Source: Clytia hemisphaerica (taxonomy: Eukaryota > Cnidaria > Hydrozoa > Leptothecata > Clytiidae). From it: a stretch of DNA of 64,000 nucleotides. The translations under genes and the position numbers were made by a program. The number at the start of each line of letters is the position of its first letter. Position 1 is the stretch's first letter. The notes beneath the pieces are model-generated. The model did no database searches. It saw only the letters and a list, made by a program, of their open reading frames with translations, and had not been told where the DNA came from. Of this stretch, positions 1 to 64,000 are shown piece after piece. Location: the NCBI GenBank assembly GCA_902728285.1, contig CACVBU010001050.1, positions 114,797-178,796 of the forward strand. Direction: 5' to 3'.

Positions 1-763
1 CAAAGCCTGTGAGAATATAATGAAAAGACAGGACGAAGAAATAAACCATTTGAAAGCACAAGACATCAATGTTATGGTCAACGAAATGAAAGAAACTATC
101 GACACCAGAATAACCACGCTTGAAAAGAAGATTGAAACATCATCGAAAAGAAAGAAGAGAAAAGACCACCAATGAGCTATGCTAAAATCACATCCAAACA
201 CATCGAGAAAAACATTGGAGATGCGATTCGAAAAGAAAAGCAGGAGGAGCAGCTGATTCGATCTACAGCACGCAACCTAATTTTTCATGGGATTGATGAA
301 TCGGCAGATGAAACTGAAGAAGAAACAAAAATCGAGGACGAAGAATTTATCCATGACAAAATTATTGGTAAGCGGCTCCATCTGAGGAATATAAAGATTA
401 CCGAGACGCAGCGGATCGGGAAATTTATGAAAGAAAGAGAAGATAAAGCGAGATACCGACCAATTAAAGTCACATTTACGAACGAAGAGGACAAGAACAC
501 AGTGTTGCAAGCAATAACAAAAGAAAAAGGCTTTCCTTACCGAGTGACCGAGGATTTGACCAAAAATGAAAGACAGATAATTAAAGAATGGTGTAAGGAA
601 GCCGAAAAAATGAATGCTAAAATCAAGAAGACAACACAAAATGGAAAGTCCGGGGGAGCCCGCGAAAAAAACTCTATTTAAAAAGATCATTGTAAAAAGT
701 ACGAGCGGTTTATAGAGGCCCACGTGTCTTCACGGTGGCCTGCAAACCTGTAAAGCTTTATTA
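1..763 (+). mobile_element. Truncated non-LTR retrotransposon fragment (ORF1 part)
   Basis: The left edge encodes a Lys/Glu-rich, coiled-coil-like stretch (about 1-170, different frame) followed by an ORF1-type protein. The second copy of this locus (near 40971) lacks this block and carries ordinary intron sequence; the two copies become alignable again at 764 (TTATGACACG). The block ends in a short TTATTATTAT tail, like the LINE at 27685-31811. I infer a LINE fragment inserted in intron 1 of gene 1 copy A. No ORF2 is visible before the tail, so it is deleted inside or non-autonomous. Its start lies outside the window. Confidence 0.6.
172..681 (+). CDS. LINE ORF1p-like protein, C-terminal part (169 codons)
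   Basis: A highly charged protein with a short hydrophobic core segment (NLIFHGIDES, about residue 36), a basic RIGK motif (about 82), RPIKVTF (about 96) and a C-terminal YRVTEDLTKNER-type motif (about 123). This order (coiled coil, RRM-like strand, basic tail) is typical of LINE ORF1 RNA-binding chaperones. The coiled-coil part lies upstream in another frame, so a frameshift near 170 probably breaks the protein. The function (RNA binding and RNP formation during retrotransposition) is known for the class and inferred here. It is not part of the host gene around it. Confidence 0.55.
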   Translation: MSYAKITSKHIEKNIGDAIRKEKQEEQLIRSTARNLIFHGIDESADETEEETKIEDEEFIHDKIIGKRLHLRNIKITETQRIGKFMKEREDKARYRPIKVTFTNEEDKNTVLQAITKEKGFPYRVTEDLTKNERQIIKEWCKEAEKMNAKIKKTTQNGKSGGAREKNSI

Positions 764-990
764 TTATGACACGTAAACATTGAGTGTCGTGAATTATGAC
801 TTTCATAATTTCTGCGAAGCAAGTTAAAACATTACAAGCTGTCATATAATGTCTGTTTGAGTTAACCTGAAAGTAGCTTATAGGTTTTTATTTGGTTCGT
901 GGAGGTTTCGTGGAAGTTATAAAGCATTATGGCACGTAAACATTGAGTGTCGTGATGAATTATAACTTTCATTTAATCTCGGAGAAATCT
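764..990 (+). repeat. Intron-1 repeat with foldback potential (gene 1 copy A)
   Basis: Two divergent tandem copies contain the words ACACGTAAACATTGAGTGTC and GGTTCGTGGAGGTTTCGTGG. The same units occur in intron 1 of gene 2 (7736-8000) and in gene 1' (40972-41198). Opposed arms (TTTGGTTCG / CGAAGCAAG) can pair imperfectly. From 991 to 1245 the intron is very AT-rich and ends in a pyrimidine tract with acceptor CAG at 1243-1245. Confidence 0.6.
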
Positions 991-1407
991 GTTAAAATGT
1001 AAAGATGCCAAAGGAGCCCCTTTACCAAACCATTTTCCTACCGTAAACATCCAGGTATATATTATACATAATATAATGTAGAATTTAGAAAATAAAATAA
1101 TATTATATAGTATTAAGAGCCTAAAGTCTATAATAATATATATATAACTCTAATATATAATTACTTATAACTTATATAAAACTCTAAGATAAATAATTAT
1201 ATAAATAAAAATAAAAGTCTTCTGTTCTGTTTGTTGAATTTTCAGTCGCAGAGCCCTAAACAGCTTTCATCCACACTGCCGAAGCGATCTTTCAAGCATG
1301 CGTCACCCAATTCTTACCCACCTTTTCACAAGCCCAAACCGACTCCTGCACCAGAGGCTGTCCGTAAGCTAATTCTTGACTCAACACAAAAGAAGTCAAC
1401 ACCGGCG

Positions 1408-1573
1408 ATGGTCGCTAAGCCTCAACACGCACCACAAACACAACAAACGGCGATGGTTTGCTAAGCCTCAAGACGCACCACAAACACAACAAACGTCAAT
1501 GGTCACAGAGTCGTAAAACGCACCACAAAAACAACAAACGACAATGGTCGCAGAGTCACAAAACGCACCACAT
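1408..1573 (+). repeat. 45-bp coding minisatellite, about 3.7 units
   Basis: Units start with ATGGTCGCTAAGCCTCAACA and encode a Gln/Pro/Thr-rich 15-residue repeat (PQTQQT). One unit is 46 bp, breaking frame. Copy A' (about 41617-41782) has the same array with 45-bp units throughout but keeps an in-frame TAA. Confidence 0.7.
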
Positions 1574-4500
1574 TTTCTACAGAATCAGAAATAGACGCAC
1601 CACCTTCTTCACCTCCTGATGTTCGTGCCTCACTGGGTACTGATCGTGAGAGTTTGTGCACAATAACACCTGTCAAACAAAACAAGCCGCCACCAAGCCC
1701 CAGCAAGCCCCGTCAGGAAAATGAATATGCTGCCAGGCTACCAGCAAAGTGGAAGGACACCATTGACGAGACAGACCAAGGGTGGATTGGCCATGCCCTT
1801 TTCCTGAATAAAGAACATGGCTTGAGGGAAGATTTGCCGAATTGGTATTACCCTCCATCCAAAGCATTCGGCGTGAAGAAACCCACACCTGACGGGTATT
1901 TTAGACGAAATCTCTTTTTGTGGATGCCAGTCAAGATGTGGGACTGGAAATTTACATGCATACTTTATCCAAAGTGCAAAAGGATTATGTGGCGCAAGTG
2001 TACATATGAAACAGTCCAAAAGGTGCTTGATCTCTCATGTTATTATTACATCGCAACAGAGTATCTCGAATGTCCTTGTGGGAGTAAGGTTCCAGCTTGG
2101 GATCATCGCATATATGAATCAATGCCATTCGCCACGAAACAAACCTTTCCTGCATGTCTGACGTACCGGTATGCACTTGACAAATCCTTGCTGACCATGC
2201 TTCGTGCCCGCTCACTTGGTAACAGCTCCACTGCCATTCAAAAGACCATCGACGAGGTACACAGTGAAAGCTACTTGAGGAACGCTGCCAAGTATCTACA
2301 GGACTGCAAGCGCTACAAGGAAAGAGATGCAAAGTTTGCTCCTTTGAACCTCAACTTTCAAGAACTGCCAGCTAGAAAATCTGTACCAACACCGAAATGG
2401 TTTCTTTCCACGTATGCTCATGACGTAATGTACCGTTCCAACATCTTAAAAGGCTCCATCACCTCTGTCTTTGGAAAAGTTCTCAAGATCGATTCGACCA
2501 AGAAGATCCTTAAGAAGCTGGCTGGTTATGATAAGAACACAGCTGATTGGTGCACAAATGTTGGTAATGAGTATGGCGGAGTCCTCCAGTGTGTGCTGAC
2601 CTCTTCAGAATCCATTGACAGTCTGAGACCGATGTTCAATGGAATCTTGCGCCGTTATGCAACTGCCAACGTCCATCCCCCAAAAGTATTGTATAGCGAT
2701 CGAGATTGTTGCAATGCAAGTGGCAATTCTAAAATGCGGGAGCTTTTCAGTGACATTGAAGATCTCTTGACTGGAGGTGATAGCAAAGAAGACAAGGAAA
2801 GAGATGCAATGATTATGGAATGGCTGAAATTGTTGGTCCGCCTCGACATTTGGCACTTTATGCGAAGGCTGGCATGTGGCGTACATTCAGAATCTCATCC
2901 ACTGTACCAAACCTTTATGTCTCTTCTGTCTGGGTGCATATTCAAATGGAATGAGGATGATTACAAGACGTTGATGGAAGCTAAACGGCAAGCCCTCAAG
3001 AAAGAAGGCAACAAAACACCATCTGATGCAACCGTCAAGCAATACCTGACCAAAGCAGAGATGCAACGTCACGTGAGAAGAATGACAAGGGAGAGTACGA
3101 AACAGAGAGGCTGATAGACGACCTGATTCTGCATTTTACCAGTGCAACGGACTCTCTTGGGACACCACTTTTCACCGACAAAATGGTTGAGATCTGGGAA
3201 GTGGAACGCAGACACGTCACATGTATCCAAGATCCTGTTTCCATTGACCTCTACACCAAAATTGGTACAACAAAGAAAGGTGACATCCAACTTCCACTCT
3301 ATCGATGTGCAAGAGGGACGGTTTCGCTTGAGTCTTTTCACAGCCACATTGTCAATTTTATTCCAGGTACATCGGCAAACGGGGTGAACTTCCAAGCATA
3401 TCTGTTAGCTGGATTGGCAAGATGGAACGAAGCTCGCAAAGAAGATGTTCAAAATGTCAACCAAAACAACGCAACCAATTCAGACCCTTCCTTCCGTACG
3501 TTCGATGCAGAGCTATGTGCCAAAGTTGACGCCCTCCACACACAGATTTTTGACAAACCACTTGTCGGCAAGCCAAAACCATCAGCCAAAATAAATGAGC
3601 TTTTCGGTGGGGAGTACTTGAAGCAAGAAAACTTTAAGATGTCAACTGTGGAGAAAGAGGTTGACGACGGGATTGAGGACTCTGGGGTTGAATCTGATGG
3701 GGGTTTGACCATGGGTATGTACAGCTGTCATGACAGTGTTGACTTTGTATTTGTTGACAACGATAACCCTTTGAAGAACACCGGGATGGTCAAGGAAGTG
3801 TCTGATGAGGAGATTGAGGATGAAGATGACAGCCAGAGCAGCCAAAGCCAGAGTCAGGATGGCCAGATAGAAGTGTGCGATCATCGTGGCATACCTGGTT
3901 GGGACAAAATCGACAAGCTAACTGATATGCTACTTGCGCAGAAGGGAATCAGCATTCTACCTTCGTTTGCAGCCAACATCGTCGCCTCGTTCAATCAGCT
4001 TGACGAGTTTGACAAGAAAGCCATGGTCTGGCAACCAGTGAAGATGAAGCCTGCTTCTGGTCGATTCCAACGAAAGAAGAGAATGTCTGGTCATGCTGCT
4101 GCTCGAGAGATTGCAATGAGAAGATGTTTTCTCACCGGTGGCAGTCCTGCCTTCCAACCGTCCAAAAATAGAATAGTTGAAGCTATTTTTGTTAAGTTAT
4201 GCAGCAGACACCATACCGGCACTACCATCACAGATCATCCTGGGAAGAAGAAGGCCAAGTTTGCTTCCCGTCTTAAGCTCATCTTGGAAGAATACAACAA
4301 CTTACGTTCCAGAGTTTTCAACAGCAAATCCCTGAAAGAACAGACCTCGATCACCCTCTTCAACGTTAACCAAACAACATTATCCAAGTGGTTTAAAAAC
4401 AAGGTGCGCGTTGAAGAAGTAACAGAGCTGATGAAAGGACAACCGATACCATCCCACCTCAGTTTTACAACAACGAAGAAAAAGATGGGATTGAACCAAA

Positions 4501-5063
4501 TGGACTTGTCGCGTGATGCTCCCCTGGTCACCTTTACTGATGCAAGGGACAAGATCGGCCAGGTGAAGAGGAAAAGAATTCAACGTACAACAGACACAGA
4601 CAAAATCAGTACCAGCCCTGTCCACTTCTTGCCAACTGATGTTCTCCCTGATCCTCTATCACTGTCACCGCCGCCACCTGCTTCAGCATCAACCCAGCAA
4701 CCACCAGAAGAAACTCAGCCAATGCAAAAATCACCACAGCTTTCGCCACCCCCACCACCATCACTGATGCCATCCGCCACAACAACATCAACCCAGCAGC
4801 TACCTTTTGGTTGTGTGCAATTACCTCAACAAATGCTGATGCAGTTTCCACAGCCACCAACATTGATGCAACCCCCACCAAATCAACAATATTTCTATCT
4901 TCCCATCAAGCCAAATCCTGCAGAACCTCATCCTTTCATGCCGCCAAAACCAGTGCCAAATTTCATCATACATCCATCTGGACAAGGACCACCACCAGCA
5001 GCACAAAAAGGTAAGCCGATTGGTTTGCCAAAGTCCACATATTATCGCTAACTGTCTAAAGGC

Positions 5064-5097
5064 AAGGATCCTGAAACGGCAAGGATCCTGAAACGGC
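5064..5097 (+). repeat. 17-bp minisatellite, 2 units
   Basis: Two copies of AAGGATCCTGAAACGGC lie just before the C-terminal zinc module. One unit keeps the frame to the terminal Cys/His module; two do not. Copies A' and A'' have seven units. Confidence 0.85.
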
Positions 5098-5409
5098 AAA
5101 AGCTCGGAAACCCTACTCTTGCAGGAAATGCAACAAAGTGGTAACAGCAGGACATGACCGCTATTATGGCTACAAATATTGCCCTAATGAGCCTGGGGCC
5201 TTACCACATGAACAGTGGAAGGAGAATGTGAAAAAACTTATTGAAAAGAAAAAAACAATCAAAGCAAGCCTAAATGCACTAAAATGAAAAAGATTAGGTG
5301 TGCTTTGATTGTTTTTCTTTTAAATAAGTGTTTTGTTTTTATAGTTTATCTTTCCCATTTTTCTACATTTTTGGTGTCAAAAAATCTTGTTATTTGTATA
5401 AATCAAATT

Positions 5410-5519
5410 GAAATCGAAAGTGAAAGTGGATTGCAAACTGTTAAAAAATGTGCTGTCAGTGAAAAGACGTAGTAAATTTCTGATCTCTTGAAAACGAAAG
5501 TGAAAGTGATCATGTGACT
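5410..5519 (+). promoter_or_regulatory. IRF-type array plus degenerate E-box, composite 1 (gene 1)
   Basis: GAAATCGAAAGTGAAAGTG at 5410-5428 and GAAAACGAAAGTGAAAGTG at 5490-5508, followed by TCATGTGAC (degenerate E-box; copies A' and A'' have TCACGTGAC). Repeated GAAANN is the classical IRF/ISRE recognition pattern. Between the arrays lies the recurrent GTGAAAAGACGTAGTAAATT word. The position is 3' of the transposase exon and upstream of the micropeptide exon, so it could be an enhancer or an internal promoter. Confidence 0.6.
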
Positions 5520-5540
5520 TATTCAAAGTAGCATATTACC

Positions 5541-5592
5541 TTCTTTTGTTTTACACTCTTTTGTTTTACACTCTTTTGTTTTACACTCTTAT
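5541..5592 (+). repeat. Short tandem T-rich repeat
   Basis: Three to four copies of a unit close to TTTTGTTTTACACTC. A related array (ACATTCTTTTGTTTT) is at 5811-5870, and shorter versions occur at the matching place in gene 2 (about 12617-12660). Confidence 0.6.
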
Positions 5593-5683
5593 GTTGATAG
5601 TAGACATATTTAGTTAAGGTACTTTATCTTTAACTTTATAAATGTACATAGTTTCAGCTTTTATTTTGTGCATAGTCCAAATC

Positions 5684-5776
5684 GAAAGTGAAAGTGGATT
5701 GCAAATTGTCAAAAATGTGCTCTCAGTGAAAAGACTTCTGATCTCTTGAAAACGAAAGTGAAAGTGATCACGTGAC
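5684..5776 (+). promoter_or_regulatory. IRF-type array plus E-box, composite 2 (gene 1)
   Basis: GAAAGTGAAAGTG at 5684-5696, GAAAACGAAAGTGAAAGTG at 5748-5766, and palindromic CACGTG at 5769-5774 in the context GATCACGTGAC. Same internal order as composite 1, so composites 1 and 2 look like a local duplication. Confidence 0.6.
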
Positions 5777-6028
5777 TTATTTAAAGAAGCATATTACCTT
5801 CTCTTGTTTAACATTCTTTTGTTTTAACATTCTTTTGTTTTACCATTCTTTTGTTTTACATTCTTCTGTTCATATATTAGGATATTTTATCATGACATTT
5901 TTAAACGTACATATTTCTAGGTTTTATCTTGTACATAGTTTATGAAAAAATGAAAAATTACCTTTCTGTTCTTTTCTGCACCCTCCAAAAAGGGCCTCTC
6001 AGCCCATAGATTTAGTAATTTTCATAAT

Positions 6029-6039
6029 GGTCACGTGAC
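6029..6039 (+). promoter_or_regulatory. GGTCACGTGAC E-box
   Basis: A full-length palindromic E-box of the USF/MITF/TFEB (CLEAR) type about 75 bp upstream of the splice acceptor of the micropeptide exon. It is preceded by the TTAGTAATTTTCATAATGG word that accompanies most of these boxes in the window. Confidence 0.5.
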
Positions 6040-6114
6040 TTATTTTGGAGAAATCTACTTCGGACCATATATTTCATGTTCGTTTCTTTTTTTCTTTTAC
6101 AGAAAATAATAAAA

Positions 6115-6279
6115 ATGAATCAAGAGCAGCAAGAATCAGACCAAGACCAGTTCACCATATTCCTGAGTGACCTAGAGGAGGTGGGGCTTGACGTGATGTC
6201 CTGTAAAAAATTCTGTTTGGTGATATTTTTTGTGTTTTTTGTACTGTCGCTGTTATTGTTGATTTGGTTTTTGTCGTAA
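6115..6279 (+). CDS. Small tail-anchored membrane protein of gene 1 (54 aa)
   Basis: The exon opens after a strong acceptor (TTCTTTTACAG, ending at 6102); the first ATG after it is 6115. The N-terminal half is acidic and Gln-rich, then a conserved GLDVMSCKK patch, then one hydrophobic segment (about residues 33-53) reaching the C terminus. This is the layout of a tail-anchored single-pass protein with a cytosolic N terminus; the Cys next to the membrane could be lipidated (inference). The gene 2 counterpart (12911-13069) shares GLDVMS, KK, Cys and the membrane segment. The ATG at 6076 lies on the intron side of the acceptor, so I do not use it. No family name is recognised. Confidence 0.6.
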   Translation: MNQEQQESDQDQFTIFLSDLEEVGLDVMSCKKFCLVIFFVFFVLSLLLLIWFLS

Positions 6280-6518
6280 ATGTTTAGTTTCGTTTGGTTT
6301 CGTTTTGGTTCGTTTGTTCTGGTTTGCTGATGTTTTTTATATTTTTATAGCTTTTTAACCACCTATAACGTATATTTTTGTACATTTTTGTATTGTTAGT
6401 TTGTATTTAAAAGGAATTTTCTTACGTGCGCGGTAAACCTCTAAACTCACTAAAATTAGACATTTAAATTCAGTTTGGAAAGGTCAGAAAATAAGCTGTC
6501 AGTGAAAAGACTTTTAGA

Positions 6519-6537
6519 GAAAACGAAAGTGAAAGTG
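6519..6537 (+). promoter_or_regulatory. IRF-type array upstream of the tRNA-like exon (gene 1)
   Basis: GAAAACGAAAGTGAAAGTG, followed by a copy of the CTCTCAGCCAAAAGACTTAG word at about 6562. In copies A' and A'' one GTGAAA has become GTAAAA. Confidence 0.5.
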
Positions 6538-6674
6538 AATTTGAAAGTGTCAAAAAGCATGCTCTCAGCCAAAAGACTTAGTAAATTTTAGAATGGTTGT
6601 GTTCTTTTGAACACTGTATTTCTCTCCTTTTTCTTATTTTGTAGATCTTTCGACAAACAACAACAACAAGGATC

Positions 6675-6719
6675 ACCCTAGCTAGGTAGTTCTAACTGAG
6701 TTCAATTCTCAGTCTAGGT
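6675..6719 (+). ncRNA. Compact tRNA-like hairpin (gene 1 copy A)
   Basis: The exon starts after acceptor TTATTTTGTAG (about 6645). It contains an acceptor-like stem (ACCCTAG at 6675-6681 with CTAGG-T at 6714-6719) and a T-arm-like hairpin CTGAG-TTCAATT-CTCAG. The loop and stem resemble a tRNA T-arm and pol III B box; there is no anticodon arm, as in MALAT1-type mascRNA. Copy A' has the full 7-bp stem, so one G is missing here. Confidence 0.5.
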
Positions 6720-6889
6720 AATGCTAAATGCACTTTAAATCAAGAAATCGTAAGAAGAAGGAATCAAAAAGGTAAGAAAGAGGCAAATTGTAAGGCATTA
6801 CTTGAAATTGAACAAATATATGCGAAATATCAGCTGATAATGGGCTGATTTTTTAAATCTCGGCAGCTATCATTTTGCGCGCATTCGCG

Positions 6890-6990
6890 CGCAACTTCTT
6901 CTCTTCTTTCGTTGCCCTTTTTTTTCTTCCCCCCCCTTTTACGTCGAAGATCGTTCCCCGGGTTTTGCGCAGGGAGGATTCTAATAGTCG
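6890..6990 (+). other. Module boundary: pyrimidine tract and decayed U6-like word
   Basis: A C/T-rich tract is followed by GGTTTTGCGCAGGG (6961-6974) and AGGATTCTAATA. It matches in position the antisense U6-like sequence at 22886-22927, but only the GCGCAGGG core and a few bases beyond remain. A GCGCGCATTCGCGCGC palindrome lies just upstream (about 6877-6892). Confidence 0.5.
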
Positions 6991-7240
6991 AGGTAAAAAT
7001 GAAACTAAATTGAAACTCATTGACCAATAGTTTTCATTTCCGAGTTCCATTTTTGTTTCATTTTCCTGCTTTCCTCCAATCCCGTTCATTTGGGAAAATG
7101 AAAATGATTGGTCAGTTCCATTTTTTGGAAAATCGGAACTTTCCTCCAATCGGCTATTTGTTTATGTTTCAAATTTCCAATTTTTTCCATTTTTTGCGGA
7201 TAACGCGTTGTGATTGGTTTACGGCAAAATAAATTCAAAA
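6991..7240 (+). promoter_or_regulatory. Gene 2 promoter region
   Basis: CCAAT boxes in both orientations (ATTGG near 7098 and 7212; CCAAT near 7076 and 7145) and repeated, opposed copies of a private word close to GGAAAATGAAA / TTTCATTTTCC (near 7031, 7055 and 7092). It ends at an AAAATGGCTACC YY1-like motif at 7238. This is the same architecture as 14011-14236 and 40301-40511, though the private word differs. No TATA box is seen. Confidence 0.5.
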
Positions 7241-7475
7241 TGGCTACCTCTATCGACCGGCAGTGTTTTGGCTCATTTTTTGCTAAGTCTGAAAATGAGC
7301 TTAAATATTGCTATAAATGAGCTAAATACTTGGAATTGGACTTGGAAACTGCTAAATTTAGATTCAGCACATTGAATTTGATATATCCTGCAAGTTTGGT
7401 TGCTTTTGGTTCATTTTTGGAAAAGTTATGGTTGTTTTTCATGTTGGTCACTTTTGGGGGGTCTTGGCATGCAAG
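7240..7475 (+). other. Gene 2 non-coding exon 1 with 26-codon upstream frame
   Basis: It starts at the YY1-like ATGGC, opens a 26-codon frame (stop TGA 7318-7320) and ends at donor GCAAG|GTAAGA (intron from 7476). The matching gene 1' exon (40511-40736) shares the downstream half almost word for word, including GGGGGGTCTTG and the donor. The transcription start is inferred. Confidence 0.45.
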
Positions 7476-7735
7476 GTAAGATGGTGGGACTACTTCCTCA
7501 AGCTTATTTAGAACGAATGACTGCTTGAAATGGTATCTATATCATCTATGGATACTACCCATAGCATTCTGTTTGGTTGGTTAAGGAGTATGTAAAAGTT
7601 CTGAGGCTGTGACGACCGTGCACTCAAAACAGCCATTTTTCTTTGTTTTGGTCCAAAATGTTGCTTGCTAATGTTGAAATACATGCTTGTTTCTGTTTGT
7701 TTTTTGTTGTTTTACCTTCCATATAGTTCCCTTGA

Positions 7736-8000
7736 AGTACCTCATAGGTTTTGACTTGGTTCGCAGGGGTTTCGTGGAAGCTACAAACCATTATGACACG
7801 TAAACATTGAATGTCGTGAATTATAACTTTCATAAGTTCTGCGAACCAAGTCAAAACATTACAAGCTGTCATATAATGTCTGTTTGAGTTAACCTGAAAG
7901 TAGTTTATAGGTTTTGACTTGGTTCGCAGGGGTTTCGTGAAAATTATAAACCGTTATGGCACGTAAACATTGGTCTTCTTAAATTAAAGGTTTTTAACTT
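7736..8000 (+). repeat. Intron-1 foldback repeat with 18-bp perfect inverted arms (gene 2)
   Basis: TTTTGACTTGGTTCGCAG near 7749 is the exact reverse complement of CTGCGAACCAAGTCAAAA near 7839. A second TTTTGACTTGGTTCGCAG copy follows near 7912. Between them lie ACACGTAAACATTGAATGTC-type units shared with gene 1 intron 1. In RNA the arms would form a hairpin of about 110 nt. Confidence 0.7.
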
Positions 8001-8122
8001 CTGCGAACAAGGTTATAAGTCCACGTTCTTTTGAATACCATCTGTTTGAGTTATTGCTTAAGTGTTTTGTAATAAATTTTATCTGTAATCTCCAGTATCA
8101 CAAACATAACATTCATATAACT

Positions 8123-8356
8123 ATGTCTACACCTCATCGGAAAGTACCTGATTCAGAGTGGGAACGTCGCATGAGACTTTATGCTCTCGGTGAAGAGTCT
8201 TTTGAAAGGGGACGTACTCCAAGTCAGCCAAGATGGGTAGAGGCCAAGAAAAAAATCGAGAAATGCCCATTGTTTTTAACAAGAGCTCAAGGCAATAGAA
8301 GGGGTAGAGATGTTTTTGGACAAATAATCAAATGTACATGTACCTTTCATGAAAAG
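8123..8356 (+). CDS. Gene 2 exon 2: small Cys/His N-terminal domain (78 codons)
   Basis: Acceptor CTCCAG ends at 8094; first ATG 8123; donor GAAAAG|GTAATC after 8356; phase 0. The exon encodes a basic domain with W-x2-R and a C-terminal Cys...GRDVFGQ..KCTC..HEK pattern, giving Cys, Cys-x-Cys and His as possible zinc ligands. Gene 3 exon 2 (16413-16739) has the same arrangement (CPVYISRAGKDIFGQ, KCTCGYSHEK). It joins in frame to 8465. The function is unknown; I infer an N-terminal zinc module of the transposase-derived protein. Confidence 0.65.
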
Positions 8357-8464
8357 GTAATCTAAAATTTGATTGCATATTATACTCTTTGATTGGTTGT
8401 TTTTCTTGCTTGTGGGTTTTGTTTTCTTCCAATATATTATCCCTGGTCTCCACACTCTATTTAG

Positions 8465-11400
8465 AAACAAGTCACCCCTCCTGTAATCAAAAACCGGTTC
8501 AAACATGCCTTGTCACCATCAAAACCATCCACCTGCACAGAAGCACAAAAGTCTGAACCCCTTTCCACTTTATCCTCAAACACACCACCCAAAAAGCACG
8601 CGTACGACAAGTCTCCAGTCAGTAAAACTCCTCCAAGCAAGCCATTACATTCTGCTAAACGACCATCCTCGTCCCCAGCTAACCCCTCTGCCAAACGACC
8701 ATCCTCGTCCCCAGCTAACCCTTCTGCCAAACCTAACCTTCCACCGCCGTCACCTTTGAAACCGTCTCCAAAGTCCTCTCAAGTCTCACAATCAAAACAC
8801 GAGAATTTAGAATGCTACATGCCCAATGACAATTTGAATTTAGACGAAGTGGATATAGAAAACACATCATCCAATAATTTGCGAGGTGTCTCACCGCCAC
8901 CCTCCCAGTCTCCCTCAAAGCAAGTACCAAAATCTCCGCTGAAGAGCAAACCATCTCATGCGAGCAAAATCCTTGCCAGTTGGAGACCTTCCATAAGAGA
9001 GGAAGATAAAGAGTGGATTGGGCGGGAACTGTTCAACAGCGACGGAAAAATTAAGAAACCGTATAGACTCTTTTACTACCCAATACCTGCAGTTGAAACC
9101 AGTGCGATACCGTCAACGTCGCACTATTTTACGCGAAACTTTTTCTTGTGGATGCCACGGAAAATGTGGATGCTAGAGTTCGATTGCCCGAAATGCCATG
9201 GGAAAAAAACAATGAGATCTCACGGTATGCATGCAAAAATAAGGAAGGTGGTCGACATTCAGGATTTTTATTACATGGGGACAGAGAATTTAGAATGCAA
9301 CAGGATAGATTGCAAACGTCAAATCCCTTCCTGGGATGAAGCTATCCTAGATCAGCTACCGTACACCATTCGTCTCAAGTTTCCTGCCTATCTCACCCGC
9401 CATCATGCAGCTGACAAATCAATATTGACAACGCTGAGGTCAAGATCTGCTGGCAATACCCCAACATCTATTTCTAAAGTCATTATGGAATCACACAGTG
9501 AGTGGTTCATGCGTCGATCTATTATGTACATGGGAGACGTGAAGGAATGTTTGAAGAACCGCCTTGTCGTTGCTCCAGAATTTGATAAACCGCCATCGTT
9601 TGACCTTGTGCCAACCGCAAAATGGTTTCTGTCTGTTTACGTCAAAGATGTTATGGATCGAAATGACCAGCTGAAAGGTATGATCACCAGCACGCTTGGA
9701 AAAATCCTCAAAATCGATTCCACGAAGAAAGTTCTCAAAAAGCTATCGGGAAAAGCCAAAGGCACTGGCACCTGGACCACAAATGTGGGGAATGAATATG
9801 GTGCAATCTTGAATTGTGTGATCACTGCATCTGAGTCCAACGAGTCACTTAAACCTCTTGCAGAGGGTTTAATGGATCGATTTCGAAAGGCAGGCGCTGA
9901 CCAACCCCTTTTGATCTACACTGACAGAGATTGCTGCTGCAGCAATCACGGCAATGGTCCGTCCAAGCTCACCGATCTTTTTGTTGAGTGGGAAGGCATG
10001 CTTATCCGCCTTGATGTCTGGCATTACATGCGACGCATTGCACAAGGCTGCTCAAGTGAATCGCACCCTTTGTATGGTTTGTTCATGGCTCAACTTTCAG
10101 GCTGCATTTTTGATGTGTGCAAAGAGGATTATGACAGACTCTTTGAGGCAAAGCGTCAAATAATGGAATCAGTTGGTGTCAGAAACCCTACAGCCCAAGC
10201 TATCAAAGCTGCCATCACACCTGACGAAATCAAGCGCCACTGTCGACGTGTGACAAGAGGAAAAGACGTCACCTACAAAAGGATTGATGCACTGATGTGT
10301 GACTTCATGTTTGCCACCGACTCTATGGGTGTTTATCTTTTCAACCAGAACATGAGAGACATCTGGGATGAACAAAAGAAACATGTTGGTTGCATTCAAG
10401 ATCCCGACGGTATCGACTTGTACGCGGTTGTGGATGTCATCGAAAAGGGGGATTCAAAACTTCCAGTCTATCGTTGTGCAAGAGGATCAAATTCCTTGGA
10501 ATCCTTTCACTCTCACCTCTGCAATTTCATCCCAGGAACCTCGGCCAACGCTGTAAACTTTCAAGCTTACCTCTTGGATGGCATTGCAAGATGGAATCAG
10601 GAAAGAAAGCAGGCACTGGATGAGCAAGCTCCAGCCCAACTCAAGTGGCAGTCAATCTTGTTGAAAGAAAAACTCGAAGCTCGCCAGATAACAAGAGAAT
10701 TCGAAGAAAAGGCTAGAGCTGAATTGAAGACCAAGATGGCAGCAATAGAAAACAAACAAGAAGGCCAATACCTTGAAGATGAGAACCTTCGACCAAGAAC
10801 TCATCCAAACCTTCAACAGTCTGCACATCGACATTTTCGGTGGTGATCCTCCTCTCAACAAACCAGATGCTTCTGCTGAAATCGACGAGTTGTTTGGCAT
10901 GGAGTTCGTTTTTGCACAATCACAAAGAGAATTCAACAAAATCTTCATCGATGAAACCCTTGGCAAACAGGAGGATCAAGCTGATTCCGGCATCGAACTT
11001 GAGGATGACGAGACAAAGGAGCCTGTACCCGACCTCTTGGATGATCCAACCTTTGTTGACCCAAAAATTGATGAACCTGCTGAAGAGACTGATCCAGCAG
11101 AAACTAGCCCAGAACCAGTCGCAACTGACAGCCGTGGCATTCCTGGTTGGAACAAAGTGGATCAACTCGTCCAATCTCTTCTCAATCAGAAAGGAGGGGT
11201 TAGTATGACCATTGCCGAAGGTGACGAAATCGTAAAGCTTTACAACCAACTGGATGATTTCGACAAACAGCCCACAATCTACTTCCCAGTGCCAACCAAA
11301 GGCCAAACTTCAGGTCGATTCATGAGGAAGAAGAAATCAACCGACCAACAAAACATGATTGCAATGAGACAAACGTTTGTTACTGGCACCTTACCACCTC

Positions 11401-12375
11401 TAAGTCCAGAAACAAATCGAATCGTCGAATGCATCTGCATCCATCTCACCAACAAGCACGTGACCAGCTCGACCGTCGTCAAGTCGCCATCCAAACGCGC
11501 AAGTCAATCAAGGTGGAACAAAGTGATTGCTGAGTACAACAACGCAAGAGCCAGAGTCTTCTCAAGCAAAGCTGTGTGCACCAAAACTTCAATCGCTCTT
11601 TTTCAAATCAACGAACCCAAACTCATAGCTTGGCACACCAAATCAACAAGAATTACAGAAGTCAAATCTTTGATGAAAGGCAGAAAGTTACCAGGAAGTC
11701 TCAGTCTGACTCATGAAACGCCAACACCAACAAAACATGATGCGTCCTTCTCAGGCTCTAAGATGACCTTCAAAGACCGGAAAGACTTGAGGGGACAGGC
11801 CAAAAAACCACCATCAAAGGTAGGAGATGTACCACCCCCAGACACGTCCGACCCATTTCTCGACATGCCATCTATTGAAAACTCAACCACTGACCCATCT
11901 CCTTCACCATCTGGAATGATCAAAGCCAAAATCATCAAGCCACAAGTCATTCAGCAACCCTTATATTTACCCCAACAACAGCTACCCCAGTTCGTCATTC
12001 AACAGCCGACTTTCCAACAGCAACCGTTTCAACCACGACCATTATTTGCACCACAAGCCTTGTTTCCAAACCTGTTGCCCAAACCTATTGTCAGTACTCA
12101 ACCAATCCATCCTCTCTTCAACTAACACCCCGATGCCTGTAGCCAAGACGACCATGTACCGGTATCTGAAGGCAGGGAAGGATCCCAAGGAGGCTGCTAA
12201 GAGAAAGAAGTACTCTTGCTCTATCTGTAGCAGACCAACTAGTGATCCTGACCATACGCAACTTCAAGGATATCGGTACTGCCCTCAAAATCAGCAATCT
12301 TTCGAGCAATGGAAAAAAGAGACTTATGAGAAAATCAGACTAAGGAAAGAAGCTAAAAGTAAAAAAAACAAATGA
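8465..12375 (+). pseudogene. Gene 2 main exon: DDE transposase-derived protein, two frame breaks
   Basis: Acceptor TTTAG ends at 8464; phase 0 from exon 2 gives KQVTPPVIKNRFKHALSPS, matching FKHASP/FKWASP of the paralogues. Order: Ser/Pro-rich linker (a 36-bp unit is doubled near 8660-8730); zinc-ribbon-like C-x2-C near 9187 and a Cys pair near 9300; RNase H-like core with Asp in KIDST (9716), Asp in TDRDCC (9923), Asp-x-x-His (LDVWH, 10013-10024) and Glu in SLESFH (10499); acidic linker; RGIPGWNKVDQL; basic block; Pro/Gln-rich tail; C-x2-C-x8-H-x8-C end. The frame shifts near 10775 (inside an extra Lys/Glu-rich segment of about 40 residues) and near 12115, just before the MPVAKTTMYRY motif. 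If these are sequencing errors the gene is intact; otherwise it is decaying. No GT-AG intron explains either break. Confidence 0.7.
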
Positions 12376-12483
12376 TAAATGATACTATTTTTATACTTTT
12401 TTATACATTACCATTACCATTTTTCTACATTTTTGGTGTCAAAAAATGTTGTATAGTTAGGCCACTTACCTATCCTTTTAACA

Positions 12484-12591
12484 GAAATCGAAAGTGAAAG
12501 TGGTTTGCAAACTGTTAAAAATTGTGCTCTCAGTGAAAAGACTTAGTAAATTTCTGATCTCTTTGAAAACGAAAGTGAAAGTGATCACGTG
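12484..12591 (+). promoter_or_regulatory. IRF-type arrays plus E-box (gene 2)
   Basis: GAAATCGAAAGTGAAAGTG at 12484-12502, CTCTCAGTGAAAAGACTTAG at 12527, GAAAACGAAAGTGAAAGTG at 12565-12583 and CACGTG at 12586-12591. This is the cleanest copy of the composite, in the same position relative to the transposase stop as in genes 1 and 3. A lone GGTCACGTGAC follows at 12823-12833. Confidence 0.6.
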
Positions 12592-12910
12592 ACTCATTTG
12601 GAGAGACATTATATTCTACATTCTTTTGTTTAACATTCTTATGTTTTACCATTCTTCTGTTCATATAGTAGGATATTTTATCATAAAAATTTTTAAACGT
12701 ACATATTCCTAGGTTTTATCCTGTACATAGTTTATTGAAAACATAAAAAACGAACTCTCTTCCCATTTCTGCACCCCCAAAAATTGAGCTCTCAGCTAAA
12801 AGACTTAGTAATTTTCAGAATGGTCACGTGACTTATTTTGGAGAAAACTTCTGACCATATATTTCATGTTCGTTTCTTTTTATTTACAGATAATAACTAA
12901 CAAATATATA

Positions 12911-13069
12911 ATGGATCCAGAAGCAGAAGGAACAGGAGTGGCTATCATTCTTGGAAATGACCTGACTGACGCAGGGCTGGACGTGATGTCCTCCAAAAAA
13001 TATTGTTGTTTGCTGTTAATAATATTTTTCGTACTGTCGCTGTTATTGTTAGTTTGGTTATTGTCATAA
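12911..13069 (+). CDS. Small tail-anchored membrane protein of gene 2 (52 aa)
   Basis: The exon opens after acceptor TTTTATTTACAG (about 12889); first ATG 12911. Acidic N terminus, then GLDVMSSKKYCC, then one long hydrophobic segment ending WLLS at the C terminus. Same length and layout as 6115-6279, with most N-terminal residues changed but the KK-x-C patch and membrane segment kept. I infer a tail-anchored protein of an internal membrane. The transcript start is unknown; the exon could be joined by alternative splicing from the upstream leader or from a local promoter. Confidence 0.6.
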   Translation: MDPEAEGTGVAIILGNDLTDAGLDVMSSKKYCCLLLIIFFVLSLLLLVWLLS

Positions 13070-13308
13070 ATGTCATAAATGTTTGGATTTGTTTGGTTTC
13101 TTTGTTCTGGTTCACTGTTCGTATTGCTGATATTTTTTTATGTTTTATAGCTTTTTAACACCTTTAAGGTATATTTTTGTATATTTTGTATATTTTGTAT
13201 ATATTTAAAAGGAAGATAATCCTCTAAAATCACTATAATTAGACATTTAATTCATTGTTTAAAGGCCAGAAAATGAGCTCTCAGTGAAAAGACTTAGTAA
13301 ATTTTATA

Positions 13309-13414
13309 GAAAACGAAAGTGAAAGTGAATATGAAAATGTCAAAAAGTATGCTCTCAGCCAAAAGACTTAGTAAATTTTAGAATGGTCACGTGACCTTTT
13401 TTGATCACGTGACC
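13309..13414 (+). promoter_or_regulatory. IRF-type array and paired E-boxes (gene 2)
   Basis: GAAAACGAAAGTGAAAGTG at 13309-13327, then GGTCACGTGACC at 13385-13396 and GATCACGTGACC at 13403-13414. The E-box pair recurs with the same 18-bp register at 22275-22304 (gene 3) and 40065-40094 (segment D). Confidence 0.6.
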
Positions 13415-13489
13415 TCTTTTGAACACTGTATTTCACTCTTTTCTCTTATTTTCTAGATCTTTCGATCAACAACAACAAGAAGAACAATA

Positions 13490-13533
13490 CCCCTGCTAGG
13501 TAGTTTAAGCTGAGTTCAATTCTCAGTCAGGGG
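13490..13533 (+). ncRNA. Compact tRNA-like hairpin (gene 2)
   Basis: Acceptor TTATTTTCTAG ends near 13456. Outer stem CCCCTG (13490-13495) with CAGGGG (13528-13533); inner hairpin CTGAG (13510-13514), loop TTCAATT, CTCAG (13522-13526). Relative to gene 1 (ACCCTAG/CTAGGGT) the outer stem changed on both sides and still pairs, so structure rather than sequence is conserved. A U-rich tract and a CAA-rich tract precede it. Confidence 0.55.
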
Positions 13534-13680
13534 AAATGCTACTAAATGCACAAAATATTCATCACAGAAGAATTTAATGAGGACACTGGTCAAAAAATAG
13601 CGTTTTTAAAGGTAAATCTTCAAATAAAGACCCTCAAAAAATGCCCTCTCAGCCAAAAGACTTAGTAATTTTTAGAATGC

Positions 13681-13707
13681 TCACGTGACTTTTTTGATCA
13701 CGTGACC
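13681..13707 (+). promoter_or_regulatory. Paired E-boxes near the gene 2 module end
   Basis: CTCACGTGAC (13680-13689) and GATCACGTGACC (13696-13707), preceded by a CTCTCAGCCAAAAGACTTAG word near 13644. A pyrimidine-rich ATTTTAG acceptor-like site follows near 13747 with no recognisable exon. Confidence 0.45.
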
Positions 13708-13869
13708 TCTTTTGAACACTGTATTTCTCTCTTTTCTCTTATTTTAGTCAGTTTAAAGGCTAAACATCTTATTTTTCATTAAGGATCTCAAAATCAGCTG
13801 AATTTGGCTTGGAAAACACGAAAATGCAATAAAAATCAGCGCAAAATCAGCTGATGAAAACTATGGTGG

Positions 13870-14010
13870 TACCATTATGGAATTTTCCCGCTTTTCTCGC
13901 CTCTTCCCCTCTCTTTTCCCCCTCTTCCCCTTCTTTTTTTCTTCCTCGCCCTTTTCGACCTCGACCCTTCTCCCCCCGGCCTTGCGCAGGGGCGATCTTA
14001 ATCTTAGACA
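13870..14010 (+). other. Module boundary: pyrimidine tract and antisense U6-like sequence
   Basis: A C/T-rich tract of about 100 bp is followed by CCTTGCGCAGGGGCGATCTT (from 13980) and AATCTT. Compared with the U6 core on the opposite strand, the CCTTGCGCAGGGG block and TAATCTT are kept and the rest is altered. The next promoter begins directly after it. Confidence 0.55.
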
Positions 14011-14236
14011 TATATTGGAACTGATTGGAACTTTTGGAACTGACAATACATTGGAACTCATTCCCCTCTCTCATTGGTTTGCCGTTCCAAAGTTGTTCCA
14101 AATTGAGTTCCAAATACTACCAATCATATTGCTCCGTGAGTTCCAATTAGTTCCAAAGTTCCAAATGTACTATTTCTATTGGCTTATTTCATATTTCTAA
14201 TCCCGCGAATCTATTGGTCGAAAAATCAAAAAAAGA
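14011..14236 (+). promoter_or_regulatory. Gene 3 promoter with inverted GGAACT array
   Basis: Four GGAACT words on the left face several AGTTCC words on the right (to about 14163), making an imperfect inverted array of about 150 bp. CCAAT boxes occur in both orientations near 14073, 14124, 14177 and 14212. The region ends at AAGATGGCTGCC (YY1-like), whose ATG at 14236 opens a 12-codon frame (stop 14272-14274). No TATA box is seen here. Confidence 0.5.
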
Positions 14237-14412
14237 TGGCTGCCGTGGCGGAGTTGATTTTCTCAGCTTTTTAGCTGTAGCTAGAATTTCAGACTTTACA
14301 TCTTATTCAATTGGCTCTAAGACTGCGATTTAAACAGAAGTAAACCTGGTTTTACTTCAGGAACATTCTTCTAAACATTCTCTAAAAGTTTCAAGTCATT
14401 TGCTCAAGTTTT

Positions 14413-15385
14413 CATCAAATTATGAGTGATTTTCTACTAAATCCAGACTTAGTCATTTTTCAGCATAAACATTGATTTTTTAGAACTGGACAAGGATATT
14501 TTTACAAACAACCACCACTGGGAATGGACAAAGCATCATATAGTACAGTTCATGTGTAAGTTTGAAGAAGATTGAAACATCTTTAATGAAGTTATGGCTG
14601 AAAAAGATGATTTTCTCTATTATGCCATCAAATTATGAGTGATTTTCTACTAAATCCAGACTTAGTCATTTTTCAGCATAAACATTGATTTTTTAGAACT
14701 GGACAAGGATATTTTTACAAACAACCACCACTGGGAATGGACAAAGCATCATATAGTACAGTTCATGTGTAAGTTTGAAGAAGATTGAAACATTTTTAAT
14801 GAAGTTATGGCTGAAAATGATGTTTTGCTGGACTTAGTCGTTTTTCGCTTTGTTGACGGCTGTCACGTTGATTTTTTACATTGGACTGGGGCCGAGTTAA
14901 AACAAACCACTACTGGAATTTAACAAAGCATCATATAATGTAGTTCCTGTGTAAGTTTGAAGAAGATTGAAACATTTTTGGTAAAGTTATGGCTGAAAAA
15001 GATGATTTGCTGGACTTAGTCGTTTTTCGCTTTGTTGACGGCCGTCAGGTTGATTTTTTACATTGGACTGGGACCGAGTTAAAACAAACCACTACTGGAA
15101 TTTAACAAAGCATCATATAATGTAGTTCCTGTGTAAGTTTGAAGAAGATTGAAACATTTTTGGTAAAGTTATGGCTGAAAATGATGTTTTGCTGGACTTA
15201 GTCGTTTTTCGCTTTGTTGACGGCCGTCACATTGATTTTTTACATTGGACTGGGACCGAGTTAAAACAAACCACTACTGGAATTTAACAAAGCATCATAT
15301 AATGTAGTTCCTGTGTAAGTTTGAAGAAGATTGAAACATTTTTGGTAAAGTTATGGCTGAAAAAGATGATTTTCTCTATTATGCC
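14413..15385 (+). repeat. Tandem array, units of about 214 and 182 bp
   Basis: Five diverged units: two of about 214 bp (starts near 14413 and 14627) and three of about 182 bp (GCTGGACTTAGTCG near 14827, 15009 and 15191). Each contains AAGTTTGAAGAAGATTGAAA and a GTGTAAGT donor-like word. It lies in the 5' untranslated part or intron 1 of gene 3. From 15386 to 15830 I see no gene. Confidence 0.85.
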
Positions 15386-15832
15386 ATAATTCACGGTTTT
15401 ATCAAAAGTCGTTTTATTTCTTAATGTCGCGAATAAATTTTTTTACAACAAACCACTACCAGAGATTGATTAAGCATATATAAGTGCAGTTCCTATGTGA
15501 ATTTGAAGGTGAATGAAATATTTTTCAAGAAGATATTCATAAAAGTTATACATACGTTATTATATATAAATGTTTTTACGTAACGCTCAGAACTTAGGTT
15601 GAAATCAGTAAATCAGTATGAATGTATGAAAATCCACTAACCTTTGTTTTGGACGAGCTACCTTTATTCCAATTACTGTCCGAAAAAGGGTTGGACAGTT
15701 CCTGAAGCCTTCCACTCTACTAGCCTAAAGCTTACGCAAAGGGAATTAGTCAGGAAGGATTAAAGCACATAAAGTACTAGACTTGGGACGCAAAGTGTTA
15801 TGCTCCCAAGCTCCTTTGGGCTACTTGAATGT

Positions 15833-15840
15833 TATAAAAG
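15833..15840 (+). promoter_or_regulatory. Candidate TATA box in the gene 3 leader
   Basis: TATAAAAG followed by GGGTCC, about 570 bp upstream of the exon 2 ATG. It lies just after a CTTGGGA...TCCCAAG inverted repeat (about 15783-15811). It could be an alternative gene 3 promoter; chance occurrence in AT-rich DNA is possible. Confidence 0.3.
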
Positions 15841-16412
15841 GGGTCCTCCCTCCAGTGCCACTATATGTTTCTAGCTTTACAAATTTAGCTTAAATAAGAA
15901 ACAAATAATGGCAAATGTTGTGGACAGTATTGGAAAGGTCGTAGCCAAAATGCCATCGATTTGTCTCTTTTCTTCATACATGCCAGAACATAGTTCATTT
16001 TAACCTTCCTTTCTAATTTTTGCTTTTTTAAAAATCTTTTTCAATTTTTGAGTGAATTTCTTCCCTTTTTGACTTAGTAAAAATATCATTTTGGCGCCGA
16101 TTTCCTGAAAAATGAGCGCCTGAAGTGCCACTAAAGATCAACAGCCTTTTTCATCAAGGAAATTATAAGCTCGCGCCGAGACGCTAAGAAAATTACGTCT
16201 CTTTAGGTAACACTTTGTTTATGAATTTCGTAGCTCAGGCTCAGGCTCAAAGTGAAAAATTTCAAACACGTTGTTGGATTTGATTTTCTGGTTGGTTTGG
16301 GGATTTGTTTGCTATTCATTATCTGGTTATCTGGGTTGTCTTTGTGTTCATGTGTTTGATTCGTTAAGTTTTAATGTTTCCATTTCTTTTCCAAGTTGAA
16401 AAAAAATTACTA

Positions 16413-16739
16413 ATGCCGAAAACTGCTTTATCAGCCAAAGTATGGCAAACAAGACTACAAAGATATGCTGCAAAAGTAAAAGATGCCTTTCCTCCAGGGT
16501 CTTTTCCCTCAAAGAATACTACTTGGGGACAAGAGCGTGCCAAAATTGATGCCTGTCCTGTTTATATATCTCGGGCTGGGAAAGACATTTTTGGTCAAAA
16601 ACTGAAGTGTACTTGTGGATATTCACATGAAAAAATTGTTCACAATGATAGTAATAAAATCAACACTGGAGTTGGATCATCGGTGACAAAATCTGTCTCA
16701 CTTCCTTTGCATTCTAGCAATCTTTCAATAAATCAATTA
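16413..16739 (+). CDS. Gene 3 exon 2: small Cys/His N-terminal domain (109 codons)
   Basis: Acceptor TTTTCCAAG ends at 16395; ATG 16413; the ATG at 16374 lies on the intron side. Encodes a W-Q-x-R start, then Cys...SRAGKDIFGQ...KCTCGYSHEK, aligned with gene 2 exon 2, then a Ser/Asn-rich tail ending SINQL. Donor TTA|GTGAGT after 16739, phase 0; the 147-bp intron ends with TTCTAG at 16886. The Cys, Cys-x-Cys and His suggest a small zinc-binding unit. Probably part of the same polypeptide as 16887-20453; function unknown. Confidence 0.7.
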
Positions 16740-16886
16740 GTGAGTTTGATAACTTTATGTTGACATGTTTTTCTGATTTGGACTTTTTCTGATTTATAAA
16801 TTCTTAGCGCACGGTTCATTGTTTTGTTTTGGATTTGCTTACTGAATTCAGCCTTCTCAAGAACTTAATAAATTTCCTCGTTCTAG

Positions 16887-19800
16887 CCTTTGACCTCCAG
16901 ATTGAATCAACTTTCATCGTCACCGTCATCAACATTGTCTTCTCGGTCGCTTAAACGTACTTTTAAATGGGCGTCCCCTGCAACATCAACCGTTGATAGA
17001 CCTCATCAAACTGATCAGTCACCTGTCAAATCTTCAAATTTAGAGACTCCTCAAATACCTCAAGTATCAAATACCTCATCCACGTCAGTCCCTGCTGCAT
17101 CAGCCCTTGCTGCATCAGCCCTTGCCGCATCACCACCTACAACACCACCACCTGTCTCATCACCACAGAATACTCAGACCATATCCACTCCTACTTCTCA
17201 AGTTGCAAATAGCCCAGGATATAAAGAATCACCGATCTATCCCTTGCCTGATGTTGGAACACTTCCATCGTATTCTCCAACTTTATCACCTTTAAGTCCT
17301 GCTAAACCACGTCAACCGACTGACTTTTCTCTGAGGCCACCTAAAGATTGGAAGATGGAACCTGCAGATCGGGAATGGGTTGGACTACACGTATTTTCTT
17401 CCAAAAACACGTTGGCCCTGCCAATGCGTAATTGGTATTATCCACCTACAGTTTCAGCGATCGCCAAAAAGCCATCACCGCAGAACTATTTGCTGCACAA
17501 TTTTTTTCTATGGGCCCCAATGTCAATGTGGAAAGTTCAACTGAAATGTCAACGTGGTAATTGTGGTAAACCGCTGAGACGTAAAGGAATCTACACTCAC
17601 ACTCTTCGGACCGTTTGTGATATGCAAGATTTTTATTACTTAGCAACAGAGTACTACAATTGTACATGTAATTCCACATACGTAGGATGGGACAATTCTA
17701 TCATCTATCAGCTTTCAATTTCACAGCAATCAAAGTTTCCTGCATTTCTGATGTACCGCTCAACATTGGATAAGTCAATTCTTACCCTCCTCCGCTCACG
17801 AACCAAGGGAAACAGCCCAACAGCTACAGGTCATAGTATTGCAGAACTACACTCAGAGAACTATTTGAAAAAGATGTCAATGTACCTTGACGACTGTGTC
17901 CATCACAAAAATGGCATCGGCTCCCTTCTTTCCAATGAAACTTCATATCAACCACTTCCTCTGATGAAAGGAGTGCCAGAAGTACGGTGGTTTCTGGCTT
18001 GCTACACCAAAGACGTACTCCAACGGCAAGATGTTTTAAAAGGCAACATTACCTCTGTCTTCGGGAAGATTTTGAAAATTGATTCTACAGGTAAAACCCT
18101 TCGTAAATTGGCTGGGACGATACGTGGAAGTGCTCGCTGGGTTACGAATGTTGGCAATGAGTACGGTGCCATACTCCAAAGTGTCGTGGTTCACTCTGAA
18201 AGTAACGATACCCTTGAACAGATGGCTAAGGGGATTGTTGATCGTTATGCAGCCGCTGAAGTTCCACCCCCTAAGCTCATCTATACAGATAGAGATTGTT
18301 GCTCTTCGACTGGTCCAGCAAAAATCGAGAGTCTCTTTGTCCAGTGGAATGGTTTATTGGTGAGATTGGACGTTTGGCATTTGATGGAACGAATTGCTCT
18401 TGGTTACACCAGCAAAGACCACCCTCTTTACCAAACATTCATATCCCAACTCTCCGGATGCATTTTTGCCTACGACGAGGATGATTACCAGAAGTTAAAG
18501 AAAGCAAAGAGAATAGAGCTTCAGGAAGCTGGTTTGCGTAATCCCTCTGATGGAGCCATCAAATCATCTTTGACCAAGAAGGAGCTACTTGCCCACTGCA
18601 AAAGGTACACCCGTGGCGATTATGAAACTTGCAAAAGAATCGAAGCACTCATTTTGGAATTCACCGGGGCAACTGATGTCCTAGGCGCCCCTCTCTTCAA
18701 TGACGAGATGGTCAAGATTTGGGAAGAACAACGCCGACATATAGAATGTATCCAAGATCCACCTGGAATTCCCTTATATGCTGTTACCAAAACCATCAAG
18801 AAAGGGGGACAAGATCTACCGGTTTACCGATGTGCCAGAGGCAGCAATTCCTTGGAATCCTTCCATAGCCACCTGAAAGAGTTTATCCCTGGCACGTCTG
18901 CCAACGGTCTGCATTTTCAAGCTTACCTTTTAGATGGAATATCTCGTTGGAACACCGCTCGCAAAGAGGCCTTGCGCGACGACAAGCAAAATCAGATAAG
19001 GACTTTTGACCATGAACTTGCCCTCCGCTTTGATCAGCTGCATTCAAAGGTATTCAATAAGCCACTACTCGAAATGGAAGCTCCGGCCGCTCTGAATGAA
19101 GAGTTGATTGGAATGGAATACTTTTTCAAAGCGTCAAACATCACTGTTGATGCAGAATACATAAAGAACAACATAGAAGATGAAGACTCTGGCATAGAAG
19201 ACTTAACATTTGAGGACGCGCCAGCTGAAACCACAGACACAATAGCTCAAGAGGAAATTGATACCACCGAAAATGATGAAAATGATGAATCCGTCGACTC
19301 TTTAGGCATACCAGGATGGGGCCATGTTGATCGTCTTGCCCGTGCACTTCTTGATCTGGAAGGTGTCAGTATCCCTAAAGCCAAGTGCTCCACCATCTTA
19401 AAGCTGTTTGGCGCATTAAATGATTTTGACAAGCGCCCAATGAAATTTAAACCTGTCCCAATCAAGCCAGCCACCGGCAAGTTTAAACGGAAGCAGCAAA
19501 TGAGTGGCAATGCTAACGCTCGCATTGTTGCTATGCGAAGGAGCTTTGTTACTGGTGGTCAACCTTCACTTTGTCCCTCGAAAAATAGGATCGTTGAGGC
19601 CATCTTCATCCACCTTACCAACACGCATGCCTCCAGCAGCACAATCACCACAGCTGGTCAGAAGAGAAAGAACGAATCGAGATGGAAAAAGTGCATCACC
19701 GACTACAAGTATGTCCAGGCAAGAGTATCAAACAGCGAGTTGAGATCCTCAATCAGTGTTTTTCTATTCAATGTCAATGAGACTACCCTAATGAAGTGGC

Positions 19801-20453
19801 ACAAACGTAAGACAAGGCGAGAAGAAGCTAACATTCTTCTACAGGGAAAAACACTCCCAGGAACAGCTTCAACAATGAAAACTAACATCAAACCAGCCAT
19901 CTTGAAGTCCAATCCGGACGCTGGAGCAAGAATGGTGTTCAATCTGCCAGTCAACACAGCTGGAAGCCAGAAGCCTTCGAATCAGCCAAAGACAACAGAC
20001 AAACTACCACCATCCAACGAAGCTTCCTTCAATGCCTCCCTATTCGACTCATCGCTCCAGCCACCAATCACTACCCAATTATTGACATCAAACCGACCAA
20101 TTAAACCAAAACCCATTGAGCCAGCATCATATGTACCTAATGCCCCTCCCCCAAAAAGATGCATCATCCCTTTTCAACGTGTCCCTCCACCGTCAAGTTC
20201 CCTATCAGAAGAATCGCAACCAAGTCCTCTCGCAATGCCAAAAACAACTTTTTATCGGCATCAAAAATTAGAGCAACAAACAGGTATAATAAAGCAAAAA
20301 AGGAAATACAATTGCACGAAATGTGGTGAACCTTTTGTGGCACCCCACACTCAATATTATGGTAGAAAATTTTGCCCAAAAAGTGACAGTCTCTCATTTG
20401 AAGATTGGTTGGCCTGGGCAAAAAATGAGAGGTCAAAGAAAAATTCACAATGA
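16887..20453 (+). CDS. Gene 3 main exon: intact DDE transposase-derived protein (1188 codons)
   Basis: The only uninterrupted member of the family here; with exon 2 it gives about 1297 residues. Exon residues: FKWASP (about 25); Pro/Ser/Thr-rich linker to about 145; zinc-ribbon-like Cys pairs (about 220 and 260); RNase H-like core with Asp 399 (KIDST), Asp 468 (TDRDCC), Asp495-Val-Trp-His498 and Glu 657 (NSLESFH); acidic linker; SLGIPGWGHVD (about 803); Arg/Lys-rich block (about 862-910); Pro-rich 1000-1110; MPKTTFYR; final C1143-x2-C1146-x7-H1154-x8-C1163. Asp, Asp, [C/D]-x2-H and Glu in this order is the signature of MULE/hAT-like DDE transposases; the Cys-rich front resembles the domain of unknown function DUF6729 as I remember it (not searched). 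No terminal inverted repeats were recognised, so the protein may be an active transposase or a domesticated DNA-binding factor. Likely nuclear. Confidence 0.8.
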   Translation, partial: PLTSRLNQLSSSPSSTLSSRSLKRTFKWASPATSTVDRPHQTDQSPVKSSNLETPQIPQVSNTSSTSVPAASALAASALAASPPTTPPPVSSPQNTQTISTPTSQVANSPGYKESPIYPLPDVGTLPSYSPTLSPLSPAKPRQPTDFSLRPPKDWKMEPADREWVGLHVFSSKNTLALPMRNWYYPPTVSAIAKKPSPQNYLLHNFFLWAPMSMWKVQLKCQRGNCGKPLRRKGIYTHTLRTVCDMQDFYYLATEYYNCTCNSTYVGWDNSIIYQLSISQQSKFPAFLMYRSTLDKSILTLLRSRTKGNSPTATGHSIAELHSENYLKKMSMYLDDCVHHKNGIGSLLSNETSYQPLPLMKGVPEVRWFLACYTKDVLQRQDVLKGNITSVFGKILKIDSTGKTLRKLAGTIRGSARWVTNVGNEYGAILQSVVVHSESNDTLEQMAKGIVDRYAAAEVPPPKLIYTDRDCCSSTGPAKIESLFVQWNGLLVRLDVWHLMERIALGYTSKDHPLYQTFISQLSGCIFAYDEDDYQKLKKAKRIELQEAGLRNPSDGAIKSSLTKKELLAHCKRYTRGDYETCKRIEALILEFTGATDVLGAPLFNDEMVKIWEEQRRHIECIQDPPGIPLYAVTKTIKKGGQDLPVYRCARGSNSLESFHSHLKEFIPGTSANGLHFQAYLLDGISRWNTARKEALRDDKQNQIRTFDHELALRFDQLHSKVFNKPLLEMEAPAALNEELIGMEYFFKASNITVDAEYIKNNIEDEDSGIEDLTFEDAPAETTDTIAQEEIDTTENDENDESVDSLGIPGWGHVDRLARALLDLEGVSIPKAKCSTILKLFGALNDFDKRPMKFKPVPIKPATGKFKRKQQMSGNANARIVAMRRSFVTGGQPSLCPSKNRIVEAIFIHLTNTHASSSTITTAGQKRKNESRWKKCITDYKYVQARVSNSELRSSISVFLFNVNETTLMKWHKRKTRREEANILLQGKTLPGTASTMKTNIKPAILKSNPDAGARMVFNLPVNTAGSQKPSNQPKTTDKLPPSNEASFNASLFDSSLQPPITTQLLTSNRPIKPKPIEPASYVPNAPPPKRCIIPFQRVPPPSSSLSEESQPSPLAMPKTTFYRHQKLEQQTGIIKQKRKYNCTKCGEPFVAPHTQYYGRKFCPKSDSLSFEDWLAWAKNERSKKNSQ

Positions 20454-20543
20454 TAATTTTTAAAAAGTGATTTTCTTATGCTCATCTTTATTTTGTTCAT
20501 TTTTATTTTGTTTATTCATAACACCATGGTATATATCATTTTT

Positions 20544-20645
20544 GAAATCGAAAGTGAAAGTGGTTTTCAAAGTGTCAAAAAGTGAACTGTCATTGAAAGG
20601 ACTTGGTAAATTTACTGATATATCTTAAAAACGAAAGTGAAAGTG
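20544..20645 (+). promoter_or_regulatory. IRF-type arrays (gene 3)
   Basis: GAAATCGAAAGTGAAAGTG at 20544-20562 and ACGAAAGTGAAAGTG ending at 20645, 90 bp after the stop codon. The E-box seen at this place in the other genes has decayed to GTTCATCTG. A GGTCACGTGACC box follows at 20853-20864 after the TCAAAAGACTTAGTAATTTT word. Confidence 0.6.
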
Positions 20646-20985
20646 TTCATCTGAAAAAGAGTCTAGTTAGCTGTCTTTTTCTTTCTAAAACTCTTAAACA
20701 ACATGTTTAGGGATATTTCATATTCTTATGTACATAATTAGCTTTTTATCTTGTACATAGTTTTTTAAATACATGGAAAATGAACTGTCTCTCAATTTCT
20801 CTCACCCTTCAAAAAAGACCTCTCAGTCAAAAGACTTAGTAATTTTCATAATGGTCACGTGACCAATTTTCTAACCATATATTCATATATAGTATGAAAA
20901 TATAATGTTTTCTCCTGTCAGATCTACAAACAACAAAGAGTGGCCGAATTCTTTTTCCTCTTAGAGAGACGATGTTATAATGAAA

Positions 20986-21073
20986 GGGTAATTAGTCCTA
21001 TCTGGGTCCCTCTGTCTTTATCCTGGCTTGGGACAGGCTGACTGTCATTCAAGACAGTCAGGCGACATTACCC
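20986..21073 (+). ncRNA. Candidate structured RNA, multi-stem
   Basis: Outer stem GGGTAAT (20986-20992) with ATTACCC (21067-21073); inner perfect 9-bp hairpin CTGACTGTC (21038-21046), loop ATTCAA, GACAGTCAG (21053-21061); a third possible stem GTCCC/GGGAC (about 21006 and 21029). It occurs only in gene 3, between the E-box and the first micropeptide exon. No known RNA family is recognised. Confidence 0.4.
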
Positions 21074-21185
21074 CAGCAACCTGTACAAGATGACAACTCC
21101 AGGTAGTCATATAGTCCATAGTCATATATATATATATATATTCATTTTTTTCTTTTACAGAAGATAACTAAAAAACAAATAAAAA

Positions 21186-21347
21186 ATGGAACCAATTCAG
21201 ATAAATGTGGATTACGAGAGGCAGGCGGCTATAATTGAAATCAGGTCCTTAAGAAAGTACTGTTCAGTGTTGTTGTGGTTGTTTTTTGTGCTTTTTATAT
21301 TGATTGTTGCAGTTTACTTGTTGGTGTGGCATCTTCACCTCCATTGA
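21186..21347 (+). CDS. Small tail-anchored membrane protein 1 of gene 3 (53 aa)
   Basis: The exon opens after acceptor TTCTTTTACAG (about 21161); ATG 21186, stop TGA 21345-21347. About 25 polar residues, then RSLRKYC, then a single hydrophobic segment of about 25 residues, ending in a short His-rich tail (WHLHLH). The basic-Cys patch followed by the membrane segment corresponds to KKFC/KKYC of the gene 1 and gene 2 micropeptides, but otherwise it is strongly diverged. I infer a single-pass protein with the N terminus in the cytosol. Confidence 0.5.
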   Translation: MEPIQINVDYERQAAIIEIRSLRKYCSVLLWLFFVLFILIVAVYLLVWHLHLH

Positions 21348-21573
21348 TGTTTCTGGTTTGCTTGTTGGTTTTTTAAATTGTTTATATTTTTGTACAGTTT
21401 TTAACAGTTTTTGTAGTTTTGTAGATTTTTAGCTAGTAGATGTTATATTTAGTTTTGTATATTTTGTGTTTATGGGAAAGATTTTATCTAAAAACTCTTA
21501 AATAGACAATTCAATGCTGAATGTTGAAAGGCCAGAAAATGAGCTCTCAGCGAAAAGACTTAGTAAATTTCGA

Positions 21574-21602
21574 GAAAACGAAAGTGAAAGTGATCACGTG
21601 AC
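21574..21602 (+). promoter_or_regulatory. IRF-type array fused to E-box (gene 3)
   Basis: GAAAACGAAAGTGAAAGTG (21574-21592) runs directly into ATCACGTGAC (CACGTG 21595-21600), after CTCTCAGCGAAAAGACTTAG at 21544. It lies 45-50 bp upstream of the acceptor of the second membrane-protein exon. Confidence 0.6.
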
Positions 21603-21697
21603 TTTCTTCTAACTCCTGTATTTCTATATCATTTTTATTTTACAGATAATTAATAAAAACTACAGACCATGCTGGGTACATTACAGGCCACCTAAAT

Positions 21698-22057
21698 ATG
21701 TCTGATCACGTGGTCCTGTTTATTCCTCCTGCTCCTCCTGTCCTTCCTCCTGTTCCTGATGCTCTGCTTCCCGTTCCTGCTGTTGTCCCTGCTGTCGTCC
21801 TGCCTGATATTCTTCTAGATGTTCCTGCTTCTCTTCCTCCTCCTATTCCTGGTGTTGTTCCTGTTCCTGATGTTGTTCCTGTTGTCGTTCCTGTTGTTGT
21901 TGTTCCTGTTGCCGCCGTCCCTGTTGTAGATAATGAAAATGAGCAATTTCTTCCTCCTTCCTCTCCTCGTAAATGTCCTGATTGTCTTGGTACTTTTTTA
22001 CTTGTTTTAGTTAATGTTGTGATTTTGATTGGTCTTGCAGTACTTTCTTTTTCGTAA
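21698..22057 (+). CDS. Pro/Val-rich tail-anchored protein of gene 3 (119 aa)
   Basis: The exon opens after acceptor TTTATTTTACAG near 21645; ATG 21698, stop TAA at 22055-22057. Residues 8-76 are almost only Pro, Val, Ala and Leu in VVPVP-like steps (CCTGTTGTT-type codons); then an acidic NENEQF stretch, a CPDC pair with preceding Arg-Lys, and one C-terminal hydrophobic segment (about 99-117). The basic-Cys-membrane ending matches the other micropeptides, so I read it as the same exon type expanded by a repeat. An upstream ATG near 21669 opens only a short frame. Confidence 0.5.
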   Translation: MSDHVVLFIPPAPPVLPPVPDALLPVPAVVPAVVLPDILLDVPASLPPPIPGVVPVPDVVPVVVPVVVVPVAAVPVVDNENEQFLPPSSPRKCPDCLGTFLLVLVNVVILIGLAVLSFS

Positions 22058-22202
22058 CTGTTTCTTTATGTAGTGTTTTGTAATTGTACAGTTTATTTAT
22101 GTCATATTTAATGTATGTTAGATCTTTATTTTTAACTGTAAATAGCTTAGTTTTTTATTTCATACGCATTTTTTATCAGATTTTATAGATTTTACGTAAA
22201 AA

Positions 22203-22304
22203 CGAAAACGAAAGTGAAATAATTCAATGTCAAAAAATGGCCTCTCAGTGAAAAGACTTAGTAAATTTCAGAATGGTCACGTGACCTTTTTTGATCACGT
22301 GACC
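22203..22304 (+). promoter_or_regulatory. IRF-type array and paired E-boxes (gene 3)
   Basis: GAAAACGAAAGTGAAA from 22204, CTCTCAGTGAAAAGACTTAG near 22243, GGTCACGTGACC 22275-22286 and GATCACGTGACC 22293-22304. Same order and spacing as 13309-13414 in gene 2. Confidence 0.6.
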
Positions 22305-22379
22305 TCTTTTGAACACTGTTTTTTTCTCCATTTTCTTATTTTCTAGATCTTTCGACCAACAACAACAACAAGAACAAAA

Positions 22380-22424
22380 CCCCCTGCTTGGTAGTTTAAG
22401 CTGAGTTCAATTCTCAGCCAGGGG
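22380..22424 (+). ncRNA. Compact tRNA-like hairpin (gene 3)
   Basis: Acceptor TTATTTTCTAG near 22346, then a CAA-rich tract. Outer stem CCCCTG (22381-22386) with CAGGGG (22419-22424); inner hairpin CTGAG (22401-22405), TTCAATT, CTCAG (22413-22417). Nearly identical to the gene 2 copy. Confidence 0.55.
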
Positions 22425-22545
22425 AAATGCTAAAAGCACTCGTTTATCAACGAAAGGACAAAGACAACATATTTAAAGGTATTTTTTCGAGATCGAAACG
22501 TCAAAAAATGGGCTCTCAGCCAAAAGACTTAGTAATTTTTAGAAT

Positions 22546-22573
22546 GGTCACGTGAGTATTTTGGTCACGTGAC
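22546..22573 (+). promoter_or_regulatory. Paired E-boxes near the gene 3 module end
   Basis: GGTCACGTGAG (22546-22556) and GGTCACGTGAC (22563-22573), preceded by CTCTCAGCCAAAAGACTTAG near 22513. Confidence 0.45.
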
Positions 22574-22619
22574 TTGTTAAGACACTGTAAAATGCCTCTT
22601 TTTGTATGAAAAAGTTTAA

Positions 22620-22643
22620 CTGGGTCCAATTCCCAGCTAGGGT
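22620..22643 (+). ncRNA. Partial second tRNA-like hairpin (gene 3)
   Basis: CTGGG-TCCAATT-CCCAG followed by CTAGGGTAATGCTAAA. The inner stem differs from CTGAG/CTCAG by a paired A-T to G-C change, and the shared AATGCTAAA tail is present, but the 5' strand of the outer stem is missing. Looks like a decayed or alternative copy. Confidence 0.4.
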
Positions 22644-22885
22644 AATGCTAAAGGTAACAACAGCCAATAAAACGAAAAATACGTCAATTTTGCGTCGAAA
22701 ACACATGGAAAACACGTGGCGATGATAAATTTGCCGCCATTATGGATTTTTTCCCGCATTTCGAAGCCAGATTTTGAATTTTTCCCGCTCCTTTCCCTTT
22801 TTCCTTCCCCCTTCCCCCTTCGTTCCCCCTTGCTTTCGTCATTTTTTTCGTTCGTCCCCCAGTCGTGTCTAAGATCGTCCCCCGG

Positions 22886-22927
22886 CCTTGCGCAGGGGCC
22901 ATGCCAATCTTCTCTATATCGTTCCAA
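22886..22927 (-). pseudogene. U6 snRNA core fragment, antisense
   Basis: Read on the minus strand, this matches the central part of U6 (about nt 25-67) at 40 of 42 positions compared with the human sequence as I remember it, including GCATGGCCCCTGCGCAAGG and AGAGAAGATT; the ACAGAGA box reads ATAGAGA. The 5' stem-loop and 3' part are absent, so it is a fragment, not a gene. It is the best preserved of four U6-like words at module ends. Confidence 0.65.
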
Positions 22928-24021
22928 CTTTGGATAAGCATCAAGATAAAGGCATTTTCAAACAGTTCTACTTTGAAAATAACTTGTAGTTCAATTGCTG
23001 ACAAAACAAATTAGGATACAATCAGTGTGCAACAAATCTTTCCAACGAATGTCTACGCCCACACCACGATGAAAACACTCGTTCTCGTTCGATTACGGAA
23101 GGGGGTGGAATCCACCAGACAAGCGATTTTTTGTCAATCTCAACGAACAATTTTTTAACGTTTTGGCTTAAAAGAATCCAGCTAAAATCCTTTAAATTCG
23201 CCAAATCTTTTAAATGGTTATAACTTTTGATGAAGTTATGGAATCAATTTCAAATTTTCAAAGGTTTGACAAGAGGAGTGTAAAGAGATAGAAAGAAAAT
23301 TCTTGAAAACAATGGAAATACCGCTCGTCCTATACCAGGTCCTTTGCTCTTAAGGGAGTAAGTATGTTTCGGTTAATAGATTTTTTTGTTTTTAGTCTAA
23401 TCCCAGTTTAATTATGCGTAAACTTTAGGGGATTATATTTTGGGAACACCTCGGTCAGACCAAAAGATACCTATATTTTCTTGCTCAGAAATTCCTAGCG
23501 ATTCTAATGATATAACCGCATCATAACATAAAAAAGCAACAGAATGGTGTAAAATTTGTTACTTCATACTAAAAAGTTTAAAAGGATAAAAAAGTTTCAC
23601 AATTTCACCATTTCTTCTCTCCTAAGGCCTCGTTACACGTTGCATATCTTTGAAATATTGTTTCTTCTTATTTTTGATCTCATTCACACACAAAAAAACT
23701 CCTTTCTTTCTCTCTTTTCAAAGAATTGTAGACTTTTTGCAAGAAAACAACTCATAAAACGCATTGGCTGAATGATCGAATGAATGGAATTCTTTACTTA
23801 CATAGTAAATTCTCCTTCTCTTCCATTTTTATGAATATCGTAACAGCGCTGATTGTTTGTTTTTAATCGACTTTTCAAAGATAGAACAATGGGAGTGTGA
23901 CGTCAATGAAATAAAGATTTCAGACTGTAGTAATGATCAATGTGACTATGAAAATGACTTCTATACTTAAAAAAATTGTAGCGATAAATTCTTCGACGTA
24001 AATACCCATATTGTTTACGCA
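22928..24021. other. No gene recognised; AT-rich start of segment C
   Basis: No convincing coding frame or RNA is seen. The 1.1 kb recurs at 47236-48329 and 62185-63292 with small indels. Confidence 0.6.
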
Positions 24022-25424
24022 ATGAGATCGATCGGTCAAGGATATGCATATATAGAAAAATTCAATGCTTTGATGAACTTACCAATGGTTGCCACAAGTT
24101 ATAATGAAACAGTTTCTTCTCTTGTTAAAGAGACACAAGAGGTTGCAGACGAGACCATGAATGAAGCAGCTGATGATCTAAAGGAGGGTGAGGATGTAAA
24201 GGATGTAAGCATTTCTGCGGATGGTTCATGGCAGCGTAGAGGATTTTCCTCTTTGAACGGCAAAATCTTAGATTGTGAGGACATGAGTAGGTACTGCAAG
24301 AGTTGTAAACAACATGGACATCTGAAAAAGTCAAACCGTTACAAATACAACAAGTGGAAGAAGGTTCACAAGAAATATTGCAAGATTAATCATGTTGGAT
24401 GTGCAGGTACAGGCGCAACACAAATTTTTGATCGAAAACAGAAGATTACGATACATTGAATATCTGGGTGATGGAGACAGCAAAGGGTTCGACTGTGTTG
24501 CTGAAAAATACCCAGCCCTTAATATGAAGAAACTGGAGTGCATCGGACACGTACAAAAAAGAGTGGGAAAAAAGAGTGGGGAAAAGGATGTGAACCTTGA
24601 AAAAGAAAGTGAAAGGACTTAACGGGAAGTTGACAGCAACAATGATTGATAAGCTGCAGAACTATAATGGAATAGCTGTAACAAGCAATAAAGGAGACTT
24701 GGAAGGAATTTCTGCCGTTCTTTCTCATGTCCGTTCAAACGAAACCAACAATTGGCATACTCATTGTCCAAAAGGGCCGGATAGTTGGTGCCGGTATGAA
24801 TCGGACAAAGCGACAGGACTGAAAACTTACAAGCCAGGCAAAGGACTACCAATGAACATTCTATTAACACATGTCAAACCTATTTTTCAAGAACTGAGTG
24901 ATCCAGAACTCTTGAAAAAATGTCTTCACGGTTAAACTCAAAACCAAAATGAAGCATTTAACGCTTTGATCTGGAAGCGCATTTCAAAATTGAAGTATGT
25001 ATCGTTGAAACAATTACGTTTTGGCACGTATGATGCCATTTTTCACTTTAACATTGGTCGCAAAAGCTCTTGTTTAATTATGGAGAAGCTGGGGATGATC
25101 CCAGGCAGACACATGTCTAAGTCGTGTCAAATGTTGAATAAAAAGCGACTTTACCACTCTGTGTACAATTCTTCGGAAAAAGCTCGCGTCCGTAGAAAGA
25201 CTATCCGTGGCCTAAAGAAGGCATCACAAGACAAACAGGAAATGCTCGAGGTAAAAGAAAGAAAAGATGTATTCATCTCAATACAAGGTGTAAAAGTACC
25301 AAAATTGGTGTTTTACCCCGGTTACCATGGCAACAGGTTCAAATTTTTGAAAAAAAATTTTTTTTTGAAAGGTCTCATTGATATATATCTTTTGGCATGC
25401 AAATTTATTACTAAAACCTCTTAG
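24022..25424 (+). pseudogene. Decayed Mutator-like (MULE) transposase
   Basis: Four consecutive frames rebuild one Mutator-like protein: MRSIG start; Asp in SADGSW (24220) followed by RRGFSSLNG; Cys block (CKSCKQHGHLKK...CKINHVGCAG); YLGDGDSKGF (second Asp) after a frame change near 24400; ECIGHVQKR ([C/D]-x2-H motif, near 24537); SWCRYESDK; LLKKCLHG then TAA at 24934 where the family has Gln; NEAFNALIWKR (Glu near 24951). Frame changes near 24400-24460 and 24600 and the stop at 24934 inactivate it; all are shared with the copy at 48330, so decay preceded duplication. It is unrelated at sequence level to the gene 1-3 proteins although the same motif order is used. Confidence 0.75.
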
Positions 25425-25959
25425 AAATTTTTGGGGCTGTTTCCACCTGATTACCTCAACTGTATTGTTAAATTTACTATAATAATTTATTGAAACTTTC
25501 TAGCAGCATTTTTTTATTGTACAAACATTGATATAATCTAAATGTGATATGATTAAGTCTCCAAACTCGAACCCTATAACTTGAATGTGTCCTTAACTCG
25601 AACGGTTTTTTATCCCTTCAGAACAAATTTATGCTATTTTCACCTATATCCCTAATGTTAGTTTAAAAGAATGATAACTTTCTTAAAACCTTTAAAATTT
25701 TAGGGATGACAAAAATAATATTATATTACATATTTGTTTCTGAAGAATATCTTTCAGGCTGATTCCAATCTCATTTTATCTTTTCTATTGTTAACTTAAA
25801 ATCAAGTTTTAGCGTGGTTTCACCATCGTTTATGTGGAATTTCATCTAATTTATTAGACATGGAGAGTGCTTTACCATTTGGATGAGTTTCAACTTTTAA
25901 ATTTTTTGGTGACATATTTCAACTGAGAGCGTAATCTGTATGACAAGATCCTTGATTCT
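25425..25959. other. AT-rich spacer, no gene
   Basis: No coding frame or RNA is recognised between the transposase and helicase remnants. Confidence 0.6.
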
Positions 25960-27027
25960 ACAGATCCGATCGACATCCGATCCGATCGTGCTCTTGTGTA
26001 CAGAAATATTGAAGATGTTTTAATATTAGAGGAGATCATGTGCCAACAACCTAACCAAGCAGCATTACTTAGACGCTTTGACAACCTTCCAACAGGTAAT
26101 GTAATCAAAAGAGACTGGGAAGAAATAAACAAAAGGTGTTATGAGAATCTGCCTAACAAAGAAAAAAGAAAATTTGATGATGAAACTTCAAAAGATATTT
26201 CTTTAACAGAAACATGGAAAGAGGCCAATTGTTACAACCGCTCTGTTTTAAATTCCTAATATCACAACGGCGAAAGGGTGGAAGTGCTGAATTTAAGTGT
26301 AATGGCTATGGACCACATCACAACACTGCTAAAGAGAGTTTATCACAAATTCCCAACAGGACTGTCATTGCTGTCGGTTGTAGAGTTCTACTAACAAGAA
26401 ATCAAGGTTGTATGACCAGGCTCGGGTTAAATAATGGTGCCATTGGAACAGTCATTAGGTCATTAGTATCATCTATAAACCCGATTCTAAACCACCACAA
26501 ATGCCAGAAATTGTAATTATTGACTTTTCAAGATATAAAGGTCCAGTTTGGAATGAAAATCACCCAACTTGGGTTCCTATCACACCAAATGTTGTTTATT
26601 GTGAAGATGTTAAAAAATGCTGTAAACGTACTGGATTTCCATTAATTACTGGTTAGGCCATCATTATTGCTAAATCTCAAGGTATGACTATCAGACCCAA
26701 CCAACAAGTCACAAATGTGACAATTAAATCATCTCTTGAAACTAGGATGGAACAATTGAATTGTGGAACATCATACACGGCATTTTCACGTGTTACACAG
26801 GATGAAGATTGGTGTTTAGCAGAACACACAACTTTAAATCAGGAAAGAAGAAGAAAAGAGACTATAAAACCTTTCAGTAAAGACAATTTTACAAAATACA
26901 TGCTCTGTTGAACAATACTTAGAACTACTCAAAAGAAGTTGATTCTTTTTGTGATGATGGTATAAATGATGCTGATTGTGCAGACCCTTCTTGCTCTAGA
27001 TGTTTGATTAATAAGCATCAGTTATAA
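25960..27027 (+). pseudogene. Decayed PIF1-like helicase, C-terminal half
   Basis: Pieces in different frames: ALVYRNIEDV...LPTGNVIKRDWEEINKRC...KEKRKFDDE (26000-26200), GCRVLLTRNQGC..LGLNNGAIGTV (near 26380-26450), WVPITP, then after TAG at 26655 IIAKSQGMTI (helicase motif of the PIF1/Helitron type) and NCGTSYTAFSRV (motif VI region, near 26760-26800). A Cys-rich tail (DADCADPSCSRC) ends at 27027. The N-terminal ATP-binding half is not found. PIF1-type helicases unwind DNA and occur in Helitrons and in some cnidarian gene families; this one is non-functional as read. Confidence 0.65.
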
Positions 27028-27684
27028 ATGATAGAAAACATTAGTTACGAAAGTAGTATAATAATGTTAAAGAAAAGTGATGATACAAATGTTAATGTGG
27101 AAATTGTGTAATAGTTTTGCAATAATGAATATGTGAGACTTTTGTAACTTGTTATTGGGCAATACTTACTTGAGTTGGGCATTTATGTTAATGCATGTCT
27201 GGAGGGGTGGTAGACAGACACAATGAGTGTGTTTCACTCGCATTTCATGAATGACCCCATCTGATATGTTAAGCAGATGTACTATATATACCACACTTTT
27301 GAATGTTGGTTTTATATGTTATGTGTAACATTCATGCAATCTTATACATATATCATTACTTTATTTTATTTTTCAGCATAAAATACTGAAATGAAAGGCA
27401 GAAAGATTTTGTGGTCAATTTAGAGCGGCAGGTTAAAGAGGAAATGGAGACGCAGATCAAGGAAATGGAAGAAAATCACGAGAGAAATAGCTGATTAAGG
27501 GCAAGAATTGGACAAAAACATAAACAGGAAGATGAAAATGAAGATGAAAACGAAGACATGGTTTTAGAGGAACGAGAAGAACATGAAAACTCGCCACCAA
27601 CAGATGTAAGCTTTAACAGTCATCTTTAACCTATTGCCAAAAGGATCATTTTCTCAGCATTTGAATTGTATTATCATTCACAAA
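27028..27684 (+). other. Spacer with a Glu/Lys-rich frame remnant
   Basis: After an acceptor-like TATTTTTCAG (near 27377), about 230 bp encode a Glu/Lys-rich, coiled-coil-like stretch (KEEMETQIKEMEENHE) with an internal stop near 27492. It may be a last exon of the helicase element. Otherwise nothing is recognised. Confidence 0.35.
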
Positions 27685-27741
27685 TCAAGAAATCAAGAGA
27701 AGGAGCTCGGAAAAGTAGGCGTATAAATTTTGAAATTCAAC

Positions 27742-28750
27742 ATGGAGACTCTTAATACTTCTTTACAATCTACTGAAAATTATATTGATGAAATGGCTGA
27801 CTTTGTTAAATCAAGAGATGCTAAAGAGAAGTTCAAGGAAAGTATTATGGATGATATCAAAAGAGACCTCCATGAATTTATTATTGAAACTATGGCTTCA
27901 CATAAAAAAACTTGTGAAACAAGAGATTCATTTTCTCTATCGCTTGAAACATATAATCACAAAGATCTTATTCATCATATGGCAACTGAGATTGATTTTT
28001 TGAGAGAAGAGATTGCTTCAAAAAACAAAATTATAGAAATGTTGCTATCACAAAAAGATATAGACCCCAGAGGGAATCAAATCTCAGATCAGAATTTTGC
28101 TTCAGTACGCAGTGATAAAACAGATCATAAAGTCCATAAAGAGATTAACGAGGATACACAAAACAAGAGAGAAAATCACAAAAAGCGACGAAAAGAGAAA
28201 TCTGATAAAACAGAAGAGAAAGAGAATGTTGTTGAGCAAGAGGCGAAGGAGAGGAAAAAAGTCTATATTGTTGGTGATTCGATGTTGAATGGATTGAAAG
28301 AAGTTGGTTTTAGAAAATTGCAACATGATGTTAAAGTAAGACCTCACCCTGGTGCAAGCACAGAAGATCTAATTGACCACTTAAAACCAATTTTGAGAAA
28401 GAAAAATGCAGACGTGGTAATAATCCATGGTGGAACAAACGATCTGATAAATGATGGCGAGACAACGAAAAACATAGAGGCAATAAACCGAATTGCAAAA
28501 AAGATTGCCCCAAAAAACCAAACTTGTCATCTCAAACTGCATTTTGAGAACAGACATCAATGGTGGACAAGACAAGGTGAATGATCTGAATGAATCGATG
28601 GAAAAGATGTGTGAGAATTTGAAGTTTGACATGATAGACAACACTAACATTACAGAAAAGCAATTATCAAAGGGTAAGCTTCATTTAAATAATCATGGAA
28701 ATTCTCGACTTGCGCAAAATTTTATAAAATACATTCGTGACTTGGAATGA
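27742..28750 (+). pseudogene. LINE ORF1 with SGNH/GDSL-type esterase domain, one frameshift
   Basis: ATG 27742. The N-terminal half is charged and probably coiled-coil. The esterase part starts near 28259: YIVGDSM (nucleophile Ser block), RPHPGAST, VIIHGGTNDL (Asn/Asp block), and near 28680 LHLNNHGN (catalytic His block, with Asn where an Asp is usual). The frame changes near 28510 in an A/C run between IAKKIAPK and the VISNCILRTDI segment. Esterase-bearing ORF1 proteins are known in CR1-group LINEs. Confidence 0.7.
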
Positions 28751-28786
28751 CGGACAAAACATGAACCTGACACTATCCTGGAAAAA

Positions 28787-31663
28787 TTGATATATTTGAG
28801 AGAAAAATCAAATAACCCTACAATTGGATACTTAAACATAAATTCATTTCAAAACAAATCTAATAACCTGTTTGCCCTTACTGGTCATCTTCTAGATATT
28901 CTAATAATCGCAGAAACTAAATTAGATTCTTCCACTACTGATGCCCTCTTGAAAAAAACAAATTTTAAACTTCCTTATCGAATTGACGTAAACAAAAGAT
29001 CGGAGGGTATGTTGGTATACATAAGGAAGGGTCTTGCCTCACGAAAACTGAGGTTATACAGTGAGAAGGGAATACAGGTTATTATATTTGAATTACGACT
29101 TAAGAAAAATAAGTGGCTTATCTTAAGTATTTATAAGAATCCTAAAATAAAGATTGATTATTTTCTAGGTGTATTGTCAGAACATATTGACGAGTTTTTA
29201 GGAAAATTTGATCGTCTATTGATATTAGGTGATTTTAACACTGAGCCATCTCAGACTGATTTAAAACAATTCATGGGAAAATACGATTTAACAAATCTTA
29301 TTAAACAAAAAACCTGCTTTAAAAAAACAGAAGGAACCTGCATCGACCTAATTTTAACAAACTGCAGGTCCAGTTTACAACACACCCATGCTATTGAGAC
29401 TGACCTCAGTGATTTTCATCTAATGCCAATAACAATGTTTAAAGAGGGATATCAAAGACTTCCTCCTCAAACTATACAATACAGAGATTTTTCTAAATTT
29501 AAAGGATTAGAATTTAATTTAGATTTATCACAAACCTTGGCGTTTTTTCAGCCAACAGACTATAAACAATTCGAGTTAATTTTTACCTCTATTTTACAAA
29601 CTTATGTACCAATCAAGAAAAAGACCATCAGGGGTAATGACAAATCTCACATGACAAAAGAACTCAGGAAGCAAATTATGAAGCGCTCTCGCTTAAAAAA
29701 CATTTCCAGAAAAACAGAGCTTCCTGAGGATAAACAAGCCTATAAAAAACAGAGGAATCTGGTAGTAAATTAAACAAAAAAAATATAAAAAAGAATATTT
29801 TTCGAGTATTGATACTACCAAAGAAAAATCCCTCTGGAATATATGCAAGCCTTATTTTACAAAAAAAACAAGGCACATATCAAGGCAAAATTGTCCTTGC
29901 TGAGAAAGATGACATTATCTCTGATGATAAAAAGATCGTAAACATATTCAATAAATACTTTAGAGACATTACAAGTACCTTACCAATCAAACGTACAGGG
30001 AAAAGATTTGATAAATCTTCGGAACCAGTCTTAGAAGCTGTCAATCACTTTTCAAATCATCCAAGTATAGTCAAGATTAGGTCAGATGCTTGTAATGATA
30101 ATCTCCAAGAAATATTTCAATTTAAATGTGTAAATAAATGATATTATTAGGAAAATTATCCTTTCCCTAAATCCAAGGAAATCTGTTAGTGGTGATTTAC
30201 CAATAAATATTTTAAAACTATCAGTTGATATCTACCTGGATTATATAACTAATTTTGTAAATTTATCAATACAGAACAATGTTTTTCCAGATGAACTGAA
30301 AGCTGCTGACATAAATCCAGTCTTCAAAAAAGAAGATGAAATGGACAAAGTCAATTACAGGCCCATAAGCATACTACCAGCAATCTCCAAGATTTTTGAA
30401 CGTGTGCTTTTTAACCAACTTAACGATTTCATCAAGCCTAAATTTAGTAAAATTCTTTGTGGATTTCGTAAAGGCCACAGCACACAACATGCTCTTTTAC
30501 GCCTTCTTAAACGCTGGCAAGCATGTTTAGATAAGAATGAGATTGTTGGCACTGTTCTAATGGACCTCTCTAAAGCTTATGATTGCCTGAACCACGAGTT
30601 ACTCATTGCAAAGTTGCAAGCCTACAAAATTGGGGATCCTGCTCTGCATTTAATATACAACTATCTCAAAAAACGAAAACAGAGGGTGAAAATTGGATCT
30701 GTTTTTAGTGAATGGCTTGAAATTCTTTCAGGAGTACCACAGGGTTCTATATTAGGTCCCTTACTTTTCAATATTTTTATTAATGATATCATCAAATTTG
30801 TAGAACAATGTGACATTTGTAATTTTGCTGATGATAACACAATCGATAGTTGTGGAACCACTGCAGATACCGTACTAGACAATCTTAAAAACGATTTAGC
30901 CATTTTAATATCATGGTTCGAATCCAACTATCTGGTTGCAAATCCAGGAAAATTTCAAATGATGCTACTAGGCAAAAATATTGATAATTCCACTATTTCT
31001 ATAAAATGTAAAAATGGTGATAGTTAAAGCAAAACATTCGGTTGTTTTGTTAGGAGTAATTTTTGATGAAAAACTTAATCTTAACCAACAAGTAGATAAA
31101 ATTTGTTCTACTGTAAATAGGAACACTACAGCTCTCCAAAGAATAAGGAAATATTTGGATCAAGGAAAAGCCCTAACTCTCTGTAACTCTTATATACTTT
31201 GTCACTTCAAATATTGCCCCTTAATTTGGATGTTTTCTTCTCGAGCATCGAATAACGAAATAAAAAGAGTGCACAAAAGGGCTCTACGTGTAGTACATTC
31301 AAACTTCTCCTTATCCTATGGAACTGTACTAAACCGTACAAATACTGTTCAATCCACACTCAGAATCTCCAGTATCTGATGGTGGAAGTCTTCAAGTCCA
31401 TAAATGGCTTAAGTCCTAGCTTCATGGCAGAAATTTTTAAAATTAAAGAGGTTGAAATCAATCTCCGCTCTGCAAAACTTCTGATCCTCCTGAAGCTACC
31501 CGCTATACGTTCGGTATTTACGGTTTATCTTTTAGAGCATCTTTGCTGTGGAACCAATTGCCAAAAAGTTGAAATTTACATGACATCAAAGATTTAGCCA
31601 AAGTTCAAAACTGAGATAAAAAACTGGAATGGCTCTAAATGTTCATGTAACATCTGTCGGTAA
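28787..31663 (+). pseudogene. LINE ORF2: APE endonuclease plus reverse transcriptase, frame-broken
   Basis: Endonuclease (28787-29500): YLNINS, IIAETKLD, LILGDFN, DLILTN and LSDFH, the active-site blocks of APE-type endonucleases. Linker to a TAA at 29771. Reverse transcriptase (about 29809-31030): YRPIS, GFRKGHST, LMDLSKAYD, SGVPQGSILGP and FADDN (catalytic Asp pair, near 30827). The C-terminal part (to 31663) ends in a Cys motif (GSKCSCNICR). At least four frame changes or stops make it inactive as read. Confidence 0.8.
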
Positions 31664-31772
31664 TTGAACACAAAAGATCTCGTCGTTTTTAATTTTATTT
31701 TGTAAAATGTTGGATTTTATTAGTTATGAATTTTTGATTTGTAACTACGTTCCCCCAACAAGAAAGAAAGAA

Positions 31773-31812
<40 letters not shown>

Positions 31813-31821
31813 CGACATTAA

Positions 31822-32175
31822 ATGATTACGAATTCTAATAGTTTAGACTTCGAAAATAAAAGATGCATAACAAACAAGAACGTTTCGTTAACCTCTATAG
31901 GAAGTATTGTTCCAGGACCTGTATCGAATAACGCACACGAAAAGTGGAAGAGTCTCAGTGGAGAAGATGCCTCGTGGTTTGTTTGGCATGTGGGGAAGCG
32001 GGGCAGGGGTGGTAGAGTAAGAGGAGGATGGGGTAGAGCGAGAGGACGGGGAGGCAGAGGGGTCAGTGTTTTGCGTAGGAGAGAAAGGAGTGATCGGGGT
32101 AGAGGGAATGTGGGTAGAGCTGACAGGGGTGGTAGTAATTGTAAGAGGGGGCTGGTGCTTTCAGTGGTCGTGTGA
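31822..32175 (+). CDS. Possible RGG-rich protein (117 codons), uncertain
   Basis: ATG 31822. The first 50 residues are unremarkable; residues 58-108 are Arg/Gly-rich (RGRGGR, RGRGNVGRADRGG), resembling RGG RNA-binding tails. The stretch is GC-richer than its surroundings and is identical in the second copy (52095-52448), but that copy is recent, so identity shows little. It could be a remnant exon of the preceding helicase/transposon complex. Confidence 0.3.
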   Translation: MITNSNSLDFENKRCITNKNVSLTSIGSIVPGPVSNNAHEKWKSLSGEDASWFVWHVGKRGRGGRVRGGWGRARGRGGRGVSVLRRRERSDRGRGNVGRADRGGSNCKRGLVLSVVV

Positions 32176-33315
32176 GAGAGGGTAGAGCTGGATAGGTGTG
32201 GGATAGGGACTTTAGCGGGAGGGTTGTTTTCAATTTTCAGGTTGAGAAGGGTGATGTTGGTATCAATAATCTATATGATGGTATGTACAAATCAATTCAC
32301 CAAGACTGCTCATTGCATGTATACCACAACCAGGGCAAAATCATACAGTTTTAAGAAAAATAGACAAAAATCTATTTAGTACTATCACTTTCATCTGATT
32401 AGCTGATTAATACACAACATCCCTTTTATCAACCTGAAAATTATATATTGTGTTATATCGTTCATTTTCTTTCTCTGGGCTTAGTTGTAGTGTTTATCTG
32501 AAAAAGCTAATTATAATTCAGAAAACGCGTGTCAAACTAAAAATCAAAAACATTCAAACTGAGCGAGAAATCATTTCACCAACTTAACGCGACAAGGACA
32601 AAAGTTGAAAACCAACAAAACAAAACAGCAACAAACCTAAAAACCAACAACATTAACAAAATAAAACCAAAGAACCAAAAAGTAACAACCCACAAATAAA
32701 CAATCTTACGATAGACAAACAATAAATATAAATCTACAAATTTAGCGTAGAGAAAACCGGTAAGTGAATTTAAAGAAAGTTGAGAAATAAATGGAGTGCA
32801 GATAGATGAAGACCAAAGTCTGGCATCAGGTGTGGCCATGAGTAAGCTTGCCCTGCTACTCTAGAGTCACCCGTCATCTCACAGAAAGTGTTGATCAAGC
32901 ACAATCTAGAAAAGAAAAGATTTAGAAAGAAAGGCGCATAATCGAAAAGTTTGAAAAGTTTGCACAGAGCCCGGTTCGCGTAAGGACTTCAAACACAAAA
33001 CACACAAATTTATATCAATACATGTGAACTTCTTTAACCTAAATTTTACTAATGTGAGTCGCTAATTCACATATCCTGCAAACAAGTGAGTCAACCCAGG
33101 GCAGCAAAACAGAAATTAATAAAAAGCAGTCTTACAAGATCTAAAACTATTTAACACATCCAAAATTACACCAAAGTCCATGAACAAGTTTGCATGCATT
33201 ATCATCACCAACCATGTTTTCTTGGAAAATGAACTTGCCTCTGTTTTCTTCTTTTTCATGTTTTCATGTAACAGAAAGCCCTAGCTAGCAACTGGAGGAC
33301 TATCCTATTTTTGCT
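32176..33315. other. No gene recognised
   Basis: AT-rich, with A/C-rich stretches near 32580-32720. Minus-strand frames here lack codon or motif support. Confidence 0.6.
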
Positions 33316-33462
33316 TTAGAATTGCTCCGCGCTGTGTAGATTGGCCCCTACGGCCTTAAAGAGAATGCAAATCGCTCTAGGGAGACCAGGCTGTAAACCA
33401 GAACATAAAAATATCAAAAACTAGACTGTGAAATAGTTTACAGCCTGGATATCCAGGCTATA

Positions 33463-33507
<45 letters not shown>
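33316..33507 (+). repeat. Hairpin repeat ending in (GAT)15
   Basis: CCAGGCTGTAAAC (33386-33398) and its exact reverse complement GTTTACAGCCTGG (33436-33448), a perfect 18-bp palindrome AGCCTGGATATCCAGGCT (33442-33459) and 15 GAT units (33463-33507). Looks like a short non-autonomous element with a microsatellite tail. Confidence 0.65.
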
Positions 33508-33508
<1 letters not shown>

Positions 33509-36500
33509 AAATAAAATTAGAGAAGACTTTCTAGGAATAGTGTTATATTGCTAGCAAGGGAATGGAAAATCTGCTGGCGTCCATATATTTTTTTCAATGT
33601 CTTTTGTAAACGTAAGACTTTTCCGACTTGTTTCAAAGCACGGTCCATTAAAACTCTACCCGCCAAGCTAAAATTTCCCAAAGATGAACTAACCTGTGCT
33701 ATCCGAATGATTTCAGCAACAAAACAAGAGTAAAATGGTTGAAGGCAAATTACTAGTGCAAAAAGGAAGACCCACAACCTCAAAGGAAAAACTGTCCCTT
33801 TTATCAAAAAGTCTAACATCTAGACGACCATTGATGTTTCTCAATTCAATGTTCTTCTTCATCTTCTTTCATAGATAGATGTAAGTTCTACAGAATAGTA
33901 CCAACGATCCATATATTTTATGATAAGGTAGGCAAATTTCATATGTACTGCTTTAAAACATTATCTTTACGACTCTTATTCCAAATACCCCTGATTCACA
34001 AACCGGGTGGGAAACTCACCCTACTGGAAAATCTAGCCAAAATTTTGTTCACAATGTGAAAAATACCATATAGTTTCAACTCCACTGGGAAATTTTTATT
34101 ATTTCATCCCCATGCAATCTAAAAAAATGCATCTCACCAGATTGTTTAACTTGGAGAAATAGTTTCACTTCCACTGGGGTTGTGAGACAGGGTTTTTTGA
34201 AAACCACTATCTTTCTTATAACTTTTCTTCTTGATGGTTAAACAGTTTAGTATCCTTTCAGGGTGGATTTAACAATAGTTTTTACAAAATTGCATATTTT
34301 ATAGTCTCGTGTGCGAGGTTTACACGTGTATGTATAGATATACAATAATTTCGCATAAAACTGAAAGAAACTAATTTCATTAAGAGTACTCATGTTTTTG
34401 AACTTTTTGTACAATTGAATACTTTTGAAGGGTATATGGATTACAGAGTTTACTTTATGAAGGTAGTAATAGTTCATCGTATATTTTTGGATCTCTTACG
34501 ATTACTTACTTACCTAGGTAATAACTTTTCTATGATTTTTCATTGTGATGTTACAATCAAAATGGTGATGAGAAAGGACAGTGTTGAAAATTGGTCACTA
34601 TTACATGCGACGAAAAATGGGTTGTATTATTAATCATCTTGAAATGAATAATGCTTTCTTTTTAATACAAACAATTAAAAGTCTAAAACATGTTTCTTTC
34701 ATGAAATTCCAACAAATTTTTCCTTATGTTGTGATAATACCAATATCCAACCGTCTACGCTTCACAACCGTGAAGAAAAACCTCACTGGTTTGATCCTAC
34801 TACCTGAAGCTGACTCGCCTGAACTAATTTTCAGCAAAAACTGCGAAAATTAGCTCCGCAAAATGCGCCAATTTAACTCACACCTTCAATTGTGTAGCAG
34901 TGATGCTGATCAAATTGTACCACCTTGAATGATCAGAATCCTGACAATGACTCAAGTGAAATGAAAAAGACCGAAAATGAGCACGAAAATTTAGTCTCAG
35001 AGCAGTTCCAAATTTAGCGCGAATCTGATGGTGTTGTGCCAGATCTTGAACATTCTCAAAACGATTCTCAACAAATATTCGCAGAGATTCCATAGCTAGG
35101 AAGACTGCAATCCTAAGCAATATCCTCAAAAACATAATGTAAAACAACATACAATCAGACCATCAAGCAAAATCTTAAGGAAAAGTATTTGAATAGTTAC
35201 ATATTATAATCAGTTTTGAGCAAACCAAATGAAGAAAACAAGGAGAAAATTCTGTAAATCACTGGACTTGAGAAAAGCAGAGAATAGAAAGATGTATTGT
35301 CAATTATTGGAAGTCTGTGGTGTTGATGATTGTGACAATGATAGTGATTTCTTAAAGTAGATTGGTAAACAAACAGGCAAAAGATGCGAGAAACTTTCAC
35401 ATTTTGTTGAAGCAAATAAAAGCGAGAGGAGGGGTCATCCTACATTAGATATTGAAACTCGTCAGGCGATTTTTTAACGATGGCATGAATATTTAATTGT
35501 AACAGTGGACAGAAGAAATGGAAGGGACAAAGTATAAATGAGAGAGGTATATCCCATGCATTTTTTTTGTTGAGGTTCGTAAAATTGAGGGTTCGTTTTT
35601 AAAAGTTAGATGTGATTTACCTCTTTTTACATGAAGCTTTTTGAAATTGAAAGTCGAAAAGCTTTTAACTTATATTTTAAGTTAGCTTTTAACATGATTT
35701 AAGTTTATTGATATTATGTTTTGGTGAAAATTTGAAGTGATTTTGGTGAGTACTTCTCGAGATATTCAATTTTTAATTTTTATGACGTCATTGTTTTGAC
35801 GTCAAAAATCATGTTTTGGGTAATAACTTATTTGGTTGCAAAAAATAATCCTAACACATCAATTTTGTTAATGTACGTTGGATTACGCTTCTTTTGATGA
35901 ATGAATGGGTACCCTAAAATGAGTGCTATTGGTTTGCATTAGCAGTGTGTTGGACACGCGGTAACTCGCCCCGAGGAATCAATACCTGGCCTCGAAAGTA
36001 CAGATTGTTGTTTTTCAAGAAATCATTTGGCCATGGTGACAGTGCTACAATATTTTATTTTTTTTGTAAGTGGGTATTAATACGTTTTCATTGATATTTA
36101 GTTTCATGCGAAGGAATCCAAGTCGTTTCATAGAATCTTTATAGTACCAGAGCATAGATTCATAAAACTTTGTCAAATATGAAATTATCCCAATAGCAAG
36201 TTTTCTAAATTTCATCCCATCTAAGCGTGTTACCATTTTATAACCTTCAGGGAATGGAGTTTCACCAATTGTTTGCGCTGAGTGGATACTATCCTCCCTA
36301 CATTGTGTCAAAACACACACGTCATTAATAAGTGCATGAAAGAGAGACAAGTGGTCGACCTTTTCAAGAACATTGAGAAAAAAGCACAACTTGTTTTACT
36401 ATTCTCTACATCACAAATGGCTAGAGATTTTATAGAAAAAAGGTATTTGAATTTACAGGTTTGCATGTTTATTATTAAAAAGAATGTCTTATATAGAAAG

Positions 36501-37399
36501 AAAATATATTTCTTTGACCATCATCTGATTTGTTCACTTCTTTATTAAGTATGAGGGGTAATTCGATCGTATTTTCGGGTCTACTTTTTCCTTTGAACTA
36601 AAATTAACATTTACGAATGATAAATTTCTTGAGTTTGAGTGAAACAGTCAGGGATAACTACCAAAATGGCTCTTCCATAGTTGCGGTAACGCCTTGGAAA
36701 TGCTATATACTTTTACTTAAGCTTTGGCTTATAAAGACAGAAGCAGCAACCGGGGCAAAAAGACGAAAAAGCTGTTCCGATTTGCCAGGTGAATATTACT
36801 AAAAAGTTGACATATTTAGCTTCTTCTTTTATTCAAGATCTTTTTTGGAGATCAAACATACTGGTCGGTCCAATATTGGCAGAATTGTTATGAATTTGTT
36901 ATCCACACACCGCTTTATATCTCCCCATTTTTTCATCTCGTACTTGTTCATTTTCATTTATCCTCTTACGTTTTTGTTTTCTATTCATCTATGATATGAT
37001 AGAAGTTCAAATGATTTCTATATTTTTATATCTAGAGTGTTAGCGTCATCACCAACAGTTAAGAGCCTGAATTATAAGAAGTTTGAAGCAATAGTTTCTT
37101 TATTACGAGTCTTAGCAAGAACTTGGTCTTAGCAACACTTGAAAAACTGAACACCAGTTGATTTTTTTTAAAGCACAGACATTTTGGAAGAAATGTCATA
37201 TCATGTAATGTAATCCTACAAATGTACAAGAAACAAAAAAACGTCCGACCATGTATAAACTATCAATATTACAGGTTAAAGTACTTCATGTACTCAATTA
37301 CAGGTCCTTCCAAGCTCTTGCTATTTAATGCCTTCGGAAGTGTTTCGATCGCTTTATCGTAACAAGAATCGTATGTTTTTAAAACGAACTTGCATGGAA
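33508..37399. other. Long non-coding stretch; includes a 181-bp block absent from the second copy
   Basis: No gene is supported. Position 34355-34535 is missing in the second copy (junction near 54627). Short frames on both strands show no conserved motif. Confidence 0.55.
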
Positions 37400-37472
37400 G
37401 GAGCGATGGCCAAGTGGTTAAAGACGTCAGCATCTCAAACCAAGGATTCGCGGTTAGAAGGAGTGGTCCAGC
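37400..37472 (+). repeat. tRNA-derived (SINE-like) remnant
   Basis: GATGGCCAAGTGGTTAAAG matches a tRNA-Ser/Leu-like D arm and pol III A box. The expected B box near 37450 has decayed (CGCGGTTAGAAGGAG), and no acceptor stem closes it. It also occurs at 57487. Confidence 0.5.
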
Positions 37473-40060
37473 ATTGTTTCGTCCATTTCATAGAAAGCCG
37501 AACCGGCTGGCCGTGGATCTCTGGCTGAGGATGTTGATGAAAATTTCTGTCATGACCTAACCCCCGAACCTATATCATTATTCATTCTTGGAATGATGCG
37601 AAAACCTCAAAAGTCAAAAACAGGAAGAAACGTTGAAATAACAGCAGACGACACCAATATTTTCATCCTGATGTTGTTATCATTGGAAGGTGGGGATGGA
37701 AGAAATGTTCTTCAGCACTGACAAGATAGGCGACCAGAAGAATAAAGTGAAAGTAAAATCCAAGCTGTTTTACTGGAAAATCAGTAAAATTTCAGCTACT
37801 TACGATAATTTGTGATATGTTGTTATTTGCTCATGCATTGTCTGGATGTGATACAACTTCTGCCATACATAAAAAAGGATTTAAACATTTGATAACAAGA
37901 CACTCACTTCATAATCATATGAAAAGCAACTTCCCAAAGTATTAGCACGCAAAACTCTTTCTTCGCTCCATAATTACAAATTATAAATTTTGATGTTCAC
38001 TCAACTTTCAGAAATTTCAAATGGCTTCTGAAGGCCTTTGAATTTTCTCGCGCTCTTGTCGCACCAAGTTGTCGACACAAATGCACCAGAAAATTAGAGT
38101 ACGAGTGTAGAGGCCAGCTCTGGTTCGAACAGTCTAGAATCCGCGCTCTTCTCCTAAGAAAAACCCTTTGCTTGGAGTCAAGTTGCGGGTTTATGGAGAA
38201 TCGGTATCGGCTTCAGAACTCCCAATGAGCCCTGGTTGTGTTGGTTTCAGTCAGACGGGACGCCATACTGTTTTCAGAGGAATTTTTCGATATCTCTACA
38301 GGAACTAGCAGTAAGTTTTATGTTCTTTGAATATGCTGTTAGGGGTTTTTGGACCAATATAATTTGATTTCATAGAGATCACAAACAAGCGAGGGGTCCC
38401 TTTAAAGTTCTTTTCAATAAAATAACATTCTGATTATTTTAGAATGAATTTTTTGCATTCAGCAGCTGATGATGGTGATTCTATAACATAGCTTTTGCCA
38501 GGAAATGTACCTTCACTGTTAAGCACTTTTAAAAACAACAGGTTTTTGTTCTTTAGGGAAAACAAAGATTTTGACAACTTTGAAGTCGGAACCTGTCCGT
38601 GAATTAACTCAAACTTATAGGTGAGTCCATTTTCCCTGAAAACCTATTTCATAACTTTTTAACGTTTACTTAACAGAAGTTGTGACCATTTTATTACGCC
38701 CCTTTATCCAACGGCGGGCAGGCATGCGAAAAGAAACCGAAATTAACCCGAAAATCAATACTATGCGTGTTGCATTTTTCAAATCTTTTCAAACAACCTT
38801 TTTTGCAACTTTTCGAATGTTCTACGATCCTCTTTGCAGATCAACCGGTATTGTTTTGTAACATACTCAAGCAAACCAAAACCAAAAAAAAAGTATGCTG
38901 TTGTTTTTTAACACAACATGATCAAAATAAAAAGTAAATTTATTGATTTAAATAGAACCCTGAAGTGGATCTAAACTTTGACATTGTCTTAAACATTTGG
39001 AAAGCAGTTTGAACATCTTTTATTAAGTATTTCAAATAGTTGAATCAAATAGTTCATCTCTCAATTTAAACTTTTTGTGAAAGCACAAAGAAGAAGGAAT
39101 TCAAAACCAACTCTACACCTACTAAAGAGGTCAACAGAGGTGAGGCTAAAGCTCTAAAATACTTTATTTTATGAAACACTCGGTATTTAGAGTCTGTTCA
39201 AAAATCATTTGCACTGATTCCTCTTAAGGCGGTATCTACAAAATAACCGATATCAGAGTGAACGTATCTTTAAAAAAGTTTTAAAGAGAATCATTGTTTT
39301 ATAGGCAAGAAATCAATCAGCAGGAGTGGGGACATTATCTTTCTCTACGCCACGTTCAAAGGTAAAGCTTTTAATTCATGTTAAGAATGTTACATGACAA
39401 TCTTAAGGTTACAGATAGGGCTCCTTTGAAGAAAATCTTTTTTTTACATCAAAAAAGATTTTTTTTGCTGTAAAAGATTCAAAATTTTACGGACCATCAA
39501 ATGATGCATTTCCCTAAACCTAAAAGTGTATCAAAATTGCAAAAAATGCTAAAAACATTATCGATGTATAATCCCTATTGATTGAGTCTTTTATTCGAAT
39601 TGTAAAAGAAAACTGTAAAGGGAAGTTTAAAGCGACGCTTCTTTCGATATCCCTATTATAAAGTCTTACAATGGAATAATGGTCTTTTTACTTTTCAATA
39701 AAAGAGGGGGAAATTTTTCGGTAAAGATAAAAAGATTTTAAATTTTGAAATATCTCAGAATCACAATTTCTTGTTGTGAGGTAGTCAAAGAAGAATATCA
39801 TTTTAAAGTGTTCTCACATTTGGAATTACAAAATTGCATAGAAACATAAAATGAAAATTTTGTAGTTTAAAATTTTAAAGCCTAAATCTTTTCCAGTTGA
39901 TTATTCAATGAATTTATTGTTCAAGCTTGACTATGCCTTTCTGTCATATTCGGTTTACTGTTATCCAGTCTGTTACAGAAACTAGTCAAAATGGAGATTT
40001 TTTTAGTTTGATAATTTTTTAAGTTTGATAATTGATTATAATTTACTACTTTTACTTTTA
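37473..40060. other. No gene recognised (end of C and segment D)
   Basis: C-type sequence shared with the second copy runs to about 38610 (GTGAATTAAC); from there to 40060 the sequence occurs only once in the window, is AT-rich and shows no coding frame. Confidence 0.55.
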
Positions 40061-40064
40061 GAAT

Positions 40065-40094
40065 GGTCACGTGACCTTTTTTGATCACGTGACC
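40065..40094 (+). promoter_or_regulatory. Paired E-boxes in segment D
   Basis: GGTCACGTGACC (40065-40076) and GATCACGTGACC (40083-40094), followed by CTCTTTTGACC. Same pair and spacing as in genes 2 and 3, indicating the 3' end of another module upstream of gene 1'. Confidence 0.55.
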
Positions 40095-40144
40095 TCTTTT
40101 GACCTGATTTCGAGCTGAATTTCGACACGCAAGCTACTATTTTG

Positions 40145-40300
40145 AAAGTTTTCGCGCGCTCCTTTCTCTCTCTTTTCTTTTCCCCCTTTTCCCCCTCTTT
40201 CTTTTCCTTTTGCCTGTTTCTTTTTCTCTCTTTTCCCCCGATCGTGGGGTATTTCATCCCCCAGCCTTTGCGCAGGGAATAAACTAATCTTGTACGTGAA
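40145..40300 (+). other. Module boundary: pyrimidine tract and U6-like word
   Basis: A C/T-rich tract, then CCTTTGCGCAGGGAATAAAC (from 40265) and TAATCTT: the same arrangement as the other module ends, with moderately decayed U6-like bases. Confidence 0.5.
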
Positions 40301-40511
40301 TTGAGAATCTCAATTTCACCGTTCTCTATTTTCATTGGTCATCCGTGTCTCATGTTCTATTGTTTAGTCTCATGTTGTCTCAATTTTGTCCCAATTTTAG
40401 TCTCAATTTTGACCAATCAGCGTCGTTCCCCAGAAATTGGGAAACATGAGACTTTTCTAAGCCAATCAGATTCCGAGTTTGTCTCAATTTCCTAATTTCC
40501 CAAATTCAAGA
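40301..40511 (+). promoter_or_regulatory. Gene 1' promoter
   Basis: Repeated and opposed GTCTCA / TGAGAC words (near 40305, 40348, 40367, 40402, 40446 and 40480), CCAAT boxes in both orientations (near 40334, 40413 and 40463) and a final CAAGATGGCCGTC YY1-like motif at 40508. Copy A's promoter is not in the window. Confidence 0.5.
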
Positions 40512-40736
40512 TGGCCGTCGAAGCGGGAAGCGATATTTTAGCATAGTTTTAGCCAAGTTCAAAATATGCTATTATATCGCTTTGAAATGAGCTAAATACT
40601 TGGAATTTGGACTGGAATTGGGTAGATTTGGAATCTACACATTGAACTTTGTATCTTCTGGAAGTTTGGCTGATTTTCGTTCAGAATTGGAAAAGTTATG
40701 GTTGTTGGTCACTCTTGGGGGGTCTTGTCATGCAAG
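40511..40736 (+). other. Gene 1' non-coding exon 1 with 11-codon upstream frame
   Basis: The ATG in the YY1-like motif opens an 11-codon frame (TAG 40544-40546). Donor GCAAG|GTAAGG after 40736. The exon body is similar to gene 2 exon 1 (7240-7475). Confidence 0.45.
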
Positions 40737-40971
40737 GTAAGGTGGTGGGACTGCTTTTTCAGGCTTATTTAGAAGGAATGACTGCTTGTAATAGTATCTA
40801 TATCATCTGTGGATACTTTCCATAGTATACTCTTTGGTTGGTTGAGGAGTATGTAAAAGTTCTGAGGCTGTGACGGCCGTGCGCTCGAAACAGCCATTTT
40901 TCATTGTTTTGGTCCAAAATGTTGCTTGCTAATGTTGAAATACATGCTTGTTTCGTGGAAGTTATAAACCG

Positions 40972-41198
40972 TTATGACACGTAAACATCGAGTGTCGTGA
41001 ATTATGACTTTCATAATTTCTGCGAAGCAAGTTAAAACATTACAAGCTGTCATATAATGTCTGTTTGAGTTAACCTGAAAGTAGCTTATAGGTTTTTATT
41101 TGGTTCGTGGAGGTTTCGTGGAAGTTATAAACCATTATGGCACGTAAACATTGAGTGTCGTGATGAATTATAACTTTCATTTAATCTCGGAGAAATCT
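40972..41198 (+). repeat. Intron-1 repeat (gene 1')
   Basis: Counterpart of 764-990, without the LINE fragment in front. AT-rich DNA follows to acceptor CAG at 41453-41455. Confidence 0.6.
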
Positions 41199-41455
41199 GT
41201 TAAAATGTAAAGATGCCAAAGGAGCCCCTTTACCAAAAAACCATTTTTTTCCTACCGTAAACATCCAGGTATATATTATACATAATATAATGTAGAATTT
41301 AGAAAATAAAATAATATTATAGTATTAAGAGCCTAAAGTCTATAATAATATATATATAACTCTAATATAATTACTTATAACTTATATAAAACTCTAAGAT
41401 AAATAATTATATAAATAAAAATAAAAGTCTTCTGTTCTGTTTGTTGAATTTTCAG

Positions 41456-44400
41456 TCGCAGAGCCCTAAACAGCTTTCATCCACACTGCCGAAGCGATCT
41501 TTCAAGCATGCGTCACCCAATTCTTACCCACCTTTTCACAAGCCCAAACCGACTCCTGTACCAGAGGCTGTCCGTAAGCTAATTCTTGACTCAACACAAA
41601 AGAAGTCAACACCGGCGATGGTCGCTAAGCCTCAACACGCACCACAAACACAACAAACGGCGATGGTTGCTAAGCCTCAAGACGCACCACAAACACAACA
41701 AACGTCAATGGTCACAGAGTCGTAAAACGCACCACAAAAACAACAAACGACAATGGTCGCAGAGTCACAAAACGCACCACATTTTCTACAGAATCAGAAA
41801 TAGACGCACCACCTTCTTCACCTCCTGATGTTCGTGCCTCACTGGGTAATGATCGTGAGAGTTTGTGCACAATAACACCTGTCAAACAAAACAAGCCGCC
41901 ACCAAGCCCCAGCAAGCCCCGTCAGGAAAATGAATATGCTGCCAGGCTACCAGCAAAGTGGAAGGACACCACTGACGAGACAGACCAAGGGTGGATTGAC
42001 CATGCCCTTTTCCTGAATAAAGAACATGGCTTGAGGGAAGATTTGCCGAATTGGTATTACCCTCCATCCAAAGCATTCGGCGTGAAGAAACCCACACCTG
42101 ACGGGTATTTTAGACGAAATCTCTTTTTGTGGATGCCAGTCAAGATGTGGGACTGGAAATTTACATGCATACTTTATCCAAAGTGCAAAAGGATTATGTG
42201 GCGCAAGTGTACATATGAAACAGTCCAAAAGGTGCTTGATCTCTCATGTTATTATTACATCGCAACAGAGTATCTCGAATGTCCTTGTGGGAGTAAGGTT
42301 CCAGCTTGGGATCATCGCATATATGAATCAATGCCATTCGCCACGAAACAAACCTTTCCTGCATGTCTGACGTACCGGTATGCACTTGACAAATCCTTGC
42401 TGACCATGCTTCGTGCCCGCTCACTTGGTAACAGCTCCACTGCCATTCAAAAGACCATCGACGAGGTACACAGTGAAAGCTACTTGAGGAACGCTGCCAA
42501 GTATCTACAGGACTGCAAGCGCTACAAGGAAAGAGATGCAAAGTTTGCTCCTTTGAACCTCAACTTTCAAGAACTGCCAGCTAGAAAATCTGTACCAACA
42601 CCGAAATGGTTTCTTTCCAAGTATGCTCATGACGTAATGTACCGTTCCAACATCTTAAAAGGCTCCATCACCTCTGTCTTTGGAAATGTTCTCAAGATCG
42701 ATTCGACCAAGAAGATCCTTAAGAAGCTGGCTGGTTATGATAAGAACACAGCTGATTGGTGCACAAATGTTGGTAATGAGTATGGCGGAGTCCTCCAGTG
42801 TGTGCTGACCTCTTCAGAATCCATTGACAGTCTGAGACCGATGTTCAATGGAATCTTGCGCCGTTATGCAACTGCCAACGTCCATCCCCCAAAAGTATTG
42901 TATAGCGATCGAGATTGTTGCAATGTAAGTGGCAATTCTAAAATGCGGGAGCTTTTCAGTGACATTGAAGATCTCTTGACTGGAGGTGATAGCAAAGAAG
43001 ACAAGGAAAGAGATGCAATGATTATGGAATGGCTGAAATTGTTGGTCCGCCTCGACATTTGGCACTTTATGCGAAGGCTGGCATGTGGCGTACATTCAGA
43101 ATCTCATCCACTGTACCAAACCTTTATGTCTCTTCTGTCTGGGTGCATATTCAAATGGAATGAGGATGATTACAAGACGTTGATGGAAGCTAAACGGCAA
43201 GCCCTCAAGAAAGAAGGCAACAAAACACCATCTGATGCAACCGTCAAGCAATACCTGACCAAAGCAGAGATGCAACGTCACGTGAGAAGAATGACAAGGG
43301 AGAGTACGAAACAGAGAGGCTGATAGACGACCTGATTCTGCATTTTACCAGTGCAACGGACTCTCTTGGGACACCACTTTTCACCGACAAAATGGTTGAG
43401 ATCTGGGAAGTGGAACGCAGACACGTCGCATGTATCCAAGATCCTGTTTCCATTGACCTCTACACCAAAATTGGTACAACAAAGAAAGGTGACATCCAAC
43501 TTCCACTCTATCGATGTGCAAGAGGGACGGTTTCGCTTGAGTCTTTTCACAGCCACATTGTCAATTTTATTCCAGGTACATCGGCAAACGGGGTGAACTT
43601 CCAAGCATATCTGTTAGCTGGATTGGCAAGATGGAACGAAGCTCGCAAAGAAGATGTTCAAAATGTCAACCAAAACAACGCAACCCATTCAGACCCTTCC
43701 TTCCGTACGTTCGATGCAGAGCTATGTGCCAAAGTTGACGCCCTCCACACACAAATTTTTGACAAACCACTTGTCGGCAAGCCATCAGCCAAAATAAATG
43801 AGCTTTTCGGTGGGGAGTACTTGAAGCAAGAAAACTTTAAGATGTCAACTGTGGAGAAAGAGGTTGACGACGGGATTGAGGTTGAATCTGATGGGGGTTT
43901 GATCATGGGTATGTACAGCTGTCATGACAGTGTTGACTTTGTATTTGTTGACAACGATAACCCTTTGAAGAACACCGGGATGGTCAAGGAAGTGTCTGAT
44001 GAGGAGATTGAGGATGAAGATGACAGCCAGAGCAGCCAAAGCCAGAGTCAGGATGGCCAGATAGAAGTGTGCGATCATCGTGGCATACCTGGTTGGGACA
44101 AAATCGACAAGCTAACTGATATGCTACTTGCGCAGAAGGGAATCAGCATTCTACCTTCGTTTGCAGCCAACATCGTCGCCTCGTTCAATCAGCTTGACGA
44201 GTTTGACAAGAAAGCCATGGTCTGGCAACCAGTGAAGATGAAGCCTGCTTCTGGTCGATTCCAACGAAAGAAGAGAATGTCTGGTCATGCTGCTGCTCGA
44301 GAGATTGCAATGAGAAGATGTTTTCTCACCGGTGGCAGTCCTGCCTTCCAACCGTCCAAAAAATAGAATAGTGGAAGCTATTTTTGTTAAGTTATGCAGC

Positions 44401-45560
44401 AGACACCATACCGGCACTACCATCACAGATCATCCTGGGAAGAAGAAGGCCAAGTTTGCTTCCCGTCTTAAGCTCATCTTGGAAGAATACAACAACTTAC
44501 GTTCCAGAGTTTTCAACAGCAAATCCCTGAAAGAACAGACCTCGATCACCCTCTTCAACGTTAACCAAACAACATTATCCAAGTGGTTTAAAAACAAGGT
44601 GCGCGTTGAAGAAGTAACAGAGCTGATGAAAGGACAACCGATACCACCTCAGTTTTACAACAACGAAGAAAAAGATGGGATTGAACCAAATGGACTTGTC
44701 GCGTGATGCTCCCCTGGTCACCTTTACTGATGCAAGGGACAAGATCGGCCAGGCGAAGAGGAAAAGAATTCAACGAACAACAGACATAGACAAAATCAGT
44801 ACCAGCCCTGTCCACTTCTTGCCAACTGATGTTCTCCCTGATCCTCTATCACTGTCACCGCCGCCACCTGCTTCAGCATCAACCCAGCAACCACCAGAAG
44901 AAACCCAGCCAATGCAAAAATCACCACAGCTTTCGCCACCCCCACCACCATCACTGATGCCATCCGCCACAACAACATCAACCCAGCAGCTACCTTTTGG
45001 TTGTGTGCAGTTACCTCAACAAATGCTGATGCAGTTTCCACAGCCACCAACATTGATGCAACCCCCACCAAATCAACAATATTTCTATCTTCCCATCAAG
45101 CCAAATCCTGCAGAACCTCATCCTTTCATGCCGCCAAAACCAGTGCCAAATTTCATCATACATCCATCTGGACAAGGACCACCACCAGCAGCACAAAAAG
45201 GTAAGCCGATTGGTTTGCCAAAGTCCACATATTATCGCTACCTGTCTAAAGGCAAGGATCCTGAAACGGCACGGCCTGAAACGGCAAGGATCCTGAAACG
45301 GCAATGATCCTGAAACGGCAAGGATCCTGAAACGGCAATGATCCTGAAACGGCAAGGATCCTGAAACGGCAAAAGCTCGGAAACCCTACTCTTGCAGGGA
45401 ATGCAACAAAGTGGTAACAGCAGGACATGACCGCTATTATGGCTACAAATATTGCCCTAATGAGCCTGGGGCCTTACCACATGAACAGTGGAAGGAGAAT
45501 GTGAAAAAACTTATTGAAAAGAAAAAAACAATCAAAGCAAGCCTAAATGCACTAAAATGA
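41456..45560 (+). pseudogene. Gene 1 copy A': DDE transposase-derived protein, frame-broken
   Basis: Near-identical to 1246-5287. Catalytic pattern present: KIDST (near 42700), SDRDCC (near 42907), LDIWH (near 43054) and SLESFH (near 43539). It shares the 1-base deletion near 43300 and the early TAA (41722-41724) with copy A. Private changes: an extra A in an A run near 44362 giving a stop, a 5-base deletion near 44648 (shared with A'') and a seven-unit 17-bp minisatellite at 45254-45370 that stops the frame before the C-terminal Cys/His module. The gene 1 lineage therefore lost its full frame before duplication, unless the shared deletion is a systematic assembly error. Confidence 0.75.
45254..45370 (+). 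repeat. 17-bp minisatellite, 7 units
   Basis: AAGGATCCTGAAACGGC units, with AATG variants and one 15-bp unit. All three frames of three or more units include a TGA. Confidence 0.85.
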
Positions 45561-45682
45561 AAAAGATTAGGTGTGCTTTGATTGTTTTTCTTTTAAATAA
45601 GTGTTTTGTTTTTATAGTTTATCTTTCCCATTTTTCTACATTTTTGGTGTCAAAAAATGTTGTTATTTGTATAAATCAAATT

Positions 45683-46050
45683 GAAATCGAAAGTGAAAGT
45701 GGATTGCAAACTGTTAAAAAATGTGCTGTCAGTGAAAAGACGTAGTAAATTTCTGATCTCTTGAAAACGAAAGTGAAAGTGATCACGTGACTTATTCAAA
45801 GTAGCATATTACCTTCTTTTGTTTAACATTCTTTTGTTTTACACTCTTTTGTTTTACACTCTTATGTTGATAGTAGACATATTTAGTTAAGGTACTTTAT
45901 CTTTAACTTTATAAATGTACATAGTTTCAGCTTTTATTTTGTGCATAGTCCAAATCGAAAGTGAAAGTGGATTGCAAATTGTCAAAAATGTGCTATCAGT
46001 GAAAAGACTTCTGATCTCTTGAAAACGAAAGTGAAAGTGATCACGTGACT
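45683..46050 (+). promoter_or_regulatory. Two IRF/E-box composites (gene 1')
   Basis: GAAATCGAAAGTGAAAGTG at 45683-45701, GAAAACGAAAGTGAAAGTG near 45763 and CACGTG 45784-45789; the pair repeats near 45957, 46021 and 46042. Here the first E-box is intact, unlike in copy A. T-rich tandem repeats lie between. A later E-box reads GGTCAAGTGAC (near 46278). Confidence 0.6.
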
Positions 46051-46363
46051 TATTTGAAGAAGCATATTACCTTCTTTTGTTTAACATTCTTTTGTTTTAC
46101 CATTCTTTTGTTTTACATTCTTCTGTTCATATATTAGGATATTTTATCATGACATTTTTAAACGTACATATTTTATCTTGTACATAGTTTATGAAAAAAT
46201 GAAAAATGACCTTTCTGTTCTTTTCTGCACCCTCCAAAAAGGGCCTCTCAGCCCATAGATTTAGTAATTTTCATAATGGTCAAGTGACTTATTTTGGAGA
46301 AATCTACTTGGGACCATATATTTCATGTTCGTTTCTTTTTTTCTTTTACAGAAAATAATAAAA

Positions 46364-46528
46364 ATGAATCAAGAGCAGCAAGAATCAGACCAAGACCAGT
46401 TCACCATATTCCTGGGTGACCTAGAGGAGGTGGGGCTTGACGTGATGTCCTGTAAAAAATTCTGTTTGGTGATATTTTTTGTGTTTTTTGTACTGTCGCT
46501 GTTATTGTTGATTTGGTTTTTGTCGTAA
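46364..46528 (+). CDS. Small tail-anchored membrane protein of gene 1' (54 aa)
   Basis: Same as 6115-6279 with one change (Ser to Gly in LGDLEE). Acceptor TTCTTTTACAG just upstream. The flanking 46529-46923 holds a weakened IRF array (GAAAGTAAAAGTG near 46774) and no other gene. Confidence 0.6.
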   Translation: MNQEQQESDQDQFTIFLGDLEEVGLDVMSCKKFCLVIFFVFFVLSLLLLIWFLS

Positions 46529-46923
46529 ATGTTTAGTTTCGTTTGGTTTCGTTTTGGTTCGTTTGTTCTTGTTTGCTGATGTTTTTTATATTTTTATAGC
46601 TTTTTAACCACCTATAACGTATATTTTTGTACATTTTTGTATTGTTAGTTTGTATTTAAAAGGAATTTTCTTACGTGCGCGGTAAACCTCTAAACTCACT
46701 AAAATTAGACATTTAAATTCAGTTTGGAAAGGTCAGAAAATAAGCTGTCAGTGAAAAGACTTTTAGAGAAAACGAAAGTAAAAGTGAATTTGAAAGTGTC
46801 AAAAAGCATGCTCTCAGCCAAAAGACTTAGTAAATTTTAGAATGGTTGTGTTCTTTTGAACACTGTATTTCTCTCCTTTTTCTTATTTTGTAGATCTTTC
46901 GACAAACAACAACAACAAGGATC

Positions 46924-46969
46924 ACCCTAGCTAGGTAGTTCTAACTGAGTTCAATTCTCAGTCTAGGGT
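46924..46969 (+). ncRNA. Compact tRNA-like hairpin (gene 1', complete)
   Basis: Full 7-bp outer stem ACCCTAG (46924-46930) with CTAGGGT (46963-46969); T-arm-like CTGAG (46945-46949), TTCAATT, CTCAG (46957-46961). Best example for structure comparison with genes 2 and 3. Confidence 0.55.
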
Positions 46970-47212
46970 AATGCTAAATGCACTTTAAATCAAGAAATCT
47001 TAAGAAGAAGGAATCAAAAAGGTAAGAAAGAGGCAAATTGTAAGGCATTACTTGAAATTGAACAAATATATGCGAAATATCAGCTGATAATGGGCTGATT
47101 TTTTAAATCTCGGCAGCTATCATTTTGCGCGCATTCGCGCGCAACTTCTTCTCTTCTTTCGTTGCCCTTTTTTTTCTTCCCCCCCCCTTTTACGTCGAAG
47201 ATCGTTCACCGG

Positions 47213-47235
47213 GTTTTGCGCAGGGGCCATGCCAA
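47213..47235 (+). other. Recombination join between gene 1 module end and segment C
   Basis: Left of GCGCAGGG the sequence follows the gene 1 module end (6960-6974); right of it, GCCATGCCAATC follows the gene 3 module end (22898 on). The 15.9 kb between is missing here. A 12-bp deletion (CCAACTTTGGAT) follows near 47251. Confidence 0.8.
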
Positions 47236-48329
47236 TCTTCTCTATATCGTTAAGCATCAAGATAAAGGCATTTTCAAACAGTTCTACTTTGAAAATAACT
47301 TGTGGTTCAATTGCTGACAAAACAAATTAGGATACAATCAGTGTGCAACAAATCTTTCCAACGAATGTCTACGCCCACACCACGATGAAAACACTCGTTC
47401 TCGTTCGATTACGGAAGGGGGTGGAATCCACCAGACAAGCGATTTTTTGTCAATCTCAACGAACAATTTTTTAACGTTTTGGCTTAAAAGAATCCAGCTA
47501 AAATCCTTTAAATTCGCCAAATCTTTTAAATGGTTATAACTTTTGATGAAGTTATGGAATCAATTTCAAATTTTCAAAGGTTTGACAAGAGGAGTGTAAA
47601 GAGATAGAAAGAAATTCTTGAAAACAATGGAAATACCGCTCGTCCTATACCAGGTCCTTTGCTCTTAAGGGAGTAAGTATGTTTCGGTTAATGGATTTTT
47701 TTGTTTTTAGTCTAATCCCAGTTTAATTATGCGTAAACTTTAGGGGGTTATATTTTGGGAACACCTCGGTCAGACCAAAAGATACCTATATTTTCTTGCT
47801 CAGAAATTCCTAGCGATTCTAATGATATAACCGCATCATAAGATAAAAAAGCAACAGAATGGTGTAAAATTTGTTACTTCATACTAAAAAGTTTAAAAGG
47901 ATAAAAAAGTTTCACCAATTTCTTCTCTCCTAAGGCCTCGTTACACGTTGCATATCTTTGAAATATTTTTTCTTCTTATTTTTGATCTCATTCACACACA
48001 AAAAAACTCCTTTCTTTCTCTCTTTTCAAAGAATTGTAGACTTTTTGCAAGAAAACAACTCATAAAACGCATTGGCTGAATGATCGAATGAATGGAATTC
48101 TTTACTTACATAGTAAATTCTCCTTCTCTTCCATTTTTATGAATATCGTAACAGCGCTGATTGTTTGTTTTTAATCGACTTTTCAAAGATAGAACAATGG
48201 GAGTGTGACGTCAATGAAATAAAGATTTCAGACTGTAGTAATGATCAATGTGACTATGAAAATGACTTCTATACTTAAAAAAATTGTAGCGATAAATTCT
48301 TCGACGTAAATACCCATATTGTTTACGCA
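47236..48329. other. No gene recognised; repeat of 22928-24021
   Basis: Near-identical AT-rich sequence with small indels. Confidence 0.6.
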
Positions 48330-49732
48330 ATGAGATCGATCGGTAAAGGATATGCATATATAGAAAAATTCAATGCTTTGATGAACTTACCAATGGTTGC
48401 CACAAGTTATAATGAAACAGTTTCTTCTCTTGTTAAAGAGACACAAGAGGTTGCAGACGAGACCATGAATGAAGCAGCTGATGATCTAAAGGAGGGTGAG
48501 GATGTAAAGGATGTAAGCATTTCTGCGGATGGTTCATGGCAGCGTAGAGGATTTTCCTCTTTGAACGGCAAAATCTTAGATTGTGAGGACATGAGTAGGT
48601 ACTGCAAGAGTTGTAAACAACATGGACATCTGAAAAAGTCAAACCGTTACAAGTACAACAAGTGGAAGAAGGTTCACAAGAAATATTGCAAGATTAATCA
48701 TGTTGGATGTGCAGGTACAGGCGCAACACAAATTTTTGATCGAAAACAGAAGATTACGATACATTGAATATCTGGGTGATGGAGACAGCAAAGGGTTCGA
48801 CTGTGTTGCTGAAAAATACCCAGCCCTTAATATGAAGAAACTGGAGTGCATCGGACACGTACAAAAAAGAGTGGGAAAAAAGAGTGGGGAAAAGGATGTG
48901 AACCTTGAAAAAGAAAGTGAAAGGACTTAACGGGAAGTTGACAGCAACAATGATTGATAAGCTGCAGAACTATAATGGAATAGCTGTAACAAGCAATAAA
49001 GGAGACTTGGAAGGAATTTCTGCCGTTCTTTCTCATGTCCGTTCAAACGAAACCAACAATTGGCATACTCATTGTCCAAAAGGGCCGGATAGTTGGTGCC
49101 GGTATGAATCGGACAAAGCGACAGGACTGAAAACTTACAAGCCAGGCAAAGGACTACCAATGAACATTCTATTAACACATGTCAAACCTATTTTTCAAGA
49201 ACTGAGTGATCCAGAACTCTTGAAAAAATGTCTTCACGGTTAAACTCAAAACCAAAATGAAGCATTTAACGCTTTGATCTGGAAGCGCATTTCAAAATTG
49301 AAGTATGTATCGTTGAAACAATTACGTTTTGGCACGTATGATGCCATTTTTCACTTTAACATTGGTCGCAAAAGCTCTTGTTTAATTATGGAGAAGCTGG
49401 GGATGATCCCAGGCAGACACATGTCTAAGTCGTGTCAAATGTTGAATAAAAAGCGACTTTACCACTCTGTGTACAATTCTTCGGAAAAAACTCGCGTCCG
49501 TAGAAAGACTATCCGTGGCCTAAAGAAGGCATCACAGGACAAACAGGAAATGCTCGAGGTAAAAGAAAGAAAAGATGTATTCATCTCAATACAAGGTGTA
49601 AAAGTACCAAAATTGGTGTTTTACCCCGGTTACCATGGCAACAGGTTCAAATTTTTGAAAAAAAATTTTTTTTTGAAAGGTCTCATTGATATATATCTTT
49701 TGGCATGCAAATTTATTACTAAAACCTCTTAG
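48330..49732 (+). pseudogene. Decayed Mutator-like transposase, second copy
   Basis: Same frame changes and internal stop as 24022-25424; a few base substitutions (Gln to Lys near residue 6). No restoration of the frame. Confidence 0.75.
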
Positions 49733-50273
49733 AAATTTTTGGGGCTGTTTCCACCTGATTACCTCAACTGTATTGTTAAATTTACTATAATAATTTATTG
49801 AAACTTTCTAGCAGCATTTTTTTATTGTACAAACATTGATATAATCTAAATGTGATATGATTAAGTGACCGTCTCCAAACTCGAACCCTATAACTTGAAT
49901 GTGTCCTTAACTCGAACGGTTTTTTATCCCTTCAGAACAAATTTATGCTATTTTCACCTATATCCCTAATGTTAGTTTAAAAGAATGATAACTTTCTTAA
50001 AACCTTTAAAATTTTAGGGATGACAAAAATAATATTATATTACATATTTGTTTCTGAAGAATATCTTTCAGGCTGATTCCAATCTCATTTTATCTTTTCT
50101 ATTGTTAACTTAAAATCAAGTTTTAGCGTGGTTTCACCATCGTTTATGTGGAATTTCATCTAATTTATTAGACATGGAGAGTGCTTTACCATTTGGATGA
50201 GTTTCAACTTTTAAATTTTTTGGTGACATATTTCAACTGAGAGCGTAATCTGTATGACAAGATCCTTGATTCT
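49733..50273. other. AT-rich spacer, no gene
   Basis: Counterpart of 25425-25959, with a 6-bp insertion (near 49866). Confidence 0.6.
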
Positions 50274-51341
50274 ACAGATCCGATCGACATCCGATCCGAT
50301 CGTGCTCTTGTGTACAGAAATATTGAAGATGTTTTAATATTAGAGGAGATCATGTGCCAACAACCTAACCAAGCAGCATTACTTAGACGCTTTGACAACC
50401 TTCCAACAGGTAATGTAATCAAAAGAGACTGGGAAGAAATAAACAAAAGGTGTTATGAGAATCTGCCTAACAAAGAAAAAAGAAAATTTGATGATGAAAC
50501 TTCAAAAGATATTTCTTTAACAGAAACATGGAAAGAGGCCAATTGTTACAACCGCTCTGTTTTAAATTCCTAATATCACAACGGCGAAAGGGTGGAAGTG
50601 CTGAATTTAAGTGTAATGGCTATGGACCACATCACAACACTGCTAAAGAGAGTTTATCACAAATTCCCAACAGGACTGTCATTGCTGTCGGTTGTAGAGT
50701 TCTACTAACAAGAAATCAAGGTTGTATGACCAGGCTCGGGTTAAATAATGGTGCCATTGGAACAGTCATTAGGTCATTAGTATCATCTATAAACCCGATT
50801 CTAAACCACCACAAATGCCAGAAATTGTAATTATTGACTTTTCAAGATATAAAGGTCCAGTTTGGAATGAAAATCACCCAACTTGGGTTCCTATCACACC
50901 AAATGTTGTTTATTGTGAAGATGTTAAAAAATGCTGTAAACGTACTGGATTTCCATTAATTACTGGTTAGGCCATCATTATTGCTAAATCTCAAGGTATG
51001 ACTATCAGACCCAACCAACAAGTCACAAATGTGACAATTAAATCATCTCTTGAAACTAGGATGGAACAATTGAATTGTGGAACATCATACACGGCATTTT
51101 CACGTGTTACACAGGATGAAGATTGGTGTTTAGCAGAACACACAACTTTAAATCAGGAAAGAAGAAGAAAAGAGACTATAAAACCTTTCAGTAAAGACAA
51201 TTTTACAAAATACATGCTCTGTTGAACAATACTTAGAACTACTCAAAAGAAGTTGATTCTTTTTGTGATGATGGTATAAATGATGCTGATTGTGCAGACC
51301 CTTCTTGCTCTAGATGTTTGATTAATAAGCATCAGTTATAA
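50274..51341 (+). pseudogene. Decayed PIF1-like helicase, second copy
   Basis: Same pieces, same TAG before IIAKSQGMTI (near 50969) and same tail as 25960-27027. Confidence 0.65.
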
Positions 51342-51998
51342 ATGATAGAAAACATTAGTTACGAAAGTAGTATAATAATGTTAAAGAAAAGTGATGATAC
51401 AAATGTTAATGTGGAAATTGTGTAATAGTTTTGCAATAATGAATATGTGAGACTTTTGTAACTTGTTATTGGGCAATACTTACTTGAGTTGGGCATTTAT
51501 GTTAATGCATGTCTGGAGGGGTGGTAGACAGACACAATGAGTGTGTTTCACTCGCATTTCATGAATGACCCCATCTGATATGTTAAGCAGATGTACTATA
51601 TATACCACACTTTTGAATGTTGGTTTTATATGTTATGTGTAACATTCATGCAATCTTATACATATATCATTACTTTATTTTATTTTTCAGCATAAAATAC
51701 TGAAATGAAAGGCAGAAAGATTTTGTGGTCAATTTAGAGCGGCAGGTTAAAGAGGAAATGGAGACGCAGATCAAGGAAATGGAAGAAAATCACGAGAGAA
51801 ATAGCTGATTAAGGGCAAGAATTGGACAAAAACATAAACAGGAAGATGAAAATGAAGATGAAAACGAAGACATGGTTTTAGAGGAACGAGAAGAACATGA
51901 AAACTCGCCACCAACAGATGTAAGCTTTAACAGTCATCTTTAACCTATTGCCAAAAGGATCATTTTCTCAGCATTTGAATTGTATTATCATTCACAAA
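51342..51998. other. Spacer with Glu/Lys-rich frame remnant, second copy
   Basis: Counterpart of 27028-27684. Confidence 0.35.
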
Positions 51999-52084
51999 CA
52001 ATGGAACGATATTGTCATACCTTTCTGAAACGATAATTCAACTTCAACTTTGAATACAACTTCTGTTTTACAATTTTGTAAAAA
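51999..52084. other. LINE-free site (86 bp)
   Basis: Sequence present only here; the first copy carries the LINE at this place. It shows the state without the insertion. Confidence 0.8.
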
Positions 52085-52094
52085 CCGACATTAA

Positions 52095-52448
52095 ATGATT
52101 ACGAATTCTAATAGTTTAGACTTCGAAAATAAAAGATGCATAACAAACAAGAACGTTTCGTTAACCTCTATAGGAAGTATTGTTCCAGGACCTGTATCGA
52201 ATAACGCACACGAAAAGTGGAAGAGTCTCAGTGGAGAAGATGCCTCGTGGTTTGTTTGGCATGTGGGGAAGCGGGGCAGGGGTGGTAGAGTAAGAGGAGG
52301 ATGGGGTAGAGCGAGAGGACGGGGAGGCAGAGGGGTCAGTGTTTTGCGTAGGAGAGAAAGGAGTGATCGGGGTAGAGGGAATGTGGGTAGAGCTGACAGG
52401 GGTGGTAGTAATTGTAAGAGGGGGCTGGTGCTTTCAGTGGTCGTGTGA
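52095..52448 (+). CDS. Possible RGG-rich protein, second copy, uncertain
   Basis: Identical reading frame to 31822-32175. Confidence 0.3.
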   Translation: MITNSNSLDFENKRCITNKNVSLTSIGSIVPGPVSNNAHEKWKSLSGEDASWFVWHVGKRGRGGRVRGGWGRARGRGGRGVSVLRRRERSDRGRGNVGRADRGGSNCKRGLVLSVVV

Positions 52449-53589
52449 GAGAGGGTAGAGCTGGATAGGTGTGGGATAGGGACTTTAGCGGGAGGGTTGT
52501 TTTCAATTTTCAGGTTGAGAAGGGTGATGTTGGTATCAATAATCTATATGATGGTATGTACAAATCAATTCACCAAGACTGCTCATTGCATGTATACCAC
52601 AACCAGGGCAAAATCATACAGTTTTAAGAAAAATAGACAAAAATCTATTTAGTACTATCACTTTCATCTGATTAGCTGATTAATACACAACATCCCTTTT
52701 ATCAACCTGAAAATTATATATTGTGTTATATCGTTCATTTTCTTTCTCTGGGCTTAGTTGTAGTGTTTATCTGAAAAAGCTAATTATAATTCAGAAAACG
52801 CGTGTCAAACTAAAAATCAAAAAACATTCAAACTGAGCGAGAAATCATTTCACCAACTTAACGCGACAAGGACAAAAGTTGAAAACCAACAAAACAAAAC
52901 AGCAACAAACCTAAAAACCAACAACATTAACAAAATAAAACCAAAGAACCAAAAAGTAACAACCCACAAATAAACAATCTTACGATAGACAAACAATAAA
53001 TATAAATCTACAAATTTAGCGTAGAGAAAACCGGTAAGTGAATTTAAAGAAAGTTGAGAAATAAATGGAGTGCAGATAGATGAAGACCAAAGTCTGGCAT
53101 CAGGTGTGGCCATGAGTAAGCTTGCCCTGCTACTCTAGAGTCACCCGTCATCTCACAGAAAGTGTTGATCAAGCACAATCTAGAAAAGAAAAGATTTAGA
53201 AAGAAAGGCGCATAATCGAAAAGTTTGAAAAGTTTGCACAGAGCCCGGTTCGCGTAAGGACTTCAAACACAAAACACACAAATTTATATCAATACATGTG
53301 AACTTCTTTAACCTAAATTTTACTAATGTGAGTCGCTAATTCACATATCCTGCAAACAAGTGAGTCAACCCAGGGCAGCAAAACAGAAATTAATAAAAAG
53401 CAGTCTTACAAGATCTAAAACTATTTAACACATCCAAAATTACACCAAAGTCCATGAACAAGTTTGCATGCATTATCATCACCAACCATGTTTTCTTGGA
53501 AAATGAACTTGCCTCTGTTTTCTTCTTTTTCATGTTTTCATGTAACAGAAAGCCCTAGCTAGCAACTGGAGGACTATCCTATTTTTGCT
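52449..53589. other. No gene recognised
   Basis: Counterpart of 32176-33315. Confidence 0.6.
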
Positions 53590-53736
53590 TTAGAATTGCT
53601 CCGCGCTGTGTAGATTGGCCCCTACGGCCTTAAAGAGAATGCAAATCGCTCTAGGGAGACCAGGCTGTAAACCAGAACATAAAAATATCAAAAACTAGAC
53701 TGTGAAATAGTTTACAGCCTGGATATCCAGGCTATA

Positions 53737-53778
<42 letters not shown>
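53590..53778 (+). repeat. Hairpin repeat ending in (GAT)14
   Basis: Counterpart of 33316-33507 with one GAT unit fewer. Confidence 0.65.
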
Positions 53779-53779
<1 letters not shown>

Positions 53780-56700
53780 AAATAAAATTAGAGAAGACTT
53801 TCTAGGAATAGTGTTATATTGCTAGCAAGGGAATGGAAAATCTGCTGGCGTCCATATATTTTTTTCAATGTCTTTTGTAAACGTAAGACTTTTCCGACTT
53901 GTTTCAAAGCACGGTCCATTAAAACTCTACCCGCCAAGCTAAAATTTCCCAAAGATGAACTAACCTGTGCTATCCGAATGATTTCAGCAACAAAACAAGA
54001 GTAAAACATTGTTGAAGGCAAATTACTAGTGCAAAAAGGAAGACCCACAACCTCAAAGGAAAAACTGTCCCTTTTATCAAAAAGTCTAACATCTAGACGA
54101 CCATTGATGTTTCTCAATTCAATGTTCTTCTTCATCTTCTTTCATAGATAGATGTAACTTCTACAGAATAGTACCAACGATCCATATATTCTATGATAAG
54201 GTAGGCAAATTTCATATGTACTGCTTTAAAACATTATCTTTACGACTCTTATTCCAAATACCCCTGATTCACAAACCGGGTGGGAAACTCACCCTACTGG
54301 AAAATCTAGCCAAAATTTTGTTCACAATGGGAAAAATACCATACAGTTTCAACTCCACTGGGAAATTTTTATTATTTCATCCCCATGCAATCTAAAAAAA
54401 TGCATCTCACCAGATTGTTTAACTTGGAGAAATAGTTTCACTTCCACTGGGGTTGTGAGACAGGGTTTTTTGAAAACCACTATCTTTCTTATAACTTTTC
54501 TTCTTGATGGTTAAACAGTTTAGTATCCTTTCAGGGTGGATTTAACAATAGTTTTTACAAAATTGCATATTTTATAGTCTCGTGTGCGAGGTTTACACGT
54601 GTATGTATAGATATACAATAATTTCGCTTTTTCATTGTGATGTTACAATCAAAATGGTGATGAGAAAGGACAGTGTTGAAAATTGGTCACTATTACATGC
54701 GACGAAAAATGGGTTGTATTATTAATCATCTTGAAATGAATAATGCTTTCTTTTTAATACAAACAATTAAAAGTCTAAAACATGTTTCTTTCATGAAATT
54801 CCAACAAATTTTTCCTTATGTTGTGATAATACCAATATCCAACCGTCTACGCTTCACAACCGTGAAGAAAAACCTCACTGGTTTGATCCTACTACCTGAA
54901 GCTGACTCGCCTGAACTAATTTTCAGCAAAAACTGCGAAAATTAGCTCCGCAAAATGCGCCAATTTAACTCACACCTTCAATTGTGTAGCAGTGATGCTG
55001 ATCAAATTGTACCACCTTGAATGATCAGAATCCTGACAACGACTCAAGTGAAATGAAAAAGACCGAAAATGAGCACGAAAATTTAGTCTCAGAGCAGTTC
55101 CAAATTTAGCGCGAATCTGATGGTGTTGTGCCAGATCTTGAACATTCTCAAAACGATTCTCAACAAATATTTGCAGAGATTCCATAGCTAGGAAGACTGC
55201 AATCCTAAGCAATATCCTCAAAAACATAATGTAAAACAACATACAATCAGACCATCAAGCAAAATCTTAAGGAAAAGTATTTGAATAGTTACATATTATA
55301 ATCAGTTTTGAGCAAACCAAATGAAGAAAACAAGGAGAAAATTCTGTAAATCACTGGACTTGAGAAAAGCAGAGAATAGAAAGATGTATTGTCAATTATT
55401 GGAAGTCTGTGGTGTTGATGATTGTGACAATGATAGTGATTTCTTAAAGTAGATTGGTAAACAAACAGGCAAAAGATGCGAGAAACTTTCACATTTTGTT
55501 GAAGCAAATAAAAGCGAGAGGAGGGGTCATCCTACATTAGATATTGAAACTCGTCAGGCGATTTTTTAACGATGGCATGAATATTTAATTGTAACAGTGG
55601 ACAGAAGAAATGGAAGGGACAAAGTATAAATGAGAGAGTATATCCCATGCATTTTTTTTGTTGAGGTTCGTAAAATTGAGGGTTCGTTTTTAAAAGTTAG
55701 ATGTGATTTACCTCTTTTTACATGAAGCTTTTTGAAATTGAAAGTCGAAAAGCTTTTAACTTATATTTTAAGTTAGCTTTTAACATGATTTAAGTTTATT
55801 GATATTATGTTTTGGTGAAAATTTGAAGTGATTTTGGTGAGTACTTCTCGAGATATTCAATTTTTAATTTTTATGACGTCATTGTTTTGACGTCAAAAAT
55901 CATGTTTTGGGTAATAACTTATTTGGTTGCAAAAAATAATCCTAACACATCAATTTTGTTAATGTACGTTGGATTACGCTTCTTTTGATGAATGAATGGG
56001 TACCCTAAAATGAGTGCTATTGGTTTGCATTAGAGTTGGACACGCGGTAACTCGCCCGAGGAATCAATACCTGGCCTCGAAAGTACAGATTGTTGTTTTT
56101 CAAGAAATCATTTGGCCATGGTGACAGTGCTACAATATTTTATTTTTTTTGTAAGTGGGTATTAATACGTTTTCATTGATATTTAGTTTCATGCGAAGGA
56201 ATCCAAGTCGTTTCATAGAATCTTTATAGTACCAGAGCATAGATTCATAAAACTTTGTCAAATATGAAATTATCCCAATAGCAAGTTTTCTAAATTTCAT
56301 CCCATCTAAGTGTGTTACCATTTTATAACCTTCAGGGAATGGAGTTTCACCAATTGTTTGCGCTGAGTGGATACTATCCTCCCTACATTGTGTCAAAACA
56401 CACACGTCATTAATAAGTGCATGAAAGAGAGACAAGTGGTCGACCTTTTCAAGAACATTGAGAAAAAAAGCACAACTTGTTTTACTATTCTCTACATCAC
56501 AAATGGCTAGAGATTTTATAGAAAAAAAGTATTTGAATTTACAGGTTTGCATGTTTATTATTAAAAAGAATGTCTTATATAGAAAGAAAATATATTTCTT
56601 TGACCATCATCTGATTTGTTCACTTCTTTATTAAGTATGAGGGGTAATTCGATCGTATTTTCGGGTCTACTTTTTCCTTTGAACTAAAATTAACATTTAC

Positions 56701-57486
56701 GAATGATAAATTTCTTGAGTTTGAGTGAAACAGTCAGGGATAACTACCAAAATGGCTCTTCCATAGTTGCGGTAACGCCTTGGAAATGCTATATACTTTT
56801 ACTTAAGCTTTGGCTTATAAAGACAGAAGCAGCAACCGGGGCAAAAAGACGAAAAAGCTGTTCCGATTTGCCAGGTGAATATTACTAAAAAGTTGACATA
56901 TTTAGCTTCTTCTTTTATTCAAGATCTTTTTTGGAGATCAAACATACTGGTCGGTCCAATATTGGCAGAATTGTTATGAATTTGTTATCCACACACCGCT
57001 TTATATCTCCCCATTTTTTCATCTCGTACTTGTTCATTTTCATTTATCCTCTTACGTTTTGTTTTTTCTATTCATCTATGATATGATAGAAGTTCAAATG
57101 ATTTCTATATTTTTATATCTAGAGTGTTAGCGTCATCACCAACAGTTAAGAGCCTGAATTATAAGAAGTTTGAAGCAATAGTTTCTTTATTACGAGTCTT
57201 AGCAAGAACTTGGTCTTAGCAACACTTGAAAAACTGAACACCAGTTGATTTTTTTTAAAGCACAGACATTTTGGAAGAAATGTCATATCATGTAATGTAA
57301 TCCTACAAATGTACAAGAAACAAAAAAACGTCCGACCATGTATAAACTATCAATATTACAGGTTAAAGTACTTCATGTACTCAATTACAGGTCCTTCCAA
57401 GTTCTTGCTATTTAATGCCTTCGGAAGTGTTTCGATCGCTTTATCGTAACAAGAATCGTATGTTTTTAAAACGAACTTGCATGGAA
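53779..57486. other. No gene recognised
   Basis: Counterpart of 33508-37399, lacking the 181-bp block. Confidence 0.55.
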
Positions 57487-57559
57487 GGAGCGATGGCCAA
57501 GTGGTTAAAGACGTCAGCATCTCAAACCAAGGATTCGCGGTTAGAAGGAGTGGTCCAGC
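57487..57559 (+). repeat. tRNA-derived (SINE-like) remnant, second copy
   Basis: Same as 37400-37472; a 15-bp duplication (GGATCTCTGGCTGA) follows near 57601-57630. Confidence 0.5.
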
Positions 57560-58703
57560 ATTGTTTCGTCCATTTCATAGAAAGCCGAACTGGCTGGCCG
57601 TGGATCTCTGGCTGAGGATCTCTGGCTGAGGATGTTGATGAAAATTTCTGTCATGACCTAACCCCCGAACCTATATCATTATTCATTCTTGGAATGATGC
57701 GAAAACCTCAAAAGTCAAAAACAGGAAGAAACGTTGAAATAACAGCAGACGACACCAATATTTTCATCCTGATGTTGTTATCATTGGAAGGTGGGGATGG
57801 AAGAAAGAAATGTTCTTCAGCACTGACAAGATAGGCGACCAGAAGAATAAAGTGAAAGTAAAATCCAAGCTGTTTTACTGGAAAATCAGTAAAATTTCAG
57901 CTACTTACGATAATTTGTGATATGTTGTTATTTGCTCATGCATTGTCTGGATGTGATACAACTTCTGCCATACATAAAAAAGGATTTAAACATTTGATAA
58001 CAAGACACTCACTTCATAATCATATGAAAAGCAACTTCCCAAAGTATTAGCACGCAAAACTCTTTTCTTCGCTCCATAATTACAAATTATAAATTTTGAT
58101 GTTCACTCAACTTTCAGAAATTTCAAATGGCTTCTGAAGGCCTTTGAATTTTCTCGCGCTCTTGTCGCACCAAGTTGTCGACACAAATGCACCAGAAAAT
58201 TAGAGTACGAGTGTAGAGGCCAGCTCTGGTTCGAACAGTCTAGAATCCGCGCTCTTCTCCTAAGAAAAACCCTTTGCTTGGAGTCAAGTTGCGGGTTTAT
58301 GGAGAATCGGTATCGGCTTCAGAACTCCCAATGAGCCCTGGTTGTGTTGGTTTCAGTCAGACGGGACGCCATACTGTTTTCAGAGGAATTTTTCGATATC
58401 TCTACAGGAACTAGCAGTAAGTTTTATGTTCTTTGAATATGCTGTTAGGGGTTTTTGGACCAATATAATTTGATTTCATAGAGATCACAAACAAGCGAGG
58501 GGTCCCTTTAAAGTTCTTTTCAATAAAATAACATTCTGATTATTTTAGAATGAATTTTTTGCATTCAGCAGCTGATGATGGTGATTCTATAACATAGCTT
58601 TTGCCAGGAAATGTACCTTCACTGTTAAGCACTTTTAAAAACAACAGGTTTTTGTTCTTTAGGGAAAACAAAGATTTTGACAACTTTGAAGTCCGTGAAT
58701 TAA
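57560..58703. other. No gene recognised; end of C'
   Basis: Counterpart of 37473 to about 38610, up to GTGAATTAAC. Confidence 0.6.
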
Positions 58704-60516
58704 CACAAATTTTTGACAAACCACTTGTCGGCAAGCCATCAGCCAAAATAAATGAGCTTTTCGGTGGGGAGTACTTGAAGCAAGAAAACTTTAAGATGTC
58801 AACTGTGGAGAAAGAGGTTGACGACGGGATTGAGGTTGAATCTGATGGGGGTTTGATCATGGGTATGTACAGCTGTCATGACAGTGTTGACTTTGTATTT
58901 GTTGACAACGATAACCCTTTGAAGAACACCGGGATGGTCAAGGAAGTGTCTGATGAGGAGATTGAGGATGAAGATGACAGCCAGAGCAGCCAAAGCCAGA
59001 GTCAGGATGGCCAGATAGAAGTGTGCGATCATCGTGGCATACCTGGTTGGGACAAAATCGACAAGCTAACTGATATGCTACTTGCGCAGAAGGGAATCAG
59101 CATTCTACCTTCGTTTGCAGCCAACATCGTCGCCTCGTTCAATCAGCTTGACGAGTTTGACAAGAAAGCCATGGTCTGGCAACCAGTGAAGATGAAGCCT
59201 GCTTCTGGTCGATTCCAACGAAAGAAGAGAATGTCTGGTCATGCTGCTGCTCGAGAGATTGCAATGAGAAGATGTTTTCTCACCGGTGGCAGTCCTGCCT
59301 TCCAACCGTCCAAAAATAGAATAGTGGAAGCTATTTTTGTTAAGTTATGCAGCAGACACCATACCGGCACTACCATCACAGATCATCCTGGGAAGAAGAA
59401 GGCCAAGTTTGCTTCCCGTCTTAAGCTCATCTTGGAAGAATACAACAACTTACGTTCCAGAGTTTTCAACAGCAAATCCCTGAAAGAACAGACCTCGATC
59501 ACCCTCTTCAACGTTAACCAAACAAACATTATCCAAGTGGTTTAAAAACAAGGTGCGCGTTGAAGAAGTAACAGAGCTGATGAAAGGACAACCGATACCA
59601 CCTCAGTTTTACAACAACGAAGAAAAAGATGGGATTGAACCAAATGGACTTGTCGCGTGATGCTCCCCTGGTCACCTTTACTGATGCAAGGGACAAGATC
59701 GGCCAGGCGAAGAGGAAAAGAATTCAACGAACAACAGACATAGACAAAATCAGTACCAGCCCTGTCCACTTCTTGCCAACTGATGTTCTCCCTGATCCTC
59801 TATCACTGTCACCGCCGCCACCTGCTTCAGCATCAACCCAGCAACCACCAGAAGAAACCCAGCCAATGCAAAAATCACCACAGCTTTCGCCACCCCCACC
59901 ACCATCACTGATGCCATCCGCCACAACAACATCAACCCAGCAGCTACCTTTTGGTTGTGTGCAGTTACCTCAACAAATGCTGATGCAGTTTCCACAGCCA
60001 CCAACATTGATGCAACCCCCACCAAATCAAACAATATTCTATCTTCCCATCAAGCCAAATCCTGCAGAACCTCATCCTTTCATGCCGCCAAAACCAGTGC
60101 CAAATTTCATCATACATCCATCTGGACAAGGACCACCACCAGCAGCACAAAAAGGTAAGCCGATTGGTTTGCCAAAGTCCACATATTATCGCTACCTGTC
60201 TAAAGGCAAGGATCCTGAAACGGCAAGGATCCTGAAACGGCAAGGATCCTGAAACGGCAATGATCCTGAAACGGCAAGGATCCTGAAACGGCAATGATCC
60301 TGAAACGGCAAGGATCCTGAAACGGCAAAAGCTCGGAAACCCTACTCTTGCAGGGAATGCAACAAAGTGGTAACAGCAGGACATGACCGCTATTATGGCT
60401 ACAAATATTGCCCTAATGAGCCTGGGGCCTTACCACATGAACAGTGGAAGGAGAATGTGAAAAAACTTATTGAAAAGAAAAAAACAATCAAAGCAAGCCT
60501 AAATGCACTAAAATGA
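58704..60516 (+). pseudogene. Gene 1 copy A'': C-terminal part only
   Basis: Begins abruptly inside the gene (ACAAATTTTTGAC, equal to 43751 on), so the zinc-ribbon and catalytic core are missing. Retains the acidic linker, RGIPGWDKIDKL, basic block, Pro-rich tail and Cys/His end. An extra A near 59525, the 5-base deletion near 59600 and the seven-unit minisatellite break the frame. The sequence follows A' rather than A at diagnostic differences (6-base and 9-base in-frame gaps). Confidence 0.75.
60208..60326 (+). repeat. 17-bp minisatellite, 7 full units
   Basis: Seven AAGGATCCTGAAACGGC-type units, two with AATG. Confidence 0.85.
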
Positions 60517-60639
60517 AAAAGATTAGGTGTGCTTTGATTGTTTTTCTTTTAAATAAGTGTTTTGTTTTTATAGTTTATCTTTCCCATTTTTCTACATTTT
60601 TGGTGTCAAAAAATGTTGTTATTTGTATAAATCAAATTG

Positions 60640-61005
60640 AAATCGAAAGTGAAAGTGGATTGCAAACTGTTAAAAAATGTGCTGTCAGTGAAAAGACGTA
60701 GTAAATTTCTGATCTCTTGAAAACGAAAGTGAAAGTGATCACGTGACTTATTCAAAGTAGCATATTACCTTCTTTTGTTTAACATTCTTTTGTTTTACAC
60801 TCTTTTGTTTTACACTCTTATGTTGATAGTAGACATATTTAGTTAAGGTACTTTATCTTTAACTTTATAAATGTACATAGTTTTCAGCTTTTATTTGTGC
60901 ATAGTCCAAATCGAAAGTGAAAGTGGATTGCAAATTGTCAAAAATGTGCTATCAGTGAAAAGACTTCTGATCTCTTGAAAACGAAAGTGAAAGTGATCAC
61001 GTGAC
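60640..61005 (+). promoter_or_regulatory. Two IRF/E-box composites (A'')
   Basis: Counterpart of 45683-46050 with the same GAAANN arrays and CACGTG boxes. Confidence 0.55.
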
Positions 61006-61319
61006 TTATTTGAAGAAGCATATTACCTTCTTTTGTTTAACATTCTTTTGTTTTACCATTCTTTTGTTTTACATTCTTCTGTTCATATATTAGGATATTT
61101 TATCATGACATTTTTAAACGTACATATTTTATCTTGTACATAGTTTATGAAAAAATGAAAAATGACCTTTCTGTTCTTTTCTGCACCCTCCAAAAAGGGC
61201 CTCTCAGCCCATAGATTTAGTAATTTTCATAATGGTCAAGTGACTTATTTTGGAGAAATCTACTTGGGACCATATATTTCATGTTCGTTTCTTTTTTTCT
61301 TTTACAGAAAATAATAAAA

Positions 61320-61487
61320 ATGAATCAAGAGCAGCAAGAATCAGACCAAGACCAGTTCACCATATTCCTGGGTGACCTAGAGGAGGTGGGGCTTGACGTG
61401 ATGTCCTGTAAAAAATTCTGTTTGGTGATATTTTTTGTGTTTTTTTTGTACTGTCGCTGTTATTGTTGATTTGGTTTTTGTCCGTAA
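61320..61487 (+). pseudogene. Small tail-anchored membrane protein, A'' copy, frameshifted as read
   Basis: Extra T residues in the T run near 61441 change the end of the hydrophobic segment, and a further extra C lies near 61482. The run-length nature suggests sequencing error. Confidence 0.5.
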
Positions 61488-61885
61488 ATGTTTAGTTTCG
61501 TTTGGTTTCGTTTTGGTTCGTTTGTTCTTGTTTGCTGATGTTTTTTTATATTTTTATAGCTTTTTAACCACCTATAACGTATATTTTTGTACATTTTTGT
61601 ATTGTTAGTTTGTATTTAAAAGGAATTTTCTTACGTGCGCGGTAAACCTCTCTAAACTCACTAAAATTAGACATTTAAATTCAGTTTGGAAAGGTCAGAA
61701 AATAAGCTGTCAGTGAAAAGACTTTTAGAGAAAACGAAAGTAAAAGTGAATTTGAAAGTGTCAAAAAGCATGCTCTCAGCCAAAAGACTTAGTAAATTTT
61801 AGAATGGTTGTGTTCTTTTGAACACTGTATTTCTCTCCTTTTTCTTATTTTGTAGATCTTTCGACAAACAACAACAACAAGGATC

Positions 61886-61931
61886 ACCCTAGCTAGGTAG
61901 TTCTAACTGAGTTCAATTCTCAGTCTAGGGT
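61886..61931 (+). ncRNA. Compact tRNA-like hairpin (A'')
   Basis: Identical stem and loop layout to 46924-46969. Confidence 0.55.
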
Positions 61932-63292
61932 AATGCTAAATGCACTTTAAATCAAGAAATCTTAAGAAGAAGGAATCAAAAAGGTAAGAAAGAGGCAAAT
62001 TGTAAGGCATTACTTGAAATTGAACAAATATATGCGAAATATCAGCTGATAATGGGCTGATTTTTTAAATCTCGGCAGCTATCATTTTGCGCGCATTCGC
62101 GCGCAACTTCTTCTCTTCTTTCGTTGCCCTTTTTTTCTCCCCCCCCCCTTTTACGTCGAAGATCGTTCACCGGGTTTTGCGCAGGGGCCATGCCAATCTT
62201 CTCTATATCGTTAAGCATCAAGATAAAGGCATTTTCAAACAGTTCTACTTTGAAAATAACTTGTGGTTCAATTGCTGACAAAACAAATTAGGATACAATC
62301 AGTGTGCAACAAATCTTTCCAACGAATGTCTACGCCCACACCACGATGAAAACACTCGTTCTCGTTCGATTACGGAAGGGGGTGGAATCCACCAGACAAG
62401 CGATTTTTTGTCAATCTCAACGAACAATTTTTTAACGTTTTGGCTTAAAAGAATCCAGCTAAAATCCTTTAAATTCGCCAAATCTTTTAAATGGTTATAA
62501 CTTTTGATGAAGTTATGGAATCAATTTCAAATTTTCAAAGGTTTGACAAGAGGAGTGTAAAGAGATAGAAAGAAAATTCTTGAAAACAATGGAAATACCG
62601 CTCGTCCTATACCAGGTCCTTTGCTCTTAAGGGAGTAAGTATGTTTCGGTTAATGGATTTTTTTGTTTTTAGTCTAATCCCAGTTTAATTATGCGTAAAC
62701 TTTAGGGGGTTATATTTTGGGAACACCTCGGTCAGACCAAAAGATACCTATATTTTCTTGCTCAGAAATTCCTAGCGATTCTAATGATATAACCGCATCA
62801 TAAGATAAAAAAGCAACAGAATGGTGTAAAATTTGTTACTTCATACTAAAAAGTTTAAAAGGATAAAAAAGTTTCACCAATTTCTTCTCTCCTAAGGCCT
62901 CGTTACACGTTGCATATCTTTGAAATATTTTTTCTTCTTATTTTTGATCTCATTCACACACAAAAAAACTCCTTTCTTTCTCTCTTTTCAAAGAATTGTA
63001 GACTTTTTGCAAGAAAACAACTCATAAAACGCATTGGCTGAATGATCGAATGAATGGAATTCTTTACTTACATAGTAAATTCTCCTTCTCTTCCATTTTT
63101 ATGAATATCGTAACAGCGCTGATTGTTTGTTTTTAATCGACTTTTCAAAGATAGAACAATGGGAGTGTGACGTCAATGAAATAAAGATTTCAGACTGTAG
63201 TAATGATCAATGTGACTATGAAAATGACTTCTATACTTAAAAAATTGTAGCGATAAATTCTTCGACCCGTAAATACCCATATTGTTTACGCA
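61932..63292. other. Module end, U6-like join, and gene-free start of C''
   Basis: The GCGCAGGG join recurs near 62170-62182 with the same left and right partners as at 47218; no gene follows up to 63292. Confidence 0.6.
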
Positions 63293-64000
63293 ATGAGATC
63301 GATCGGTAAAGGATATGCATATATAGAAAAATTCAATGCTTTGATGAACTTACCAATGGTTGCCACAAGTTATAATGAAACAGTTTCTTCTCTTGTTAAA
63401 GAGACACAAGAGGTTGCAGACGAGACCATGAATGAAGCAGCTGATGATCTAAAGGAGGGTGAGGATGTAAAGGATGTAAGCATTTCTGCGGATGGTTCAT
63501 GGCAGCGTAGAGGATTTTCCTCTTTGAACGGCAAAATCTTAGATTGTGAGGACATGAGTAGGTACTGCAAGAGTTGTAACACATGGACATCTGAAAAGTC
63601 AAACCGTTACAAGTACAACAAGTGGAAGAAGGTTCACAAGAAATATTGCAAGATTAATCATGTTGGATGTGCAGGTACAGGCGCAACACAAATTTTTGAT
63701 CGAAAACAGAAGATTACGATACATTGAATATCTGGGTGATGGAGACAGCAAAGGGTTCGACTGTGTTGCTGAAAAATACCCAGCCCTTAATATGAAGAAA
63801 CTGGAGTGCATCGGACACGTACAAAAAAGAGTGGGAAAAAAGAGTGGGGAAAAGGATGTGAACCTTGAAAAAGAAAGTGAAAGGACTTAACGGGAAGTTG
63901 ACAGCACACTGATTGATAGCTGCAGAACTATAATGGAATAGCTGTTGTAACCAACTAAAGGAGACTGGAAGGATTTCTGCCGTTCTTTCTCATGTCCGTT
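63293..64000 (+). pseudogene. Decayed Mutator-like transposase, third copy, cut by the window end
   Basis: Same protein as at 48330, with extra 1-base to 3-base indels near 63580-63600 and 63900-63970 that are not in the other two copies. Confidence 0.65.

Follow-up and report, generated by a model that had tools for sequence, protein, structure and literature searches.

The repeated modules in this stretch of Clytia hemisphaerica DNA are diverged Dada-U6 DNA transposons, stacked by successive insertions at one site of one U6 gene. The analyzed window comprises 64,000 nt (contig CACVBU010001050.1 of assembly GCA_902728285.1, positions 114,797–178,796), and coordinates below are given within this window. 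The best explanation, to which we assign a probability of about 0.8, is that stacked Dada-U6 elements occupy a single U6 gene and carry a second gene, TA1. This second gene is a reading frame under purifying selection.

Results and Discussion

Stacked Insertions in One U6 Gene

Read head to tail, the stack consists of elements X, Y, A, B, C, and then U6(1–70), with X and Y lying mostly beyond the window edge and A just upstream of B. Element A (764–6964, plus strand) is truncated at its 5' end; it resembles its segmental duplicate A' from position 764 on, contains DUF6729 and the transposase motifs, and has its 3' end at TTGCGC. Elements B (6971–13981, plus strand; a C782 copy shares 97% identity with it) and C (13988–22887, plus strand; delimited by end comparison) are complete at both ends. 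Comparison of the junctions identified TTGCGC at 6965–6970 (A/B), 13982–13987 (B/C), and 22888–22893 (C/U6), so that this sequence flanks B on both sides, likewise C, as a 6-bp target duplication. Across the window TTGCGC marks element junctions at 6965, 13982, 22888, 40268, 47216, and 62177; at the Y/A boundary it has been lost in the stack copy and is visible in the segmental duplicate. The first-pass annotation had described three same-strand modules between 6975 and 22927. The same-strand repetition is confirmed, with TTGCGC separating the modules, but only two complete ones (B and C) lie in this interval, since the 5'-truncated A ends at 6964. The modules are also diverged paralogues, as had been proposed: over 510 columns, the transposases of B and C share 51% identity.

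The stack abuts an interrupted, decayed U6 snRNA gene, the 5' part of which (model positions 1–70) lies at 22886–22953 on the minus strand (Rfam RF00026, 48.1 bits). The U6-like end previously ascribed to the modules is therefore indeed a piece of U6, but it belongs to the interrupted host target gene. Such 5' parts of U6 stand beside elements at 22886–22953, 47216, and 62177. None of the ten U6 DNA matches found genome-wide is complete; eight end at position 70 or 72, and two start at 50 or 69. On C782 the 3' part of U6 is followed by TTGCGC and then directly by a B-type 5' end, and the C707 element sits between both U6 parts, its left duplication being degraded. The insertions thus fall between U6 positions 65 and 70 with parts of U6 on both sides. 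For the C726 array, no left U6 part was found in the stretch examined (from 85001). Element A' (40274–47215, plus strand), recognized by its similarity to A and by TTGCGC at its ends, includes the 5' end that A lacks and runs straight into U6. It represents the site without B and C, and the composition of the stack is unlike between duplicates of the same locus.

Transposase and Assignment to Dada-U6

The Cys/His and DDE parts of the modules are a transposase (Pfam DUF6729 plus DDE). The DUF6729 domain was detected in 3 of 10 scanned proteins, one each from families A, B, and C. Both parts had been annotated as separate exons; they are present, but in C they form one open frame of 1187 codons (16890–20453, plus strand) comprising DUF6729, the D, D, DxxH, and E motifs, and a C-terminal CCHC. 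In B the frame is broken into two ORFs (8510–10846 and 10773–12125; together 8510–12125, plus strand), and in A the transposase occupies two frames (1465–3111 and 3027–5048, stop to stop, plus strand), each with DUF6729 and recognizable motifs. The catalytic motifs are kept: the D–D spacing is 69 in nine of nine proteins, near the published 68 (D567 to D635, PMC3706591); DxxH was found in eight of the nine; and the D–E distance is 188–192, compared with 176 published. An N-terminal CCCC zinc motif is formed by C221, C226, C259, and C261 in C and by C241, C244, C278, and C283 in B, and the C-terminal CCHC occurs in all four proteins that reach that far (C, B3, B4, and C707). Terminal inverted repeats are absent, the outermost 5' bases being AGGG and the 3' bases, read inward, GGCC, AACC, or AGGC. 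The exact 9-bp subterminal inverted repeats TCTTCTCTG/CAGAGAAGA of Dada-U6 do not occur in the window; the accessible text of PMC3706591 calls them common to Dada-U6 families, not definitional. Searches of solved structures with the transposase gave 0 and 0 matches, and a literature search returned no paper naming DUF6729.

Judged by anatomy and target site against published descriptions, these modules are Dada-U6 elements. As far as the accessible text of Kojima & Jurka 2013 (PMC3706591) goes, they share with Dada-U6 the insertion at U6 position 65–70, the TTGCGC/GCGCAA duplication (stated there also as GCGCAA/GCGAAA), a transposase running opposite to U6, D-D-DxxH-E, a zinc motif at either end of the protein, the lack of terminal inverted repeats, and subterminal inverted repeats placed at the same distance as a U6 motif. 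They differ in that several diverged families are stacked in one U6 gene, in having family-specific subterminal repeats instead of the common TCTTCTCTG, and in a 3' region with a tail-anchored-like micropeptide gene and a composite motif, of which we found no mention in that text. Head-to-tail Dada copies parted by the target duplication are described for zebrafish Dada-U1A_DR/Dada-U1B_DR (same source), but these are two families in a U1 gene, whereas here a U6 gene holds as many as five elements, drawn from several families. The domesticated Dada-U6 of cyprinoid fish, dDada, has a related transposase; according to the accessible part of Kojima 2022 (PMC8869645) its catalytic residues are mutated and it occupies a single orthologous locus, unlike the many copies with D, D, DxxH, and E found here.

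Leader Region

Five of six elements contain a YY1-like AA[AG]ATGGC near the 5' end; the sixth, C707, was examined without its 5' 0.9 kb. In B this site is AAAATGGC (7237–7244, plus strand), which we take to be a YY1-like motif, and its position is conserved in A', B3, and Y. The CCAAT/YY1 promoter suggested earlier is supported in this part, but against simulated sequences for 6975–22927 CCAAT is no commoner than expected by chance (54 vs 46.1, sd 7.2), and the count of the loose YY1 core lies only about 2 sd above expectation (23 vs 14.7, sd 3.8). A splice-donor-like AAG/GTAAG that could end a leader exon lies at 7473–7480 (plus strand) in B, and A' and B3 have it in the corresponding position; Y has GTGAG, and no donor was found in C. 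The tRNA-like exon has to be abandoned, since ARAGORN reported 0 tRNAs and the Rfam matches, 19 at a limit of E 10, included none.

A Predicted Membrane Micropeptide Gene

Downstream of the transposase lies TA1, an ORF of 50–54 codons with an acidic N-terminal part, a basic-Cys motif, and a single C-terminal hydrophobic helix. Comparison of ORFs across copies located TA1 in A (54 aa, 6115–6279), B (52 aa, 12911–13069), C (53 aa, 21186–21347, after the acceptor TTTTTTTCTTTTACAG), and A' (54 aa, 46364–46528), always on the plus strand; the copies in B, C, and A' also entered the selection tests. Hydropathy over 19 residues is 3.2–3.3 in A', B, C, Y, and C_C760. A splice acceptor lies 12–28 bases upstream of the ATG in eight of eight copies, and start, stop, and acceptor are conserved in a gene found across families. 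Two genome searches gave 44 matches, 41 of them without internal stops. TA1 is retained in B1, an internally deleted element without transposase. The gene is disrupted in A'', C707, and the window-side Y; the C760 Y carries a stop in its second TA1, and the match in B3 is limited to the C-terminal part. No TA1 match was obtained in C285 and C261, two Dada families that do not belong to this group.

Nine diverged pairs of TA1 from different families, which share sequences and were picked after an earlier run of 21 pairs, gave dN/dS values of 0.25–0.33 (Fisher p 0.0004–0.013), indicating purifying selection; three pairs of the earlier run had 0.65, 0.82, and 0.88. Shifted frames gave at least 0.9 in 15 of 18 tests, and 0 of 18 reached p 0.05, while seven control ORF pairs from the same regions ranged from 0.33 to 0.95, none with p <0.05. 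The tail-anchored-like micropeptide exon postulated for the modules is thus borne out by ORF, hydropathy, acceptor, and dN/dS. TM-like ORFs are in excess over 200 shuffles in B (0/200 reach the count), C (five such ORFs, 1/200), and C_C760 (1/200), but without clear excess in A' (14/200), Y (14/200), and C707 (41/200). One of the hydrophobic ORFs in C, TA2 (119 aa, Pro/Val-rich, C-terminal hydrophobic helix by hydropathy; 21698–22057, plus strand), is not supported as a second selected gene (dN/dS 0.82 and 0.76).

Phospholamban and sarcolipin are small single-helix membrane peptides of about 50 residues. TA1 resembles them in layout only, with a soluble N-terminal part and a C-terminal helix; unlike for these peptides, neither TA1 nor TA2 matched a Pfam family above its cut-off, and the solved-structure search with TA1 gave three weak matches (best E 0.52).

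Composite Motif and Deleted Copies

The 3' regions contain a 28-bp composite, GAAAACGAAAGTGAAAGTGATCACGTGA, that joins IRF/PRDM1-like repeats to an E-box and is nearly invariant across families. It occurs in A (5748–5775, exact match), in B (12565–12592), and in C (21574–21601), all on the plus strand. E-box doublets follow at 13387–13413 in B, with a second pair near 13681–13706, and at 22277–22303 in C (motif matches, plus strand). The letters of the composite suit PRDM1 as well as IRF. The composite was found at 62 places and the reversed control at 0. Within 6975–22927, CACGTG occurs 15 times (1.8 in 100 simulated sequences), TCACGTGACC 12 times (0.0), and GAAANNGAAA 18 times (2.5), so the IRF/E-box composites noted at the outset are real, conserved, and enriched. 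These parts mostly do not occur independently at random places: all 44 TA1 matches lie on contigs with a composite or E-box doublet, 37 of them within 1.5 kb, but composites without TA1 exist at C285, C13, and C261:1.50 Mb. The composite travels with the elements, and we regard composite and E-box repeats as conserved cis-sites of the elements, which act either as enhancers or in transposition itself.

No transposase match was obtained by tblastn in B1, B2, and the 8 kb of C860 examined. Absence of DUF6729 was rejected as a sign of absent transposase because C617 and C881 contain remnants, so the statement is confined to B1, B2, and this part of C860. B1 retains a 46-base piece resembling C coding DNA. 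C860 had been considered an assembly of several short non-autonomous elements; only a single junction is present, however, and the 3' region has expanded internally, and this idea was discarded.

Proposed Mechanism and Alternative Explanations

Following the published mechanism, the DUF6729/DDE transposase would act at TTGCGC in U6. Each insertion duplicates TTGCGC and would leave a usable neighboring target, because the 5' end of the element imitates the U6 letters adjoining the insertion site; re-targeting through this imitation is what we infer. TA1 probably comes from a transcript in which the shared leader is spliced to the TA1 exon, given the donors in A', B, and B3 and the acceptor, and is predicted to insert into a membrane by its C-terminal helix. 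Our tentative idea of its function is that TA1 acts as an accessory protein, located in an internal membrane such as that of the ER or the nuclear envelope, and may favor the element, perhaps through positioning or by dampening the response of the host. It is more doubtful whether TA1 could be a host-directed membrane effector, controlled by the IRF/PRDM1-like and E-box composite, alternatively spliced from the shared leader, and selected even in a transposase-less element.

The elements might instead be ordinary Dada-U6 transposons in which TA1 is a T-rich stretch, its polypyrimidine tracts read as hydrophobic within fast-evolving 3' repeats. The AT-rich, repetitive region, the unselected TA2, the TM-like ORF counts in A', Y, and C707, and the lack of any mention of TA1 in the accessible literature agree with this. 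We consider it unlikely in view of the conserved start, stop, and acceptor, the excess of TM-like ORFs in B, C, and C_C760, and the low in-frame dN/dS of TA1 compared with shifted frames and control ORFs. Chance-motif over-reading of micropeptides and composites was dropped after the simulation counts, cross-family conservation, and dN/dS, but it still accounts for the tRNA and CCAAT sites. A rather more serious, though still doubtful, possibility is that the 3' region including the E-box repeats is mainly a cis-acting transposition terminus with TA1 as a passenger. Deleted B1 keeps four E-boxes, the composite is present in the C285 family, which gave no TA1 match, and 1567 bp of the 3' end are retained in the published Dada-U6N1_DR (PMC3706591, accessible text). 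Passive carriage, however, leaves the in-frame purifying selection on TA1 unexplained, and B2 (589 bp), which may or may not be mobile, has no E-box.

A domesticated or semi-domesticated immune module, that is, tandem genes kept by the host and induced via IRF and E-box sites, was the original reading, and the nearly invariant IRF-like composite and the selection on TA1 would suit it. We now consider it very improbable: the modules are mobile Dada-U6 elements, not domesticated genes, because they are multi-copy, target a single site with a 6-bp duplication, are partly frame-broken, and keep their catalytic motifs in several families. The stack moreover differs between duplicates of one locus, and the composite moves with the elements.

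Significance

The Dada-U6 kind itself is already published; TA1 and the composite are features of which we found no earlier mention. Neither Kojima & Jurka 2013 (PMC3706591) nor Kojima 2022 (PMC8869645), in their accessible text and including a word search, yielded a mention of a membrane peptide in Dada elements, and our literature search returned no paper joining micropeptide, transmembrane, DNA transposon, and transposase. The link between DUF6729 and Dada, drawn here by anatomy, would, once borne out by alignment, let many uncharacterized proteins be annotated. With such stacks one can also test in what way transposons with a specific target use a site repeatedly and swap parts with one another. 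Should the micropeptide prove to be expressed, a selected membrane protein would be encoded by a simple DNA transposon, and one would have to ask why a cut-and-paste element needs a membrane.

Results and Discussion

The large frames of elements A, B and C contain DUF6729 (Pfam, E 8e-62 to 8e-67) with the motifs KIDST, DRDCC, LDxWH and SLESFH downstream of it. A U6 snRNA piece lies at 22886-22953 on the minus strand (Rfam, model positions 1-70 of 105), and weaker U6 copies, below threshold, at 47216 and 62177. Published Dada-U6 elements, according to the available text of PMC3706591, show U6 fragments 1-70 and 65-104, a GCGCAA duplication and a transposase opposite to U6; they are without terminal inverted repeats and have D-D-DxxH-E residues and CCCC and CCHC zinc motifs. 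Judged by sequence, the anatomy of A, B and C is that of these DNA transposons. The kind of element is already known, and stacking has a precedent in Dada-U1, described in the same text (PMC3706591). Our searches covered 417 Mb of genome, in which the window is C726:114797-178796.

Six TTGCGC sites in the window are flanked by an element end on at least one side: between A and B (6965), B and C (13982), C and U6 (22888), a Y-type end and A' (40268), A' and U6 (47216), and A'' and U6 (62177). The scan searched for TTGCGC itself, and the support comes from the flanking sequence on both sides. The array on the window's contig (C726) runs X, Y, A, B, C, U6. Its Y-A boundary is missing in the first copy and retained at 40268 in the duplicate and on contig C760, where the order is C, Y, A; the far-left U6 3' part of the array was not found in C726 from 85001 on. 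On contig C782 a U6 3' part precedes TTGCGC and a B-type 5' end, with the B-type elements B1 (2.28 kb), B2 (0.59 kb), B3 (6.9 kb) and B4 next in order. Contig C707 has one element flanked by the two U6 parts, with a degraded duplication on its left, and two further contigs have two junctions (C617) and one (C860). Ten U6 DNA matches were found genome-wide, all of them partial at a Dada insertion site; intact U6 genes must exist besides these, and ten is no count of intact copies. Three of nine Rfam U6 matches align over 1-105, yet the letters show junctions there also.

A' and A'', the segmental duplicates of A, adjoin U6 directly in two nearby copies of the locus (~97-99% identical), whereas in the first copy A and U6 are separated by B and C. 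The A' and A'' loci represent a natural site without B and C; insertion of B and C after duplication is indistinguishable from their loss from the copies. Of the first 18 element bases, 15 in C, 13 in A', 12 in B and 9 in Y match the U6 sequence adjoining the target, compared to random windows, which match at 4.5 on average (sd 1.8). A shared AGGG start is part of this agreement: AGGG-initial windows average 7.8, and 10 of 136, real junctions included, reach 12. Where U6 has CAGAGAAGA, the elements carry family-specific short inverted repeats: B has GTCGAGGT, C has ATCTTAGACA, and those of A' and Y are five bases long. The exact subterminal 9-mer of other Dada-U6 families, as given in the available text of PMC3706591, is absent within the window. 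Because element 5' ends resemble U6 beside the target, the 5' end of an inserted element could offer the next one a similar target.

The window is a tandem segmental duplication (764-38587, 40972-58693 and 58703-64000; ~97-99.6% identity). A stretch missing from the second copy (27689-31811) is a LINE-like insertion with endonuclease- and reverse-transcriptase-like frames and an (ATT)13 run at its end. A Mutator-like transposase fragment and its segmental copies lie at 24022-24459 (with PF20700), 48330-48767 and 63293-63727. The 5' part of C holds a minisatellite of ~182-base units (14413-15525), and related repeats occur in the C707 element (C707:16005-16371). Also inside C, a twister-P1 ribozyme match (21004-21074, minus strand, 63.4 bits) falls just below the gathering score of 67.2. 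Among 61 genomic matches listed, two reach the cut-off; four, ~350 bases apart (C192:93979-95100), form an array that resembles retrozyme-like tandem repeats.

TM-like ORFs (sense strand, 3' of the transposase, at least 20 codons, strong hydrophobic stretch) were counted against 200 simulated sequences. B has 3 vs 0.23 simulated (0/200 reach 3), C has 5 vs 0.84 (1/200 reach 5) and the C-type element of C760 has 4 vs 0.71 (1/200 reach 4). The excess is less clear in A' (2 vs 0.40; 14/200) and Y (2 vs 0.41; 14/200), and none is seen in C707 (3 vs 1.62; 41/200). TA1, a putative micropeptide of 50-54 residues, was found in A, A', B, B1, B4, C, Y, the C760 C-type element, C617 and C885, and in several copies in C860. 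Each of eight copies has a conserved TTTACAG acceptor 12-28 bases before the start codon and, 87-407 bases upstream, an E-box or a composite site (28-bp IRF/PRDM1-like repeats plus E-box). Two queries gave 31 and 13 genome-wide matches, a few of these 44 being two pieces of one copy; 41 are stop-free inside the matched piece, all share their contig with a composite or E-box doublet, and 37 are at most 1.5 kb away from one. B1, in which tblastn gave no transposase match, combines B ends with a C-type cassette that matches C at 99% identity over 508 bases and retains an intact TA1. The cassette is tandemly expanded at C881:37501-45500 (L059), with at least five unbroken TA1 ORFs; broken Dada transposase remnants adjoin this expansion. 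A'' and C707 have a broken TA1, the window-side Y copy and the second TA1 copy of the C760 Y each contain a stop, and in B3 the match is limited to the C-terminal part.

In nine diverged pairs, picked after a first run of 21, TA1 has an in-frame dN/dS of 0.25-0.33 (Fisher p 0.0004 to 0.013). The first run gave values below 0.5 in 18 of 21 pairs (the others 0.65, 0.82 and 0.88); pairs share sequences and hence are not independent. Shifted frames of the same alignments gave at least 0.9 in 15 of 18 tests (the remainder 0.46, 0.47 and 0.62), none reaching p 0.05. Protein-guided alignment biases toward the true frame; the C-Y pair is gap-free, with dN/dS 0.31 (p 0.008). For seven control ORF pairs from the same regions, dN/dS ranges from 0.33 to 0.95, never with p below 0.05. 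The longer ORF TA2 stays open, but two tests showed no selection (0.82 and 0.76). The putative coding status of TA1 is supported by selection and splice signals, its single-helix membrane topology is predicted from hydropathy, and its function is inferred. No selected membrane micropeptide was found in the available text of published Dada accounts (PMC3706591, PMC8869645) or in a wider literature search.

The composite GAAAACGAAAGTGAAAGTGATCACGTGA occurs at 62 genomic places with at most three mismatches (28 exact; reversed control 0) and the E-box doublet at 26 (control 0); 22 of the doublets fall on seven contigs that also have a Dada transposase match or a U6 junction close by. Only one 28-mer, AAACGAAAGTGAAAGTGATCACGTGACT, is common to four of the five families compared. 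Since the diverged C285 family has the composite twice without a TA1 match, and the C261 family has neither, the composite is part of the elements themselves rather than just a TA1 promoter. Its letters fit IRF and PRDM1 motifs alike, and either is a candidate binding factor. Five exact composites ~1.15 kb apart lie at C13:158443-163103, with no TA1 or transposase match nearby. DUF6729 also matches on C875, C212, C417, C786 and C695, where composite, doublet and TA1 matches are all absent; these loci are probably Dada families of another target.

X and the C707 element are 94.7% identical over a partly coding stretch of 1776 bases vs 73% over 1248 bases of the 3' part, and X and C are 66% identical over the coding-including part vs 85.6% over the 3' part. 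B3 and C share 91% identity over 414 bases of the 3' region, their proteins being 51% identical. Because identities differ in this way between coding and 3' parts, we conclude that 3' regions move between families.
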